A DNA stretch of 64,000 nt. Origin: Kordiimonadaceae bacterium. Lineage in GTDB: Bacteria; Pseudomonadota; Alphaproteobacteria; Sphingomonadales; Emcibacteraceae. Positions within the stretch are counted from its first letter, which is position 1, and the number at the start of each line of letters is the position of its first letter. The position numbers and the translations under genes were made by a program. Positions 1 through 64,000 of this stretch are shown here, piece by piece. The stretch covers positions 1 to 64,000 of the forward strand of contig JABJKT010000017.1 in assembly GCA_018660225.1 (NCBI GenBank), given 5' to 3'. The notes under the pieces are model-generated. The model had not been told where the DNA came from. It worked only from the letters and a program-made list of their open reading frames with translations, and made no database searches.

Positions 1-1
1 A

Positions 2-1135
2 GGCAATAAAATTATTGCCATTGGCCGGCAAGAAGACATTCAGCAAAATCATCCTGTCCCGCTTGAGAATTTAAAAATTATTGATCTTTCGGGGTTCACG
101 GTTCTGCCGGGGCTAATAGATGCCCACAGTCATATTTTGCTGCACCCTTATAATGAAGTGAGCTGGAATGATCAGGTGCTTAAAGAAAGTCGTGCGGAAC
201 GCTCGGCGCGGGCCGTGATGCATTTAAAGGCGACACTGGACGCGGGCTTCACGTCGCTCCGTGATCTGGGAAGTGAAGGGGCCGGTTATGCCGATGTCGG
301 TATTAAGAGGACTTTGCAAAAGGGCGCTATTGTTGGCCCGCGGCTGATTGTTGCTGGACGGGCGATTGTCGCGACGGGAAGTTACGGACCGAAAGGCTTT
401 GATCTGTCCCATGACCTTACCCTTGGCGCGGAGCCGGCCGACGGTAATGATTTGATCAGGGTAACTCGCGATCAGATTGGCAAGGGCGCTGATCTGGTTA
501 AAATATACGCCGATTACCGCTGGGGCCCAAAGGGGGAAGCCCGGCCAACTTTTAGTCAGGAAGAAATTCAATTGATTGTGGATACCGCCGCGAGTAGTGG
601 TCGCCGGGTCGTGGCCCATTCGGCCACTAATGAGGGGATGCGGCGTGCGATACTGGCCGGGGTTCAGTCGATAGAGCATGGCGACGGCGGAACGCTCGAC
701 ACTTTCAAGCTAATGAAAGAAAGCGGCGTGATTTACTGCCCGACCGTGACGGTGACCGAAGCGATCGCAGAATATGGCGGCTGGCGTAAGGGCGTGGACG
801 CGGACACAAACGGCGTTAAAAACAAACATGCCGCCATGACGTCAGCGATGGAAGCGGGGGTTACGATCTGTAACGGCAGTGATGTGGGGCCCTATACCCA
901 CGGCACTAACCTACGGGAATTAAAGCTGATGAATGAATACGGCCTTAGCCGGGAAAAAACATTGCAAGCAGCAACAATGGTCGGGGCCGAGCTGATGAAT
1001 ATGAAAGATAACTTAGGTCAGGTTAAAGTCGGCTATCTCGCCGATTTGATTGCTGTCGACGGTAACCCGCTTGTTGATCTGGATGTGTTGAGTGATCCAA
1101 AAATGGTGATGTTGGATGGTGTGGTTTATAAATAA
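2..1135 (+). CDS. Amidohydrolase family protein (imidazolonepropionase-like), 5' end truncated by window edge
   Basis: Frame stays open from base 2 (GNKIIAIGRQEDIQ...VLPGLIDAHSHILLHPYNE), so the ORF-track ATG at 137 is internal. GLIDAHSH metal-binding motif and C-terminal GYLADLIAVDGNPL. Confidence 0.88.
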   Translation, partial: GNKIIAIGRQEDIQQNHPVPLENLKIIDLSGFTVLPGLIDAHSHILLHPYNEVSWNDQVLKESRAERSARAVMHLKATLDAGFTSLRDLGSEGAGYADVGIKRTLQKGAIVGPRLIVAGRAIVATGSYGPKGFDLSHDLTLGAEPADGNDLIRVTRDQIGKGADLVKIYADYRWGPKGEARPTFSQEEIQLIVDTAASSGRRVVAHSATNEGMRRAILAGVQSIEHGDGGTLDTFKLMKESGVIYCPTVTVTEAIAEYGGWRKGVDADTNGVKNKHAAMTSAMEAGVTICNGSDVGPYTHGTNLRELKLMNEYGLSREKTLQAATMVGAELMNMKDNLGQVKVGYLADLIAVDGNPLVDLDVLSDPKMVMLDGVVYK

Positions 1136-2869
1136 TCACTTTTCATAGACAACTTTTCCGCCGACGATGGTCATCAGGACGCCGATGTTTCTGATGTCTT
1201 CGGCGGGGGTGGTCATATAGTCTTTTGATAAGACAACTAAATCGGCGAGCTTGCCAATTTCGATTGAGCCTTTGATATTTTCTTCAAAACTTAAGTAAGC
1301 GCCGTTTATGGTGGCGGCCTTTAGGGCGTCTATTCGTGATATTTTCTGATTTGGCGAGCTTACTGCGCCGGTGGTCGCATCAAGTCTGGTGACGGCGGCA
1401 CCTATTGAGTGGAGCATATTATAAGGGACGTTGTCCGTGCCAATAGAAAAGCGGATGTCGTTATCAACAAATGTTTTTAAGGGCACATATTGGTCAGCCA
1501 ACTCTGGCGTTAGATCTTTTGTGCGGCCAATGCCGTTTAGCCAGACCATGGAGCCGGGCAGCATGGTCGGGATCAGGCCCAACTTTTTGATGTTGGTGAT
1601 ATTTTCTGCGCTGACGAAGCTGAGATGTTCTATGACGAAGCGCTTATCCTTGATGGGAGCGATTTTATTTGCGAGCTCGAAGGCCTTTACATGCTGATCA
1701 AGGCTTGGGCCGGAATAGGTGATGGCATTAACGCGAAGATCATTTGCTGCTGCGGCAATGACAAGATCATTAAGCGATCCGCGCGCGGGCGGCAGGGCGC
1801 CATCAACGCTTTGTCCGCCCCATCCGCTATAGTCGCTCTGCGCCCTGCGGATATAATCCTGCGGTGTGCCGCCAACTTCCGCGTATATGCCGCTATATTT
1901 TAAAAAGTCGTCTCCGGAACCTTTGGCGCCCGCGGTCTGGGTCCAGCTTTTTAATAGATCATCCATGGTGCCCTTATCCCAGGTCGGGCTGATCACAACA
2001 TGGCTTCTGACGGTTAGCTCGTTATTTTCATGGAGCTGCTGATAGGCGAGAATTACTTCAGGCGCAAGACCGTGCCCTTCATAGACACTCGTTGTGCCCT
2101 GCACATTATAATTTTTCATTGAGAGCTTAAGGGCGCTCACTCTGTCATTATGGCTGAAGCGCGGCACGACTTTCATAAGGCTATGTTCCAGTGAAGCAAT
2201 GGGGCCATTTTCTTCAAATATACCGTTAGGTTCACCGTTTTCATCTTTTGCAATTGTCATGCCGGGATGGGGAGCGGCTGTATCCTTTGTGATGCCCGCG
2301 AGCTTTAACGCCGCACTATTTGCAATAGATATTATTGGCTCGATCCCGGTCCAGTAATACCACGGGCCTTTTATATATACCGGGTTATTCGGCGCAACTT
2401 TATCAATGTCGTGACGGGTGGGAAAGCGGCCCTCATTGAGAAAGTCCTCCCGAACACCGTAGTAAGGATAATCACCCATTGGCATGGTAATGATCCATTC
2501 GCCGGGCTTTTTGCGCTTTACATCTGCTTCGATGATTTTCAGTATGTCTTTTATGGAGCGGGCACCGTCCAGTGAGGTCGGGATAAATTTAAGACCTTCG
2601 CGGTCCATATGAGCATGGCCGTCGATAAAACCGGGCACAACTGTTTTACCCTCAAGGTCGATAATGGTTGTATCAGTGGTGGCTAGGGCACGAATGTCGC
2701 GGTTAGTGCCAACGGCGACAAATCGGCCATCGTCAATAGCAACGGCCTGCGCTACTGAAAAATTATTATCAACGGTAAGAATTTTCCCGTTAATTAAAAT
2801 GGTATTGGCATAGGCAGGATTAAAGAGGTTAAGTCCAATAATTACCAAGACGACTTTGGATATTTTCAT
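1136..2869 (-). CDS. Amidohydrolase family protein (YtcJ-like), exported
   Basis: N-terminal signal peptide, VVPGFIDGHAHMDREG motif, C-terminal GKLADLVVLSKDYM. Confidence 0.88.
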   Translation of the reverse strand: MKISKVVLVIIGLNLFNPAYANTILINGKILTVDNNFSVAQAVAIDDGRFVAVGTNRDIRALATTDTTIIDLEGKTVVPGFIDGHAHMDREGLKFIPTSLDGARSIKDILKIIEADVKRKKPGEWIITMPMGDYPYYGVREDFLNEGRFPTRHDIDKVAPNNPVYIKGPWYYWTGIEPIISIANSAALKLAGITKDTAAPHPGMTIAKDENGEPNGIFEENGPIASLEHSLMKVVPRFSHNDRVSALKLSMKNYNVQGTTSVYEGHGLAPEVILAYQQLHENNELTVRSHVVISPTWDKGTMDDLLKSWTQTAGAKGSGDDFLKYSGIYAEVGGTPQDYIRRAQSDYSGWGGQSVDGALPPARGSLNDLVIAAAANDLRVNAITYSGPSLDQHVKAFELANKIAPIKDKRFVIEHLSFVSAENITNIKKLGLIPTMLPGSMVWLNGIGRTKDLTPELADQYVPLKTFVDNDIRFSIGTDNVPYNMLHSIGAAVTRLDATTGAVSSPNQKISRIDALKAATINGAYLSFEENIKGSIEIGKLADLVVLSKDYMTTPAEDIRNIGVLMTIVGGKVVYEK

Positions 2870-2995
2870 TGTAATCTCTCGTATAATATTTTTAGATATT
2901 ATTATTTTTACTTGGATCCAAATATAATATATTTTTGCAAAATTGACAGTAGATAATAAGCCAAGCGGGGCTTTTAGGGAGTATTAAGAGGAATA

Positions 2996-4309
2996 ATGGC
3001 AAAACCATACGCGCGTGCAGGCGAAAAAGGCGAATATATAGACAGCTATTATTCCCGCACCCTAAATGAAGACAAAATTTTTCCAGAACTATGCGAACAA
3101 ATAACGACGCCGGTTTGTGTCATTGGCGGTGGTATGGCCGGTGTGGCCACGGCCCATAGCCTGGTGGAAAAAGGGCTAAAGCCCGTGCTTATTGAAGCCA
3201 ACCGTATTGGTTGGGGTGCGACGGGAAGAAACGGCGGCTTTGTCAGTTCTGGATATTCAAAGGGCGCGCGTGATATCGTTAAACAGGTTGGTGAAAGTCA
3301 TGCAAGAGAACTTTATAAGCTGACCAATGATGCCTTGGGTACCGTCAATCGACGCATTGGTGACCGGCAAGATTTAAAAGAAAATATTTCAGGGCATTTT
3401 GAGGTTTCATGGTTTAATGAGCCGGGCGTTGTTGAAAAAAATGTTGACTTTATCAATGACCTTATGGGCGTGAATTATCAGTTCTGGCCAAAAGACAAGT
3501 TTCGCGACTATTTTCACTCAGATCATTATCATGATGCTTATTTAAAGCCTGATGCGTTACAGCTTCATTCATTAAATTATACCTGTCATTCTGCCCGTGA
3601 AGCGGAAAAGGGCGGGGCGCGGGTCTTTGAAAAATCACCCGTTACCGAAATCACCAAGACACCAAATGGTTGGAAAGTGACCACTGAAAAAGGCTCAATA
3701 CTTGCCGATCAGATTGTCATGTGTTGCAGCGCTTATATCGGCGGGCTTAATTTTAAGTTATCTAATGCGACTTTACCGGTCGCCACATATGTGATGCTAA
3801 CCGAACCACTCGGCGATCGACTGAAGGATGCGATAGAGGGCAAATGGGGCGTGAGCGATAACCGCGTTTCATCCAATTATTATAGAACCTTTGATGATAC
3901 GAGCCTTTTTTGGGGCGGGCGGGTCAGTATGTTTAATCCGACGGGCCGGAAGCTTGAGCAGATAATGATGAAAGATTTGTTGCTGGTCTATCCGCAGCTT
4001 AAAGGCATTAAGGCCGATGTGGCCTGGGGGGGCTATATGGGATATCCGGTTCATAAAATGCCGCAAATTGGCGAGCTTGAGCCTGGCTTTTGGTATGCGC
4101 AGGGCTTTGGCGGTTCTGGCATGACAGCGACGGTGGCCGGCGGCGAAGTTGTCTCAGACGCTATAGTGAACGGCGATGAGCGCTATAAACTGTTTGAGCC
4201 ATTCGGCCTTGATTATGCAGGTAAGCCGTTTGGCCCTATCGTGGCGCAAACGGCTTACTGGCTCTTTCAGTTGCAGGACGCCTATAAAGAATGGCGCCTT
4301 AATAGGTAA
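2996..4309 (+). CDS. FAD-dependent oxidoreductase (DAO family, PuuB-like)
   Basis: CVIGGGMAGVATAHSLVEKG dinucleotide-binding motif; GWGATGRNGGFVSSGY; C-terminal GFGGSGMTATVAGGEVV. Confidence 0.88.
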   Translation: MAKPYARAGEKGEYIDSYYSRTLNEDKIFPELCEQITTPVCVIGGGMAGVATAHSLVEKGLKPVLIEANRIGWGATGRNGGFVSSGYSKGARDIVKQVGESHARELYKLTNDALGTVNRRIGDRQDLKENISGHFEVSWFNEPGVVEKNVDFINDLMGVNYQFWPKDKFRDYFHSDHYHDAYLKPDALQLHSLNYTCHSAREAEKGGARVFEKSPVTEITKTPNGWKVTTEKGSILADQIVMCCSAYIGGLNFKLSNATLPVATYVMLTEPLGDRLKDAIEGKWGVSDNRVSSNYYRTFDDTSLFWGGRVSMFNPTGRKLEQIMMKDLLLVYPQLKGIKADVAWGGYMGYPVHKMPQIGELEPGFWYAQGFGGSGMTATVAGGEVVSDAIVNGDERYKLFEPFGLDYAGKPFGPIVAQTAYWLFQLQDAYKEWRLNR

Positions 4310-5425
4310 TCACCTTGATACGAATTTATAAGACGCTTTTTCCATTTCTTTGATATTCTTAAAAGGTCTTTCCGGAGAAAGATATTCGGCGAGGAAGTTA
4401 TAAATCCCGTAACGGGCTTCCCGGGCGACTTTATGATCCATTCGGGCAAAGTAGTGTCCGCCGGGGACATCTTCATATTCCTTATAGATAAAATCTTTAT
4501 CATCGGCTTTTAGAGATTTCACAAGATGGCGAATCTCAAGAATATTAACGTCATCATCATTGGTATTTCCGTAAACCATTAGCGGGGTTTCCAGCTTATG
4601 AGTATTCCAGGCCGGGGAGCGCTCAAGATAGGTTTCATGATTTTCAAAGGCCGACTCGCCAATATGATATTCGGTTTCATAAAGCTCTCTATAGCCCTGA
4701 GTTTTATATCCCATGCGGGCTACAAGATCACTAACCGGCACATCGGCAAAGCCAACTTTATAGGCATCCGGATATTCAAATAAATTCATCAGCGTTATAA
4801 GCCCGCCGTGACTGTGGCCGACAATACCGACGCGGTCCTTGTCAACAACGGCATAATTTTCCACCATATAGTCACGGGCAGCTTTGGTGTCGGCTATTTC
4901 TTTGCCGCCGTAATCAATAGTTTCATAAAAGCGTCTTCCGTAGCCAGTGCTACCCCGGTAGTCGGGAGCGATAATGATATATTGCTGGGCAATCAGTTCA
5001 CGATAAAGCTGGCCGTTTTCCACATTAAAGTTTGAATGTACCCCCTGATGCGGATGGACAAGAAGTGGATATTCCTTATCCGGATCAAGGTCTTTTGGAA
5101 AGAGTACATAAGCATAAATGGTAAGCGGGTTGGTCAGAGCGAGCGGGTTTTTCTCGCCGTCGCCGGAAAATTCATGATCCTTTCCAACCGGTGGACCGCT
5201 GATGCGAACTTTTTCAATATGGGCAACATCACCGATAATATTATGCATCATAATATCTGAAAGGCCCTTATTTATTGACGAAAATGAATGACGAAGGTTA
5301 CTGATCTGGTCTTTAAGATCGATGATCTGTTCTTTTAAATCATCGGCCTCATCGGCGTGGGTCACTGAAAGTGACGTCATGATGGCAAGCCCGAGTAAGG
5401 CTATTATTTTTAGTAGGTTTTTCAT
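4310..5425 (-). CDS. Prolyl-oligopeptidase-like (S9) alpha/beta hydrolase, exported
   Basis: GHSHGG nucleophile elbow, YRGSTGYGRRFYE, C-terminal GGHYF. Start trimmed to MKNLLKIIALLGLAIMTSLSVTHA (signal peptide), immediately after the upstream gene. Confidence 0.82.
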   Translation of the reverse strand: MKNLLKIIALLGLAIMTSLSVTHADEADDLKEQIIDLKDQISNLRHSFSSINKGLSDIMMHNIIGDVAHIEKVRISGPPVGKDHEFSGDGEKNPLALTNPLTIYAYVLFPKDLDPDKEYPLLVHPHQGVHSNFNVENGQLYRELIAQQYIIIAPDYRGSTGYGRRFYETIDYGGKEIADTKAARDYMVENYAVVDKDRVGIVGHSHGGLITLMNLFEYPDAYKVGFADVPVSDLVARMGYKTQGYRELYETEYHIGESAFENHETYLERSPAWNTHKLETPLMVYGNTNDDDVNILEIRHLVKSLKADDKDFIYKEYEDVPGGHYFARMDHKVAREARYGIYNFLAEYLSPERPFKNIKEMEKASYKFVSR

Positions 5426-5426
5426 T

Positions 5427-7007
5427 TTAATCCCCTTTGGTTTTAAGAAGTGCACGGCCATAAATCGCACCAGACGACTTTGGCGCCGTGTCAATGACAT
5501 GGCCGTTGACGATGACATAATCAAAGCCTGTTGGCTCGGCGTATATGTCAGTCCATGTTGTGTTGGCCCTTAGATTATCCAGATCCATTACAAGAATATC
5601 AGCGCCCATACCGGCTTTAAGAAGGCCGCGGGTCTGGATATCAAAGATATTCGCCGTTTGCCCGGTCATTTTATTAATGGCAAGCTCAAGGCTCATCACC
5701 TTATCACGCACCACATATTCTTCGATCACTTTCGGGAAGGACCCGAATGAACGCGGATGGCGCATGGTCGGGCTACCGTCCGTGGAAATTGAAACATCCG
5801 GTGCAGTAATAAAGGCGTCCTGTGTTTCCTTGGTCATGATAAAGTGAGCCGTAGCAGGGCCATCATGACCATAGTCCATAATAACATCTTCCGGGTCTTT
5901 ACCGAGAATTTCAGAAATTTCTGCAACGGTTTTACCGGAATATTCACCGGAACTTACCAAAATTGCACCCGGGCCGTTGCGGCGTTTAATTCTTGCTGTG
6001 AGAAACTCTTTAAATTCTGCACGGCGATTCTCTACCGCATCGTTAAATTCAAACTCACGCATTGCCCAATCAGGATAAAGATAGCTCATGTCGCCAAAAC
6101 TGGCGAGATAAGGATATACATCAGCCGTAACTTCAATGCCTGCTTCGCGCGCTTCACGAAGTTGTCTTAAGACGGCGTTTCCTTGTTCACGGGTTTTGCC
6201 GTATACGACCTTAATATGGGAAGCGTTAACGCGGGCATATTTTCCCTGCTCAATAAGCTCAGCAATGGAGGCGTGTACTTTATCATCGTCTTCGTCTCTC
6301 ATATGGCTTGAGATCAGACCATCATAGGCGCCAACAACTTTGGCAAGACCGGCCATTTCTTCTACGCTTGCATAGCGACCCGGCACATATTCAAGTCCGG
6401 TACCAAGGCCGTAAGCCCCGGCTTCCATGGCCTGTGTCAGGAGCGCTTCCATATTGGCTTGATCTTCTGGGCTGACTGTATCTTTTTCACCGCCGCCTGA
6501 AAGTCGTCTTATGGCGCCGTGGCCAACAAGGGTTGCCACATTGGGGCCAGATTTCTGCTCATTGACTTGTTGGATAAAATCTTCGAATGAAATGTCTGAA
6601 TTATAACCGGGGTTACCACCGTCCTGACCGAGCACCACTGTGGTTATGCCCTGACGCAGGAAACTTCGTAGATGATCGTTATCTTCCTGAAGCGGGTCAC
6701 CGTGGGAATGGGCATCAATAAAACCGGGTGAGACAACTTTGCCAGCGGCATCAACTGTCTGGCTCGCGGTTACTTTTGAAGCGTCAACATCACCGACATA
6801 AGCGATTTTGTCACCGCTAACCAAAAGATCGCCGGCGTAAGAAGATGCGCCGGAGCCATCGACGATGGTGCCGCCTTTGATATATAGGTCGTAGGAAAGG
6901 CTATAGTCTGGCCCGTCCGTGGTTGTTTCAGCGGCTTGTTCGTTTGATGAACAGGCGGTGATTAACAGCAATGCTGTTAAAGCCATAAGTTGGCTTAAGA
7001 TTTTCAT
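5427..7007 (-). CDS. D-aminoacylase / N-acyl-D-amino-acid deacylase family amidohydrolase, lipoprotein
   Basis: Lipobox LITACSS; VVSPGFIDAHSHGD; SSHMRDE; DGSPTMRHPRSFG. Confidence 0.86.
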   Translation of the reverse strand: MKILSQLMALTALLLITACSSNEQAAETTTDGPDYSLSYDLYIKGGTIVDGSGASSYAGDLLVSGDKIAYVGDVDASKVTASQTVDAAGKVVSPGFIDAHSHGDPLQEDNDHLRSFLRQGITTVVLGQDGGNPGYNSDISFEDFIQQVNEQKSGPNVATLVGHGAIRRLSGGGEKDTVSPEDQANMEALLTQAMEAGAYGLGTGLEYVPGRYASVEEMAGLAKVVGAYDGLISSHMRDEDDDKVHASIAELIEQGKYARVNASHIKVVYGKTREQGNAVLRQLREAREAGIEVTADVYPYLASFGDMSYLYPDWAMREFEFNDAVENRRAEFKEFLTARIKRRNGPGAILVSSGEYSGKTVAEISEILGKDPEDVIMDYGHDGPATAHFIMTKETQDAFITAPDVSISTDGSPTMRHPRSFGSFPKVIEEYVVRDKVMSLELAINKMTGQTANIFDIQTRGLLKAGMGADILVMDLDNLRANTTWTDIYAEPTGFDYVIVNGHVIDTAPKSSGAIYGRALLKTKGD

Positions 7008-7089
7008 AAAGACTACTCCCAGAATATTTTTCTTGTTTCTTAAAAATTATATTGCGTTACTATAATCTAAAAATCACAGGAGGGAAGGC

Positions 7090-8607
7090 TTGGAAGCATC
7101 AGATTATGGATTTATTTCCATCATTCCAATTATATTGACGCTAGGCATCGCCGTTTGGACACAAAATGTGATCATTGGACTGTTTTTAGGTGTTTTTAGC
7201 GGGGTCATTATCCTGAACGGCTTTAATCCGTTGATGACTTTAAGTTTGATGGTTTCAGATTATTTTGTGCCGCAGATGCTTTCGCCTAGTCAGGCTGGGA
7301 TACTGGTTCTGATGTGTTTTATCGGTGGCCTTGTGGCGCTGATGGAAAAATCCGGTGGCGCGGTGGCCTTTGCCACCACCATGACCCATATCATTACCAA
7401 CCGTTTTAAGGCACAAATTGCCACATGGCTCACAGGGATTATGATTTTTTTCTCTGATCTTGGCACGCCGCTGATCGTTGGGCCAATTTACCGGCCCATT
7501 ACAGACAAGCTTAAAATATCACGGGTTAAACTTGCATGGATTGTTGACACCACGGCGTCACCAGTGGCGGTGCTAATCCCGTTTATAGGCTGGGGTGTTT
7601 ATGCCATGGGGCTTATTGAGAGCGAGTTTTTGGAAATTGGCCGCGCGGAAAGTAGCTTTGATGCCTTCGTGGCGGCAATCCCGTTTCAGTTTTATTCGCT
7701 GTTTGCTATTATTATGGTGCCGCTGGTGGCTATTTCCGGTTATGAATTTGGCCCAATGGCGAGAGCCGAGCAAAAAGCGCAAGCCGGCGATGGGCTTAAG
7801 GACGATAGTGGTCTAGAGATATCCGATACTATTTCTCATCCAAACGCCAAGCCAATATTTGTCTGGCTTCCACTACTCGTTATGCTTGGAGTGCTGTTTT
7901 ATCTGCTTGCGCCGCTTGGCTTTCCCCTAAATCCGGTGCCTTCTTTGGTTTTTAGAGGGGCCTTATCAAGCGCATACTTTTTCTCATCCATGACCATGAT
8001 CGCTCTTTTGCTTATTTATGGCGTTAAAAGTTTCAAGCAAAGCATCATCATTTATTTAGGCGGCATTAGTAATATGACCAGCGTGCTGATCATATTGGTG
8101 CTGGCCTGGTCTTTAAGTTCGGTCGGTAAAAACCTTGGCACGGCGCAGTATATTATATCCCTCGCTGATGGAAGCATCGCGCCATTTTTGGTGCCGATGG
8201 TGGCGTTCCTGTTTGGCGCCGTGATGTCATTTGCTACCGGATCATCATGGGGCACTTATGCCATTATGATGCCGCTTATTATTGCCGTGGCCGATGCGCT
8301 TGGTGCACCGATGCATGTGGCCATTGGCGCCGTTCTTTCTGGCGGAATGTTTGGCGATCATTGCTCACCCATATCGGACACGACAATTTTATCGGCTTCA
8401 GGCGCAGGCTGCAGCCAGTTTGATCATGTCAGAACCCAGCTGCCTTACGAGCTGCTCAATGGTTCAATTTGCGTGGTATCCTATATTGCGGCGGGGCTCA
8501 CAGAAAACAATCTTGTCTTTATTCCGGGCATGGTGCTGCTAGGTTTCAGTCTTTATATGATGAATAAAGTGGCCGGTGTAAAAATGCCTAATACCAGCGC
8601 GCCTTAA
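7090..8607 (+). CDS. NhaC-type Na+/H+ antiporter family protein
   Basis: Multi-TM; ATGSSWGTYAIMMPL and GGMFGDHCSPISDTTILSASGAGC motifs of the NhaC family. Start TTG as given in the ORF track. Confidence 0.85.
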   Translation: MEASDYGFISIIPIILTLGIAVWTQNVIIGLFLGVFSGVIILNGFNPLMTLSLMVSDYFVPQMLSPSQAGILVLMCFIGGLVALMEKSGGAVAFATTMTHIITNRFKAQIATWLTGIMIFFSDLGTPLIVGPIYRPITDKLKISRVKLAWIVDTTASPVAVLIPFIGWGVYAMGLIESEFLEIGRAESSFDAFVAAIPFQFYSLFAIIMVPLVAISGYEFGPMARAEQKAQAGDGLKDDSGLEISDTISHPNAKPIFVWLPLLVMLGVLFYLLAPLGFPLNPVPSLVFRGALSSAYFFSSMTMIALLLIYGVKSFKQSIIIYLGGISNMTSVLIILVLAWSLSSVGKNLGTAQYIISLADGSIAPFLVPMVAFLFGAVMSFATGSSWGTYAIMMPLIIAVADALGAPMHVAIGAVLSGGMFGDHCSPISDTTILSASGAGCSQFDHVRTQLPYELLNGSICVVSYIAAGLTENNLVFIPGMVLLGFSLYMMNKVAGVKMPNTSAP

Positions 8608-8618
8608 GGAAAATAAAT

Positions 8619-9089
8619 ATGATTATTCGTGAAGCAACATACGCTGATAGGGAGTTCATTTTTGGCTTGTCACCAACACTGATCGAAAATGCAAACCTTG
8701 CCTGGCATTCAGATGACGTAGAATTGCAGTTTCAAAATAGATACACCATGGAATCACTGGATAGTACAGAAGGCCGTCATATTACGCTGATCGTTGAAAG
8801 GGACGGTGTTCCTTTAGGGTTTATTCAGGTTGTTGAAAGTAAAGATGAAATTTCGCAGGAAACCTGCTCAAGAGTACCGCTGCTTGCGGTGTCAAAAGAA
8901 GCGCAGGGCGCTGGCGTCGGGCGCAGATTAATGGATGAAGCAGAAAGCTGGGCCAAAAAACATGGCCACCGCTTATTGCAGCTTGAGGTGTTTGCTAATA
9001 ATGAACCGGCGCGCGCCTTTTATGAAAAGAGCGGCTATCAGAATGAAACGATCATTATGGTCAAGCCGCTTAGTTCTTCTGCTGGCTAA
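8619..9089 (+). CDS. GNAT family N-acetyltransferase
   Basis: LLAVSKEAQGAGVGRRLMDEAESWAKKHG acetyl-CoA loop; NEPARAFYEKSGY. Confidence 0.9.
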   Translation: MIIREATYADREFIFGLSPTLIENANLAWHSDDVELQFQNRYTMESLDSTEGRHITLIVERDGVPLGFIQVVESKDEISQETCSRVPLLAVSKEAQGAGVGRRLMDEAESWAKKHGHRLLQLEVFANNEPARAFYEKSGYQNETIIMVKPLSSSAG

Positions 9090-10116
9090 GGGCCGAATCT
9101 TGCCAAAGAGTGGCTAACGCATGCCAAAGTGTTTTACGTGTTGCGCTGAGATAAAGCGTGTTATCGGAGAGGTTTTTCACCAATAAATTATGGGCCGTGC
9201 CCAGATTATGATAAGGCATTTGCGGAAACAGATGATGGGTCGCATGAAAACGCAGACCGACCGGGGCCCAAAAGGGGGAGAGTATCCCGCCCGTCACATC
9301 AATACTATCCAGATATTGATCGGCTACTGACATCTTGACGTCGCCGGGGTTTCTGTAAGCGTGAGCGCCAAGGGTCCTTAAGCTATTCATGGTGAAGACA
9401 AGCACCGTTACCAGATACCAGACGATGGCAACTTTAAGAGGAAGCGTGCCATTATATATAAGGTAAGCCGCGGCCCACGCATAAATAGACGCGCCAATTT
9501 CTTGCAATCGCCAGTATTTGCCGTCTAGCTTGCTCGGCGGTGGGCGGCGGTAAGCCAGATCAATGGTCAGGGACGAGGCGCGCTGCCATGCATAACGACC
9601 GAGCGGCGGAATGACCCACGATAGCGGCGTTAGGATCAGAAAGCGCGATAGGAAAAGCAGCGGCAGCATCAGCGATAAAAACACATAAGCAATAATTTTC
9701 CAGCCTTCTTCCGCACCAAACGGTAAATATTCGCCGTCTTCGGTGGTACCGTAGGTATCACGCTTATGATGATCATTATGAACACCGTAATAAGTGAATG
9801 ACGGAATAAGAAGCGGCATACCAGCGGTTATATTCCAGAAGGCAACGAAGCTTTTGAAAGAGCCTTTTTTGAAATGAACAATTTCATGAACAAATATCCC
9901 CGCCCGGTAAAGAGAAAAAGCCGAAACAATAAACGCGAATATATTAAGCGCGCTTAAAGCAGGCGTTATGACCACAAGATAAAAACCACCCCAGCCGAGG
10001 ATCAGGTTCAAAAGCAGGTCGGCCCAATAGATAAGCGGATTTCGCGTCATCAGATGAGCAACAAGCGCGCGCGCTTCTTTAAGCGGGAAATCTTCACTAT
10101 TTTCAGGTGCGGGCAT
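9070..10116 (-). CDS. Fatty acid desaturase family protein
   Basis: His boxes HEIVHFKKG, HNDHHKRDTYG, HATHHLFPQMPYHN; hydrophobic segments. Confidence 0.85.
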   Translation of the reverse strand: MPAPENSEDFPLKEARALVAHLMTRNPLIYWADLLLNLILGWGGFYLVVITPALSALNIFAFIVSAFSLYRAGIFVHEIVHFKKGSFKSFVAFWNITAGMPLLIPSFTYYGVHNDHHKRDTYGTTEDGEYLPFGAEEGWKIIAYVFLSLMLPLLFLSRFLILTPLSWVIPPLGRYAWQRASSLTIDLAYRRPPPSKLDGKYWRLQEIGASIYAWAAAYLIYNGTLPLKVAIVWYLVTVLVFTMNSLRTLGAHAYRNPGDVKMSVADQYLDSIDVTGGILSPFWAPVGLRFHATHHLFPQMPYHNLGTAHNLLVKNLSDNTLYLSATRKTLWHALATLWQDSALSQQKN

Positions 10117-10247
10117 TTATTACTCCGATTTACGTCACATGGTGCTTTTCTATCATACTCTCTATGTATGTTTTTGACACAAATCAATATTCATTTGAAA
10201 AAATTTGATTTATGATGATTTAAACAATAACTAATAAAGACACAATT

Positions 10248-10898
10248 ATGGATGTATATGACCGTTTAATTTCGGGGTACCGGGAATTCAGAGCCAACTA
10301 TTTAGGGGATGATAACAAGGAATGGCTGAAAGTAGCCGGCAAGCGGCAGGACCCGAAAGTGATGATGGTTGCCTGTTCCGACAGCCGGGTTCATCCGGCG
10401 ATCCTGACCCGTAGCGCGCTCGGCGAGCTGTTCATGATCCGAAATGTCGCCAATGTGGTGCCCCCTTATGAAGAAGACCGCGGCGAAAGCACCTATCACG
10501 GCACCAGTGCAGCAGTGGAATTTGCAATTAATCATTTGCGTGTGGAACATATCATCATTATGGGACATAGCGGCTGCGGCGGCATCGGATCCTTAATGGA
10601 TCATACGGTCACCGACGAGACGGAAGGCTACAGCTTCATCCGCCCTTGGATGAAAATTGTTGAAGAAGCGGCCGAATTTAGCGAACTTGAGCGAGTTTCT
10701 ATGAGCAATCGGTCAAGGACCTGCGTCTGCGAAAAACGCGCAATACTCATTTCCCTCAATAATCTGGCCAGCTTCCCGTGGGTAAAAGACGCCTTATTAG
10801 AAGGCAAGCTAAAATTACACGGCTGGTATTTCGATATTAAAAGCGGAAATTTAAGCGAATATAATTGGCAAAAAGAGAGGTTCGAAGAAATAACCTGA
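10248..10898 (+). CDS. Beta-carbonic anhydrase
   Basis: MMVACSDSRVHP, EFAINHLRVEHIIIMGHSGCGGI zinc motifs; C-terminal HGWYFDIKSGNL. Confidence 0.9.
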   Translation: MDVYDRLISGYREFRANYLGDDNKEWLKVAGKRQDPKVMMVACSDSRVHPAILTRSALGELFMIRNVANVVPPYEEDRGESTYHGTSAAVEFAINHLRVEHIIIMGHSGCGGIGSLMDHTVTDETEGYSFIRPWMKIVEEAAEFSELERVSMSNRSRTCVCEKRAILISLNNLASFPWVKDALLEGKLKLHGWYFDIKSGNLSEYNWQKERFEEIT

Positions 10899-10923
10899 AA
10901 ATATCAGGCAATTTCTCCTGTGA

Positions 10924-11304
10924 TTAAACTAATTCCACGATATTGGCTTTATCCATCAAGCGATCAACATAGGCATTGAAGACGGACATATGGCCTTTAT
11001 CTTCGATGTAATTTTTAATATGACCTTTAACCATCTTATAAGGGAGAGCCTCTCCCGATTTTTTATCAACGAAACGGTCGGTATTTTGATCATAATAACG
11101 CTGGCAAATATCATCATCCAGTAAAGCTTCAATGATCAGCTCTTCTTTTTCCTCATCAAGTGCGGCCAACTGATCAATAGTGAGCAATTTATCATCCATT
11201 GATGCTTCTTTTCGGGCGTCCTCAACGGTGGGAGAGGGATGATATTGCATTTCGCTATGCACCTGATCATCTGTTATTTCAACATTATTTACAAAAATCG
11301 GCAT
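10924..11304 (-). CDS. PpiC/NifM/NxrX-like small protein, shortened paralog of 20228..20674 and lacking a PPIase domain
   Basis: MPIFVNNVEITDDQVHSEMQ... aligns to MPVFVNNVEISDDDVHTEMQ... of the second copy, with in-frame internal deletions. Start trimmed to MPIF. Confidence 0.65.
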   Translation of the reverse strand: MPIFVNNVEITDDQVHSEMQYHPSPTVEDARKEASMDDKLLTIDQLAALDEEKEELIIEALLDDDICQRYYDQNTDRFVDKKSGEALPYKMVKGHIKNYIEDKGHMSVFNAYVDRLMDKANIVELV

Positions 11305-11317
11305 TTTAAGCCCCCCC

Positions 11318-11350
11318 TCTGCGGCGAACAATTTCATAGCCTGTACGCCG
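11318..11350 (-). pseudogene. narI 3'-end remnant (RTGYEIVRRR)
   Basis: Reverse complement reads cgt aca ggc tat gaa att gtt cgc cgc aga = RTGYEIVRRR, matching the intact NarI-2 C-terminus FRTGYQIVRRR, in the same position relative to the PpiC-like gene. Confidence 0.7.
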
Positions 11351-11489
11351 TCTCGGAGGACAACCGGCCTTTTTTCTGAAACGCAGATTTCATTTCGGTA
11401 ACCGCTGCCTGTAAATCCGCTGATGGGTAAGTGAGTAAATACCTATAATTTTTACCGTTTTCATTCTACGTCGGCCTTCTCTACATTTC

Positions 11490-11609
11490 CAAATTTTTCA
11501 GAACTATCGATGTACACTTGAAGGCGTTTTCTTCAGCCAGGGCCTATGTTCCTGTCCCCGCAACAGATAGTAGCAATATAGCAGCAAATATATACACTAC
11601 GATTCTCAT
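11490..11609 (-). pseudogene. Remnant of a small exported protein interrupted by an in-frame TAG
   Basis: AGGAGAAACCCC-ATG then MRIVVYIFAAILLLSVAGTGT*ALAEENAFKCTSIVLKNLEM*; an amber codon sits just before the ALA cleavage-like site. Confidence 0.4.
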
Positions 11610-11690
11610 GGGGTTTCTCCTTTATCTTTAATGTTTGTCAAAAATAAACTCAGCACTTTTCAAAAGTATAATAATTTTATTTCCTCGACA

Positions 11691-11704
11691 GTGACCTAAA
11701 TCAA
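11691..11704 (+). promoter_or_regulatory. FNR/Dnr-type box (copy 1), GTGACCTAAATCAA
   Basis: One mismatch to TTGAY-N4-ATCAA; 167 bp upstream of the identical arrangement in copy 2. Confidence 0.6.
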
Positions 11705-11757
11705 TGTCGCAAAAACTGTGAGATTATAGGTTCGTTATATAATCAAGGGGATTAAAC

Positions 11758-11922
11758 ATGAGTAACATGAATGCTGAAAAAGTCTTGGAATGCTTATGCG
11801 ATGTAGCTTATCCGGATTTTAAACGGGACATCGTTTCTGCCGGGTTTATTCAAAACATTGACCTAGATCAATTTTACAAAAACTGTGGGATTATAGGTTC
11901 GTTATATAATCAAGGGGATTAA
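11758..11922 (+). pseudogene. Truncated 54-codon duplicate of the DUF59-like gene 5' end
   Basis: Reads MSNMNAEKVLECLCDVAYPDFKRDIVSAGFIQNID then runs in frame through the second promoter copy (LDQFYKNCGIIGSLYNQGD*). Confidence 0.75.
11858..11871 (+). promoter_or_regulatory. FNR/Dnr-type box (copy 2), TTGACCTAGATCAA
   Basis: Exact match to TTGAC-N4-ATCAA, followed about 20 bp downstream by a TTATAG/TATAAT-like region; ATG at 11925. Confidence 0.75.
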
Positions 11923-11924
11923 AC

Positions 11925-12725
11925 ATGAGTAACATGAATACTGAAAAAGTCTTGGAATGCTTACGCGATGTAGCTTATCCGGGTTTTAAAAAAAATGTCG
12001 TCTCTGCCGGGTTTATTCAAAACATTGATATAAAAGACAATGTAGTGACGGTTGATTTTGCTCCCATTACAAACAAGGCTGAAAAAATTGACCAGATGGT
12101 CAAGGATATCCATGCCAGACTTAATAGCATCGGAGAGTTCGAGAAAATAAATATCAATCGCTTCCGCCCATACGAAGATGATTCCCTGTCCCACGGACAA
12201 CAAATGACGCCGCTGCAAGCAGAGCTTCTGGCAGAGGGGCAGATTCCTGATCCCGATGTTCTGGGAATAGATATGTCAGTTAGCAAAGCCAGTTTGGGCA
12301 GAGCAGATATGGCTCCTGATGCAGGATATTGCGAAGATGGCCCTAGTGTACCTGAAGGTCCGATAGAGGCAGGGAGTAAGGAATATGAAGGTATAATGCC
12401 TGTTTATCAGTGGGAGATCGATCCCCATGACCCGGAAGCCGACTCAGGGGGGACATCTCTTACATTAAAGGGCTGGGAGTTTCATTTGTGGTGGCAAGTG
12501 CATTCCAAGGGTCTGGTCTATGCATCAATTCAGGCGATGAGAGAAGACACAACAGAACATGAAGGCAAAGCCAGAGAACATCCGGTTGGGCGTTCGGAAG
12601 CTGTCAATCTTGTATATGACCTTGAACGTAAAGGCGTCGTAGCGATTTACGGCACAGTCGGAGATTTCCGCCCTTTCGTGGAAGCATTTTACGAAGGGTA
12701 CGAGATAGAAAAGAAGAATAAATAG
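11925..12725 (+). CDS. nar-associated protein with DUF59/MIP18-like N-terminal region and uncharacterised C-terminal region
   Basis: N-terminus EKVLECLRDVAYPGFKKNVVSAGFIQNIDIKDNVVTVDF resembles DUF59. First gene of the nar-1 cluster; C-terminal ~150 aa not recognised. Confidence 0.65.
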   Translation: MSNMNTEKVLECLRDVAYPGFKKNVVSAGFIQNIDIKDNVVTVDFAPITNKAEKIDQMVKDIHARLNSIGEFEKININRFRPYEDDSLSHGQQMTPLQAELLAEGQIPDPDVLGIDMSVSKASLGRADMAPDAGYCEDGPSVPEGPIEAGSKEYEGIMPVYQWEIDPHDPEADSGGTSLTLKGWEFHLWWQVHSKGLVYASIQAMREDTTEHEGKAREHPVGRSEAVNLVYDLERKGVVAIYGTVGDFRPFVEAFYEGYEIEKKNK

Positions 12726-12814
12726 AATAAAAAGAAATAAGAATAAATAGAAATAAGAATAAATAGAATAAATAGAATAAATAGAAAGAAGAATAAATAG
12801 AATAAAAAGAAAGG
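12711..12814 (+). repeat. C-free purine-rich degenerate tandem repeat (units like GAATAAATA/AAATAGAATAAA)
   Basis: aagaagaataaatagaataaaaagaaataagaataaatagaaataagaataaatagaataaatagaataaatagaaagaag... fills the gap before narG-1. Confidence 0.85.
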
Positions 12815-12822
12815 CAAAAACA

Positions 12823-15800
12823 ATGGCTAATGGAGAAGGATCACGCTGGTTCAGAGTTATGGATAAACCAAGGGACTGGGAAGATTTTTACCGCAATCGC
12901 TGGTCATACGACAAGTCTGTACGTACCAGCCATAGTGTAAATTGTTCGGGTTCGTGCTCATGGGAAGTGTTTGTCAAAGACGGACTGATTACTTGGGAGC
13001 TACAAAAGACCGACTGGCCACAGATCAATGACCATACTCCTAATTACGAGCCTCGCGGATGTCAGCGGGGAATTTCTGCGTCATGGTATCCATATAGTCC
13101 TGTGCGTCCTAAATACCCCTATGTCAGAGGTGTGTTGCTGGACTATTACCGCGAAGAACGTGCTTCGGGCAAAGACCCGGTTGAAGCCTGGGGCGCTATT
13201 GTTGAAGATCCGGTAAGAAAAGCAAACTACCGCAATGCTCGTGGTAAGGCCGGATGGCGGCGTACTACATGGGACGAATCAACCGAGATTATTGCTGCAG
13301 CAAAGATTTATACTATTAAAGAATATGGTCCTGACCATTTGGCCTCATTCTCCCCAATTCCTGCGATGAGCATGGTTAGCTTTATATCCGGACACCGGAT
13401 GGCTAATCTGCTCGGAAGTACTATGCTTAGCTTCTATGAATGGTACCACGATCTCCCGCATGTTATGCCGATGATCTGGGGTGATCAGACCGATGTGCAC
13501 GAAGCTGCTGACTGGTATCAAAGTGCGTACTGGATTGTTATGGGCTCCAACCTGCCTATGACCAGAACGCCGGATGCGCATTTTGCATCCGAGCATAAAT
13601 ATAACGGTGGTAAAATTGTTAATTTGTCTCCTGATTATGCCGATATAACCAAATTTGCTGATTTGTGGGTTCCGGTTCGTCCTGGAACAGATGCGGCATT
13701 TATACTGGCTTGTATTCATGTGTTGCTCAAAGAATTTCACTATGAAGCAAAAACCAATTATTTTCTTGAATACACCAAAAAATTTACCAACCTGCCTTTT
13801 CTTGTCATTATGGATGAAAGCGATGATGACAAATATATTGCCGGACGTCTCTTGCGGGCCAGTGATCTGGCTGACTATCAATCAGAAGAGCTAAATGAAT
13901 GGAAGCTCCTGATGATGGATGCAGAGGGAAATGTTCGTCTTCCTGGTGGTAGTGTTGGTTTCCGTTGGGAAGAAGATAAAACCGGTCGTTGGAATCTTAA
14001 AAATGAAGACGTTATCACCGGCGAAGAATTTGATCCTCTCTTAAGCTTCATTGATGGTGACTATGAAGAAGTTCAGGTTCGCCTTGCTGACTTTACCGAT
14101 ACATTTAATACCGAGCTTGGCACTACAGAAGGCAAAGGAAAACTGGCGGAAGAAAATTCACGCGGCGTTCCTACACGAGTCCTTGAAACTGTAGATGGCA
14201 AAAAAGTCCGTGTTGCTACGGGCTATGATATTCTTATGGCCCAGTTTGGTGTTGATCGCGGATTATCCGGTGAATATCCAACTGATTATGACGACGAAAC
14301 CCAGCCTTTCACGCCTGCATGGCAGGAACAGGAAACCGGTGTTGATCGTAACATGGCTCTACGTGTGGCCCGTGAGTGGGGCGATACGGCCATGAAGACA
14401 GAAGGTAAATGCCTGTTTATCACAGGCTCAGGTATCCTTCACTGGTATCACGGCGGCCCTCTGATTTATCGTGCACAGGCTGTCATGGGAATCCTTACAG
14501 GCTGTATGGGTGTTAATGGCGGCGGCTTTGCCCATTATGTTGGTACAGAGAAAATTCGTCCATATGCTGCTATTGGTTGTCTTGGCGGTGCTTCTGACTG
14601 GAACGATGGCCCACCACGCCATATGAACTCTACGTCCTATTTCTACTTCCATACAGATCAGTGGCGCTATGATGGTATGGTGCTTGATCCTCTCTGGACA
14701 CCATGGGCGGACCATTTCCCGAAAAAAGGTCAACATTCGGCAGACCAGAACCATCTGGCTGTTCGTAATGGCTGGCTACCTTTCTATCCGCAAGTAGACA
14801 AAGAAAACCCTATCGAGCTATTGAAAAAAGCCCGTGCAGATGGTGCTCAGTCTGCGGATGAAGTAGGCAAATGGGTCGCTGAGAAATTCAAAAAAGAAGA
14901 GCTTACCTTTGCACTTGATGATGTTGATGCGGAGCAAAACCATCCCAAGGTCCTGTGGATCTGGCGTGGTAACCTGATCGGTACGTCAATGCGTGGCCAT
15001 GAATACGGGTTAAAGCATTTCCTTGGTACACATAATAATGTGCTGGGCGAAGACCGTTCGGAAGGACTGGTTGAAGAAGTCGAATGGCATGATCAAGCAC
15101 CAATCGGTAAACTTGATCTGGTCTACAATTTGACCATTCGTATGGACTCGTCTGCTAACTATTCGGACATTGTTCTTCCGGCGGCGCACTGGTATGAAAA
15201 ATATGATCTAACCTGTACGGATTTACATTCATTCTTCCATCCATTTACTCCAGCGCATGATCCTTCATGGGAATCCAAACATGACTGGGACGCCTTCAAG
15301 GCCATTTCTGCTAAAATCAGTGAACTTGCCGAGGTGCATCTTCCTGAGCCTATAGAAGATCTGGTCATGACACCTATGATTACGGATTGTCCTGATGAGT
15401 TGGCCCAGCCAATGGGTGAAATGACGGATTGGAAAAGTGGTGATTGTGAGCCAATACCTGGCAAGACCTTCCCCAATGTTAAAATTGTAACCCGCGATTA
15501 CACCAAGATACTGGAGAAATATACGACCTTTGGTCCTAATGTCTGCAAACCAAATGGCTATGGTGCAAAAGGCATTAAAACCGACCTCACAGAGGAATGT
15601 GAGGAGCTAAAAGAAAGCTACTTGGTCGGTGAGAAAAACGGTCGTGTCTCTTTAGAAGATGCCAAACAGGTTTGCGAAGTGATCTTGCGTATTTCACCGG
15701 AAAGTGACGGCGAACTTTCTCATAAAATATTTAAAGGACTGGAGAAAAAAACTGGTCTGCCTCTTGCCAAGTTGGTAGAGCCAGAACGTGAGATACGTCA

Positions 15801-16626
15801 CCATTATCCTGACCTTATTTCACAACCAAGGCGAAGTTTGACTTCTCCACACTGGTCAGCGATAGAAAGCGCCGGAAGGACCTATTGCCCATGGACTTTA
15901 AACATAGAGACATTAAAGCCGTGGCATACTCTGACTGGTCGTCAGGAAATCTATTACGATCACAGGATATATCGTGAGCTGGGTGAGAACATGCCTACTT
16001 ACAAACCGCCAATTGATATGGTCAAGATCGGTGATTGTAACGTTGAAGAAGCAGCTGAAAAATCAAAAGTCTTCCGCTTTATTACCCCACACGGGAAATG
16101 GTCGATCCACAGTATGTTCTGGGATACATGGCAAATGCTCAATATGTTCCGTGGTGGCCAGGTTGTCTGGATCAATGACAAGGATGCAAAAGAAATTGAC
16201 GTTGATGATAATGACTGGGTCGAAGTATATAACGAGAACGGTATTTCCGTCGTTCGGGCGGTTGTGACAGCTACAGTCCCACGGGATATGGCGATCATGT
16301 ATCACTCTTCCGAGCGTCATATAGCTGTTCCATTTTCATCTCTTGCCCGGGAACGCGGAGTTACAGACTTCCGCGGCGGTAATAATAATGCCTGCACACG
16401 TATCATGATGAACCCGTCAACAATGGTCGGTGGATACGCGAATTGGACTTACTTCCTAAATTATTGGGGAACCAGTCCATCTGAGCGGGATTGTGCTGTG
16501 CTTATCCGCAAGAAGCCTTTAGAGGCAGATGGTAGAAAAGTTATCTATCAGGAAAAAGATTTAACGGCGGATGATTTGAAGAACCTGCCGGAAAATCAAC
16601 CAGACAATAAAAGTGGGAGATCATAG
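12823..16626 (+). CDS. narG: Respiratory nitrate reductase alpha subunit, divergent NarG (nar-1)
   Basis: HSVNCSGSCSW...EPRGCQRG [4Fe-4S] ligands, GSNLPMTRTPDAHF, PAMSMVSFISGHR; 1267 aa; followed by narH/J/I. Confidence 0.93.
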   Translation: MANGEGSRWFRVMDKPRDWEDFYRNRWSYDKSVRTSHSVNCSGSCSWEVFVKDGLITWELQKTDWPQINDHTPNYEPRGCQRGISASWYPYSPVRPKYPYVRGVLLDYYREERASGKDPVEAWGAIVEDPVRKANYRNARGKAGWRRTTWDESTEIIAAAKIYTIKEYGPDHLASFSPIPAMSMVSFISGHRMANLLGSTMLSFYEWYHDLPHVMPMIWGDQTDVHEAADWYQSAYWIVMGSNLPMTRTPDAHFASEHKYNGGKIVNLSPDYADITKFADLWVPVRPGTDAAFILACIHVLLKEFHYEAKTNYFLEYTKKFTNLPFLVIMDESDDDKYIAGRLLRASDLADYQSEELNEWKLLMMDAEGNVRLPGGSVGFRWEEDKTGRWNLKNEDVITGEEFDPLLSFIDGDYEEVQVRLADFTDTFNTELGTTEGKGKLAEENSRGVPTRVLETVDGKKVRVATGYDILMAQFGVDRGLSGEYPTDYDDETQPFTPAWQEQETGVDRNMALRVAREWGDTAMKTEGKCLFITGSGILHWYHGGPLIYRAQAVMGILTGCMGVNGGGFAHYVGTEKIRPYAAIGCLGGASDWNDGPPRHMNSTSYFYFHTDQWRYDGMVLDPLWTPWADHFPKKGQHSADQNHLAVRNGWLPFYPQVDKENPIELLKKARADGAQSADEVGKWVAEKFKKEELTFALDDVDAEQNHPKVLWIWRGNLIGTSMRGHEYGLKHFLGTHNNVLGEDRSEGLVEEVEWHDQAPIGKLDLVYNLTIRMDSSANYSDIVLPAAHWYEKYDLTCTDLHSFFHPFTPAHDPSWESKHDWDAFKAISAKISELAEVHLPEPIEDLVMTPMITDCPDELAQPMGEMTDWKSGDCEPIPGKTFPNVKIVTRDYTKILEKYTTFGPNVCKPNGYGAKGIKTDLTEECEELKESYLVGEKNGRVSLEDAKQVCEVILRISPESDGELSHKIFKGLEKKTGLPLAKLVEPEREIRHHYPDLISQPRRSLTSPHWSAIESAGRTYCPWTLNIETLKPWHTLTGRQEIYYDHRIYRELGENMPTYKPPIDMVKIGDCNVEEAAEKSKVFRFITPHGKWSIHSMFWDTWQMLNMFRGGQVVWINDKDAKEIDVDDNDWVEVYNENGISVVRAVVTATVPRDMAIMYHSSERHIAVPFSSLARERGVTDFRGGNNNACTRIMMNPSTMVGGYANWTYFLNYWGTSPSERDCAVLIRKKPLEADGRKVIYQEKDLTADDLKNLPENQPDNKSGRS

Positions 16627-16628
16627 AA

Positions 16629-18188
16629 ATGCTTATTAAACAACAAATGGCCATGGTCTTTAATCTGGATAAATGTCTGGGTTGTAATACCTGTACGATT
16701 GCTTGTAAGAATGTTTGGACCAACCGTGAAGGTGCGGAATATATGTTCTGGAACAATGTCGAAACCAAACCCGGCATTGGTTACCCAAAAGAATGGGAGA
16801 ACCAGAATAAATATCGTGGTGGCTGGCAATATAAAGCAAATAGTGTCGGCCCTGCTCTACGGGTGTCGTCAAAATTCTGGGAAATGCTAAACCTTTTCTA
16901 CAATCCTGTTTTGCCTCAGATGGAAGATTATTACGGTAAGGGTCCGTTTACTTATACTTACGAAGACCTTCATTCCGAAGAATCTACCAAATATTCCCAA
17001 CCAGTGGCACGTCCTAAATCCATGATTACCGGGGAAGAGGACATCGACATCGAATATGCGGTGAACTGGGAAGATAATGGTGCTGGTTATTATGAAGGTG
17101 GCTCTGGCGAGCTGGATCATAACTTCAAGGATATGACACCGGAAGCAAAACTGGCGATGCTGCAATTCCGTGATTCATTCATGATGTATCTGCCGCGTAT
17201 TTGTAACCACTGCCTTAATCCGGCTTGTGTGGCGGCCTGCCCTAGTGGTGCTGCCTATAAACGGGAAGAAGATGGCGTAGTTCTGATAGATCAGGAAAGG
17301 TGCCGTGCATGGCGTTACTGTATATCCGGGTGCCCTTACAAAAAGGTGTATTATAACTGGCGTACCGGTAAGTCAGAAAAGTGTATTCTTTGTTTCCCTC
17401 GACTGGAAACAGGGCAACCACCAGCATGTTTCCATGCTTGTCCCGGACGCATTCGTTATATGGGGCCGCTTCTATATGATATGGATAAGATCGCAGAGTA
17501 TGCGAATACAGAAAATGAACAAGACCTTGTCAAGTATCAGCGTGACATTATCCTTGATCCGAATGATCCGGAAGTTATCAAGGAGGCATTGGAACAAGGT
17601 GTAACGGAAGACTGGCTTGATGCTTGTCGTCGTTCTCCGGTTTACAAAATGGTGAAAGAATGGGAGATTGCTCTGCCACTTCACCCCGAATTCCGGACTA
17701 TGCCAAGCTTGTTCTACATACCGCCGGAAAGTCCGGTCAGGACAGCCGTGGAAGGTGAAAATGGACGTGATCATTACGATATGATTGATGGTGACAATGT
17801 ATTGCCTAGTCTTGAAGCATTCCGTATCCCGATCAAATTCCTGGCATCAATGCTTTCTGCCGGAAATGAGGCTGAAGTAGAAAAAGCATTACAACGCCAA
17901 CTGGCCGTTCGTAGTTTCAGACGTTCAGAACGTGTGGAGGGAGTGGCTGATGTAGCACCTTTGGAAGCTGCCGGATTAAGTGTACAGGACGCCCGTGATA
18001 TGCACAGGCTTCTGGCCCTTGCCCACTTCCATGAGCGGTTTGTCATTGCTACGTCAAAACGGGAAAAATCAACGTCTACAGCTCCTTATATTGAACGTGG
18101 GTACGCTGGATTTGATGAACTTGCACCTGGAAAAGCCCCTAAACGCAGGGAATCCTTCCATGGTAAACGCGATGTTGTAGGGAGTTAG
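16629..18188 (+). CDS. narH: Nitrate reductase beta subunit, divergent NarH (nar-1)
   Basis: CLGCNTCTIACKNVW, CNHCLNPACVAACPSGAAYKREEDGVVLIDQERC, SGCPYKK, CILCFPRLETGQPPACFHACPGRIRYMG. Confidence 0.93.
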   Translation: MLIKQQMAMVFNLDKCLGCNTCTIACKNVWTNREGAEYMFWNNVETKPGIGYPKEWENQNKYRGGWQYKANSVGPALRVSSKFWEMLNLFYNPVLPQMEDYYGKGPFTYTYEDLHSEESTKYSQPVARPKSMITGEEDIDIEYAVNWEDNGAGYYEGGSGELDHNFKDMTPEAKLAMLQFRDSFMMYLPRICNHCLNPACVAACPSGAAYKREEDGVVLIDQERCRAWRYCISGCPYKKVYYNWRTGKSEKCILCFPRLETGQPPACFHACPGRIRYMGPLLYDMDKIAEYANTENEQDLVKYQRDIILDPNDPEVIKEALEQGVTEDWLDACRRSPVYKMVKEWEIALPLHPEFRTMPSLFYIPPESPVRTAVEGENGRDHYDMIDGDNVLPSLEAFRIPIKFLASMLSAGNEAEVEKALQRQLAVRSFRRSERVEGVADVAPLEAAGLSVQDARDMHRLLALAHFHERFVIATSKREKSTSTAPYIERGYAGFDELAPGKAPKRRESFHGKRDVVGS

Positions 18189-18193
18189 GAGAT

Positions 18194-18877
18194 ATGGCCA
18201 TGAATAAAGAAATGATTTCATCATGTTACAAACTGCTTGAGGAACTATTCATTTACCCGGAAGCAAGGGACAATGAATGGGTTGATGCAGAGCGTAAAAA
18301 TGTAAAGAACTATCCGAAATCAATCAGGAAACCTATAAAAGATTTTCTAAAAAATCCGGCATCGACTTCTAATGATGAATATATCAATACACTAGAGATA
18401 ACGCCTCCATGTCCTCTTTATCTTGGCACTTACCTATTTGATGAGCCTAATTCATGTAGAGGTGCCGGCATGTCTGGTCGTAATAACTATATGATGGAGC
18501 TGTCCGGCATTTATAACCATTTTGGTTTCCAGCTAAATGGCAAGGAATTGGCAGATTATCTTCCAGTTATATTGAACTTCTTGTCCGTGAGCCTTGCTCA
18601 GGAAGAAAAGGATAGTATTGGTATACGCCGTCGTTTTATGGAGCACCATTTGCTCATTGGACTGCCTGCTATGCTGGAATCATTAGAAAAATATGAAAGT
18701 CCTTATGGATCATTGATTGAGGCGCTAGTGGTCATATTAGGAGAAGATCTTGCCCTAATGGAAGACCTGCCGGCATGGATGCCACCCGCTAATGAAAACC
18801 CACCAAAGGATATTTCATGTTCCGGATGTGAATATGAATTCCTAAGCGATGATGAAAGAGAAAAGGAGCAAGCATAA
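18194..18877 (+). CDS. narJ: Nitrate reductase chaperone NarJ-like (nar-1)
   Basis: Position between narH and narI; PPCPLYLGTYLFDEP...; TorD/NarJ-like size. Confidence 0.8.
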   Translation: MAMNKEMISSCYKLLEELFIYPEARDNEWVDAERKNVKNYPKSIRKPIKDFLKNPASTSNDEYINTLEITPPCPLYLGTYLFDEPNSCRGAGMSGRNNYMMELSGIYNHFGFQLNGKELADYLPVILNFLSVSLAQEEKDSIGIRRRFMEHHLLIGLPAMLESLEKYESPYGSLIEALVVILGEDLALMEDLPAWMPPANENPPKDISCSGCEYEFLSDDEREKEQA

Positions 18878-19635
18878 TGAATAATTTCCTCTGGGGTGTT
18901 TACCCGTATATTTGTTTCACATTGTTTTTTCTTATCCCTATCATACGCATGAGATACCGGCCATATAGCATCACTACGCGGGCCAGTGGTATATTCGGTA
19001 GAAAGTTGCTTGGTGTATCAATGCTGCTGATGCATTGGGGGATATTGCTTGTCTTTGCCGGGCATATAGCCGGTTTTGTCGGCGGTATAACATTTGAAGA
19101 GACCTGGACTGAATTCTTCAGATATGCGGCCTTTGGCGGCGGTCTGATGACAATAGCCGGTTCAGGGATTGCCTTGTTACGCAGAATTACCGTTCCTGAA
19201 GTCAAAGCTATGAGCCAGCCGGATGATTACATTATTCATATCTTCCTGATTGCTATTTTGGGGGTCGCTCTTTACCAGTACGCAATACAGGATATTTTCG
19301 GTATGGTTTACGCGGTATCACCATGGTTCGTCAGTATATGGGTATTTGCGCCTGATCCAGAGCTTATGGAAGCTGCAAGTCTGCTTACAAAGATTCATGT
19401 ATTTCTGGCGATAACTCTGGCTGGATATTTCCCGTTTACAAAACTGGCTCATGTACTGACAGTGCCGATTAATTACTTTGTGCGCCCATATCAGTCCATG
19501 AGAACAGTAGGTAATAAATTTAAAGGGAAGTGGGAGTACTCTTTGCGCAGTGATAAATCCTTTATGGTTTATCTTCTGTTGTTCTTCTTTGTGGGCACAA
19601 TTATTTTGGCTAAGTATCTTATTGGCCTAGAATAA
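18877..19635 (+). CDS. narI: Nitrate reductase gamma subunit NarI-like (nar-1)
   Basis: Multi-TM with paired His (HWGILLVFAGHIAGF, TKIHVFLAITLAGYFPFTKLAHVLTVPINYFVRPYQ); start overlaps the narJ stop. Confidence 0.88.
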   Translation: MNNFLWGVYPYICFTLFFLIPIIRMRYRPYSITTRASGIFGRKLLGVSMLLMHWGILLVFAGHIAGFVGGITFEETWTEFFRYAAFGGGLMTIAGSGIALLRRITVPEVKAMSQPDDYIIHIFLIAILGVALYQYAIQDIFGMVYAVSPWFVSIWVFAPDPELMEAASLLTKIHVFLAITLAGYFPFTKLAHVLTVPINYFVRPYQSMRTVGNKFKGKWEYSLRSDKSFMVYLLLFFFVGTIILAKYLIGLE

Positions 19636-19647
19636 GGGCAGATACAT

Positions 19648-19803
19648 ATGAGTGTCGTTATAGACAAAGAAGTAATGGCTTCGCTGGATAAGTATGATTT
19701 TCTGTCCCCCGTTATACCAGCTACACCCTTCACGCGGCTTATCGGCGCTTGTTTTGATGCTTACTGGCAACCTGTAGAGAAGAAACATGCGCAAGCTATT
19801 TAA
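19648..19803 (+). CDS. Short 51-aa ORF after narI-1, possibly truncated
   Basis: Open frame MSVVIDKEVMASLDKYDFLSPVIPATPFTRLIGACFDAYWQPVEKKHAQAI*; ends near the duplication junction. Confidence 0.35.
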   Translation: MSVVIDKEVMASLDKYDFLSPVIPATPFTRLIGACFDAYWQPVEKKHAQAI

Positions 19804-19861
19804 TGCTTCGCGCTTGATTGAAATCAGGTGCGTAGTTCCTTATAGCTTATAGAATTAAGAT

Positions 19862-19890
19862 GGAGCTTTCTAATGTTAGAAAGCTGCTCC
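19862..19890. repeat. Hairpin GGAGCTTTCTAA-tg-TTAGAAAGCTgCTCC
   Basis: Near-perfect inverted repeat read directly from sequence, just downstream of the nar-1 genes. Confidence 0.6.
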
Positions 19891-20012
19891 GAGCTTTAGA
19901 AGTCTAAGTCCGTATTTTCGGATATGAGTCTGAAGCCGGGGTTGCAAGGGAAACCCTGCGGCCTCCAATGACTTTACCGAGCCTGAAAGGGTTTCCCTAA
20001 GCAAAGCGTCAC

Positions 20013-20194
20013 GGGTAGCCGTCTGTGAAAAGCGGGCTATTCTTATATCGCTCAATAATCTGGCAACCTTTCCGTGGGTCAGGGACGCCATTCAAGAAGG
20101 CGCGTTACAATTACACGGCTGGTATTTCGATATTAAAAGCGGCAATTTAAGTGAATATAATTGGGAGGCTGAAGCGTTTGAAGAAATAACATAA
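20013..20194 (+). pseudogene. Carbonic anhydrase 3' fragment
   Basis: Reads RVAVCEKRAILISLNNLATFPWVRDAIQEGALQLHGWYFDIKSGNLSEYNWEAEAFEEIT*, homologous to the C-terminus of 10248..10898; 5' part absent. Confidence 0.9.
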
Positions 20195-20227
20195 TATTCA
20201 TTATGCTATTTCCTCAAATTAAGATTT

Positions 20228-20674
20228 TTACACGAGGCCGACGATTTGTGCCTTATCCATTAAGCTATCAATGTAGGCTCTAAGGGCCGCCATGTGGCCC
20301 ATATCTTCCAGATAGGTCTTGATGTGGTTTTTCACCATATCGTAAGGAAGAAGTTCTCCGGTTTTTTGATCCACAAAGCTTTGCTGAAATTTATCATAAT
20401 GGCGCTGGCATGTTTCATCATCTGCATCGGGCACCTTAATGATGCTGTCAATCAGCCCTTCAATGATCCGTTCTTCACTTTCATTGTCCAGACCTTCAAG
20501 TTTTTCAGCAGATGTGAACTCCTGATCAACGGCCGCTTCCAGGAGCAGGTGTTTTACGACCAGGGCACGGGCCGCATCACCCCGTGCTTCTTCCATTGTT
20601 GCGGCCTGATGATGCTGCATTTCTGTGTGGACATCATCATCACTTATTTCCACATTATTTACAAAAACTGGCAT
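20228..20674 (-). CDS. nar-associated PpiC/NifM/NxrX-like protein lacking a central PPIase domain
   Basis: MPVFVNNVEISDDDVHTEMQ...KVPDADDETCQRHYDKFQQSFVDQ...YIDSLMDKAQIVGLV; 148 aa; downstream of narI-2. Confidence 0.7.
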   Translation of the reverse strand: MPVFVNNVEISDDDVHTEMQHHQAATMEEARGDAARALVVKHLLLEAAVDQEFTSAEKLEGLDNESEERIIEGLIDSIIKVPDADDETCQRHYDKFQQSFVDQKTGELLPYDMVKNHIKTYLEDMGHMAALRAYIDSLMDKAQIVGLV

Positions 20675-20684
20675 ATATATTTCC

Positions 20685-21404
20685 TTATCTGCGGCGCACG
20701 ATTTGATAACCTGTTCTGAACAGATACTTTATCGGCACGCTTAACACATGGACAAGTCTGGTGAACGGGAAGATCAGGAAGGTGGTAAGTCCAAGAACAA
20801 GATGAAGTTTAAAAACCACTGATATATCCATAATAAAATCGGCCGCACCGGGTCTGAATGTGACGATATGCTGGGCCCAGTTGGCCAGAAGTACCATTGA
20901 TGAGCCATCCATATGCTGTGCTGAATAAGGAATGGTGACAAGTCCTATAATCACCTGAATATAAAGCATGACCAATATGGCAATATCGGAAAAACGGCTG
21001 GTAGCCCGAACCCGTTTATCAAAAAGCCTTCTATGCAAAAGGATACTAAGACCGATAAAGCAGGTGATTCCGAATATACCGCCGGCAATCATGGCCATAA
21101 GTTGCTTTTGACCCGCCGTGATAAAATAGTGATAGATAGCTTCCGGCAGCAGCAGGCCGATTAAATGGCCAAAGAAAAGCAGGATGATGCCAATATGAAA
21201 CAGGTTGTTGCCCATGCGCATGCCTTTGGCGCGCAGCAGCTGGCTTGAGCCGGCCTTCCAGGTATATTGTTCGCGGTCATAACGAATGATCGAAACACCA
21301 ATCAGCATCATAATGCAGATGTAGGGATAGATACCAAAAAAGAACTGGTTGAAATACTCGAAAAAGGCGGTGAGATCAAAATATGAGAAAAATTCTGAGG
21401 TCAT
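20685..21404 (-). CDS. narI: Nitrate reductase gamma subunit NarI (nar-2)
   Basis: YFNQFFFGIYPYICIMMLIGVSIIRYDREQYTWKAGSSQLL, FHIGIILLFFGHLIG, FKLHLVLGLTTFLIFPFTRLVHVLSVP. Confidence 0.95.
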   Translation of the reverse strand: MTSEFFSYFDLTAFFEYFNQFFFGIYPYICIMMLIGVSIIRYDREQYTWKAGSSQLLRAKGMRMGNNLFHIGIILLFFGHLIGLLLPEAIYHYFITAGQKQLMAMIAGGIFGITCFIGLSILLHRRLFDKRVRATSRFSDIAILVMLYIQVIIGLVTIPYSAQHMDGSSMVLLANWAQHIVTFRPGAADFIMDISVVFKLHLVLGLTTFLIFPFTRLVHVLSVPIKYLFRTGYQIVRRR

Positions 21405-22096
21405 TGGTTTGCTCCTCCAGAAGGTTGTGAGAGTTGAGCTGAATTTTGTTCCGGGTAAGCTAATACTTGGGAGCTACCACATTCAGTAGAATTATCAAAC
21501 GCTTCGGCCTCGGCCCATTCCACGTCCAATTCTTCCAGCGACTGCGTTTCAAGTTCGGCGGCTGTTGCTGCCGCAATTACGTCACTGTCCGCTTTTGCTT
21601 TGGCCAGAGACTGCATGGCTTCAAACAAAATATAATAAAGACTGTCTCTCTTTTTCAGCTTAACACCAATGGTGGCGACAACATTTATCGGATCACCAAT
21701 TAGATCAATCGCTTCCTCGGCAGGGCAGCATGATAAATATTCCAAAAAGAGCGGAAGATAATCGGGAAGTTCGCCCTCAGCCATATAAAAGCCGCGTTCG
21801 GCATAACTTTCGATCAGGTTTACCATGGCCTGACCGCGATCGCGGCCTTCACCATGGATATGTTCAAACATATGCAGACAGTGGGCGTGCCCTCTATCAA
21901 ACAGTTCCACATATTCTTCCTGTAATTCGTATAAATCGCTCTGCTTGACATATTCGGTGAATTTGAGCAGTTTTTTCATTGCCCGCGTGGGCAGCAGGGC
22001 CTCTGATTTAAGCACCTGCTCGATTTCTGCCATATTATCTATCAGCGGCTGCTTCGGATAAGAAAGCAACATACCTATTATTTTAAAGGTTCTCAT
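21401..22096 (-). CDS. narJ: Nitrate reductase molybdenum cofactor assembly chaperone NarJ (nar-2)
   Basis: EEYVELFDRGHAHCLHMFEHIHGEGRDRGQAMVNL; LPDYLPLFLEYLS. Confidence 0.95.
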   Translation of the reverse strand: MRTFKIIGMLLSYPKQPLIDNMAEIEQVLKSEALLPTRAMKKLLKFTEYVKQSDLYELQEEYVELFDRGHAHCLHMFEHIHGEGRDRGQAMVNLIESYAERGFYMAEGELPDYLPLFLEYLSCCPAEEAIDLIGDPINVVATIGVKLKKRDSLYYILFEAMQSLAKAKADSDVIAAATAAELETQSLEELDVEWAEAEAFDNSTECGSSQVLAYPEQNSAQLSQPSGGANQ

Positions 22097-23646
22097 CTTT
22101 CTCTCCTTACTTTACCACTCATGGTATTTCTGTGAGTTGGTGAGGAGAACAAGTTAATTCGACCTTCACCGCCGGAACAGTCATTACCAAAGCTAAACCC
22201 GCATGACGCCCTTGATTCGAAGGCGATATCATTATCAAATGGTGTTTTGCCGGCATATTCACGGTGGTTTGTCGGAATGACGAAGCGGTCCTCATAATTG
22301 GCAATAGCCATAATGCGGTACATGTCATCAACAGTATCTTCATCAAGGCCTACCTCTGCAAGAAGGTCATGGTTTTTAGTACCCTCAACAGTGAGTTCAC
22401 GCATATATTCACGCATAGTCATCATCCGCCTCAGGGCAAAATCCACAGGTTCTGTTTTACCGGCTGTAAGCATGTTGGCTAGATATTTAACCGGGATTCT
22501 CAGATCATCTGTTTTAGGAACCGCACCATTGGATAAAAGCTTGCCTTCTTCCAGAGCCGATTGAACCGGCGACAGTGGCGGAATATACCATACCATCGGT
22601 AAAGTTCTGTATTCAGGATGAAGCGGGAATGCCACTTTCCATTCCTTGGCCATTTTATAAACCGGACTGTTTTGAGCGGCTTTAATCCAGCTACCCGGCA
22701 TGGCAATCCTTTTAGCTTCATCAATAACCGCCGGATCGGCAGGATCGAGGAAAGCATCAAGCTGCGCCTGATATAAATCTTGATCATTTTCAACGGATGC
22801 AGCGGCTTCGATTTTATCAGCATCATAAAGGAAAACACCAAGATAACGAATACGCCCAACACAGGTTTCCGAGCATACTGTCGGATCCCCCGATTCGAGG
22901 CGTGGATAGCAAAAGGTGCATTTTTCCGATTTACCACTATTCCAGTTAAAGTAAATCTTCTTATAAGGACAGCCACTGACGCACATACGCCAACCGCGGC
23001 ATTTATCCTGGTCAATAAGCACAACGCCGTCTTCTTCGCGTTTATAGATCGCACCACTAGGGCACGAAGCGACACAAGCCGGGTTCAGACAATGTTCACA
23101 GAGCCTCGGCAGATACATCATAAATGTTTTTTCGTAATCGCCGTATATCTCTTTTTCAATGTCTTTAAAGTTATAATCTTCGGAGCGTTTTGAAAATTCA
23201 CCGCCAAGAAGTTCTTCCCAGTTAGGGCCCCACTCTGGCTTACCCATCATCTCGCCGGTAAGCACCGAATGAATGCGGGCCGTAGGTGGTGTATTGACCT
23301 CAGGTGATTTTTGCAGCCTTTCATATTCAAATGTGAAAGGCTCGTAATAATCATCAATTTCCGGCAGATCGGGGTTGGCAAATATTTTGGAAAGAATACG
23401 GAATTTACCACCAAGTTTTGGCTTTATTTTTCCATTGCCAAGGCGAACCCAGCCACCATTCCATCTATCCTGATTTTCCCAGTCGCGCGGATAACCAATA
23501 CCCGGTTTTGTTTCAACATTATTAAACCATGCATATTCAACCCCTTCGCGGGTTGTCCATACGTTTTTACAGGTTACTGAACAGGTGTGACAGCCGATAC
23601 ATTTATCCAGGTTTAGCACCATTCCAATTTGAGCACGTAATTTCAT
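22093..23646 (-). CDS. narH: Nitrate reductase beta subunit NarH (nar-2)
   Basis: CIGCHTCSVTCKNVWTTREGVEYAWFNNVETKPG; CEHCLNPACVASCPSGAIYKREEDGVVLIDQDKCRGWRMCVSGCPYKKIYFNW. Confidence 0.97.
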   Translation of the reverse strand: MKLRAQIGMVLNLDKCIGCHTCSVTCKNVWTTREGVEYAWFNNVETKPGIGYPRDWENQDRWNGGWVRLGNGKIKPKLGGKFRILSKIFANPDLPEIDDYYEPFTFEYERLQKSPEVNTPPTARIHSVLTGEMMGKPEWGPNWEELLGGEFSKRSEDYNFKDIEKEIYGDYEKTFMMYLPRLCEHCLNPACVASCPSGAIYKREEDGVVLIDQDKCRGWRMCVSGCPYKKIYFNWNSGKSEKCTFCYPRLESGDPTVCSETCVGRIRYLGVFLYDADKIEAAASVENDQDLYQAQLDAFLDPADPAVIDEAKRIAMPGSWIKAAQNSPVYKMAKEWKVAFPLHPEYRTLPMVWYIPPLSPVQSALEEGKLLSNGAVPKTDDLRIPVKYLANMLTAGKTEPVDFALRRMMTMREYMRELTVEGTKNHDLLAEVGLDEDTVDDMYRIMAIANYEDRFVIPTNHREYAGKTPFDNDIAFESRASCGFSFGNDCSGGEGRINLFSSPTHRNTMSGKVRRER

Positions 23647-26600
23647 TATGCTAACTCCTCGTGACTTAACAGGCCTCTGGAATCAACCTGTTCATTGGTG
23701 GGCTCATCCAGCCAATCAATTTCATTCATTTTTCTTACCAACACAAACTCGTCCCGGTTTGATCCAACGGTTCCATAATAGTTAAATCCGTAGGAAAGCT
23801 GGGCATAACCGCCAATCATATGGGTTGGTTTAACCACCGTACGGGTAACAGAGTTATGAATACCACCACGTTTGCCCGATGTTTCGGCGGCGGGAGTATT
23901 AATAATTTTTTCCTGTGCGTGATACATCATGCACATGCCGTCCATAACCCGTTGGGAGACGACGACACGGGCGGCGATGGCACCATTGGTGTTATAAAAT
24001 TCAACCCAGTCGTTATCCTCCACATCAATTTTGCGGGCGTCATTTTCACTGATCCAGACAACCGGACCACCGCGACTTAATGTCAGCAGCAACAGGTTTT
24101 CAGAATAGGTGCTGTGAATGCCCCATTTTTGATGTGGTGTAATCCAGTTAAGGGTAATTTCTTTGTTACCGTTACTGAATTTTTCCTGCACCGGTTTAAG
24201 GGTTTTGGTGTTAATCGGCGGCTTATAGACGCAGAATCCCTCTCCGAAATCGCGCATCCAGTTATGATCCTGATAGAAATGCTGGCGCCCGGTGAGCGTC
24301 CTCCACGGAATAAGCTCATGCACATTGGTGTAACCCGCGTTATAGCTTACATGTTCATCTTCAAGGCCACTCCAGGTTGGCGAAGAAATGATTTTCCGTG
24401 GCTGAGCCTGAATATCGCGGAAGCGGATTTTTTCTTCCGCTTTAGGCATGGCAAGATGTTGATGCTCACGCCCGGTGAATTTCTCCAGAGCTTCCCATGC
24501 TTTAACCGCCACGGCCCCGTTGGTTTCAGGAGCAAGGGAAAGCACTATTTCCGCCGCATCAATATCGGTTTCGATACGTGGCAGACCCTTTGATACGCCA
24601 TCTTCCGTAACCACGTTGTTTAACTCGCCGAGGAATTTATATTCGGTTTCAGTATTCCAGGATATCCCTTTACCGCCATTACCGATTTTGGTCATGAGCG
24701 GCCCGAGAGCTGTGAATTTCTTATAAGTATCAGGATAGTTTCTGACCACCTCCACATAGTTGGGCATGGTTTTTCCGGGAATAGCGTCCACTTCACCTTT
24801 ATACCATTCTTTTGTATCCGTGGCCTGGGCAAGCTCGCCCGGTGTATCATGAAGGATAGGGAGGGCAACCACATCGGTTTCCTCGCCCAAATGTCCGACA
24901 CAGAGTTTGGAAAAGGTCTTTGCTAAACCTTTATAAATATACCAGTCACTACGGCTTTCCCACGCCGGATCAACGGCACGGCTAAGCGGATGAATAAATG
25001 GATGCATATCCGACGTATTAAGATCATTTTTCTCATACCATGTGGCAGATGGCAGAACGATGTCTGAATAAACGCAGGTTGTTGACATTCTGAAATCGAG
25101 TGTCACCAGAAGATCAAGCTTGCCCTCCGGTCCATCATCAACCCAATCAACTTCGGTCGGTTTTGGCATGCCGCGCTGGCCCAAATCTTTGCCCAACACA
25201 CTATTTTGGGTACCGAGCAAATATTTCAGCATATATTCATGGCCTTTACCACTGGAGCCGATGATATTGGAACGCCAGACAAACATTACTCTTGGGAAGT
25301 TTTTCGGATTGTCTGGAGCCTCGCATGACATGCGCAGCGATCTATCCTGCAAGCGGCCGGCAATATATTCAGCCGATGTTTTGCCGGCTTCTTTTGCCAG
25401 TTTGGTAAGCTCTAACGGGTTTTCCTCGAGCTGCGGTGCTGATGGTAACCAGCCCATGCGTTCGGAACGTACGTTACAGTCAATGAGCGAATAATCTTTC
25501 CAGTCATCCTTATTGGCAAGCGGTGACAAAATTTCATCGAGGCCGAGTTTTTCATAACGCCACTGACCGGCGTGACTATAGAAGAAGGATGTAGAGTTCA
25601 TATGGCGAGGCGGTCTGTTCCAGTCAAGAGCGAACGCGAGCGGCTGCCAGCCGGTTTGCGGACGGAGCTTTTCCTGACCCACATAATGGGCCCAGCCGCC
25701 ACCTGATTTACCGATACAGCCACACATGACGAGCATGTTGATGATGCCGCGGTAGGTCATATCCATATGATACCAATGGTTTATGGCGGCTCCGAGGATG
25801 ACCATAGAGCGGCCTTTTGTTTTATCGGCATTGAGGGCAAATTCGCGGGCTACCGCAATAATTTTCTCGCGGGAAATACCGGTAATTTTTTCCTGCCATG
25901 CCGGGGTATAAGGGGCGTCATCATCAAAATCCTTGGCAATGCTATCGCCGCCGAGACCCTGATCAACGCCGTAGTTAGCGACCATAAGATCATATACTGT
26001 AGCGACAAGGACGTCGCCGTCCTTTGTGCTGATTTTACGGGCCGGGATTCTATGCTTGAGTACGCTGTCGTGATCAGTGTGGCTGAAAATCGGCTGCTCA
26101 TGCTCCTGATTACCAAAATAAGGGTAACAGACATCAACCACTTCGTCATGCTGGCTGATAAAGGATTTTTCCGGCCATATATCTTCGCCGTTTGATAAAT
26201 TCTTCGATTCCAGGTTCCAGTTTTTCTCTTCGCCCCAGCGCGAACCGATGGTGCCGGTTGGCACAGTTAATTCATTGGTTTTGGTGTCATAAAGGACAGT
26301 TTTCCATTCAGGATTATTTTCCTGACCCATGTTATCTTCAAAATCAGCAGCGCGAAGCGTACGCCCTGCGACCAGCCCGCCTTCTGTTTCATCAAGACGA
26401 ACAAGGAATGGCATATCGGAATAAAGCCGGCAATATTCATCAAAATATTCGCTTTTGCCATCAACATGAAATTCTTTGAGGATCACATGGCCGAAAGCCA
26501 TAGCCATGGCTGAATCTGTTCCCTGACGCGGGTTAAGCCAAAGATCACTAAGCTTGGCAACTTCACTATAATCCGGAGTGACGGCCACTGTTTTTGTGCC

Positions 26601-27425
26601 TTTGTAGCGAACTTCGGTGAAGAAATGGGCGTCAGGTGTTCTGGTTTGCGGTACGTTTGAGCCCCAGGCGATAATATAGGAAGAGTTATACCAGTCGGCA
26701 CTTTCAGGCACGTCTGTTTGCTCACCCCAGGTTTGTGGCGAGGAGGGTGGTAAATCACAATACCAGTCATAGAAGCTCATGCATGTGCCACCGATTAATG
26801 ATAAATAACGGCTGCCCGCTGCATATGATATCATCGACATTGCTGGAATGGGGGAGAAGCCAATGATACGATCGGGGCCATATTTTTTAGCTGTAAAGAT
26901 ATTAGCCGACGCGATAATTTCATTGACCTCATCCCACTCAGCCCGGACAAATCCACCAAGACCACGGGCTGATTTGTATGATTTTGCTTTGTCTTGATTT
27001 TCAACAATATTTTCCCAAGCGACAACAGGATCGCGGTAGACATTTTTTCTCTCGCGCCACAATTTTAACAGGCGGCTTCTGATCATCGGGTATTTAACCC
27101 GGGCAGAACTATAAAGATACCAGCTGTAGCTAGCCCCTCTGGAGCAACCTCGCGGTTCATGGTTTGGAAGGTCGTTTCTGGTTCTGGGATAATCGGTTTG
27201 TTGAGTTTCCCAGGTAACCAGACCGCCTTTTACATAAATTTTCCAGCTACAAGAACCTGTGCAGTTCACGCCATGGGTAGAGCGGACGATTTTGTCATGA
27301 GCCCACCTGCCTCGGTAATCTTTCTCCCAGGTTCTGTCTTCACTGGTAGTTATGCCGTGACCTCCTGCGAAGGTCTCAGGTTTACTTTTCGTGAAGAAGG
27401 CTAGTCGGTCAATAAAGTGGCTCAT
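23646..27425 (-). CDS. narG: Nitrate reductase alpha subunit NarG (nar-2)
   Basis: STHGVNCTGSCSWKIYVKGGLVTWETQQTDYP; WYNSSYIIAWGSNVPQTRTPDAHFFTEVRYKG; 1259 aa. Confidence 0.97.
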   Translation of the reverse strand: MSHFIDRLAFFTKSKPETFAGGHGITTSEDRTWEKDYRGRWAHDKIVRSTHGVNCTGSCSWKIYVKGGLVTWETQQTDYPRTRNDLPNHEPRGCSRGASYSWYLYSSARVKYPMIRSRLLKLWRERKNVYRDPVVAWENIVENQDKAKSYKSARGLGGFVRAEWDEVNEIIASANIFTAKKYGPDRIIGFSPIPAMSMISYAAGSRYLSLIGGTCMSFYDWYCDLPPSSPQTWGEQTDVPESADWYNSSYIIAWGSNVPQTRTPDAHFFTEVRYKGTKTVAVTPDYSEVAKLSDLWLNPRQGTDSAMAMAFGHVILKEFHVDGKSEYFDEYCRLYSDMPFLVRLDETEGGLVAGRTLRAADFEDNMGQENNPEWKTVLYDTKTNELTVPTGTIGSRWGEEKNWNLESKNLSNGEDIWPEKSFISQHDEVVDVCYPYFGNQEHEQPIFSHTDHDSVLKHRIPARKISTKDGDVLVATVYDLMVANYGVDQGLGGDSIAKDFDDDAPYTPAWQEKITGISREKIIAVAREFALNADKTKGRSMVILGAAINHWYHMDMTYRGIINMLVMCGCIGKSGGGWAHYVGQEKLRPQTGWQPLAFALDWNRPPRHMNSTSFFYSHAGQWRYEKLGLDEILSPLANKDDWKDYSLIDCNVRSERMGWLPSAPQLEENPLELTKLAKEAGKTSAEYIAGRLQDRSLRMSCEAPDNPKNFPRVMFVWRSNIIGSSGKGHEYMLKYLLGTQNSVLGKDLGQRGMPKPTEVDWVDDGPEGKLDLLVTLDFRMSTTCVYSDIVLPSATWYEKNDLNTSDMHPFIHPLSRAVDPAWESRSDWYIYKGLAKTFSKLCVGHLGEETDVVALPILHDTPGELAQATDTKEWYKGEVDAIPGKTMPNYVEVVRNYPDTYKKFTALGPLMTKIGNGGKGISWNTETEYKFLGELNNVVTEDGVSKGLPRIETDIDAAEIVLSLAPETNGAVAVKAWEALEKFTGREHQHLAMPKAEEKIRFRDIQAQPRKIISSPTWSGLEDEHVSYNAGYTNVHELIPWRTLTGRQHFYQDHNWMRDFGEGFCVYKPPINTKTLKPVQEKFSNGNKEITLNWITPHQKWGIHSTYSENLLLLTLSRGGPVVWISENDARKIDVEDNDWVEFYNTNGAIAARVVVSQRVMDGMCMMYHAQEKIINTPAAETSGKRGGIHNSVTRTVVKPTHMIGGYAQLSYGFNYYGTVGSNRDEFVLVRKMNEIDWLDEPTNEQVDSRGLLSHEELA

Positions 27426-27466
27426 TTTTATATTCTCTCTTTAGTTAATGAGTATTACAGTTTTAT

Positions 27467-27597
27467 TCAGTTTGCGGACTTGCCTAAATATTCCGGCCAG
27501 GGGATAAACCACCAGCTTACCAGAACACAAAGTCCACAGAAAGCATAAAGAGTATTATTTTTACTCTTTATGGCAATGATAACATTTTCAATTTGGG
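27467..27597 (-). pseudogene. Remnant of a third NarK C-terminus
   Basis: Reverse strand reads ...IAIKSKNNTLYAFCGLCVLVSWWFIPWPEYLGKSAN*, resembling NarK C-terminus ENALYGFAAFYFLCVLINWWFYLRPDAYVKNP encoded just upstream. Confidence 0.6.
27544..27572. repeat. Hairpin CATAAAGAGT-N9-ACTCTTTATG in the narK-narG intergenic region
   Basis: 10-bp perfect inverted repeat read from sequence. Confidence 0.65.
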
Positions 27598-27612
27598 GAT
27601 TATTATTTCACC

Positions 27613-29229
27613 TTATGGATTTTTCACATATGCGTCCGGACGGAGGTAGAACCACCAGTTAATCAGCACACAGAGGAAGTAGAAAGCGGCAAATCCGTAA
27701 AGGGCATTTTCAGGAGTTGTCGCGGCCATTTCTTCACCGAACACTTGAGGGATGATGAAGGCACCATAAGCAGCAACCGCTGATGTCCATCCTAGAACCG
27801 GACCTGCCTGTTCTCTGTCAAACACGACGGCAATTGTTCTGAAGGTTGAACCGTTGCCAATACCTGTTGCGGTAAATAGCACGAGGAACAATGCCATAAA
27901 GGGCCAGAAATATTGTTCAGGTGTTGCAGATACATATGCCATTTTCATATAGTAAGCGACACCAAGAGCACTTGCAATCATAACAATAGATACATATTGA
28001 GTTACGCGTGCGCCACCAAATTTATCAGCAATCATGCCTCCAACTGGACGTATTAGGGCGCCAATGAAAGGGCCTGTCCAGGCAAACATAAGTGCACTTG
28101 GTCCATTTGGATTGACCATATCATGTGTCATCACGCCGCCCACATCAAGATGCTGAAAGCCGAAGATCACTTTAATGGATAGCCCGAATGCGGCTGAGTA
28201 GCCGATGAATGAGCCAAAGGTCATGGTATAGATAACGGTCATGGCCCATGTGTGCTTGTTGTTAAAGATTTTATATTGGCGTTTCAGGTTCTTGCCCAGT
28301 TCTCCAGGCATCATTTTAAGCGCATAAACGGTCATTATAATAACGATCGGCAGCACAACCCATTTGCTTAAGCCAATGCCGGAAGTTGGAAGGCCGTTAT
28401 TAAGGCTTGGCAGCATTAACCAGTAGCCGATACCAGCTGCAGCAAAACCAATAAGAAGCATAATCGTAATTTTCACGAATACTGAAACCGGATTGCCAAC
28501 ATTAGGCGACACATGATCATCAACGATGTTGTTCATTCCGAACCAACCAGCGAAGGCAAGCGGCACGAGGAATAATAACCATAACCAGGGAGCGTTATGG
28601 ATATATGTGTCCGTTCCAGCCGGAATTTTGCCGATCAGAGTACCGGAAGTATTAACCAGATCCATAGGATCACCACCAAAGATACCGAATGTCATAAAGA
28701 GCGGCACAAGGATTTGCATGGTTGTTACACCAAAGTTACCCAGACCTGCATTTAAACCAAGTGACAAACCTTGAACTTTCTTCGGGAAGAAGAAGCTTAT
28801 GTTTGACATTGATGAGGCGAAGTTACCGCCACCAAGGCCAGATAGGAAAGCAAGAAGCTGCCATTGCCAAAGAGGAGTATTAATGTCCTGCAAAGCAAAA
28901 CCAGCGAGAACTGCCGGGATCATCAGCAAGGCTGTGGTGAAAAAGATTGTATTTCGACCGCCGCCAAGACGAATAAAGAAGGTGCTCGGGATACGGAGCG
29001 TTGCACCGGTTAAGCCGGCAATAGCGGCCAGAGTAAAGAGTTCTGATTTTGCAATCGGGAACCCCAGGTTAAGCATTTGAATAGTTATAATGCCCCAATA
29101 GAGCCAGACGGCGAAGCCGCAGAGCAGGCTTGGGATGGAAATCCACAGGTTACGAGTGGCAATGGCTTTGCCAGTGGAGTTCCACTGTGCCTCGTCCTCC
29201 GGGTTCCAATTTTTTAGATCTTGTGCCAT
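27613..29229 (-). CDS. narK: Nitrate/nitrite transporter NarK-type (MFS)
   Basis: GLGGGNFASSMSNISFFFPKKVQGLSLGLNAGLGNFGVTTMQ signature; nar-linked. Confidence 0.92.
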   Translation of the reverse strand: MAQDLKNWNPEDEAQWNSTGKAIATRNLWISIPSLLCGFAVWLYWGIITIQMLNLGFPIAKSELFTLAAIAGLTGATLRIPSTFFIRLGGGRNTIFFTTALLMIPAVLAGFALQDINTPLWQWQLLAFLSGLGGGNFASSMSNISFFFPKKVQGLSLGLNAGLGNFGVTTMQILVPLFMTFGIFGGDPMDLVNTSGTLIGKIPAGTDTYIHNAPWLWLLFLVPLAFAGWFGMNNIVDDHVSPNVGNPVSVFVKITIMLLIGFAAAGIGYWLMLPSLNNGLPTSGIGLSKWVVLPIVIIMTVYALKMMPGELGKNLKRQYKIFNNKHTWAMTVIYTMTFGSFIGYSAAFGLSIKVIFGFQHLDVGGVMTHDMVNPNGPSALMFAWTGPFIGALIRPVGGMIADKFGGARVTQYVSIVMIASALGVAYYMKMAYVSATPEQYFWPFMALFLVLFTATGIGNGSTFRTIAVVFDREQAGPVLGWTSAVAAYGAFIIPQVFGEEMAATTPENALYGFAAFYFLCVLINWWFYLRPDAYVKNP

Positions 29230-29243
29230 GAGTTAGTCCTTTT

Positions 29244-30635
29244 TCAAGTTTCTTGTTTAATTTGACTGATAACAGCTTCGCTTTGTTTGCGTATAGCCGC
29301 TGTTTTTTCTTGTAGTTCTTCGCTTTCTTTCATGAGCGCTTCTAGCTCAGGCAAATATCTTGGTCCGCGAAGTTCGGGAGATGATTTTTTGTCCATTCGA
29401 ACAATTGAAACATGCATCCAAAGAAGCGCTATACCGATAAGAAGGGTAAGCAGCATGAAACAGCTGGTCCAAATTCCAATAACGTCATTCATATAACCAA
29501 AGGCGATCGGTAGACAAAAGCCACCAAGTCCACCAATAAGGCCGACAATGCCGCCTACGGAACCCACGTGGTTCGGGTAATAAACAGGGATATGTTTATA
29601 TACTGCCGCTTTACCAAGGGACATGAAGAAGCCAAGCACAATAGTAAGCGATACAAATGCCCAAAGAGGAATTGTAATGTTAAATTCTACAGGGCCCTGA
29701 ATACCAGCAATGTTATAATCAGTGGACGGATATGACATGATAAATGTACAGGCAACACATACAACGAAGGTCCAGTACATGACGCGCCTTGCGCCGATTA
29801 TGTCGGATAGATAACCGCCAAGAGCGCGGAAGATACTACCCGGAAGGGCGTAAGCAGCGGCTAGCATGCCGGCCGTACCAAGTTCAAGTCCGTAAGCGCC
29901 CACATAATAACGTGGTAGCCAAAGAGCAAGAGCAACAAAGGCGCCGAATACAAAGAAGTAATAGAGTGAGAAACGCCAAACTTGCAGATTTCTCAGAGGT
30001 TCCATTTGCTCCATGAAAGTGGCGTGTTTAATGCCTTCTGCTTTACGGCGCCGAAGGGCGGGATCATCTTTTGTTACGATGTAAAACAAAACGCCAGTGA
30101 TAAGAAGAATTATGGAATAAACCTGTGCCACACCTTGCCAGGCGCCGCCCATTGCAACGAGTAAAATAGGAGCACCAAAGTTTGTTACGGCAGCACCGAC
30201 ATTACCCATGCCGAAAATACCAAGGGCAGTACCTTGTTTTTCTGATGGATACCAAGTTGATACATATGCGATACCCACTGCAAAACTACCGCCGGCAAGG
30301 CCAAGGCCAAGGGCGGCAAGCAGGAACATCGGATAAGTTGATACTTTAGTAAGCAGGTATGCTGCTACGGCAGTAATGATCATTTGCAAGCTGAAAACCA
30401 GTCGCCCACCATATTGGTCTGTCCAAACACCGAGAAAAATACGGCTCAGTGAGCCGGTTAAAATAGGTGTCGCTACCAGTAATCCAAACTCAGTATCACT
30501 AAGTCCGAGCTCTGCTTTGATTTTTATGCCGATTATGGAAAAGATAGTCCATACAGCAAAACATACGGTAAAAGCGAGCGTACTAGTTGTTAGGGCACGT
30601 TTCTGTTCGCCTGATGTAACATTGAGAGCATTCAT
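29244..30635 (-). CDS. narK: Nitrate transporter NarK1-type (MFS)
   Basis: LGLAGGSFAVGIAYVSTWYPSEKQGTALGIFGMGNVGAAVTNF; VGSVGGIVGLIGGLGGFCLP. Confidence 0.9.
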   Translation of the reverse strand: MNALNVTSGEQKRALTTSTLAFTVCFAVWTIFSIIGIKIKAELGLSDTEFGLLVATPILTGSLSRIFLGVWTDQYGGRLVFSLQMIITAVAAYLLTKVSTYPMFLLAALGLGLAGGSFAVGIAYVSTWYPSEKQGTALGIFGMGNVGAAVTNFGAPILLVAMGGAWQGVAQVYSIILLITGVLFYIVTKDDPALRRRKAEGIKHATFMEQMEPLRNLQVWRFSLYYFFVFGAFVALALWLPRYYVGAYGLELGTAGMLAAAYALPGSIFRALGGYLSDIIGARRVMYWTFVVCVACTFIMSYPSTDYNIAGIQGPVEFNITIPLWAFVSLTIVLGFFMSLGKAAVYKHIPVYYPNHVGSVGGIVGLIGGLGGFCLPIAFGYMNDVIGIWTSCFMLLTLLIGIALLWMHVSIVRMDKKSSPELRGPRYLPELEALMKESEELQEKTAAIRKQSEAVISQIKQET

Positions 30636-30708
30636 TGCCTCCGCCTTTCTTTAAAATGAAATTGTCCATTTAGTCTGGGATAGATTGCCACGAAGCGAAA
30701 TAAAATAT

Positions 30709-30722
30709 TTGACCAAGATCAA
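30709..30722. promoter_or_regulatory. FNR/Dnr-type box TTGACCAAGATCAA between narK and regulator
   Basis: Exact TTGAC-N4-ATCAA, about 80 bp upstream of the narK (minus) start codon. Confidence 0.8.
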
Positions 30723-30876
30723 GTTTGGTCTTTAAAACTCTCAATTTAACGTTTTTATAATTAAATTTAATATATTAAACATTAAAAGAGGACGCTTTAC
30801 ATTGAATGTTTATGGAATTATTCTGTTAAATGGGCTGTAATGATGTGTTTGGGGTACACACAGGGAAGTAATATTT

Positions 30877-32466
30877 ATGAAAGAATCGCTGATTCCCTTG
30901 GGACGGATTATGCATGAAATGCAGAAGGAGCGTGGCTGCGTTATCCTTCATTTGTCTAGTAATTTGGCCCTTGATGAAGAAGGAATCCGCCAGAAATTTC
31001 TGGAAAGTAACTATACAGTTGAAGAGCTTACGGCCAAACTTCCGCAGTGGAAGAAAGAGGGTAAGCTCGAAGACGGCATGGATAAAAAAATTGCCAATGT
31101 TCTTGATGAAATTAAAAAAATATCTACCCAGCGTGATTTAGTTTTAACTAAAGAGATAAGTGCTACGGACAGTATTTCTGTTTATAGCCATAAAATTATT
31201 GGCCCAATTATTGATTTAATGATCGAAGTTGCTCTTAATGATCCCGACCACGATTCGACCCATGTCAGCGCCTATTCAAATTTCCTTAATCTTAAAGAAC
31301 GCATTGGCAGGGAAAGGGCCTTAGGCATAAGGGGCCTCGTTACTAATTCATTTTCCAACGAAGAGTTTATTAATAATTATAGTTTTCTTATCTCTGAACA
31401 AGATAGCTATATGGATACCTTTATGGCGCTGGCAACGCCAAGCCAGAAAGCCTGTTATAGCCGATATATGAATGACTATTCTGTCAAAAAAATTGATGAA
31501 ATGCATAAGACACTTCAAGATGAGAAAAATGGCAGTAGCTTCGATATTTCGCCCCAGGACTGGTATGATCTGGTGTCACAAAAAATTGATTTAATGCATA
31601 ATGTTGAAACGGATTTGGTCGCTACATTATTAACGGATGAGCAAAAGACCGAAAAACCAGAAGAAAAAACGGATCGGCTTTATGTGGGGCTTAACAGCTT
31701 TTCCGCAAAGCAACAGGAATTTATACAGACACTCCCACTCTTTAAGGGACTTCCGGAACCTACTCTGGCAGACCTGTTTAGAAATGCTTCCGTAGGCAGC
31801 TATAAAAAGGGCAAATTGCTGTTTCTGGAAGGGGAGCTTCCAAATAGGCTTTATATTATCCTTGATGGCTGGGTTAAGCTTTATAAAGGTAATTCAAATG
31901 GCGAGGAAACCATCGTTCAGATGCTGACCAGCGGCGATATGATTGCAGAATCGGCGGTGTTTTTAAATGCGCCGTTTCCCGTTAGCGCCCAAGTGGCCAA
32001 AAGCGCACAAATTTTAACGATGCCAGCCCCTATTATAAGGGAAAATGTCAAATCGAATAATGCCCTTGCTATCAATGTATTAACGGCCATGTCGGTCCAT
32101 TCACAGCTTCTTATTCAGGGACTTGAAAGTATACGACTAAAATCGGCTACTGAAAGAGTGGGGTGGTTTTTACTTAAACTACTGCTTGAGCAGGGACGGG
32201 TTCCAGATATGGTTGAGCTTCCCTACGATAAGTCACTGATCGCCTCATATTTGGATATGAAGCCGGAAACATTCTCGAGGACCTTGAAGAAGTTTAAACA
32301 AAAGGGCTTTGAAATCCGCAAGGATGCGGTCATCTTGCCACAAGTAAAGGCGCTGTGCGGTTTTTGTGATTCGGATGTCGCCGGGATTTGTTCTCGCCAT
32401 GGAACGGATGAATGCCCAAACCCGGACTGTCTTTCAAGCAAAGATGAAATCATTTTTTATGACTAA
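30877..32466 (+). CDS. Candidate NIT-like (nitrate/nitrite-sensing) domain plus Crp/Fnr-family transcriptional regulator with Cys-rich tail
   Basis: N-terminal ~260 aa helical with MQKERGCVILHLSS and LNLKERIGRERALGIRGLV (NIT-like); then cNMP-like domain LPLFKGLPEPTLADLF...LYIILDGWVKLYKG...GDMIAESAVF and HTH LIASYLDMKPETFSRTLKKF (FNR-like ExxSR); tail CGFC...C...C...C. Confidence 0.8.
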   Translation: MKESLIPLGRIMHEMQKERGCVILHLSSNLALDEEGIRQKFLESNYTVEELTAKLPQWKKEGKLEDGMDKKIANVLDEIKKISTQRDLVLTKEISATDSISVYSHKIIGPIIDLMIEVALNDPDHDSTHVSAYSNFLNLKERIGRERALGIRGLVTNSFSNEEFINNYSFLISEQDSYMDTFMALATPSQKACYSRYMNDYSVKKIDEMHKTLQDEKNGSSFDISPQDWYDLVSQKIDLMHNVETDLVATLLTDEQKTEKPEEKTDRLYVGLNSFSAKQQEFIQTLPLFKGLPEPTLADLFRNASVGSYKKGKLLFLEGELPNRLYIILDGWVKLYKGNSNGEETIVQMLTSGDMIAESAVFLNAPFPVSAQVAKSAQILTMPAPIIRENVKSNNALAINVLTAMSVHSQLLIQGLESIRLKSATERVGWFLLKLLLEQGRVPDMVELPYDKSLIASYLDMKPETFSRTLKKFKQKGFEIRKDAVILPQVKALCGFCDSDVAGICSRHGTDECPNPDCLSSKDEIIFYD

Positions 32467-32498
32467 TAAAAAAACCGCCGCCCAGTTAAGGGCGACGG
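32467..32498 (-). terminator. Rho-independent terminator of the porin gene (minus strand)
   Basis: Minus strand: CCGTCGCCC-TTAACT-GGGCGGCGG-TTTTTTT. Confidence 0.7.
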
Positions 32499-32526
32499 CA
32501 GGTATTAGATATTTAGATATGAAATA

Positions 32527-33777
32527 TTAGAATTTTGTGGCGACTTGCACCCAGAATTTAGTTGTATTCACGCTGAAAGCATCCGCATTATATTTGGCGA
32601 ATTTAAACAGCACGTTATATCTGTCAATTTTAGTTGCGATGGACGCATCCCACTCTGAACCATAGTGAAGACTACCAACATCAGATTTAAAATCATGATA
32701 TATGACGGCTAAAGTTGTTCCGTCCATGGCTGTGCCAGTGTCTTTGACGGCATAAGCAGCATTTACATATAGATCACGAAGACCATTCGCTGGTGTACCG
32801 AGGAATTTATCAGCCCAACCATTGAACTTATGAAGTGTCGCAAGAGGAGTAGTGAAGGACTTGGCGCCACCATCACTGCCCAATGTTTCAATACCGCCTT
32901 TAAGGGTTATCCCTTGGAAGACTACGCCAGCTTCTAAATTATAATATTTTGTTGAATAATCGACAGGATTATTAGCGGCGTCTGATTGTGTTGCATATTC
33001 AGCGGCATAGAGAATTTTTGTGCCGCCGTCCAAGTCTTGGGAGCCACTGGCCCGTATACCGAATGTATTGCTGTTTAGGCCTTTTACGCCAGCCATATCA
33101 AGATCAATCATCAAGCCATAAGAATTAATAGTTAAGCCTTTGATGCCTTTATAGGTCACGTCTAAAACATTTGTTTTAGTTTCCAGATCGCCTGCGGGAT
33201 GATCGTTACCGAAAATTCGGTTCACGTTCCAAACATAGCCGTAAACGACAGTCAGATCTTCTATTGAGTTGTTAATAATGGCAGCAGAATCAAATGTCTG
33301 ATCATTTTGACGCCAGCCAACAGTTCCGACGAAACGCTGAGTGCCTAGATTTAGGGCCTGACGACCAACAGCAACGGTTGTTTTGTCCATGCCGGTATAA
33401 GCCAAATATGCCTGATTAACTTCAGTATGGTTAGCATCTGCAATGACGGGATAGTCCGTTTTACCGTTAATGGTGTTGTTATAATCACCGCCAGCGACTT
33501 CTGCGGAATGTTCAAATTCGATAACGCCAGACAAGCCTTTCCAAATACCGGTTTTATAACCGAGCTTCGTACGCAGTGTATTGGCAAGGGCATTTTCAGT
33601 TAAATTTTCCTGTGAGACACTTTCCAGTCTGTATCTTGCGTCGATATAGGCCTCGCCGCCGCTAATGGCGTCAGCGAGGCTATCTGCTTCTTGTGCATTT
33701 GCAGCAAAAGATGCTGAAAAGGCTAGTGATGTTGATGCCATTAATATTAGTTTGGCAATTGGTGTAGGAGAATTCAT
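32527..33777 (-). CDS. Outer-membrane porin (alginate-export/OprD-like beta-barrel)
   Basis: Signal peptide ending AANAQEA; ISGGEAYIDARYRLESVSQENL, VAVGRQALNLGTQRFVGTVGWRQNDQTFD; terminal aromatic F (KFWVQVATKF). Confidence 0.8.
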   Translation of the reverse strand: MNSPTPIAKLILMASTSLAFSASFAANAQEADSLADAISGGEAYIDARYRLESVSQENLTENALANTLRTKLGYKTGIWKGLSGVIEFEHSAEVAGGDYNNTINGKTDYPVIADANHTEVNQAYLAYTGMDKTTVAVGRQALNLGTQRFVGTVGWRQNDQTFDSAAIINNSIEDLTVVYGYVWNVNRIFGNDHPAGDLETKTNVLDVTYKGIKGLTINSYGLMIDLDMAGVKGLNSNTFGIRASGSQDLDGGTKILYAAEYATQSDAANNPVDYSTKYYNLEAGVVFQGITLKGGIETLGSDGGAKSFTTPLATLHKFNGWADKFLGTPANGLRDLYVNAAYAVKDTGTAMDGTTLAVIYHDFKSDVGSLHYGSEWDASIATKIDRYNVLFKFAKYNADAFSVNTTKFWVQVATKF

Positions 33778-33839
33778 TTTCTTGATCCTCTGTGGGGTTA
33801 TTTTTCTCTTTATGCATAGGCATTTTCGGAGAATTAAAC

Positions 33840-33853
33840 TTGATAGAGATCAA
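33840..33853. promoter_or_regulatory. Consensus FNR box TTGATAGAGATCAA upstream of porin
   Basis: Exact TTGAT-N4-ATCAA, 63 bp upstream of the porin start codon. Confidence 0.82.
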
Positions 33854-33903
33854 AAAAGTGTTAATTTTAATATAAAAACTTACAAAAGGTTGTAAAATAT
33901 AGA

Positions 33904-35184
33904 CTAATTAAACCAAGAAATGGTATTGAATTCTGAGCATTTCTTACAGAGCGGTAGGTAGTGGGCGCTCACATTATAACATGATTCGCATTTCCAGCTG
34001 TGATCTTCATCTGCTGATACGGATAACGCGTGATATTTATTTGCTGCCACATCATCATTTTTTTGCTTTATCTCGAGGTGCGCAAAAAGTTGATAAGTTG
34101 CCTTTGATGCTTGATTGGAATTAATGATTAATTCAAGAGCACTTCTCGCTTCTGGCCAATGTTCGGCTGCAATAGCACTTTTTGCGAGTAGGTGCTGACT
34201 TTCCACGAAATCAACTGCACTATCGCAAAGCTTTTTAATGCGCCGGAAGGTTTCGGCACTACTTTCAAGCGGGTAAAGCTCAATAATTATATCGGCGAGC
34301 TCTTTATTAGGGGCTATTTTCCAGATGGCGGTTAATATTTTTTCAGCGGACTTTTTGTCATCCTGTTCCAAATAACATCGCGCGGCTGCAATGGCCGCCG
34401 GTGAAAAGGAAGGTTCACTTTTAAGGGACGACTTTAACAAGTCCAGCGTTTCGGATTTTTTACCGGCAGCTTTTTCCTCCAGCGAGAGGCAGTAATCAAT
34501 AACGGCTTTATAGTGCTTTTTATTTTTCAGCGTTATGGCCGACTTTTGCTTAAAGGCATTCTGCAGAGCGGTGTTTGCCTCCTGCCAGTTGCCGAGTCGC
34601 GCGCAGAGTAGAAAGTCAAGCTCCAGTAAATAGTGGCTTTTGGGATGGATAAGGATCATTTTCTGCACTAGCTTCTTTGCTTCGGCCCATCGTTTTTGCT
34701 CAAGATATTGATCAAGATCCTGTTTCTTCGCCCAGACGGCACTTTTTTCTGAACCAGCCAACTTTTCCATATAAGGATTTTTTTCATCTGGCAATTTTTG
34801 TGTCGCGCTTGCAAGCAGTCTGAGCACATTATGGTCTTCGCCCAGCTTTGCTTTGGCGCGAAGGCCTAATTTAAGGGCTTCTTTATAGTCACCAAGAGCA
34901 TATTCAGACCAAGCTTGATCAAGATCACTTTCTGCTTTTGCTCTTTTTGCAGCAAGCCGTTTCGGGCTCAAAAGAAAGGCAAATATATTCAGTCGTTTCA
35001 TAAGCCATAAAATGGCCCAAATAACAAAGGCGTAAAGCAGTGCTATAAAAACAAACACGGTTACTGAAAAGCGCACTTCCCATCCTTGCCAGGTGATGAG
35101 CACTTGCCCTGGATTTGAAGAAATCCATGCGGCACATAAGGCAATAAAAACGGCTAGGACAATATAACCGGTAAGTCTGATCAT
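33904..35184 (-). CDS. hemY: HemY-like TPR membrane protein (heme biosynthesis cluster)
   Basis: Two N-terminal TM segments, NPGQVLITWQGWEVRFSVTVFVF, downstream TPR; in hem cluster. Confidence 0.85.
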   Translation of the reverse strand: MIRLTGYIVLAVFIALCAAWISSNPGQVLITWQGWEVRFSVTVFVFIALLYAFVIWAILWLMKRLNIFAFLLSPKRLAAKRAKAESDLDQAWSEYALGDYKEALKLGLRAKAKLGEDHNVLRLLASATQKLPDEKNPYMEKLAGSEKSAVWAKKQDLDQYLEQKRWAEAKKLVQKMILIHPKSHYLLELDFLLCARLGNWQEANTALQNAFKQKSAITLKNKKHYKAVIDYCLSLEEKAAGKKSETLDLLKSSLKSEPSFSPAAIAAARCYLEQDDKKSAEKILTAIWKIAPNKELADIIIELYPLESSAETFRRIKKLCDSAVDFVESQHLLAKSAIAAEHWPEARSALELIINSNQASKATYQLFAHLEIKQKNDDVAANKYHALSVSADEDHSWKCESCYNVSAHYLPLCKKCSEFNTISWFN

Positions 35185-36389
35185 TGTGCATCTGTCCTTA
35201 AATAGCTTTGTGCGGCTATTATCTCAAGATCACTAATGGCGTCTTCAGATTGGGTCCACCTCTTTGCATCAGATATCCAATTTTCAAGAGCGGTTTGTGT
35301 GCCGCCGGGCAGGTTTAGAACACTATTAAGCGCCGCTTTGATATCGCCGCGGCCAAGCCAACTTTCAATATTGCTTATGGAGCCGTCGAGCCCTGCTTCA
35401 TTATAAGACGTGCCGTCAGTTTTGCGAATAGAGATAAGGTTGCCTACACTGTTTAACATATTTTGCCACCATGGTCCGGATGGTGTGATATCAGAAACGC
35501 TGAGTAACTGAGGAATTAAATCATTGAAATCATTTCGCAGCTGATCCGGTGTAACAATGCCCGTGGTCGCCTTTTCGCCGAGGTAATCCAGCGATGTTTT
35601 AAAGCGGGGATTTATGGCCACTCCGCTGTCATCAAGCAGGCTTGTTAAAGTGATTAGTTCACCATCATATAGGGTGCCTGCGATAACTTTTCTTTTTAAT
35701 TCGGCAACTTTTATATTAATAAGGAGGCCTGAATTATCTTTCGCGACAATGGTCTCAACATTCAAAAGACGACTTCCAAGATCGTCAATTTGTAAGAAAA
35801 GAGCCGCATTGGTATCACTTAAAGTCTGGCGTTCTTTTTCTGCGCTAGCGGCATCGATCATGTTTTTACTAAGCGGAATAAACGATGCTTCAAGTTGGCT
35901 CATCCGGCTCAGCAACAAATCGATGCGCGTGGATTGGGAATTATCTTGCTGTCCAGAAACAACTTCGGGGACGGTCCCAAGGCTTTGTTCCAGAGTTTCA
36001 ATACGTGTAATCAGTTCAGCCGGGATTTTGTCTTCTGTTTGGCCAGAAAGTTGGCTTAATAGATTATCCTGTACAAGGGATTTTTGTTTAAGGGCTTCTA
36101 TTTCGGCCTGTTGGTTTGTGATGCGCTGATTAATGGCTGCAATATCAACGGTACTATTTTCACCAACCCACTCAGCAATAATCGGTAAGCGCTCCTTAAG
36201 GTCGGGCAGAAAATAAAGACTACTTAGCGCGCCGCCAATAAAAAGCACAAGCACGGACAAAATTTTGACAGGCCAGTTGGCTTTTTTTGTGTCGTTTTCA
36301 GCGGTTGGTTTTTTTAATCCAGCCGTTTTTTTAATAACTGTTTTTTTATCAACAATTTTCTCTGGCGGCTCTTTTTCATTTTTGCTCAT
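35181..36389 (-). CDS. Mitofilin/Mic60-like inner membrane protein
   Basis: Single N-terminal TM, coiled coil and C-terminal helical region (PGGTQTALENWISDAKRW); conserved alphaproteobacterial location between hemD and hemY. Confidence 0.7.
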   Translation of the reverse strand: MSKNEKEPPEKIVDKKTVIKKTAGLKKPTAENDTKKANWPVKILSVLVLFIGGALSSLYFLPDLKERLPIIAEWVGENSTVDIAAINQRITNQQAEIEALKQKSLVQDNLLSQLSGQTEDKIPAELITRIETLEQSLGTVPEVVSGQQDNSQSTRIDLLLSRMSQLEASFIPLSKNMIDAASAEKERQTLSDTNAALFLQIDDLGSRLLNVETIVAKDNSGLLINIKVAELKRKVIAGTLYDGELITLTSLLDDSGVAINPRFKTSLDYLGEKATTGIVTPDQLRNDFNDLIPQLLSVSDITPSGPWWQNMLNSVGNLISIRKTDGTSYNEAGLDGSISNIESWLGRGDIKAALNSVLNLPGGTQTALENWISDAKRWTQSEDAISDLEIIAAQSYLRTDAQ

Positions 36390-36395
36390 TATGAC

Positions 36396-37112
36396 TTATC
36401 CTTTAAGCTCAACATTGATCATTTTAAAAAGATCCTTTTGGGTTGGCTTTTCCGTTGTCAATATTTCCTTCCAAGGCATATGCATTATCTGCTTTTCAAT
36501 GGTTGGACTTAAACAAAGGGCCGAAACATTTGAAAGACAACTTTCTAGACCGGCTTTTTTTATCAACTCTATGAATATAAGCGAGCTTCGCCGGGAATAA
36601 AAGGGGATATAGTCAATGGTGCTCTTTTTAAGGTGATTTATTGTCTGGCTTTGTAAGATTTCTGATGGAACCGCTTCATATATAATGCTGCTTTTTACAG
36701 TAAAATTAGCCTCTTCCAGACGTTGATTTAAATCTGCTGCAATATGGGCCCCCCTAAGATATAATAGCGGGCCGTTTGCCGGGTCAGCATTGTTGATAAT
36801 TGTGCGGGACAACTTTTCCACGTCACCGCCTGCGTTTATGACATTGGTAAATCCGGACTTTTGGGCCATTTCGGCTGTTTTATCGCCAACAGTAAAAAGG
36901 GGAATGTCGGTCAGGGGAGCTTGCTCTATAAAGGCGATAACACCATTGGTGCTCGTAAAAATAAGCCCTTGATAATCTGCTATTTTAAGGTCTGGAAGGG
37001 GGAGGTGTTTAATATTAATAACCGGGTCTAGACTAGTGTCAAAACCTAATTTGCCGAGCATTTTGGCGAGCACTTCGTTGTCGTAGCTAGGGCGGGTTAA
37101 GAGGAAGCGCAT
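36396..37112 (-). CDS. hemD: Uroporphyrinogen-III synthase
   Basis: LLTRPSYDNEVLAKMLGKLGF; IFTSTNGVIAF; location next to hemC. Confidence 0.85.
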   Translation of the reverse strand: MRFLLTRPSYDNEVLAKMLGKLGFDTSLDPVINIKHLPLPDLKIADYQGLIFTSTNGVIAFIEQAPLTDIPLFTVGDKTAEMAQKSGFTNVINAGGDVEKLSRTIINNADPANGPLLYLRGAHIAADLNQRLEEANFTVKSSIIYEAVPSEILQSQTINHLKKSTIDYIPFYSRRSSLIFIELIKKAGLESCLSNVSALCLSPTIEKQIMHMPWKEILTTEKPTQKDLFKMINVELKG

Positions 37113-38026
37113 TTTAAGAGTTGTCCTAATTTCTCGCCAATGGCTTCGGGATTATTTTTATCCCCGCTGACTTCATCATAAAAATCCATATTTCCGTCAT
37201 CATCTAGAACGCGTCCCTTTAACGTCATGACGTCACCGTCTATTGTGGCAAGGCCGGCGATCGGTGTTCGGCATGATCCGTCTAGAATATCTAGCATATG
37301 TCGTTCGGCACGAACCCGAAGTTCGGTTTCTTTATGATTAAGCGGTGCAAGCAGTGTCATCATTTCATTGTTATGGGAGGCAATTTCAATTGTAATGGCC
37401 CCTTGGGCAACGGCGGGCAGGATGTCAGCTGTTTCAACGGGATTAATTCGGTCGTCATTAATGGCCAGGCGATTTAAGCCGGCCATCGCAAGAAACGTCG
37501 CATCGGCTACTTTATCATCAAGCTTTTGTAGTCTGGTTTGTACGTTTCCTCGAAAATTGACTATTTCAAGGTCTGGTCTCAGGGCAAGGGCCTGGGCCTT
37601 TCGTCTTAATGATGATGTACCGACAACGGCCCCTTGTGGAAGATCTCCCAAAGAAGATGCCTTGCTTGAAAGAAAAGCATCGCGAACATCTTCACGGGGC
37701 AAATAACAGGCGAGTTCCAGTCCGGCTGGCAATTTGGTTGGCATGTCTTTTAGGGAATGGACGGCGATATCAATATCACCTTTTTCTAACGCCAGTTCAA
37801 TTTCTTCGGTAAACAGTCCCTTGCCGCCAATTTCACTTAAATTTCTATCGAGAACGCGGTCGCCACGGGTCGACATAACATTAATTTCAATATTATCATC
37901 GTTTAAATGATCATGAGCGTCGATTAACAAGGCTTTGACTTCATAGGCCTGGGCAAGGGCAAGCTTGCTACCGCGGGTGCCTATTATAAGGGAATTTCTG
38001 TCGTTACTGAGAACTGTTTCTTGCAC
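37097..38026 (-). CDS. hemC: Hydroxymethylbilane synthase (porphobilinogen deaminase)
   Basis: IGTRGSKLALAQA; GLFTEEIELALEKGDIDIAVHSLKDMPT; GTSSLRRKAQ; LDGSCRTPIAG. Confidence 0.96.
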   Translation of the reverse strand: MQETVLSNDRNSLIIGTRGSKLALAQAYEVKALLIDAHDHLNDDNIEINVMSTRGDRVLDRNLSEIGGKGLFTEEIELALEKGDIDIAVHSLKDMPTKLPAGLELACYLPREDVRDAFLSSKASSLGDLPQGAVVGTSSLRRKAQALALRPDLEIVNFRGNVQTRLQKLDDKVADATFLAMAGLNRLAINDDRINPVETADILPAVAQGAITIEIASHNNEMMTLLAPLNHKETELRVRAERHMLDILDGSCRTPIAGLATIDGDVMTLKGRVLDDDGNMDFYDEVSGDKNNPEAIGEKLGQLLKCASS

Positions 38027-38114
38027 TGGTGTTGTCCAAATGTTAGAGCCATTAGTATATTTAAATGTTTATGTTATAAGGTTTAATGGAAATTCAAATA
38101 CGAAGCCAGCAAAG

Positions 38115-39212
38115 ATGATAAAAAATATTAATAATTCTCCTTCACTTATTATGGGCATTGAAAGTAGTTGCGATGAAACGGCAGTTGCTATTGTTTCAAG
38201 TGAAAAAGAAATTCTTGCCAACATTATTCTAACCCAACTTGAAGAGCATAAACCATATGGCGGCGTTGTGCCGGAAATTGCCGCGCGTTCGCATATTGAC
38301 CATCTGAATGGCCTTGTTCGTGAAGCACTTGGCAAGGCAAAAGTAGAGCTAGACGACTTGTCGGCGATTGCAGTGACTTCTGGCCCTGGCTTAATCGGCG
38401 GGGTAATGGTCGGGCTGATGACAGCGAAAGCTATCGCTTTTTCAAAAAACCTGCCGCTTATCAGCGTAAATCATCTTGAGGGACATGCGCTATCTATTCG
38501 GCTGACGGAAGAAATAGAGTTTCCTTATTTGCTGCTTCTTGTATCAGGAGGACACTGTCAGCTTCTCGTCGTTAAGGGGGTCGGTGATTATGAACGGCTT
38601 GGCACAACTATTGACGATGCGGCGGGCGAAGCGTTTGATAAAACGGCTAAAATTCTTGGTCTGGATTATCCCGGCGGTCCGGCTGTGGAAAAAGCGGCGC
38701 TGAAGGGCGATAGTTCTCGGTTTAAATTTCCAAGACCACTTAAAGGAAAGCCGGGCAGTAATTTTTCATTTTCCGGCCTTAAAACGGCAGTGGTGCGCGC
38801 TAAAGAAAAGCTGCTGGCGGAACAGGACGGCACGTTAACGAGAGCGGATATCTGCGATCTTGCGGCAAGTTTTCAGATGGCCTTAACAGATGCTATAATC
38901 GACCGGGTAAAAAACGGCATTGATTATTATCTTGAACATTACCCGCTAAATGACCATATGTTGGTGGTAGCCGGTGGTGTTGCAGCAAATAGTAAGATAA
39001 AAGAAAAGTTGTCTGGATTATGTGAGGGGCGAGGATTAAAATTAAAAGCGCCACCACTTGAGCTCTGCACCGATAATGGAGCAATGATCGCCTGGGTCGG
39101 GGTAGAGAAATTCGAAGAAGAGCAATTTTCTGAGCTCGATGTTAGTGCGGTCGCAAGGTGGCCGCTTGATCCAGATGCACCACCCGCAATAGGGGCCGGT
39201 GTAAAAGCATAA
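38115..39212 (+). CDS. tsaD: tRNA N6-adenosine threonylcarbamoyltransferase
   Basis: MGIESSCDETAVAIV; GVVPEIAARSHIDHL; LLLVSGGHCQLL. Start moved to MIKNINNSPS; the track start is upstream in the hemC 5' region. Confidence 0.95.
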   Translation: MIKNINNSPSLIMGIESSCDETAVAIVSSEKEILANIILTQLEEHKPYGGVVPEIAARSHIDHLNGLVREALGKAKVELDDLSAIAVTSGPGLIGGVMVGLMTAKAIAFSKNLPLISVNHLEGHALSIRLTEEIEFPYLLLLVSGGHCQLLVVKGVGDYERLGTTIDDAAGEAFDKTAKILGLDYPGGPAVEKAALKGDSSRFKFPRPLKGKPGSNFSFSGLKTAVVRAKEKLLAEQDGTLTRADICDLAASFQMALTDAIIDRVKNGIDYYLEHYPLNDHMLVVAGGVAANSKIKEKLSGLCEGRGLKLKAPPLELCTDNGAMIAWVGVEKFEEEQFSELDVSAVARWPLDPDAPPAIGAGVKA

Positions 39213-39241
39213 TGTAATAAAAATAATAAGACGGGTAATTG

Positions 39242-40252
39242 ATGGAAGATAATATTAAGCAAAAGACGAGCATAAGCGTCATTGGTGCTGGGGCATGGGG
39301 AACCGCGCTTGCGCATTTATCGGCAAATGCGGGGTGCGAGGTTAACTTGTGGGCTCTTGAAGAGGACGTCGTGACGTCAATAAACGAAAGACATGAGAAT
39401 GAAACCTACCTACCAGGCGTAACGCTTTCGAAAGATATATCGGCGACCAATGATCTCGCAAAAATTGCCAGCGCGGAGTTTATTTTTGTGGTGACGCCGG
39501 CGCAATTTGTCCGCTCCTTACTAGTTGAGCTTAAACCTCTTATATCCGAAAAGGCGGCGGTCGTACTATGTGCCAAGGGGATAGAACAGTCTACCGGTAA
39601 GATAATGAGTGAAGTTGTCTCTGAAATATTACCTAAAACGCCGCTGGTTGTTCTTTCGGGGCCAACTTTTGCCCGTGAAGTTGCTCTTGGGTTACCGTCT
39701 GCGGTAACGATAGCCTCAAAATATCAACAGATTACCACAAGACTTTCCGCTGCAATTGGTCAGCCAACTTTTAGACCATATGCATCGCGTGATGTGGTGG
39801 GGGCTGAAATTGGCGGTGCACTGAAAAATGTTTTTGCCATTGCCTGCGGTGTCACTACCGGCAAGAAAATGGGCGATAATGCCCGCGCCGCACTAATCAC
39901 CAGAAGCCTTTCGGAAATGGTTCGCTTTGGCGAGAGGTACGGCGCAGACAGATCAACCATGATGGGTCTTTGCGGGCTTGGGGATTTAATACTGACCTGC
40001 TCTTCGACCCAATCAAGGAATATGTCTTTAGGGATTGCGATCGGCGAAGGGAAAACTGTTGCGGAACTTATGGAGGGGCGTAAAACGGTCGCTGAAGGGT
40101 ATCATACATCCTCAGTGCTTGCGAAAATATGCCGCGAGGAACAAATTGACTTGCCAATTGTTATGGCTGTGAATGATATTCTTCATGAAGGTGAAGATGT
40201 TGATACGGTTATTACGGATCTACTTAATAGACCGTTTGTATCTGAAATTTAA
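39242..40252 (+). CDS. gpsA: Glycerol-3-phosphate dehydrogenase (NAD(P)+)
   Basis: SVIGAGAWGTALAHL; VLSGPTFAREVALGLPSAVTIAS; GLGDLILTCSSTQSRN. Confidence 0.96.
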   Translation: MEDNIKQKTSISVIGAGAWGTALAHLSANAGCEVNLWALEEDVVTSINERHENETYLPGVTLSKDISATNDLAKIASAEFIFVVTPAQFVRSLLVELKPLISEKAAVVLCAKGIEQSTGKIMSEVVSEILPKTPLVVLSGPTFAREVALGLPSAVTIASKYQQITTRLSAAIGQPTFRPYASRDVVGAEIGGALKNVFAIACGVTTGKKMGDNARAALITRSLSEMVRFGERYGADRSTMMGLCGLGDLILTCSSTQSRNMSLGIAIGEGKTVAELMEGRKTVAEGYHTSSVLAKICREEQIDLPIVMAVNDILHEGEDVDTVITDLLNRPFVSEI

Positions 40253-40270
40253 AAATAAAAAGGAAATAAA

Positions 40271-40570
40271 ATGCAATTTATAATTACGGCTTTTGATAAA
40301 GAAAACAGTCTTGATCTTCGTATGAGCGTCAGGGCGGATCATTTGGCCTATGCAAACGAAAAAGGTATCACTCTTATTGCCGGTCCACTGCTTACGGAGA
40401 GCGATGATCCAAAACCAAGAGGCAGCATGATTATTATTGAAGCCGACAGCAAACAAGCCGCTGAAGAATATGCTGCCAATGACCCCTACGCAAAAGCAGG
40501 TCTTTTTGATAAAGTGACCGTACGCCCGTGGATGGCCGCTATCGGGAGCTGGCTTCCTTCAAGTGATTAA
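40271..40570 (+). CDS. YciI family protein
   Basis: R.SVRADHLAYA...GPLL....PRGSMIIIEADSKQAAEEYAANDPYAKAGLFDKVTVRPW. Confidence 0.85.
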   Translation: MQFIITAFDKENSLDLRMSVRADHLAYANEKGITLIAGPLLTESDDPKPRGSMIIIEADSKQAAEEYAANDPYAKAGLFDKVTVRPWMAAIGSWLPSSD

Positions 40571-40928
40571 ACTAAGCGCTATAAATGTCGGGCTGGGCGT
40601 CGGCGATATTTTATGTTCACTCAACGACATAGAAGATGGCTGCGCTAAGGAATTTTCTTACCGTTCGGACCGTGATATTTATGATATTTTCATTCAACGT
40701 CACGGGGGAGATGTTTTTGCCTTCGTCAATAATTGTCCGCACGCCGGAATGCCGCTCAATATGGAAGCGGGGAAATTTATGGAAAAAACAGGTAAATATC
40801 TGATGTGCCATACCCACGGCGCGCTATTTCAATTATCAGACGGACTTTGTGTGGCGGGACCCTGCAACGGGGCATCCTTGCAATCCGTCGATGTCCTGAT
40901 TGAAAAGGGCAATATAATAGTTGTCTAA
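40563..40928 (+). CDS. Rieske-type [2Fe-2S] protein
   Basis: NNCPHAGMPLN ... CHTHGALFQLSDGLC; GTG start overlapping the previous gene. Confidence 0.85.
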   Translation: MIKLSAINVGLGVGDILCSLNDIEDGCAKEFSYRSDRDIYDIFIQRHGGDVFAFVNNCPHAGMPLNMEAGKFMEKTGKYLMCHTHGALFQLSDGLCVAGPCNGASLQSVDVLIEKGNIIVV

Positions 40929-40929
40929 A

Positions 40930-41556
40930 ATGAATAATATCCCACTGTTATATAACGGGCCGGATGAGGCAAAAAGTTTGTATATTTTTGCTCACGGGGC
41001 CGGCGCGCCGATGGACACGGAATTTATGAACTATTTTACGGATCATTTGGCAGACGCCGGCGTCAGGATATTAAGGTTTGAATTTCCTTATATGGCACTA
41101 AGAAGAGATGGTCATGGCCGCCGCCCACCGAACGGTCAGAAAATATTACTGGAAACGTGGCGTCAGGTTATCTCAAAAGCCAGAGAAACCCACAAGGGCG
41201 CGATATATATTGGCGGTAAATCCATGGGAGGACGAATGGCATCAATGATCGCTGATGAATGCAGTGTTTCGGGATTGATCCTGCTGGGATATCCCTTTTA
41301 TGCACCGAAAAAAATTGATAAGCCTAGGATTGAGCATTTAATCGACATAAAGACGCCGACGTTAATATTGCAGGGCGAACGGGATGTTATGGGATCGAAA
41401 GAAGTGGTTGAAAAATACCCGCTTTCAAAAAACATAAACATAAGTTGGGTCACTGACGGCGACCACGGACTAGTTCCGAGAAAGAAATCTGGCCTAACGA
41501 GCGAAGATAATTATAGCGCTGCCATAACAATAATTCGTAATTTTCTTAAAAATTAG
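40930..41556 (+). CDS. Alpha/beta hydrolase (KANL3/Tex30-type dienelactone hydrolase-like)
   Basis: LYIFAHGAGAPMDTEFM; GGKSMGGRMASM; LILLGYPF; GDHGL. Confidence 0.85.
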   Translation: MNNIPLLYNGPDEAKSLYIFAHGAGAPMDTEFMNYFTDHLADAGVRILRFEFPYMALRRDGHGRRPPNGQKILLETWRQVISKARETHKGAIYIGGKSMGGRMASMIADECSVSGLILLGYPFYAPKKIDKPRIEHLIDIKTPTLILQGERDVMGSKEVVEKYPLSKNINISWVTDGDHGLVPRKKSGLTSEDNYSAAITIIRNFLKN

Positions 41557-41611
41557 CAATTATAATCACTTGATTTTAAAATTAGGTCGTTATAAGACTG
41601 TCCGTTAACAA

Positions 41612-41633
41612 TATATAAAGGTTTCTTTATATA
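41612..41633. repeat. Hairpin TATATAAAG-GTTT-CTTTATATA in metK leader
   Basis: 9-bp perfect inverted repeat 40 nt upstream of the metK start. Confidence 0.6.
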
Positions 41634-41672
41634 ATAGAATCTTTATGAATATTATTAGCCAGGAGCAATAAC

Positions 41673-42839
41673 GTGAGCAGAGAGAATTATTTATTTACAA
41701 GTGAATCCGTATCTGAAGGTCATCCGGATAAAGTATCGGACCGTATATCGGACTGTATTGTTGACAAATTTCTGGCCGCAGATCCTCAGTCGCGCGTTGC
41801 CGTTGAAACACTGACCACCACAAACAGAGTTGTATTAGCGGGTGAAGTACGAGGCCCTGAAAGCATTACAAAGGATGTGATGGAAGAAGCGGCACGGAGT
41901 GCCGTTCGTGATATTGGTTATGAGCAAGACGGCTTTCACTGGAAAAATATGGCCGTTGAAGTTCATGTTCACGAGCAGTCAACGGATATCGCCATGGGCG
42001 TTGATGCGTCCGGTAATAAAGATGAAGGTGCCGGCGATCAGGGCATTATGTTTGGCTATGCGACAAATGAAACCGAATCGTTAATGCCGGCTACTTTGGA
42101 TATTTCTCATAAAATTTTAAAATCCATGGCCGGCGAACGCCATGCGAGCGATGTTAAAGAATTAGGCCCAGATTCAAAAAGTCAGGTTACCCTGAGATAT
42201 GAAAATGGTAAACCAGTACGCGCAACGTCAGTTGTTGTATCGACCCAGCATAGCGCGGATACAAGTCAGGCCCGTGTGCGTGATATCGTTCTTCCGCATA
42301 TTAAAAAGATACTACCTGAAGGATGGATGCCCGCCGACGAAGAACTTTATATTAATCCGACAGGCCAGTTTATTATTGGTGGCCCGGACGGCGATGCCGG
42401 TCTTACGGGCCGTAAAATCATTGTTGATACTTACGGCGGGGCGGCACAGCATGGCGGCGGAGCGTTTTCAGGAAAAGATCCGACAAAAGTGGACCGTTCA
42501 GCGGCCTATGTGACAAGATATCTTGCTAAAAATGTTGTTGCGGCAGGTCTTGCAGATCGCTGCACAATTCAGCTTGCTTATGCGATCGGTGTTTCTAAGC
42601 CATTATCGCTTTATGTTGATTTCCATCAAACCGGTCATGTTGATCCGGCAAAGCTTGAAAGGGTTCTAGGGACCGTAATGGACTTAAGTCCGCGCGGTAT
42701 TCGTGAACATCTTGGCCTAAACAAGCCTATCTATGAAAGAACGGCGGCATATGGTCATTTCGGACGTGATCCAGAAGCGGATGGCGGCTTTTCATGGGAA
42801 AAACTTGATTTGGTTAATGCACTCAAGGCGGAATTCTAA
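41673..42839 (+). CDS. metK: S-adenosylmethionine synthetase
   Basis: [54 protein letters not shown] start. Confidence 0.98.
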
Positions 42840-42851
42840 TAATATCAGCTA

Positions 42852-43565
42852 ATGAAAGATCTAGAAGACATTCAGGGCAGCCGTGTTTACGGACGGCGCC
42901 TTGCTAAACCACTAAAAAAAACAAGCGCGGCTAGACTGGAAAAATATTTTTCTCTCTATTCAATTTCGCTTGAGCAAAATGAAACCATTGATGTCAGCCA
43001 ATTATTTGACCATGAGCCAAAAGAAGTTTGGCTTGAAATTGGTTTTGGCAAGGGCGAGCATTTGATAGAGCAGGCTAAGGCCAATCCTGATGTCGGATTT
43101 ATTGGCTGCGAACCATTTGTAAATGGCGTTTCGGGAATGGTTGATCACATGGACCGGGAAGGCTTAAGCAATATCCGTTTTTTTATGAATGATGCCCGCC
43201 TTTTAATGGATGCCTTGCCGGACGGCGTAATTTCACGGGCGTTTATTTTATTTCCCGACCCCTGGCCCAAAAAACGTCATCACAAAAGGCGCATTGTCAG
43301 TGTGGGAAATTTAAAAGTTCTATCAAGGCTCTTAAAAGATAATGCAGAGCTTCGAATAGGCACAGACCATCATGATTATTGTCGTTGGATTTTGGCAAGG
43401 TTAATGGAAAACCCCGACTTTAACTGGAAATCAGATCATCCTGATGACTGGCATAATAGGCCGGATGACTGGCCCTCAACGCGCTACGAGAAAAAAGCCC
43501 TTAAGCAGGGTCGCAAAAGCAGTTATATGACGTTTATTCGCACATCCCGCAAAGCGACAAAATAA
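42852..43565 (+). CDS. trmB: tRNA (guanine-N7-)-methyltransferase
   Basis: WLEIGFGKGEHL; FILFPDPWPKKRHHKRRIV; RIGTDHHDYCRW. Confidence 0.95.
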   Translation: MKDLEDIQGSRVYGRRLAKPLKKTSAARLEKYFSLYSISLEQNETIDVSQLFDHEPKEVWLEIGFGKGEHLIEQAKANPDVGFIGCEPFVNGVSGMVDHMDREGLSNIRFFMNDARLLMDALPDGVISRAFILFPDPWPKKRHHKRRIVSVGNLKVLSRLLKDNAELRIGTDHHDYCRWILARLMENPDFNWKSDHPDDWHNRPDDWPSTRYEKKALKQGRKSSYMTFIRTSRKATK

Positions 43566-43673
43566 TATAATAAACATGGCCTAATTTTGGCCCAAAATAA
43601 AGAACTTGAAGTTCTAAAATATTACTCTATATATATAGCCATCCGAATCACTTGAAATTGTTATTATTTTGGT

Positions 43674-43706
43674 GCGGGCAAGTGTTTCACTGGCCTGCCT
43701 TTTTGT
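43674..43706 (+). terminator. Terminator-like hairpin upstream of rimP (trmB terminator or rimP-nusA leader attenuator)
   Basis: GCGGGCAAGTG-TTT-CACTGGCCTGC followed by CTTTTTGTTTGT. Confidence 0.65.
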
Positions 43707-43736
43707 TTGTACTAAAATTATTTTGGAAACTAGTTA

Positions 43737-44237
43737 ATGTCGAGCATGTTGACAGATAAAATTGCTGCCCTGATTGAGCCCACTATCGATAGCTTGGGCT
43801 ATGAACTTGTACGCGTTCAGCTTTTTAGCTCACCGCGTGGTGGCGCGTCAACATTGCAGATAATGGCTGAAGCAGCAGACGGCACAATGACCGTTGAAGC
43901 TTGCGCGAAAATAAGCCGTGATATTTCAGTAATTATGGATGTTGAAGACCCGATTAATAGTGAATATGTGCTTGAGGTCAGCTCCCCTGGACTTGACCGT
44001 CCGCTGACCCGCTTAAAAGACTTTGTTAATTACGCAGGTTTTGAGACCAAAGTGGAAATGGACCAGGCGGTTGATAAAAGAAGACGTTTTAGGGGTAAGT
44101 TACTCGGTGTGGAAGATGAATTAATTTTACTGGATGTGGAAGGGGAAGTTTATAAACTTCACTTTGATGATATCCAGAAAGCTAAATTGGTAATGACAGA
44201 TGAATTGGCGGCCGCTGCTACGGCTAACCCATCATAG
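43737..44237 (+). CDS. rimP: Ribosome maturation factor RimP
   Basis: Size and position before nusA; YVLEVSSPGLDRPL. Confidence 0.95.
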   Translation: MSSMLTDKIAALIEPTIDSLGYELVRVQLFSSPRGGASTLQIMAEAADGTMTVEACAKISRDISVIMDVEDPINSEYVLEVSSPGLDRPLTRLKDFVNYAGFETKVEMDQAVDKRRRFRGKLLGVEDELILLDVEGEVYKLHFDDIQKAKLVMTDELAAAATANPS

Positions 44238-44310
44238 GTCATTACTGCAAAACCATAAAGAATGATAAGTGGCCTGATAGGTCGATATTAAGATACTGGA
44301 GCTTAAGAGT

Positions 44311-45900
44311 ATGACAGCAGTAAGCGCAAATAGATTAGAGCTTTTACAAATTTCCGATGCGGTGGCTCGGGAAAAAGGCATTGATAAAGAAATTGTTCTC
44401 GGCGCAATGGAAGAGGCTATCCAAAAAGCGGCTCGTTCGCGTTATGGTATGGAGAATGAGATTAAAGCTCATATTGACCGCAAAACAGGTGATATTAAAT
44501 TATACCGGGTTCTTGAGGTTGTTGAGAATGTTGAAAATCATTCTACAGAAATTACCGTTGAAGATGCTGGACAGTATAAAGAAGATGCTGCCATCGGCGA
44601 TATTCTGGCAGACGAGCTTCCGGCGATTGACTTTGGCCGTGTTGCGGCGCAAACGGCTAAGCAGGTTATCGTGCAAAAAGTACGTGAAGCTGAACGGGCC
44701 CGTCAGTTCGAAGAATATAAAGATAAAATCGGTGATCTTATTAATGGCGTTGTAAAACGTGTTGAATATGGCAATGTAATTGTAGACCTTGGTTCTGCAG
44801 AAGCGATTATTCGCCGCGACCAGCTTATCCCGAGAGAACATATTCGTAATGGTGAGCGTGTTCGCGCGATAATCCTTGATGTTCGTGAAGAACCAAGAGG
44901 GCCACAAATTTTCTTATCAAGAAGCCATCCAGACTTTATGGCGAAATTATTTGCCGGTGAAGTTCCAGAAATTTATGACGGTGTTATCGGTATTGTTGGC
45001 GTAAGTCGCGACCCGGGAAGCCGTGCGAAAATTGCGGTTACAAGTAATGATCCAAGTATTGATCCTGTCGGCGCCTGCGTTGGTATGCGCGGTAGTCGTG
45101 TTCAAGCGGTTGTTGAAGAGCTTCAGGGCGAAAAAATTGATATCATTCAGTGGTCGCCAGATCCTGCGACTTACATTATTCGCGCGCTTGCGCCGGCTAG
45201 TGTTTCAAAAGTGGTTATTGATGAAGATGCAGGACGCATGGATGTTGTGGTCGGCGAAGATCAATTAAGTCTTGCTATTGGCCGTCGCGGTCAAAATGTT
45301 CGCTTGGCCTCGCAACTAGCCGAATGGCAGGTTGATATTATGACGGAAGCTGATGAAAGTGAACGTCGTCAGAAAGAATATAAAGAGCGCAGTGAACTCT
45401 TTATGGATAAACTGGATGTTGATGAAACTCTTGCGCTTCTCCTTGTCGGGGAAGGATTCCGTAACCTTGAAGAAGTAGCTTATGTGGCTGCTGACGAGTT
45501 TGCCGGTATTGAGGGTTTTGATATGGCGCTAGTGGAAGAACTCCAGTCCCGTGCCAGAGAAGCGCTCGGGGCAATAGCAGAAGAAGCAGAAGGCAAACGT
45601 AAAGAACTTGGTGTTGAAGATGATCTTGCCGCCATCGAAGGTTTGACGGCATCGATGCTCGTCACACTTGGTAAAGCCGGCGTTAAAACGCTTGATGATC
45701 TTGGTGACCTTGCCGGTGATGAGCTTACGAGTAAGGAAGACGGACTGCTTCGCGATTATGATTTAAGCCTTGATCAAGCCAATGAAATTATTATGGCAGC
45801 ACGTGCCCATTGGTTTGAAGATGAAGAGGTGGTTGAAGAACAAGCCACTGAGGGTGACGCCGAGGAAGAAGCAAAAGCCGCTTCTGAGCCAGTGGAATAG
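44311..45900 (+). CDS. nusA: Transcription termination/antitermination protein NusA
   Basis: S1 and KH regions: IDPVGACVGMRGSRVQAVVEELQGEKIDII; AIGRRGQNVRLASQL. Confidence 0.98.
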   Translation: MTAVSANRLELLQISDAVAREKGIDKEIVLGAMEEAIQKAARSRYGMENEIKAHIDRKTGDIKLYRVLEVVENVENHSTEITVEDAGQYKEDAAIGDILADELPAIDFGRVAAQTAKQVIVQKVREAERARQFEEYKDKIGDLINGVVKRVEYGNVIVDLGSAEAIIRRDQLIPREHIRNGERVRAIILDVREEPRGPQIFLSRSHPDFMAKLFAGEVPEIYDGVIGIVGVSRDPGSRAKIAVTSNDPSIDPVGACVGMRGSRVQAVVEELQGEKIDIIQWSPDPATYIIRALAPASVSKVVIDEDAGRMDVVVGEDQLSLAIGRRGQNVRLASQLAEWQVDIMTEADESERRQKEYKERSELFMDKLDVDETLALLLVGEGFRNLEEVAYVAADEFAGIEGFDMALVEELQSRAREALGAIAEEAEGKRKELGVEDDLAAIEGLTASMLVTLGKAGVKTLDDLGDLAGDELTSKEDGLLRDYDLSLDQANEIIMAARAHWFEDEEVVEEQATEGDAEEEAKAASEPVE

Positions 45901-45911
45901 GATGATGTACT

Positions 45912-46550
45912 GTGACCAAAGAAGTGAGACAGCGAAAATGTTTGGTCAGTGGGCAAGTCTATCCTGCATATGAATTAATTCGTTTTGTGTGCGGTCCTGA
46001 CGGAACAATTGTTCCCGATGTGGCGGCAAAACTTCCCGGCAGAGGATGCTGGGTACTAGCAAAGCGGGAGGTCTTGGAAGAGGCCATAAAGAAAAAAATA
46101 TTTTTACGTTTTGGCTATCAGGTAAAGAAGAACAATAAAAAGAAAGATATTGAAGAACTTGATCAGCAAAGCGGTGAAGAAAAAATAAAATCCATATTGG
46201 TCAGAGATGACCTTGTGGACCAAATAGAAGAACTATTGCATAAGCGGTGTTTGGATTATTTGGGGCTTGCTAATCGGGCTGGAAATATATTATCTGGTTT
46301 TGAAAAAGTTAGGGCAGCTTTAAAGACGGGTAAAACGAATGTTTTACTAACGGCGTGTGACGGCGCGACAAACGGACGCAGTAAAATGTGTCAGGGACTT
46401 GATAATTTAAGGGTAATAGATATGTTTGCCCGCGATGATTTAAGTCAGGCGATCGGGGCACCAAATGCAGTGCATTTAGCATTACTGCCCGGTGGAATAA
46501 GGTCAAGTTTATTACGGGAAATATCCCGTTATGAGCTCTGTAAAAAATAG
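45912..46550 (+). CDS. YlxR-like (DUF448) RNA-binding protein with L7Ae-like C-terminal domain
   Basis: RQRKCLVSGQVYPAYELIRFV; LPGRGCWV; GLANRAGNILSGFEKV; between nusA and infB. Confidence 0.85.
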   Translation: MTKEVRQRKCLVSGQVYPAYELIRFVCGPDGTIVPDVAAKLPGRGCWVLAKREVLEEAIKKKIFLRFGYQVKKNNKKKDIEELDQQSGEEKIKSILVRDDLVDQIEELLHKRCLDYLGLANRAGNILSGFEKVRAALKTGKTNVLLTACDGATNGRSKMCQGLDNLRVIDMFARDDLSQAIGAPNAVHLALLPGGIRSSLLREISRYELCKK

Positions 46551-46619
46551 GTTATAAAATAAAGCCATTTTTTATTTTTTATGTTAAAAGTAAAATATGG
46601 TTTTTAAGGCGATAAAAGA

Positions 46620-49154
46620 ATGAGTGACGATAAAAACAAAAACACACCTTTATCCACATCTGGACGTAAGACGCTTCAGATGAAACCTGCTGGCACCTTA
46701 GGGGCTGGCGGTGGCGGCGCTGGCGTGGTTGTTCAGCGTAAGAAAAAACTTATTATGCCTGGCCAGAAACCGGCAACTGAGGCAACAGAAGCGGCACCAA
46801 AATCTATTATAAAATCGCCTTTCGGGGGCGCAAAAAAACCGGCTGTGCAAAAAGCGCCTGTTGCGGCAAAAACCGCTGGCGGATTATCTGAAGGCGAGCG
46901 CGAGAAACGCGCAAAAGTTCTGGAAAATGCACAAAAGGAAAGCGAAGAGAAAGCTGCTGTCGCGGCTGAGGCTGCTAAGCGTAAAGCCGTTGAAGATGCT
47001 GCATTGGCTGAAAGAAGGGCCAAAGAAGAAGTTGAAAACAAAGGCAAACCAAAAGCTGAGGCGCAAGCAGATGAGAAAAAACGGACGGCTGATCTTGAGG
47101 TAAAGAAAAAAAGAGAAGAAGAAGCTACAAAAATAGCGGATGCGGAAGCGGCCGCCGCCAAGGAAGCATCTCCTCAACCGGCTAAAACTAAAGAAGCCAT
47201 CAAGAAACCAGAGGCAAGAGAAGAAACCCCAAAACGCCCTGAAGTGAAAAAGGGTCGCATGGATGATAAGCGCCGCAGTGGCCGGTTAACGGTTACTCAG
47301 GCTTTATCTGGAAATATTGAACGTCAACGTAGTTTGGCATCCTTAAAACGTAAGCGGGCTAAAGAAAAACGCCAAAGCGGACTTGTTGCGCCAGCGCAAA
47401 AAGTTTACCGCGAAGTTATCGTTCCCGACAAGATTACAGTTGCTGAACTTGCGAATAGAATGACTGAAAAAACCAATGATGTTATTCGCGCACTTATGAA
47501 AATGGGTGTAATGTCTGGCGCAAGTGATGACGTTGATCATGACGTAGCGGAACTTATTGTTGAAGAATTTGGCCATACGCTCAGGCGGATCAGTGCATCC
47601 GATGTGGAGCAGGATCTTGCCGGATCAGCAGATGTGGATGTGGATTTAGTTTCCCGCGCGCCTGTCGTAACTGTTATGGGTCATGTTGATCACGGTAAAA
47701 CCTCAATCCTTGACGCACTTCGAAAATCAAGTGTCACGGCTGGTGAGGCCGGCGGTATTACCCAGCATATTGGTGCCTACCAGATTAAAATCGCGAGCGG
47801 CGATAAAATAACATTTCTTGATACACCAGGTCACGCCGCCTTTACGGCAATGCGCGCCCGCGGTGCACAAGTAACGGATATTGTTGTGCTTGTCGTTGCC
47901 GCTGATGACGGCATCATGCCGCAAACTATTGAAGCTATTTCACACGCAAAATCAGCGGAAGTTCCAATTGTTGTTGCCATTAATAAAATGGATGCTCCTG
48001 GGGCTAATGCCATGAAGGTTCGTCAGGACTTACTACAACATGAAGTATTTGTTGAAAGTATGGGCGGTGAAATTCTTGATATTGAAGTTTCTGCAAAAGA
48101 AGGCACTGGCCTTGATAAGCTTGAAGAAGCAATTCTCTTACAAGCAGAACTTAATGATCTTAAAGCCAACCCGAACCGCTCAGCGAGTGGTGCAGTGGTA
48201 GAGGCTAAACTTGATAAAGGTCGCGGTGCTGTTGCAACGGTTATTGTTCAGCGCGGTACGTTGAAAGTTGGCGATGTGGTTGTTGCTGGTACGGCATGGG
48301 GCCGCGCGCGTGCGCTTCATGATGACCGCGGATCACAAATTAAAGAAGCCGGGCCATCGACGCCGGTCGAGATTTTAGGTCTTGATAGCGCACCGGGTGC
48401 CGGCGATGACTTTGTTGTTGTTGATGATGAAGCAAAAGCGCGTAGCGTGGTTGATTTCAGACTTGACCAGATCAAAGAAGATAAAAATAAAACGCCTCAG
48501 GCAAGTCTTGAGAATATGTTTGATAAACTTAAAGAAGCTGAAATATCTACGGTTCCGATTTTACTTAAGGCCGATGTTCAGGGCTCTGTTGGCGCGATTG
48601 TTACGTCTCTTGAGCAACTCAATACCGATGAAGTAAAATGTAAAATTGTTCATAGCGGTGTTGGCGGGATCAGTGAAACAGACGTTGGTCTTGCGGTAGC
48701 AACGGGCTCACCGGTGATTGGATTTAACGTCCGTGCCAGCCGAAATGCTGCAGACCTTGCACGCAAAGAAGGTGTGGAAATTCGCTATTATTCAATCATT
48801 TATGATTTAATTGATGATATTAAAGCGGTTATGTCCGGACTACTTGCGCCTGAAATTAAAGAAACAATTATCGGCACTGCCGAAATACGTGATATCTTTA
48901 ATGCTGGTAAAGGTAAGGCCGCTGGTTGCCTGGTAACAAGCGGTGTCGTCAGACAAGGGTCTAAAGCAAGACTGCTTCGCGATGACACGGTTGTTTATGA
49001 AGGGGACCTTGGATCGCTTCGCCGCTTTAAGGATCAAGTTAAAGAAGTTGAAAGTGGCGTTGAGTGCGGAATGAATTTCCAAAGCTATAATGATATGAAG
49101 TCAGGCGACGTCATTGAATGTTATGAAGTTGAAGAAATTGAACGTAACCTTTAA
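46620..49154 (+). CDS. infB: Translation initiation factor IF-2
   Basis: [41 protein letters not shown]. Confidence 0.98.
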
Positions 49155-49187
49155 CCTTGACGGCGGCCGAAACGTAAGGATGGTCTG

Positions 49188-49589
49188 ATGTCCAAATCCA
49201 GATTTGATAATAACGGCGAACCAAGCCAGCGCCTGCTTCGTGTTGGCGAAAATATCCGCCATGCGCTTTCTGAGATTATTTCTCGCGGCGATATCCGTGA
49301 TGATGATCTTGAAAACGTGCCGGTAACGGTTACGGAGGTGAGGTGTAGTCCTGACCTTCGAAACGCCACCATATTTGCCATGCCTTTGGGCGGGGTAAAT
49401 GAAAAAGAAGTGATTGAAGCGCTTAACCGCAACACGAAATTTATTCGCGGGCAGCTTTCAAAAATGGTCAGCATGAAATATTTACCCGCGCTCAAATTTA
49501 CCTCGGATCATAGTTTTGGTGAAGTGGATCATATCGAAGAACTTCTAAACAGTTCTCATGTGGCACAAGACCTGAAAAAAGATGATTAA
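49188..49589 (+). CDS. rbfA: Ribosome-binding factor A
   Basis: RLLRVGENIRHALSEIISRGDI; VTVTEVRCSPDLRNATIFAMPLGG. Confidence 0.95.
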   Translation: MSKSRFDNNGEPSQRLLRVGENIRHALSEIISRGDIRDDDLENVPVTVTEVRCSPDLRNATIFAMPLGGVNEKEVIEALNRNTKFIRGQLSKMVSMKYLPALKFTSDHSFGEVDHIEELLNSSHVAQDLKKDD

Positions 49590-49595
49590 CCCGCC

Positions 49596-50516
49596 ATGGC
49601 TAGAAAGCGTAAAGGGCTAAAAATTGACGGATGGCTCGCCATTGATAAGCCTTACGGTATGGGTTCAACCAAAGTCGTTGGAAAATGCCGTTATCTTACC
49701 AAAGCTCAAAAAGTCGGCCATGCCGGTACGCTTGATCCCTTAGCGACGGGTGTCCTGCCCATTGCTTTTGGTGAAGCAACCAAAACCATTCCTTATATTA
49801 TGGATGCTCGTAAAACCTATCAGTTTGAGGTGACATGGGGCGAAGCGCACACTACGGATGATTTAGAAGGCGAGATAACGCACAGCAGTGATCACCGTCC
49901 CACAGAAGCAAATATTTTGCAGCAGCTTGAAAATTTTCGCGGAAAAATCAAGCAGAAACCACCCGCCTTCAGCGCCATCAAAATTGATGGAAAAAGAGCC
50001 TATGATCTGGCCCGGGCCGGGGAAGAGTTTGAAATTAAAGAACGCGAGGTTGAAATTTTCACGCTCAGTTTAACAGTGCGAACAGAAAATACCGCCACGT
50101 TTGAAATGGAGTGCTCCAAAGGGACTTATGTGCGCTCAATTGGTCGCGATTTAGCGCTGAAACTCGGGACTTTTGGCTATATTTCAAGCCTACGACGAAC
50201 GAAAGTAGGATCATTTGATCTTAGCGGTACGATTTCGCTGGAAAAACTGGAAGAATTGGTACATAGTGCGCCGCTTGAAGAGACGATTCTTAATGTTGTG
50301 ACCGTGCTGGACGACATCTTGGCACTGGCCGTAACAAAAGAGCAGGCAGATTTTCTAAAGAATGGCGGATTTATCGCATTAGAAAATCTAGATAAAACCC
50401 TGACCTCTTCAAGTCGTATTGGTGTGACCTATAAAGCGATGGAAGGTGATAAATTAATTGCCCTTTGTGAGTTTGATGAAAGCCACTTAAAGCCGATACG
50501 GGTTTTTAATTTATAA
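49596..50516 (+). CDS. truB: tRNA pseudouridine(55) synthase
   Basis: [42 protein letters not shown]. Confidence 0.97.
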
Positions 50517-50535
50517 TTTATTTAAGGAGTTACCG

Positions 50536-50805
50536 ATGTCGATTACTGCAGAAAAGAAGCAGGAACTAATCAAAGAGTATGCCATCAAAGATGGTGATAC
50601 AGGTTCCCCAGAAGTTCAAGTTGCCATTCTAACACACAGAATTGTGCATCTCACAGAACATTTTAAAACACATAAAAAAGATAACCATTCACGTCGTGGG
50701 CTACTTATGCTCGTTAACAAAAGACGTAAACTCTTGGATTATCTTAATTCAAAAGACGCCGATCGTTACAAAGCTCTAATTAAAAGCTTAGGTCTGCGCA
50801 AATAA
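50536..50805 (+). CDS. rpsO: 30S ribosomal protein S15
   Basis: [50 protein letters not shown]. Confidence 0.99.
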
Positions 50806-50843
50806 GAAAAATATGAATGCGGGACCATAGGGGTTTCGTACAA

Positions 50844-50904
50844 GGCTTTTTGATGCGCGAGCTTTAAGGATGGGCCTTGAGCTCGCTAATCAAAAATTAT
50901 AGCC
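50844..50904 (+). promoter_or_regulatory. Long stem-loop in rpsO-pnp intergenic region (pnp leader)
   Basis: TTTTTGAT-gc-GCGAGCTtTAAGG-atggg-CCTTGAGCTCGC-ta-ATCAAAAA, about 20 bp of pairing. Confidence 0.65.
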
Positions 50905-50926
50905 GAAAGAAAGTAGAGAAATATAT

Positions 50927-53038
50927 ATGTTTAATAAACACAAAGTAGAAATCGAATGGGGCGGACGCCCTCTGACAATCGAAACAGGACAAATTGCTCG
51001 TCAAGCCGGTGGTGCCGTAATGGTAACGTATGGCGAGACATCAGTTTTTACTGCGGTTACAGCAGCTAAAAAAGCAAAAACAGGAATTGATTTCTTCCCA
51101 CTAACAGTAAACTACCAAGAAAAAGCATACGCCGCCGGTAAAATACCAGGCGGATTTTTTAAGCGTGAAGCACGTCCAAGTGAGTCAGAAATTCTAATCT
51201 GTCGTCTTATTGACCGTCCGATCCGCCCGCTTTTTGTATCCTCATTTAAAAATGAAACTCAAGTGTCATGTACCGTAATGAGCCACGACCTTGAAAACCA
51301 AGCAGACATTCCTGCCATTATCGGTACTAGTGCCGCCCTTACACTTTCCGGCCTTCCATTTATGGGCCCGATTGCTGGTGCGCGCGTTGGTTATATCGAA
51401 GGCGAATATGTTCTTAACCCAACAGCAGAAGAACTTGAAAATTCTGATCTCGATCTTGTTGTTGCGGGAACACGCGATGCGGTTCTTATGGTTGAATCAG
51501 AAGCTTCTGAGCTTTCTGAAGAAATTATGCTTGGCGCCGTTATGTTCGGCCACGCAGAAATGCAGGTTGTTATTGATGCGATTATCGATCTTGCTGAAGT
51601 TGCGGCAAAAGAGCCGATTGAGCTTCCTGAAGAAGAAGATCACAGTAAACTTATCGCTGCCATTAAGAAAATGGCAGAAAAAGGCCTTCGCGATGCATAC
51701 GGCGAAACCGATAAGCAAACACGTGTTGGTAAAATTAATAAAGTTAAAGACGCGGTTAAAGAAAAACATGTTGAAGACGGCGATGACGCTCAGAGCATTC
51801 TTGTCGGCGGCATTCTTAAAGACGTAGAAAAAGGCATCGTTCGCGGTGACATCATTAAAACCGGTAAACGGATTGATGGTCGTGCACTTGATACGGTTCG
51901 TGCTGTTGTTGGTGAAGTTAACATTCTACCACGTACACATGGTTCTGCGCTTTTCACACGCGGTGAAACACAATCAATTTGTGTGACAACGCTTGGTACG
52001 GGCGATGATGAGCAGTTCATTGACGCGCTAACCGGTACTTATAAAGAAAGCTTCATGCTTCATTATAACTTCCCTCCATATTCTGTGGGTGAAGTTGGTC
52101 GTTCAGGATTTACATCACGCCGCGAAGTTGGCCATGGTAAACTTGCATGGCGTGCGGTTAAAGCCGTTCTGCCTGAAAAGGATGATTTCCCATATACAAT
52201 TCGTATTGTGTCTGAAATTACCGAATCAAACGGTTCATCATCAATGGCGACCGTTTGTGGTGCGTCACTGTCTATGATGGATGCGGGTGTTCCGCTTACT
52301 CGTCCGGTATCTGGTATTGCTATGGGTCTTATTAAAGAAGGCGACGATTATGCCGTTCTTTCTGACATCCTTGGTGATGAAGACCACTTGGGTGATATGG
52401 ACTTTAAAGTCGCTGGTACCTCTGAAGGTATCACATCACTTCAAATGGATATCAAAATCACCGGTATTACCAAAGACATCATGGAAGCTGCGCTTGAGCA
52501 GGCCAAAGGCGGCCGTGCTACGATCCTTGAAGAAATGAATAAAGCCCTGGAGACGGCCCGTGAAGAAATGAACGAGTACGCGCCAAGGATTGAAACTATT
52601 CAAGTTAAGAAAGACAAAATCCGTGAAATTATTGGTACAGGCGGTAAAGTAATTCGTGAAATTTGCGAAGTTACTGGCGCCAAAGTTGATATTGATGACG
52701 AAGGTATTGTTAAAGTATCATCGCCGGACGGGGTTGCTATTAAAGCCGCGCTTGATTGGATCAACGGTATCGTTGCAGAGCCTGAAGTTGGTAAAACATA
52801 CGAAGGTAAAGTGGTTAAAACAGTTGATTTTGGTGCGTTCGTGAACTTCCTCGGCAGCAAAGACGGCCTTGTTCACATTAGCGAACTTGCAAAAGAACGT
52901 GTGAAACAGGTTACTGATGTTGTTAAAGAAGGTGAAATCGTTAAAGTTAAAGTTCTTGGCATTGATGACCGTGGTAAAGTACGCTTAAGTATGAAAGCGC
53001 TTCTTAACGATGACGCTGAAGAAAAGAGTGACGATTAA
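50927..53038 (+). CDS. pnp: Polyribonucleotide nucleotidyltransferase
   Basis: [32 protein letters not shown] motif [16 protein letters not shown]1 domain. Confidence 0.99.
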
Positions 53039-53063
53039 TCATCGATCAATTAGTATTGTGTAA

Positions 53064-53092
53064 CCGGATGTATAATTAAATTATGCATCCGG
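53064..53092. repeat. 29-nt near-perfect palindrome downstream of pnp (CCGGATGTATAATTAAATTATGCATCCGG)
   Basis: Direct inspection; possible transcript-end hairpin, no clear U-tract. Confidence 0.6.
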
Positions 53093-53125
53093 CTCGCAGA
53101 TGAAAATTTGCGGTGAAGGGATAAC

Positions 53126-54529
53126 ATGAAGGCTTTAGATTCATTAAATATATCGGGAAGTGAAGTACTTCCTCTTGTCGAAGGCGGTAAAGGGATTTCG
53201 GCTACTAACGGTGCTAGCGCAGGTGCGTGGGCCGCTGCTGGTGGCGTTGGAACGGTATCTTGTGTTAATGCCGATGATTTTGATGAAAATGGCGAGGTTA
53301 TTCCACAAATTTACCATGGTAAAACACGTATTGAACGCCACGCGGAACTTATTCAATATGGTATTGACGGCGGTGTTCGCCAAGTAAAAGACGCTCATGA
53401 TATTGCTGGTGGCAATGGCCGCATTCACATAAATGTATTATGGGAAATGGGTGGCGCCGAACCGGTTCTTGAAGGCATTCTTAATGGCGCCAAGGGCCTT
53501 GTGCACGGTATCACCTGCGGTGCGGGTATGCCTTATAAACTAAGCGAAATAGCTGCAAATCATAAAGTATTTTTCCACCCGATTGTATCGTCCGCGCGTG
53601 CCTTTGCCATTTTATGGAAACGTGCTTATAAAAATCAGGGTGAGTGGCTCGGCGGAGTGGTTTATGAAGACCCGTGGCTCGCTGGTGGTCATAATGGACT
53701 TTCAAACGCGGAAGATCCATTAGTACCAGAAGATCCATACCCACGTGTTGCGGCGCTGCGCACGATTATGAATAAATTTGGCCTTGAGCATGTGCCAATT
53801 TTGATGGCCGGCGGTGTCTGGTATCTTCGCGATTTTGAACATTGGTTTAATAATCCGGAAATTGGCCTCGTTGCTTTTCAATATGGAACTAGGCCGCTAC
53901 TAACAGTAGAAAGCCCGATCCCACAAGGCTGGAAAGATGCGTTAACGACTTTAAAAGACGGCGATGTTTTGCTTCACCGTTTTAGCCCGACAGGATTTTA
54001 TTCTTCGGCGGTTCGCAATAATTTACTTCGTGAACTTGAAGGCCGTAGTGAACGACAGGTTGATTTCCGTAAAAAAGCAGGGCTCGATGAAGCTTTCAAT
54101 ACAGAAGTGATGGTTGGCAAGAAACGCTATTTCGTTCAGGAAAGTGACAGGGCGAAAGTTCTGGGCTGGGTTGATCAGGGTTTTGATACATCCATGAGAA
54201 CACCGGATGATACTCTTATTCTTGTTAATGGCGATCAGGCCACTGGCATTCGCGAAGATCAGAAAAACTGCATGGGTTGCTTAAGCCAGTGTAAATTTTC
54301 AAACTGGTCACAAAACCCGGATACAAATTACTCTAATGGACGTGGGGCCGATCCCCGTAGCTTCTGCATTCAAAAAGCATTGATGAATATTGCTCACGGC
54401 GAATCTATTGAAGATAATTTGATGTTTGCTGGTCATTCTGCCTTTAATTTTGCGACAGATCCTTTTTATAGCAATGGCTTTGTGCCGACCGTTCAGCAAC
54501 TGATGGACAGAATTGTCAGCGGCGATTAA
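53126..54529 (+). CDS. Nitronate monooxygenase / 2-nitropropane dioxygenase-like flavoprotein with C-terminal Cys motif
   Basis: GKGISATNGASAGAWAAAGGVGTVS; MAGGVWYLRDF; C-terminal NCMGCLSQCKFSNW...SFCIQ. Confidence 0.8.
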   Translation: MKALDSLNISGSEVLPLVEGGKGISATNGASAGAWAAAGGVGTVSCVNADDFDENGEVIPQIYHGKTRIERHAELIQYGIDGGVRQVKDAHDIAGGNGRIHINVLWEMGGAEPVLEGILNGAKGLVHGITCGAGMPYKLSEIAANHKVFFHPIVSSARAFAILWKRAYKNQGEWLGGVVYEDPWLAGGHNGLSNAEDPLVPEDPYPRVAALRTIMNKFGLEHVPILMAGGVWYLRDFEHWFNNPEIGLVAFQYGTRPLLTVESPIPQGWKDALTTLKDGDVLLHRFSPTGFYSSAVRNNLLRELEGRSERQVDFRKKAGLDEAFNTEVMVGKKRYFVQESDRAKVLGWVDQGFDTSMRTPDDTLILVNGDQATGIREDQKNCMGCLSQCKFSNWSQNPDTNYSNGRGADPRSFCIQKALMNIAHGESIEDNLMFAGHSAFNFATDPFYSNGFVPTVQQLMDRIVSGD

Positions 54530-54606
54530 GAAAGCACCCTAAACTTGATAAATACTTTATTAAGGTGTAGCATATAACTTGTTGCATAAATTAGGAAAGT
54601 AACGAA

Positions 54607-55023
54607 ATGACAAGACCATTTTCAAAAGCGCTTAGATGCTTGCAAGACGTAGGCTTAAGACCAACACGTCAAAGACTTGCGCTGGCAAAATTACTTTTTG
54701 ATAAAGACGACCGTCATATAACAGCAGAATTATTGCATCATGAAGTTAGCGAAACGGGCGCTAAAGTATCGCTTGCGACCATTTATAATACGCTACATCA
54801 ATTTGTTGATGCGGGGCTCTTGAAAGAAGTAATTATTAATTCAAACCGCACATATTTTGATACCAATACCAGTGATCATCATCATATTTATATGAATGAG
54901 GAAGATATCCTGCAGGATATTTCTGCGGATGATTTGATTATTTCATCACTACCTAAAGCCCCGGACGGTAAAAAAATCAGCGGTGTGAGCGTTGTTGTTC
55001 ACATGGAAAATATGCGCGATTAA
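54607..55023 (+). CDS. irr: Fur-family iron response regulator (Irr-like)
   Basis: GLRPTRQRLALAKLLF; VSLATIYNTLHQFVDAGLLKEV; YFDTNTSDHHHIY. Confidence 0.85.
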   Translation: MTRPFSKALRCLQDVGLRPTRQRLALAKLLFDKDDRHITAELLHHEVSETGAKVSLATIYNTLHQFVDAGLLKEVIINSNRTYFDTNTSDHHHIYMNEEDILQDISADDLIISSLPKAPDGKKISGVSVVVHMENMRD

Positions 55024-55532
55024 TCAAACGCTTCGAGGTCAAGCGCTCCCCAGATATTTTCATTTCTTATCCAGCCATTAAAGCCGCCAACTTCCATTTC
55101 GCACCAGTTATTCTGGCATTTTTTAATGCTTCCAAGCACGTCTTGTTCTGCCGTTACCATAATGATATTGCGCTCTTCAGGCGATTTCACAAGATTTTGT
55201 GAACCGTTGATAATAAGGCCTGTCCGGTTTAACGATAAAAGATGGCGGGCGATCCATCCTGTGGAGCCATCCACATCAACAATTTTCCGCCAGCTGCCAT
55301 ATTCGGCTATTACCTTGAGTGGGTAATCTTCTTTTAAATAAATCCAGTCAATGGGATATTCAAGCCCGGGGCCTGTGCGCATATTCGTTTTATCATCGAC
55401 AAGTGACATAAAACGCGGCAGTGGATAACCGGACGCACCGATAGTGGTTTTTTCTGTGGTTTGAGAAAATGCTGTAAAGGACAGCGAAAAGAGGACTAAG
55501 ATTGAAAATAATATTTTATACAAGAATTTCAT
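55020..55532 (-). CDS. SH3-domain (SH3b) exported protein
   Basis: Signal peptide; TNMRTGPGLEYPIDWIYLKEDYPLKVIAEYGSWRKIVDVDGSTGWI. Confidence 0.85.
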   Translation of the reverse strand: MKFLYKILFSILVLFSLSFTAFSQTTEKTTIGASGYPLPRFMSLVDDKTNMRTGPGLEYPIDWIYLKEDYPLKVIAEYGSWRKIVDVDGSTGWIARHLLSLNRTGLIINGSQNLVKSPEERNIIMVTAEQDVLGSIKKCQNNWCEMEVGGFNGWIRNENIWGALDLEAFD

Positions 55533-55642
55533 AACAAAGATTATATGTAATATTCCTCGTGGTGCGTCAAGGAAGCTTTTTGATTGTCATAAGATTTATA
55601 GCAAATATAATGATTTTAAAAATAATATGAAAGAATTGATCT

Positions 55643-56611
55643 ATGAAGCCGCTAGTCATTGTCACCAGAAAACTGCCTGAAGAAGTTGAAAAAAGAATGG
55701 CAGAGTTATTTAACGTGCGCCTTAATGAAGACGATCATGCGTTCTCACATGATGAGCTGCTTGCTGCGGCAAGAGAAGCCGATATTCTCGTGCCGACAGT
55801 GACGGATAAAATTAACACTGACGTGATTGCTGAGGGGGGCGCGAGCTTAAAAATGATCGCCAATTTCGGTGTTGGTGTAGATCATATTGACTTGAAGACT
55901 GCAAAAAACAGGATGATTACGGTAACGAACACGCCGGGCGTGTTAACGGATGACACCGCTGACATGGCGATGACACTGCTTCTAAGCCTTACCCGCCGCA
56001 CTGGTGAGGGGGAACGGATGCTTCGAGGCGGAAACTGGCATGGCTGGGCACCGACCGGTATACGCGGGGTAAGACTTCAGGATAAAAAGCTTGGTATTAT
56101 CGGTATGGGACGGATTGGTCAGGCTTTGGCAATGCGGGCAAAATCTTTCGGTCTAGAAATTCATTATCACAACAGAAGTCAAATTGATCAGCAGTTGGAA
56201 AATGAGCTTGGCGCAACCTATTGGTCGAGCCTTGATCAGATGATTAGCCAGATGGATTTTATTTCGTTGAACTGCCCGTCGACAGAGGAAACGCGTCCTA
56301 TCATGTCAGGCCGCAGGATTAAATTAATGAAAAAACACGCCTATATAATTAACACGGCACGCGGCGATGTTATTGATGAGAACGCGATGTTAGAGGCGCT
56401 CGGGGCAGGCGATATCGCCGGGGCGGGGCTCGATGTTTATGAAAACGAACCAAATGTTGATGCTCGGTTTATGGCGCTTGAAAATGTAGTTCTAGCGCCG
56501 CATATGGGATCCGCAACCATTGAAGCGCGCATCGCCATGGGCGAAAAGGTGATCATTAACGTGAAAACATTTATTGATGGCCACAGCCCGCGGAACCGGG
56601 TGCTCATTTAG
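55643..56611 (+). CDS. D-isomer-specific 2-hydroxyacid dehydrogenase (glyoxylate reductase-like)
   Basis: NFGVGVDHIDLKTA; LGIIGMGRIGQALAMRAKSFGLEIHYHNR; PHMGSATIEAR. Confidence 0.92.
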   Translation: MKPLVIVTRKLPEEVEKRMAELFNVRLNEDDHAFSHDELLAAAREADILVPTVTDKINTDVIAEGGASLKMIANFGVGVDHIDLKTAKNRMITVTNTPGVLTDDTADMAMTLLLSLTRRTGEGERMLRGGNWHGWAPTGIRGVRLQDKKLGIIGMGRIGQALAMRAKSFGLEIHYHNRSQIDQQLENELGATYWSSLDQMISQMDFISLNCPSTEETRPIMSGRRIKLMKKHAYIINTARGDVIDENAMLEALGAGDIAGAGLDVYENEPNVDARFMALENVVLAPHMGSATIEARIAMGEKVIINVKTFIDGHSPRNRVLI

Positions 56612-57357
56612 CCGTTACAATATTTGCAGCCGGGATCTTTTGGCAGTTTTATGGTGCGGCTGGCGGCGTTTAGCGCATCATAAATTAAGAGTTTCCCAGC
56701 GAGGCCGTCACCTAATTCTAGAATTTCTTTAAGAACTTCAACGGCTTGCATGGTTCCGAGCACACCGGCGACAGCGCCGAGTATGCCCGCTTCGGCGCAG
56801 CTTAAAACACCGCGGGGGTGTTCGGGGACGAGGCAGCGGTAACATGGTTTGTCACTTTCATAGCCTTTAAAAGTAGCGAGCTGCCCGTCAAACTGGCTTA
56901 GCGCACCAGAGATGAGCGGCACTTTATTTTTCATGCAGATATCATTGACTAGAAATCTTGTGGTGAAATTATCGCAGCCATCGGCGACGATATCGTAGGC
57001 GCTGATAATGTCGTTCGCGTTATCTTCATCGAGGCGCTCGGCGTAGGTAATGACGTTAATTTCCGGATTTATTTCACTGATGGTCTGTTTTGCGCTTGCG
57101 ACCTTATCTGACCCCAATGAGGGTGTCATATGAATGATTTGGCGCTGCAGATTGCTTAGATCAACGGTGTCATCATCGATAATACCAATGGTACCGACGC
57201 CAGCGGCGGCCAGATACATCATAAGCGGGCTACCAAGACCACCGGCGCCGATGACCAGCACGCGCGCTTTCATCAGTTTTTGCTGTCCGGGTCCGCCCAC
57301 TTCTTTTAAGATGATGTGGCGGGCGTAGCGCTCAAGTTGATCGTCAGTTAGGCTCAT
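56608..57357 (-). CDS. MoeB/ThiF-family E1-like adenylyltransferase
   Basis: RYARHIILKEVGGPGQQKLMKARVLVIGAGGLGSP; DGCDNFTTRFLVND; CYRCL...CKYC. Confidence 0.93.
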   Translation of the reverse strand: MSLTDDQLERYARHIILKEVGGPGQQKLMKARVLVIGAGGLGSPLMMYLAAAGVGTIGIIDDDTVDLSNLQRQIIHMTPSLGSDKVASAKQTISEINPEINVITYAERLDEDNANDIISAYDIVADGCDNFTTRFLVNDICMKNKVPLISGALSQFDGQLATFKGYESDKPCYRCLVPEHPRGVLSCAEAGILGAVAGVLGTMQAVEVLKEILELGDGLAGKLLIYDALNAASRTIKLPKDPGCKYCNG

Positions 57358-57617
57358 GTGGTAGGCTCATCTTCTTCTATTTCATCATATTGAATATCAT
57401 TTGGGTCAAGGGCATCTGCTGGTGAGGCTATTATATAAGTGGCACCGGGGATAACTTGAAACTCATCCGGCTTTTCAATTTCTTTGTCGTTACAAAACAC
57501 ACTGAATTCCTGGTAATCCAGTGAATGCGCTTCGGCAATAATCCGTTCAATTGTTAACTCTTCGGCAGAAATAGTACTTTCTGTTCCGGCAATGATGAGG
57601 GTAACTGTATCTGCCAT
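57354..57617 (-). CDS. Small (87 aa) protein, possible ubiquitin-like/beta-grasp fold, translationally coupled to the E1-like gene
   Basis: [65 protein letters not shown]...; 4-nt overlap with MoeB/ThiF. Confidence 0.6.
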   Translation of the reverse strand: MADTVTLIIAGTESTISAEELTIERIIAEAHSLDYQEFSVFCNDKEIEKPDEFQVIPGATYIIASPADALDPNDIQYDEIEEDEPTT

Positions 57618-58069
57618 TATGAGGTCCCTGTTGAGCCAAAACCGCCCGCGCCGCGCGCCGTTTCGTCAAGGCTATCACATTTATTCCATACTATTTGTGT
57701 GACCGGAGCAATGACCATTTGTGCGATCCGCATGCCCCTTGTGATGACAAAATCTTCAGAGCCATGATTAATCAGAATCACTTTTACTTCACCGCGGTAA
57801 TCGGCATCAATGGTGCCGGGTGAATTAAGAACCGTAACACCGTTTTTCCAGGCTAGGCCAGATCTCGGCCGCACTTGTGCTTCAAATCCGTCTGCTAGGG
57901 CCATGTTAAACCCGGTTGGAACGAGACGTCTTGTCCCCACTTTTAAAGTAAGCTCTTCACCATCCGAAATTGCGGCCATAAGGTCCATTCCGGCGCTGTT
58001 TTTTGTTTCATACTCGGGTAATTTCAAGCCTTCGCCGTGGGGCAAAACCTCAATTGCTACAGTCGTCAT
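57617..58069 (-). CDS. dut: dUTP diphosphatase
   Basis: [47 protein letters not shown]. Confidence 0.97.
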
Positions 58070-59298
58070 TCACTATCCTTAAAATATTCTTCAATGTGTT
58101 CTGTCAGTTTTTTTGCCACATCAATTTTACTGGAATGAGGCCATGTATCTTCAGCTTCAGCGGTTATTAAGTGAACCTGATTATCATCGCCGCCCATCAC
58201 ATCGCCTGAAATATCATTGGCCAAAATCCAGTCGCAGCCTTTTTTGGCAAGTTTGGTTTTGGCATAATTAATTACATTTTCGGTTTCGGCAGCAAAGCCG
58301 ATCACGAGTGGCGGACGCTGGCTTTCATGGTTCGAAATAGATTTTAAAATGTCCGGATTTTCAATAAGATTTAATTCTGGCAGCGCACCATTTTGCTTTT
58401 TAATCTTTTGATCTGGCGTACCGTCCACATACCAATCGGCAACCGCCGCGACACAAATTACCGCGTCAGCTGGTAGGCTTTTCGCGGTTTCATCCATCAT
58501 ATCACGGGCAGAAATGACGGCTACTTTTTCAACGCCGTCAGGAGCACTCAGAGCGGTCGGTCCGGATATAAGAGTGACATTTGCGCCGCGCGCAGAGAGG
58601 GCGGCGGCAATGGCATAGCCTTGCTTGCCCGATGAGTGGTTGGCGATATAGCGCACCGGGTCAATTGCCTCATGAGTTGGGCCTGCGGTAACGGTAATAT
58701 TTTTACCCATCAGCGGGCTACTGGCGCGCGAGCTTAAAAAAAAAGCCTCTATTTCTTTAATCATATCAGGAACTTCGGCCAAGCGGCCCGTCCCTACTTC
58801 GCCGCAGGCAAGGTCGCCGTCGGCGGGCGGAATAACCAACGTGCCGCGTTCTTTGAGGACAGATAAATTGGACTGTGTTGCCGCATGGCCCCACATTTGA
58901 CTGTTCATAGTGGGGGCAATCATCACCGGTTTATCGGTTGCAAGAAGTGTTGTTGTTGCCAGATTATCGGCAATGCCGCTAGCCATTTTCGCCATCAAAT
59001 CAGCGGTGGCCGGCGCTACGAGAATAAGATCATTTTCGCGCGATAATCTGATATGTCCCATTTCCGCTTCGTCTGTAAGCGAGAACAGTTCCTGATAGAC
59101 TTTATTTTCACTGAGGCTGCTAACGGATAGCGGCGTGACAAACTGTTCGCCACCTTTGGTAAGGATGGCTTGAACGTTTACGCCGCGCTCTTTTAATCGG
59201 CGGATCAGATCGAGGCATTTATAGGCCGCGATACCACCACCGATGATCAGGAGCAATTTTTTACCTTTTAAAATATCCGCCAAAAGTCGGCCTTTCAT
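58066..59298 (-). CDS. coaBC: Phosphopantothenoylcysteine decarboxylase / phosphopantothenate-cysteine ligase
   Basis: [61 protein letters not shown]. Confidence 0.95.
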
Positions 59299-59332
59299 GG
59301 TTGCTTTATAACTAGAAGATAGTGTCAGTGGC

Positions 59333-60865
59333 TCACAGTTGCAACATCATATAGATAGAATAGCATATGGCGCTGCCAATGACGCCGCCGAGTATTCCAT
59401 ACATAAAGAGCTTAAGTGAGCTGCGGCGGCGTGATTTTGCGTTATTCATTTCTTTGGTTAGGCGCGCTATTTCTTCCACATCTTCGATTATTTGCGGCAG
59501 ACGGGACAAGGTTTCAAACGCCACCTTTGCTGTATCTTTAATTCTGGCTATTGGGCTTAGATTTTCTGCAACCCATTTTTCAATGACCGGGCGGGATACC
59601 TGCCACATATTAATGTCCGGGTTTAAATTAAGCGCCACTCCTTCGGCGGTGACCATGGTTTTTTGCAGCAGAATAAGCTGTGGCTGGGTTTGCATATTAA
59701 ATCTGCTGGTGGTTTCAAAAAGCTGACCCAGGAGTTTACCGGCTGAAATTTCACTAAGCGGTTTTCCGACCACCGGCTCACCGATCGCACGGATTGCTTG
59801 CTTGAAATTGACATAATCCTGATCTTTTGGCACATACCCCATATCAAAATGGGCTTTGGCAATGCGGTCATAATCCTGTGTTGCAAAACCGTAGAGTATA
59901 TCGGCAAGCACCCGTCTGGTTTTAAGATCAATACGGCCCATGATGCCAAAATCAATCGCCGTGACCTTATTATTGTCGCAGGCAAATAAATTACCCTGAT
60001 GAAGGTCCGCATGAAAATAGCCATCATTGAGGGCCTGACTTAAGAAGCTCTGAACAAGATTATCAGCCAGTATATTAGGATCAAGTCCTGCTTTTATAAT
60101 GTCGGCGCGCGCCTTAAAGGAAATGCCATCAACCCAATTGGTGGTCAGCACCTGACGGCTGGTACGGTCCCAGTCTACTTCCGGCACATCATAATGGGGA
60201 TTGTTTTTTGTGTTTTGCTTAAGTTCGGCCGCTGCAGCAGCTTCAATTCTTAAGTCCATTTCAAGGGCAATAACATCAGCAATGGTATCAACCACTTTGC
60301 TTGGGCGTAATCTGCGGGCTTCGTTTGAAAAAAGCTCCATAATTCCGGCAACCCAGCGAAAAGCGTCCAGATCACGGCTAAAGGCCTTGGCGATTCCGGG
60401 ACGAAGAACCTTAACGGCGACTTTTTTGCCGTCTATTGATGTGGCCATATGGACCTGGGCAATGGATGCGGCGGCGATGGGTTCTTCATTAAATTCTTTA
60501 TAAAGCTCCTCGGTTGTGGCGCCCAGGCTCTTCTCAATAATTTCTTTTGCTTCAGCGCCGGGAAAGGGCGGCACTTCATCCTGTAATTTAAGCAGATCAA
60601 AAGCCACTTCAGGGCCAATGATGTCCGGCCTTGTAGCAAGGGCCTGACCGATTTTTATAAAGCTAGGGCCAAGGCCTTGCAGGGCAATGACGAGCTTGGT
60701 TTCCGGCTTGCCGTCCACATCATATTTAATATTAAACTTACGTAGTCTTTCAAGCGCCTTTGGTTGCTCACCGAAGAGCACCAGCAGATCCATTAAGGCA
60801 TCATGCTTGGAGAGCGTATAGCCGATTTTAATGATGCGGCTTATGTGAAAGGCCCATTTGAACAT
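59333..60865 (-). CDS. ubiB: Ubiquinone biosynthesis ABC1/UbiB-family kinase
   Basis: LGPSFIKIGQALATRPD; AAASIAQVHMA; FHADLHQGNLF; AIDFGIMG; C-terminal TM. Confidence 0.95.
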   Translation of the reverse strand: MFKWAFHISRIIKIGYTLSKHDALMDLLVLFGEQPKALERLRKFNIKYDVDGKPETKLVIALQGLGPSFIKIGQALATRPDIIGPEVAFDLLKLQDEVPPFPGAEAKEIIEKSLGATTEELYKEFNEEPIAAASIAQVHMATSIDGKKVAVKVLRPGIAKAFSRDLDAFRWVAGIMELFSNEARRLRPSKVVDTIADVIALEMDLRIEAAAAAELKQNTKNNPHYDVPEVDWDRTSRQVLTTNWVDGISFKARADIIKAGLDPNILADNLVQSFLSQALNDGYFHADLHQGNLFACDNNKVTAIDFGIMGRIDLKTRRVLADILYGFATQDYDRIAKAHFDMGYVPKDQDYVNFKQAIRAIGEPVVGKPLSEISAGKLLGQLFETTSRFNMQTQPQLILLQKTMVTAEGVALNLNPDINMWQVSRPVIEKWVAENLSPIARIKDTAKVAFETLSRLPQIIEDVEEIARLTKEMNNAKSRRRSSLKLFMYGILGGVIGSAICYSIYMMLQL

Positions 60866-60867
60866 GC

Positions 60868-61683
60868 TTAGATCCGCCAGCCCGAATGAATGGCGACAAT
60901 GCCGCCAGAAAGATTGCGGTAAGAGGTTTTTTTAAATCCGGCCTCTTCGATCATTTTTTTAAACTTTTCCTGGCTCGGGAATTTACGGATACTTTCGACC
61001 AGATATTGATAGCTGTCTTTATCGCCCGTAACCATTTCACCAAAATGCGGAATGATCTTAAAGGAATAAACATCATATATTTGCTTAAGCAGCGGAAGGT
61101 CAACTTTACTAAACTCAAGACACATAAAACGCCCACCCGGCTTTAGAACCCGGTAAGCTTCTTTTAAGGCAACATCAATATGGGTAACATTTCGAATGCC
61201 AAAGGCTATGGTATAAGCATCAACGGAGCGGTCCGGCATGGGCAGCATTTCAGCATTTCCGGTAACCCAGTCGATGGGATCAAAAATGCCCTGATCAAGG
61301 GCGCGGTTGCGACCGGCTTTTAGCATGTTATGATTTATATCGCATATGGTTACTTTAGCCGGGCTGTCGCCGTCCGACGTTCTGCCCCCCGCCGCTTTTA
61401 AAAAGCGAAAGGCGATATCGCCTGTGCCACCTGCTACATCCAGTAGATGCATGTTAGGAGTTGGGCGCAGATCACTGATGAAATCATTTTTCCACAGCCG
61501 GTGAAGTCCGCCGCTCATCACATCATTCATAATGTCATATTTTTCGGCAACACTATCAAACACGCCGCGGACAAGGCTCTGTTTTTCAGCCTCTTCCACA
61601 TCCTGAAAGCCAAAATGTGTAGTGCTGTGTTTTTCTGTATTTTCTTTATTTGTCATATTGCGGAACATAGCGCAGTGGTGCAT
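60868..61683 (-). CDS. ubiE: Ubiquinone/menaquinone C-methyltransferase UbiE (start may be MTNKEN at 61656)
   Basis: [56 protein letters not shown]. Confidence 0.96.
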
Positions 61684-61718
61684 GTTGTTCCAGAAGAATT
61701 AACCGAGTTTTTAATTAA

Positions 61719-62549
61719 ATGCCTGAATTACCCGAAGTTGAAACCACCAGACGCGGCTTGATCCCGACCCTTGAAGGCAGAAAGATCGTCAAGGTCATAA
61801 AAAGACGTGATAAAATCAGGATTGCCATCCCGAGTGATTTTGAAAAGAGAATCGAGGGAATGAGGGTAAAAAGCCTTAAAAGACGAGCCAAATATATCCA
61901 GATTTTTCTGGATAGCGGCGACGTGATTATTTGCCATCTGGGCATGTCTGGTAAATTTGTCATAAAGGTCATAGATAATGAGCCCTATGAGAAGCACGAC
62001 CATGTGATATTTGAAACCGATGGCGGGGAGCTGGTTATTTATAATGACCCGCGCCGCTTCGGGCTGATGACCATTTGCCGTGAAGATGAGCTGGAGCAAC
62101 ATAGATTATTTAAAAATATGGCGGTGGAGCCGCTCGGTAATGAATTTAACGGTGATTATCTTTATGAAAAAATAAAGACGCGCAAGTCCGCCATTAAAAC
62201 TATGCTGCTTGATCAGAAGATTGTTGTGGGCCTCGGCAATATTTATGTTTGTGAAGCGCTTAATATGGCAAAAATATCACCGATCAGAAAAGCCTGTGAT
62301 GTAACTTTGGGTGAAACGGAAAGTCTGGTGCCAATAATAAGAAACGTTTTAAGCCGGGCGATAGAGGCTGGCGGGTCGAGCTTAAAAGATTTTGCCGGCA
62401 CTGACGGCGAGCTGGGTTATTTCCAGCACCTGTTTGTCAGTTATGGCTGCGAAGGTGAGAAATGCAGCAATAAAGAATGCGGCGGGACGATAGACCGAAT
62501 TAATCAAGGTGGGCGATCGACATTTTATTGCCCTCAGTGTCAGAAATAA
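61719..62549 (+). CDS. mutM: Formamidopyrimidine-DNA glycosylase
   Basis: MPELPEVETTRRGL; DQKIVVGLGNIYVCEAL; C-terminal zinc finger CEGEKCSNKECGG...CPQCQK. Confidence 0.97.
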   Translation: MPELPEVETTRRGLIPTLEGRKIVKVIKRRDKIRIAIPSDFEKRIEGMRVKSLKRRAKYIQIFLDSGDVIICHLGMSGKFVIKVIDNEPYEKHDHVIFETDGGELVIYNDPRRFGLMTICREDELEQHRLFKNMAVEPLGNEFNGDYLYEKIKTRKSAIKTMLLDQKIVVGLGNIYVCEALNMAKISPIRKACDVTLGETESLVPIIRNVLSRAIEAGGSSLKDFAGTDGELGYFQHLFVSYGCEGEKCSNKECGGTIDRINQGGRSTFYCPQCQK

Positions 62550-62562
62550 GTAAGCTTTATAA

Positions 62563-62967
62563 ATGAATAAACTTCTGAACATAATATCTGTGTCACTTTA
62601 TATTACTTGCGGCTCTGTTTCGGTTGCGCAGGATCAGCAAAATGTAATGCTGGCGGACCTGGCAATTCCGCTGATGGATGGCACCGTTGAAAATTTAGAG
62701 GCGGCACTGTTGTTTGATAGCCCTGATGGCCGTATTATTAATGCCGAGGCAAATGGCGCCGTGGCGGCTGGTGAGGTTTATCAATATTATCAGGCGGTTT
62801 TGCCTTCACTAGGTTGGAATGTATCGCAAGACTTAAGCAGCGGTATGGCCTGTGAAAATAATTCAACATTTTGTATGATGGCTGTTCGGGAAGAAGAAAA
62901 TTTAACGTTGAATATTGAAGTGAATAATAGTTCTTCAAGAATAACTTATGCCCTTTCTCCCAATTAA
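62563..62967 (+). CDS. Hypothetical exported protein, 134 aa
   Basis: Signal peptide-like N-terminus MNKLLNIISVSLYITCGSVSVAQ; intact ORF between mutM and the hydratase gene. Confidence 0.65.
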   Translation: MNKLLNIISVSLYITCGSVSVAQDQQNVMLADLAIPLMDGTVENLEAALLFDSPDGRIINAEANGAVAAGEVYQYYQAVLPSLGWNVSQDLSSGMACENNSTFCMMAVREEENLTLNIEVNNSSSRITYALSPN

Positions 62968-62991
62968 ACCTGAAGCAGGAAAGATATAATA

Positions 62992-63759
62992 ATGTCCTAC
63001 AGTTCCATTTTAGTAGAGAAGCACGAGAGCGTTGGCCTCATCACCTTAAATCGTCCGGACGCTTTAAATGCGTTCAATAATGAAATGATGGATGAACTTA
63101 CGGTGGCTCTTAAGGAATTTGAGAAGGATGACACTATTCGTGCAATGGTGCTTACAGGAAGTGAAAAAGCATTTGCGGCCGGGGCAGATATAAAAGAAAT
63201 GAACACCAAGACTTATATGGATGTTTATAAGCAAGAATTTGTTACCTCTAATTGGGAAGAAGTAACCAGATGCCGAAAGCCTGTTATTGCGGCTGTTTCT
63301 GGTTATGCGCTTGGTGGGGGATGTGAGCTTGCGATGATGTGTGATTTTATTATCGCCGCTGAGAGCGCAAAGTTCGGACAGCCTGAAATAAGTATCGGCG
63401 TCATACCCGGCGCTGGTGGTACCCAGCGCCTGACACGGCTGGTGGGAAAATCAAAAGCCATGGAAATGATTTTAACCGGAAGATTAATGGATGCGGATGA
63501 GGCCGAAAGATGTGGCCTCGTTAGCCGCATCGTTGAAGCGGACCAGCTGCTAGATGAGGCGTTAAAGGTAGCCGGAAAAATAGCAGGGTTTTCTATGTCC
63601 GCGACGATGATTGCCAAAGAATGTGTGAATGTTGCTTATGAAACCACTTTAAATGAAGGCGTGCGATTCGAACGACGGATATTCCATTCATTATTTGGCA
63701 CCGACGACCAAATAGAGGGCATGGCAGCCTTCATTGACAAGCGAAGTCCTGATTTTTGA
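62992..63759 (+). CDS. Enoyl-CoA hydratase
   Basis: [58 protein letters not shown]. Confidence 0.95.
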
Positions 63760-63925
63760 CATTATTAAGGACTTTTAGGCCAATAAAGTGAAAAGCTTAT
63801 TGACCAATGGAGGCGGCATGTTTATAAGCCACAAATTAAATGAGACACAGATAGAATACAGGAATAACGATTCTCCTGCTTAATGCAGTATGAGATAGTT
63901 CCTTAACAAGGATTAAGGTTATATA

Positions 63926-64000
63926 ATGGCTAATACATTACAAGCTAAAAAACGGGTACGTCGTAATGCCAACCGCGAGGAAGTTAACAAAGCACGTCGC
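63926..64000 (+). CDS. rpsT: 30S ribosomal protein S20, truncated by window end
   Basis: MANTLQAKKRVRRNANREEVNKARR...; not in ORF track because it runs off the window. Confidence 0.9.
   Translation, partial: MANTLQAKKRVRRNANREEVNKARR

Follow-up and report, generated by a model that had tools for sequence, protein, structure and literature searches.

A gene of a Kordiimonadaceae bacterium (GenBank assembly GCA_018660225.1) encodes a regulator in which an N-terminal NIT (nitrate/nitrite-sensing) domain is fused to a C-terminal Crp/Fnr half, and with a probability that we place at roughly 0.77 this protein is a cytoplasmic one-component, nitrate/nitrite-responsive activator that controls narK1-narK2-narGHJI through its NIT and FNR-type halves. 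The ligand, the sign of regulation (activation versus repression), the occupancy of the operator and the autoregulation of the regulator gene are what we infer. NIT and Crp/Fnr are known families, and the new part is their fusion, of which the openly accessible literature, as searched here, yielded no published account.

Nitrate sensing for respiration in alphaproteobacteria that operate without NarXL is poorly explained, and NarR has no described sensor domain. The NIT-CRP family represents a soluble one-component regulator; as its sensor is related to a domain of known structure in which the ligand residues have been mapped, the direct sensing of nitrate by a member of the FNR family can be put to the test with a single purified protein and a single promoter. 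Such a regulator may also serve as a compact nitrate biosensor.

Architecture of the fusion protein

The stretch of DNA analysed here (‘the window’; 64,000 nucleotides of contig JABJKT010000017.1) contains the features listed in Table 1. All three Pfam matches of the 529-aa regulator lie above cut-off, in the order NIT, cNMP-type barrel, HTH_Crp_2, and a search against NCBIfam returned no equivalog above cut-off, the nearest models being of the FtrB type. The original prediction, made from the sequence alone, had proposed a NIT-like domain joined to a Crp/Fnr protein, and this is confirmed by the Pfam domains, the intact ORF and the existence of homologues: 63 full-length proteins of this kind were found in named genomes. 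Because the same architecture recurs in these homologues, which come from independent assemblies and extend down to 33% identity, mis-assembly or chance can be ruled out as the source of the fusion.

Table 1. Features of the regulator and its surroundings (positions are those of the window, except in the last two rows).
Feature	Position	Strand	Remarks
NIT-Crp/Fnr fusion regulator gene	30877..32466	+	intact ORF, ATG start, 529 aa; 3 Pfam domains
NIT nitrate/nitrite-sensing domain, residues 11-251	30907..31629	+	PF08376, 128 bits vs cut-off 24.9, E 9.4e-37
Predicted ligand pocket, first half, Q16-K-E-R19	30922..30933	+	R19 aligns with NasR R50 (profile alignment to 4AKK)
Predicted ligand pocket, second half, G144-R-E-R147	31306..31317	+	R147 aligns with NasR R176
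Linker joining NIT and Crp/Fnr halves, residues 255-273	31639..31695	+	pLDDT <50 (full-length model); variable in alignment
cNMP-type beta barrel, residues 308-389	31798..32043	+	PF00027 cNMP_binding, E 1.3e-17
Crp-type helix-turn-helix, residues 426-494	32152..32358	+	PF13545 HTH_Crp_2, E 2.9e-10
PETFSR, residues 463-468, start of recognition helix (FNR-type ExxSR)	32263..32280	+	E464, S467 and R468 invariant, 44/44
Four-cysteine tail C494-x2-C497-D-x6-C505-x7-C513, plus non-invariant C518	32356..32430	+	residues 494-513 form the Cys4 segment
TTGACCAAGATCAA, predicted operator, divergent narK/regulator promoter	30709..30722	.	perfect TTGAY-N4-RTCAA
TTGATAGAGATCAA, predicted operator upstream of porin-like gene	33840..33853	.	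perfect box
TTGACCTAGATCAA box, just upstream of 11925-12725 and second nar operon	11858..11871	.	perfect box
narK1-like nitrate/nitrite transporter, divergent neighbour	29244..30635	-	TIGR00886 NarK family, E 1.8e-66, below curated cut-off
narK2-like nitrate/nitrite transporter	27613..29229	-	NarU/NarK models, E 4e-86 and 1e-79, below curated cut-off
narG, respiratory nitrate reductase alpha	23646..27425	-	TIGR01580, 2184 bits, cut-off 1084
narH	22093..23646	-	assigned by gene order and similarity to second nar set in related loci
narJ	21401..22096	-	assigned by position only
narI	20685..21404	-	assigned by gene order and similarity to second nar set in related loci
Porin-like outer-membrane gene (Alginate_exp)	32527..33777	-	PF13372, E 3.7e-9
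NIT-lost or degenerate regulator, no longer beside nar (G010)	L113:3740-4528
NIT-lost or degenerate regulator, no longer beside nar (G011)	L114:3833-5404

The NIT half and its predicted ligand pocket

When the full-length model was compared with the PDB, only Crp-type proteins appeared among the best 50 matches, and the NIT half was therefore modelled and searched alone. An AlphaFold2 model of residues 1-256 (44 homologues; pLDDT 93, pTM 0.92) is all-helical, and both chains of 4AKK (NasR) were its only Foldseek matches in the PDB with E <0.001 (E 4e-6, TM 0.76 on query). A profile built from five NIT halves gave a single significant PDB match, again NasR 4AKK (E 4e-20). The suggestion that residues 1 to ∼260 are helical and NIT-like thus stood up to the comparison with PF08376 and NasR, the predicted fold being NasR-like. 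The sequence motifs that had been quoted in its favour are real and represent the pair of ligand motifs known from NIT domains, here Q16-K-E-R19 and G144-R-E-R147.

Q16-x-x-R19 aligns on Q-C-E-R77, and G144-x-x-R147 on G-Q-E-R203, of the 4AKK chain; subtraction of 27 from the 4AKK numbering (for an assumed tag) converts R77 to R50 and R203 to R176. Arg50 and Arg176 have been reported as the putative ligand pocket of NasR (PMC7247690), E175 and R176 are named in a second paper (PMC7496416), and according to a review the NasR motif keeps both arginines, with one glycine changed to glutamine (PMC8199190). Both R19 and R147 are invariant in 44/44 aligned relatives, the sole invariant residues of the NIT half in these sequences being Q16, E18, R19, K140, G144, R147, G150, F182 and W229, and among the 63 full-length homologues G144-R-E-R147 is lost in a single protein (L037). 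NasR requires nitrate or nitrite in order to bind its RNA (PMC7496416). Since the pocket residues match those of NasR and are invariant, nitrate/nitrite is, as far as sequence comparison indicates, the best-supported candidate ligand of the NIT domain. The NasR NIT domain keeps its output domain off until nitrate binds (PMC7496416), and mutation of the pocket arginines locks that protein ON (PMC7247690); the direction of signalling can therefore not be read from the conservation of the pocket.

The Crp/Fnr output half

The C-terminal half had been described as a full Crp/Fnr protein with the FNR-type ExxSR motif in the form PETFSR, a description borne out by the PF00027 and PF13545 matches and by the invariance of the three motif residues. 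Its nearest structural relative is 3FX3/3H3Z, a Crp-family protein of Ruegeria pomeroyi (Foldseek, 3FX3 E 1e-13), followed by DNR, whose structure 3DKW matches the Crp half with E 2e-23. The N-terminal [4Fe-4S] cysteine motif of E. coli-type FNR is absent from the regulator, the N-terminus of which is the NIT domain.

Given this resemblance to DNR, which also has ETFSR, and the FNR-like operator, the regulator might be an NO sensor like DNR/NNR, with the NIT domain reduced to a vestigial or structural dimerisation module; this appears improbable, as the pocket residues are the most conserved of the NIT domain and the only copy to have lost the motif is no longer located beside nar. Far less probable still is a cAMP- or cyclic-nucleotide-responsive Crp protein carrying NIT as an accessory domain. 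While the PF00027 match would accommodate such a protein, the barrel position that matches the cAMP phosphate-binding arginine of GlxR is F367 here and F, Y or S among the relatives, and because this position is not conserved a cyclic nucleotide ligand for the barrel is unlikely; cAMP was rejected on these grounds.

The nar neighbourhood and predicted operators

The two narK genes and two nar operons that the original prediction placed beside the regulator are all present, and the link to them is strengthened by the retention of narK divergence and of the operator box. The gene is nar-linked in 58/63 full-length homologues and directly divergent from narK in 48/63; the remaining five comprise three copies with short flanks (L036, L053, L074) and two unlinked to nar, namely L037 and L091, the latter with its pocket intact. 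Perfect TTGAY-N4-RTCAA boxes occur in 45 of the 48 narK-divergent promoters (0.07 expected under a first-order Markov model), and the window contains five of them, against 0.2 expected. Both marks of FNR-type specificity, the ExxSR helix and a TTGAT-type predicted box, are thereby present. A perfect box is also found upstream of the homologous porin in all loci having that porin (7/7), and the porin-like gene of the window is possibly co-regulated.

The second, divergent narGHJI operon (window 12823-19635) is preceded by a 266-aa FeS_assembly_P protein (11925-12725) and a perfect box; among 61 related genomes, only G046 and G051 have full-length narG copies of this divergent kind with similar scores (about 1420-1440 bits). 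The divergently oriented genes 9070-10116 (-) and 10248-10898 (+, carbonic anhydrase) have a perfect TTGAC-N4-RTCAA box between them, at 10174-10187. Where the nar cluster ends, a 148-aa ORF (window 20228-20674) has no Pfam match.

Other candidate regulators in the genome

A genome-wide search with PF13675 (NarX/NarQ-type sensors) gave no match in the source genome and a positive result in the E. coli control, in agreement with the earlier suggestion of nitrate/nitrite input without NarXL or NarPQ, and a second NIT protein was not found in that genome. One other clear Crp/Fnr protein is encoded there, the FnrN/FixK-like L002, which bears a cysteine cluster at its N-terminus as well as an ExxSR helix. 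L002 could bind the same FNR-like boxes, so box conservation alone does not assign these to the NIT-Crp regulator; the genome would thus have a candidate sensor for O2 and another for nitrate, both acting on a common FNR-like operator.

A conserved four-cysteine tail

The original prediction holds with respect to the NIT domain, the ExxSR helix and the absence of NarX/NarQ, but it missed the four-cysteine (‘Cys4’) tail that directly follows the DNA-binding domain. The four cysteines and D498 are invariant in 44/44 aligned sequences, the cysteines across 33-78% identity, and the exact spacing is kept in 62 of the 63 full-length homologues, L054 being the exception. Confinement of the tail to NIT fusions can be rejected: it is present in two close relatives without NIT (L057 and L094) and in a sister family lacking NIT, among whose members are L111, L112, L116 and L119-L122, and is absent from the Crp-only relatives L097-L110. 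narK adjoins the sister-family genes at L111:7553-8416, L112:7724-8464, L116:6944-7792 and L119:1498-2241, and in the first three of these it is a fused narK1-narK2 of about 975 aa; the sister family is possibly the true NarR lineage. The tail-bearing proteins, NIT fusions included, grouped together (support 92) in a quick tree built on the Crp half, and thus, to judge from these sequences, the tail is probably older than the fusion. A NIT-CRP occurs together with a Cys4 paralogue lacking NIT in one Rickettsiales MAG (L094 and L079).

Located beside a DNA-binding domain, the Cys4 tail likely binds a metal, an Fe-S sensor being about as likely as structural zinc, and it may constitute a second (O2 or NO) sensor. 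According to one tentative reading the protein receives two inputs, with NIT sensing nitrate/nitrite and the tail holding an O2- or NO-labile [4Fe-4S] cluster, such that the nitrate-plus-anoxia decision, which is split between NarXL and FNR in E. coli and between NreA and NreB in staphylococci, would be taken within one polypeptide. The invariance and placement of the cysteines are consistent with this, as are their occurrence in NIT-less sisters, some of them beside narK, and the retention of the tail where NIT has been lost (L057, L094); in Bacillus Fnr, moreover, cysteines near the C-terminus hold a [4Fe-4S] cluster that senses O2 (PMC3520743, PMC8139620, PMC12937710). The spacing, however, is unlike the C-x2-C-x4-C plus Asp of Bacillus Fnr, the cluster here is hypothetical, and the genome already possesses its FnrN/FixK-like candidate O2 sensor. 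It is somewhat doubtful that the regulator is a one-protein AND gate, in which NIT (nitrate/nitrite) and a previously undescribed Cys4 metal site (O2 or NO) would be combined in a protein binding the nar promoter directly. If the tail is redox-active, both inputs to the control of nitrate respiration would reside in one chain.

Also conceivable, though again short of probable, is a structural zinc knuckle that steadies the winged helix or contacts RNA polymerase, leaving NIT as the sole input. A 14-member tail alignment gave no significant match to Pfam or the PDB, zinc domains included, and the tail is modelled with moderate confidence in the full-length protein (pLDDT about 60-81), which argues against a knuckle; the grouping of four cysteines in a short segment is nevertheless zinc ribbon-like, and single members show weak, sub-threshold similarity to metal-binding domains such as PyrI_C.

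Loss of the NIT domain away from nar

narG is present in 29/29 related genomes with a full-length copy of the regulator versus 8/32 without, a co-occurrence confounded by shared ancestry. Between the carbonic anhydrase gene and hemY, genomes G010 and G011 have the regulator and no nar genes; each carries a different nar operon at another site, next to a fused narK and a Cys4 regulator that lacks NIT. The old regulators of these two genomes have either lost NIT altogether (L057) or lost the pocket motif (L037); the Crp half and the Cys tail are retained in both. Of the genus-mates, G001 has no narG, and all that was found of the regulator there is a 75-residue C-terminal remnant (84% identical; G001:C18:50285-50509), which looks like a decaying pseudogene. 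Taken together, the loss of NIT or its pocket away from nar and the G001 remnant suggest that the NIT domain is linked to nar, and that the Crp half and tail together serve a purpose of their own.

A model for nitrate-responsive control

If the regulator is the one-component activator proposed above, nitrate or nitrite would be bound by the N-terminal NIT domain between R19 and R147, and binding would free or reorient the C-terminal FNR-type dimer, most simply by a NasR-like release of the output or by a changed dimer geometry. The dimer, positioned on the TTGAY-N4-RTCAA box of the narK/regulator promoter, would activate narK1-narK2-narGHJI and probably also the flanking porin gene and the regulator's own gene. 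A second input might enter at the Cys4 tail via a metal, perhaps as an O2/NO-sensitive Fe-S cluster. The regulator would in this way take the role of NarX/NarL in enterobacteria and of NarR in Paracoccus, and a NarR-like activation of nar would be consistent with its location next to narK.

NasR, the NIT-ANTAR antiterminator of Klebsiella oxytoca, was the parallel drawn originally, and we retain it: it too is a one-component nitrate/nitrite receptor, with the same NIT fold and pocket arginines, although its output is an RNA-binding ANTAR domain serving nitrate assimilation, whereas a DNA-binding FNR-type output beside respiratory nar is predicted here. The parallel is incomplete, in that NarR is also close and so, should the tail prove to be an Fe-S site, are NreA/NreB of staphylococci. 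NarR, from Paracoccus denitrificans and other alphaproteobacteria and compared here by description only, is an FNR-like, nitrate/nitrite-responsive regulator of nar that operates without NarXL (PMC8139620); it is described as lacking a [4Fe-4S] cluster, and in that account no NIT domain is mentioned and nitrate sensing is left unexplained (PMC8139620). NreA/NreB would be comparable if the tail senses O2, as nitrate and O2 are co-sensed there for nar control (PMC8139620), but by a separate GAF nitrate receptor, an Fe-S histidine kinase and a response regulator instead of one chain. The Fnr proteins of Bacillus subtilis and B. cereus, which in B. subtilis control nar, are, like the regulator, Crp/Fnr proteins with cysteines in a C-terminal extension, which are metal ligands in Fnr and putative ones here, and differ from it in the cysteine spacing and Asp ligand noted above and in having no NIT domain. 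Among solved or named proteins, those closest to the Crp half (3FX3/3H3Z, FtrB and DNR) are represented by matched chains without NIT, and the aligned 3FX3/3H3Z sequence has no Cys4 tail.

Distribution of the family

The 63 full-length NIT-CRP proteins derive mostly from Emcibacteraceae, Kordiimonadales, Robiginitomaculum, Hyphomonadaceae and Asticcacaulis, with one gammaproteobacterium, Exilibacterium (L055), in which the same divergent arrangement is found. Kordiimonas sediminis and K. marina are among the carriers that can be cultured. At E <1e-60, NIT-CRP was detected in 2/387 sampled alphaproteobacteria and in 3/399 genomes of a phylum sample, each count including the source genome, and searches of plasmids yielded neither a full-length NIT-CRP nor an identifiable NarR. 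One locus (L115) harbors two tandem full-length NIT-CRP genes (G007:C106:36057-37619 and 39151-40695), the products of which share 56% and 62% identity with the regulator described here.
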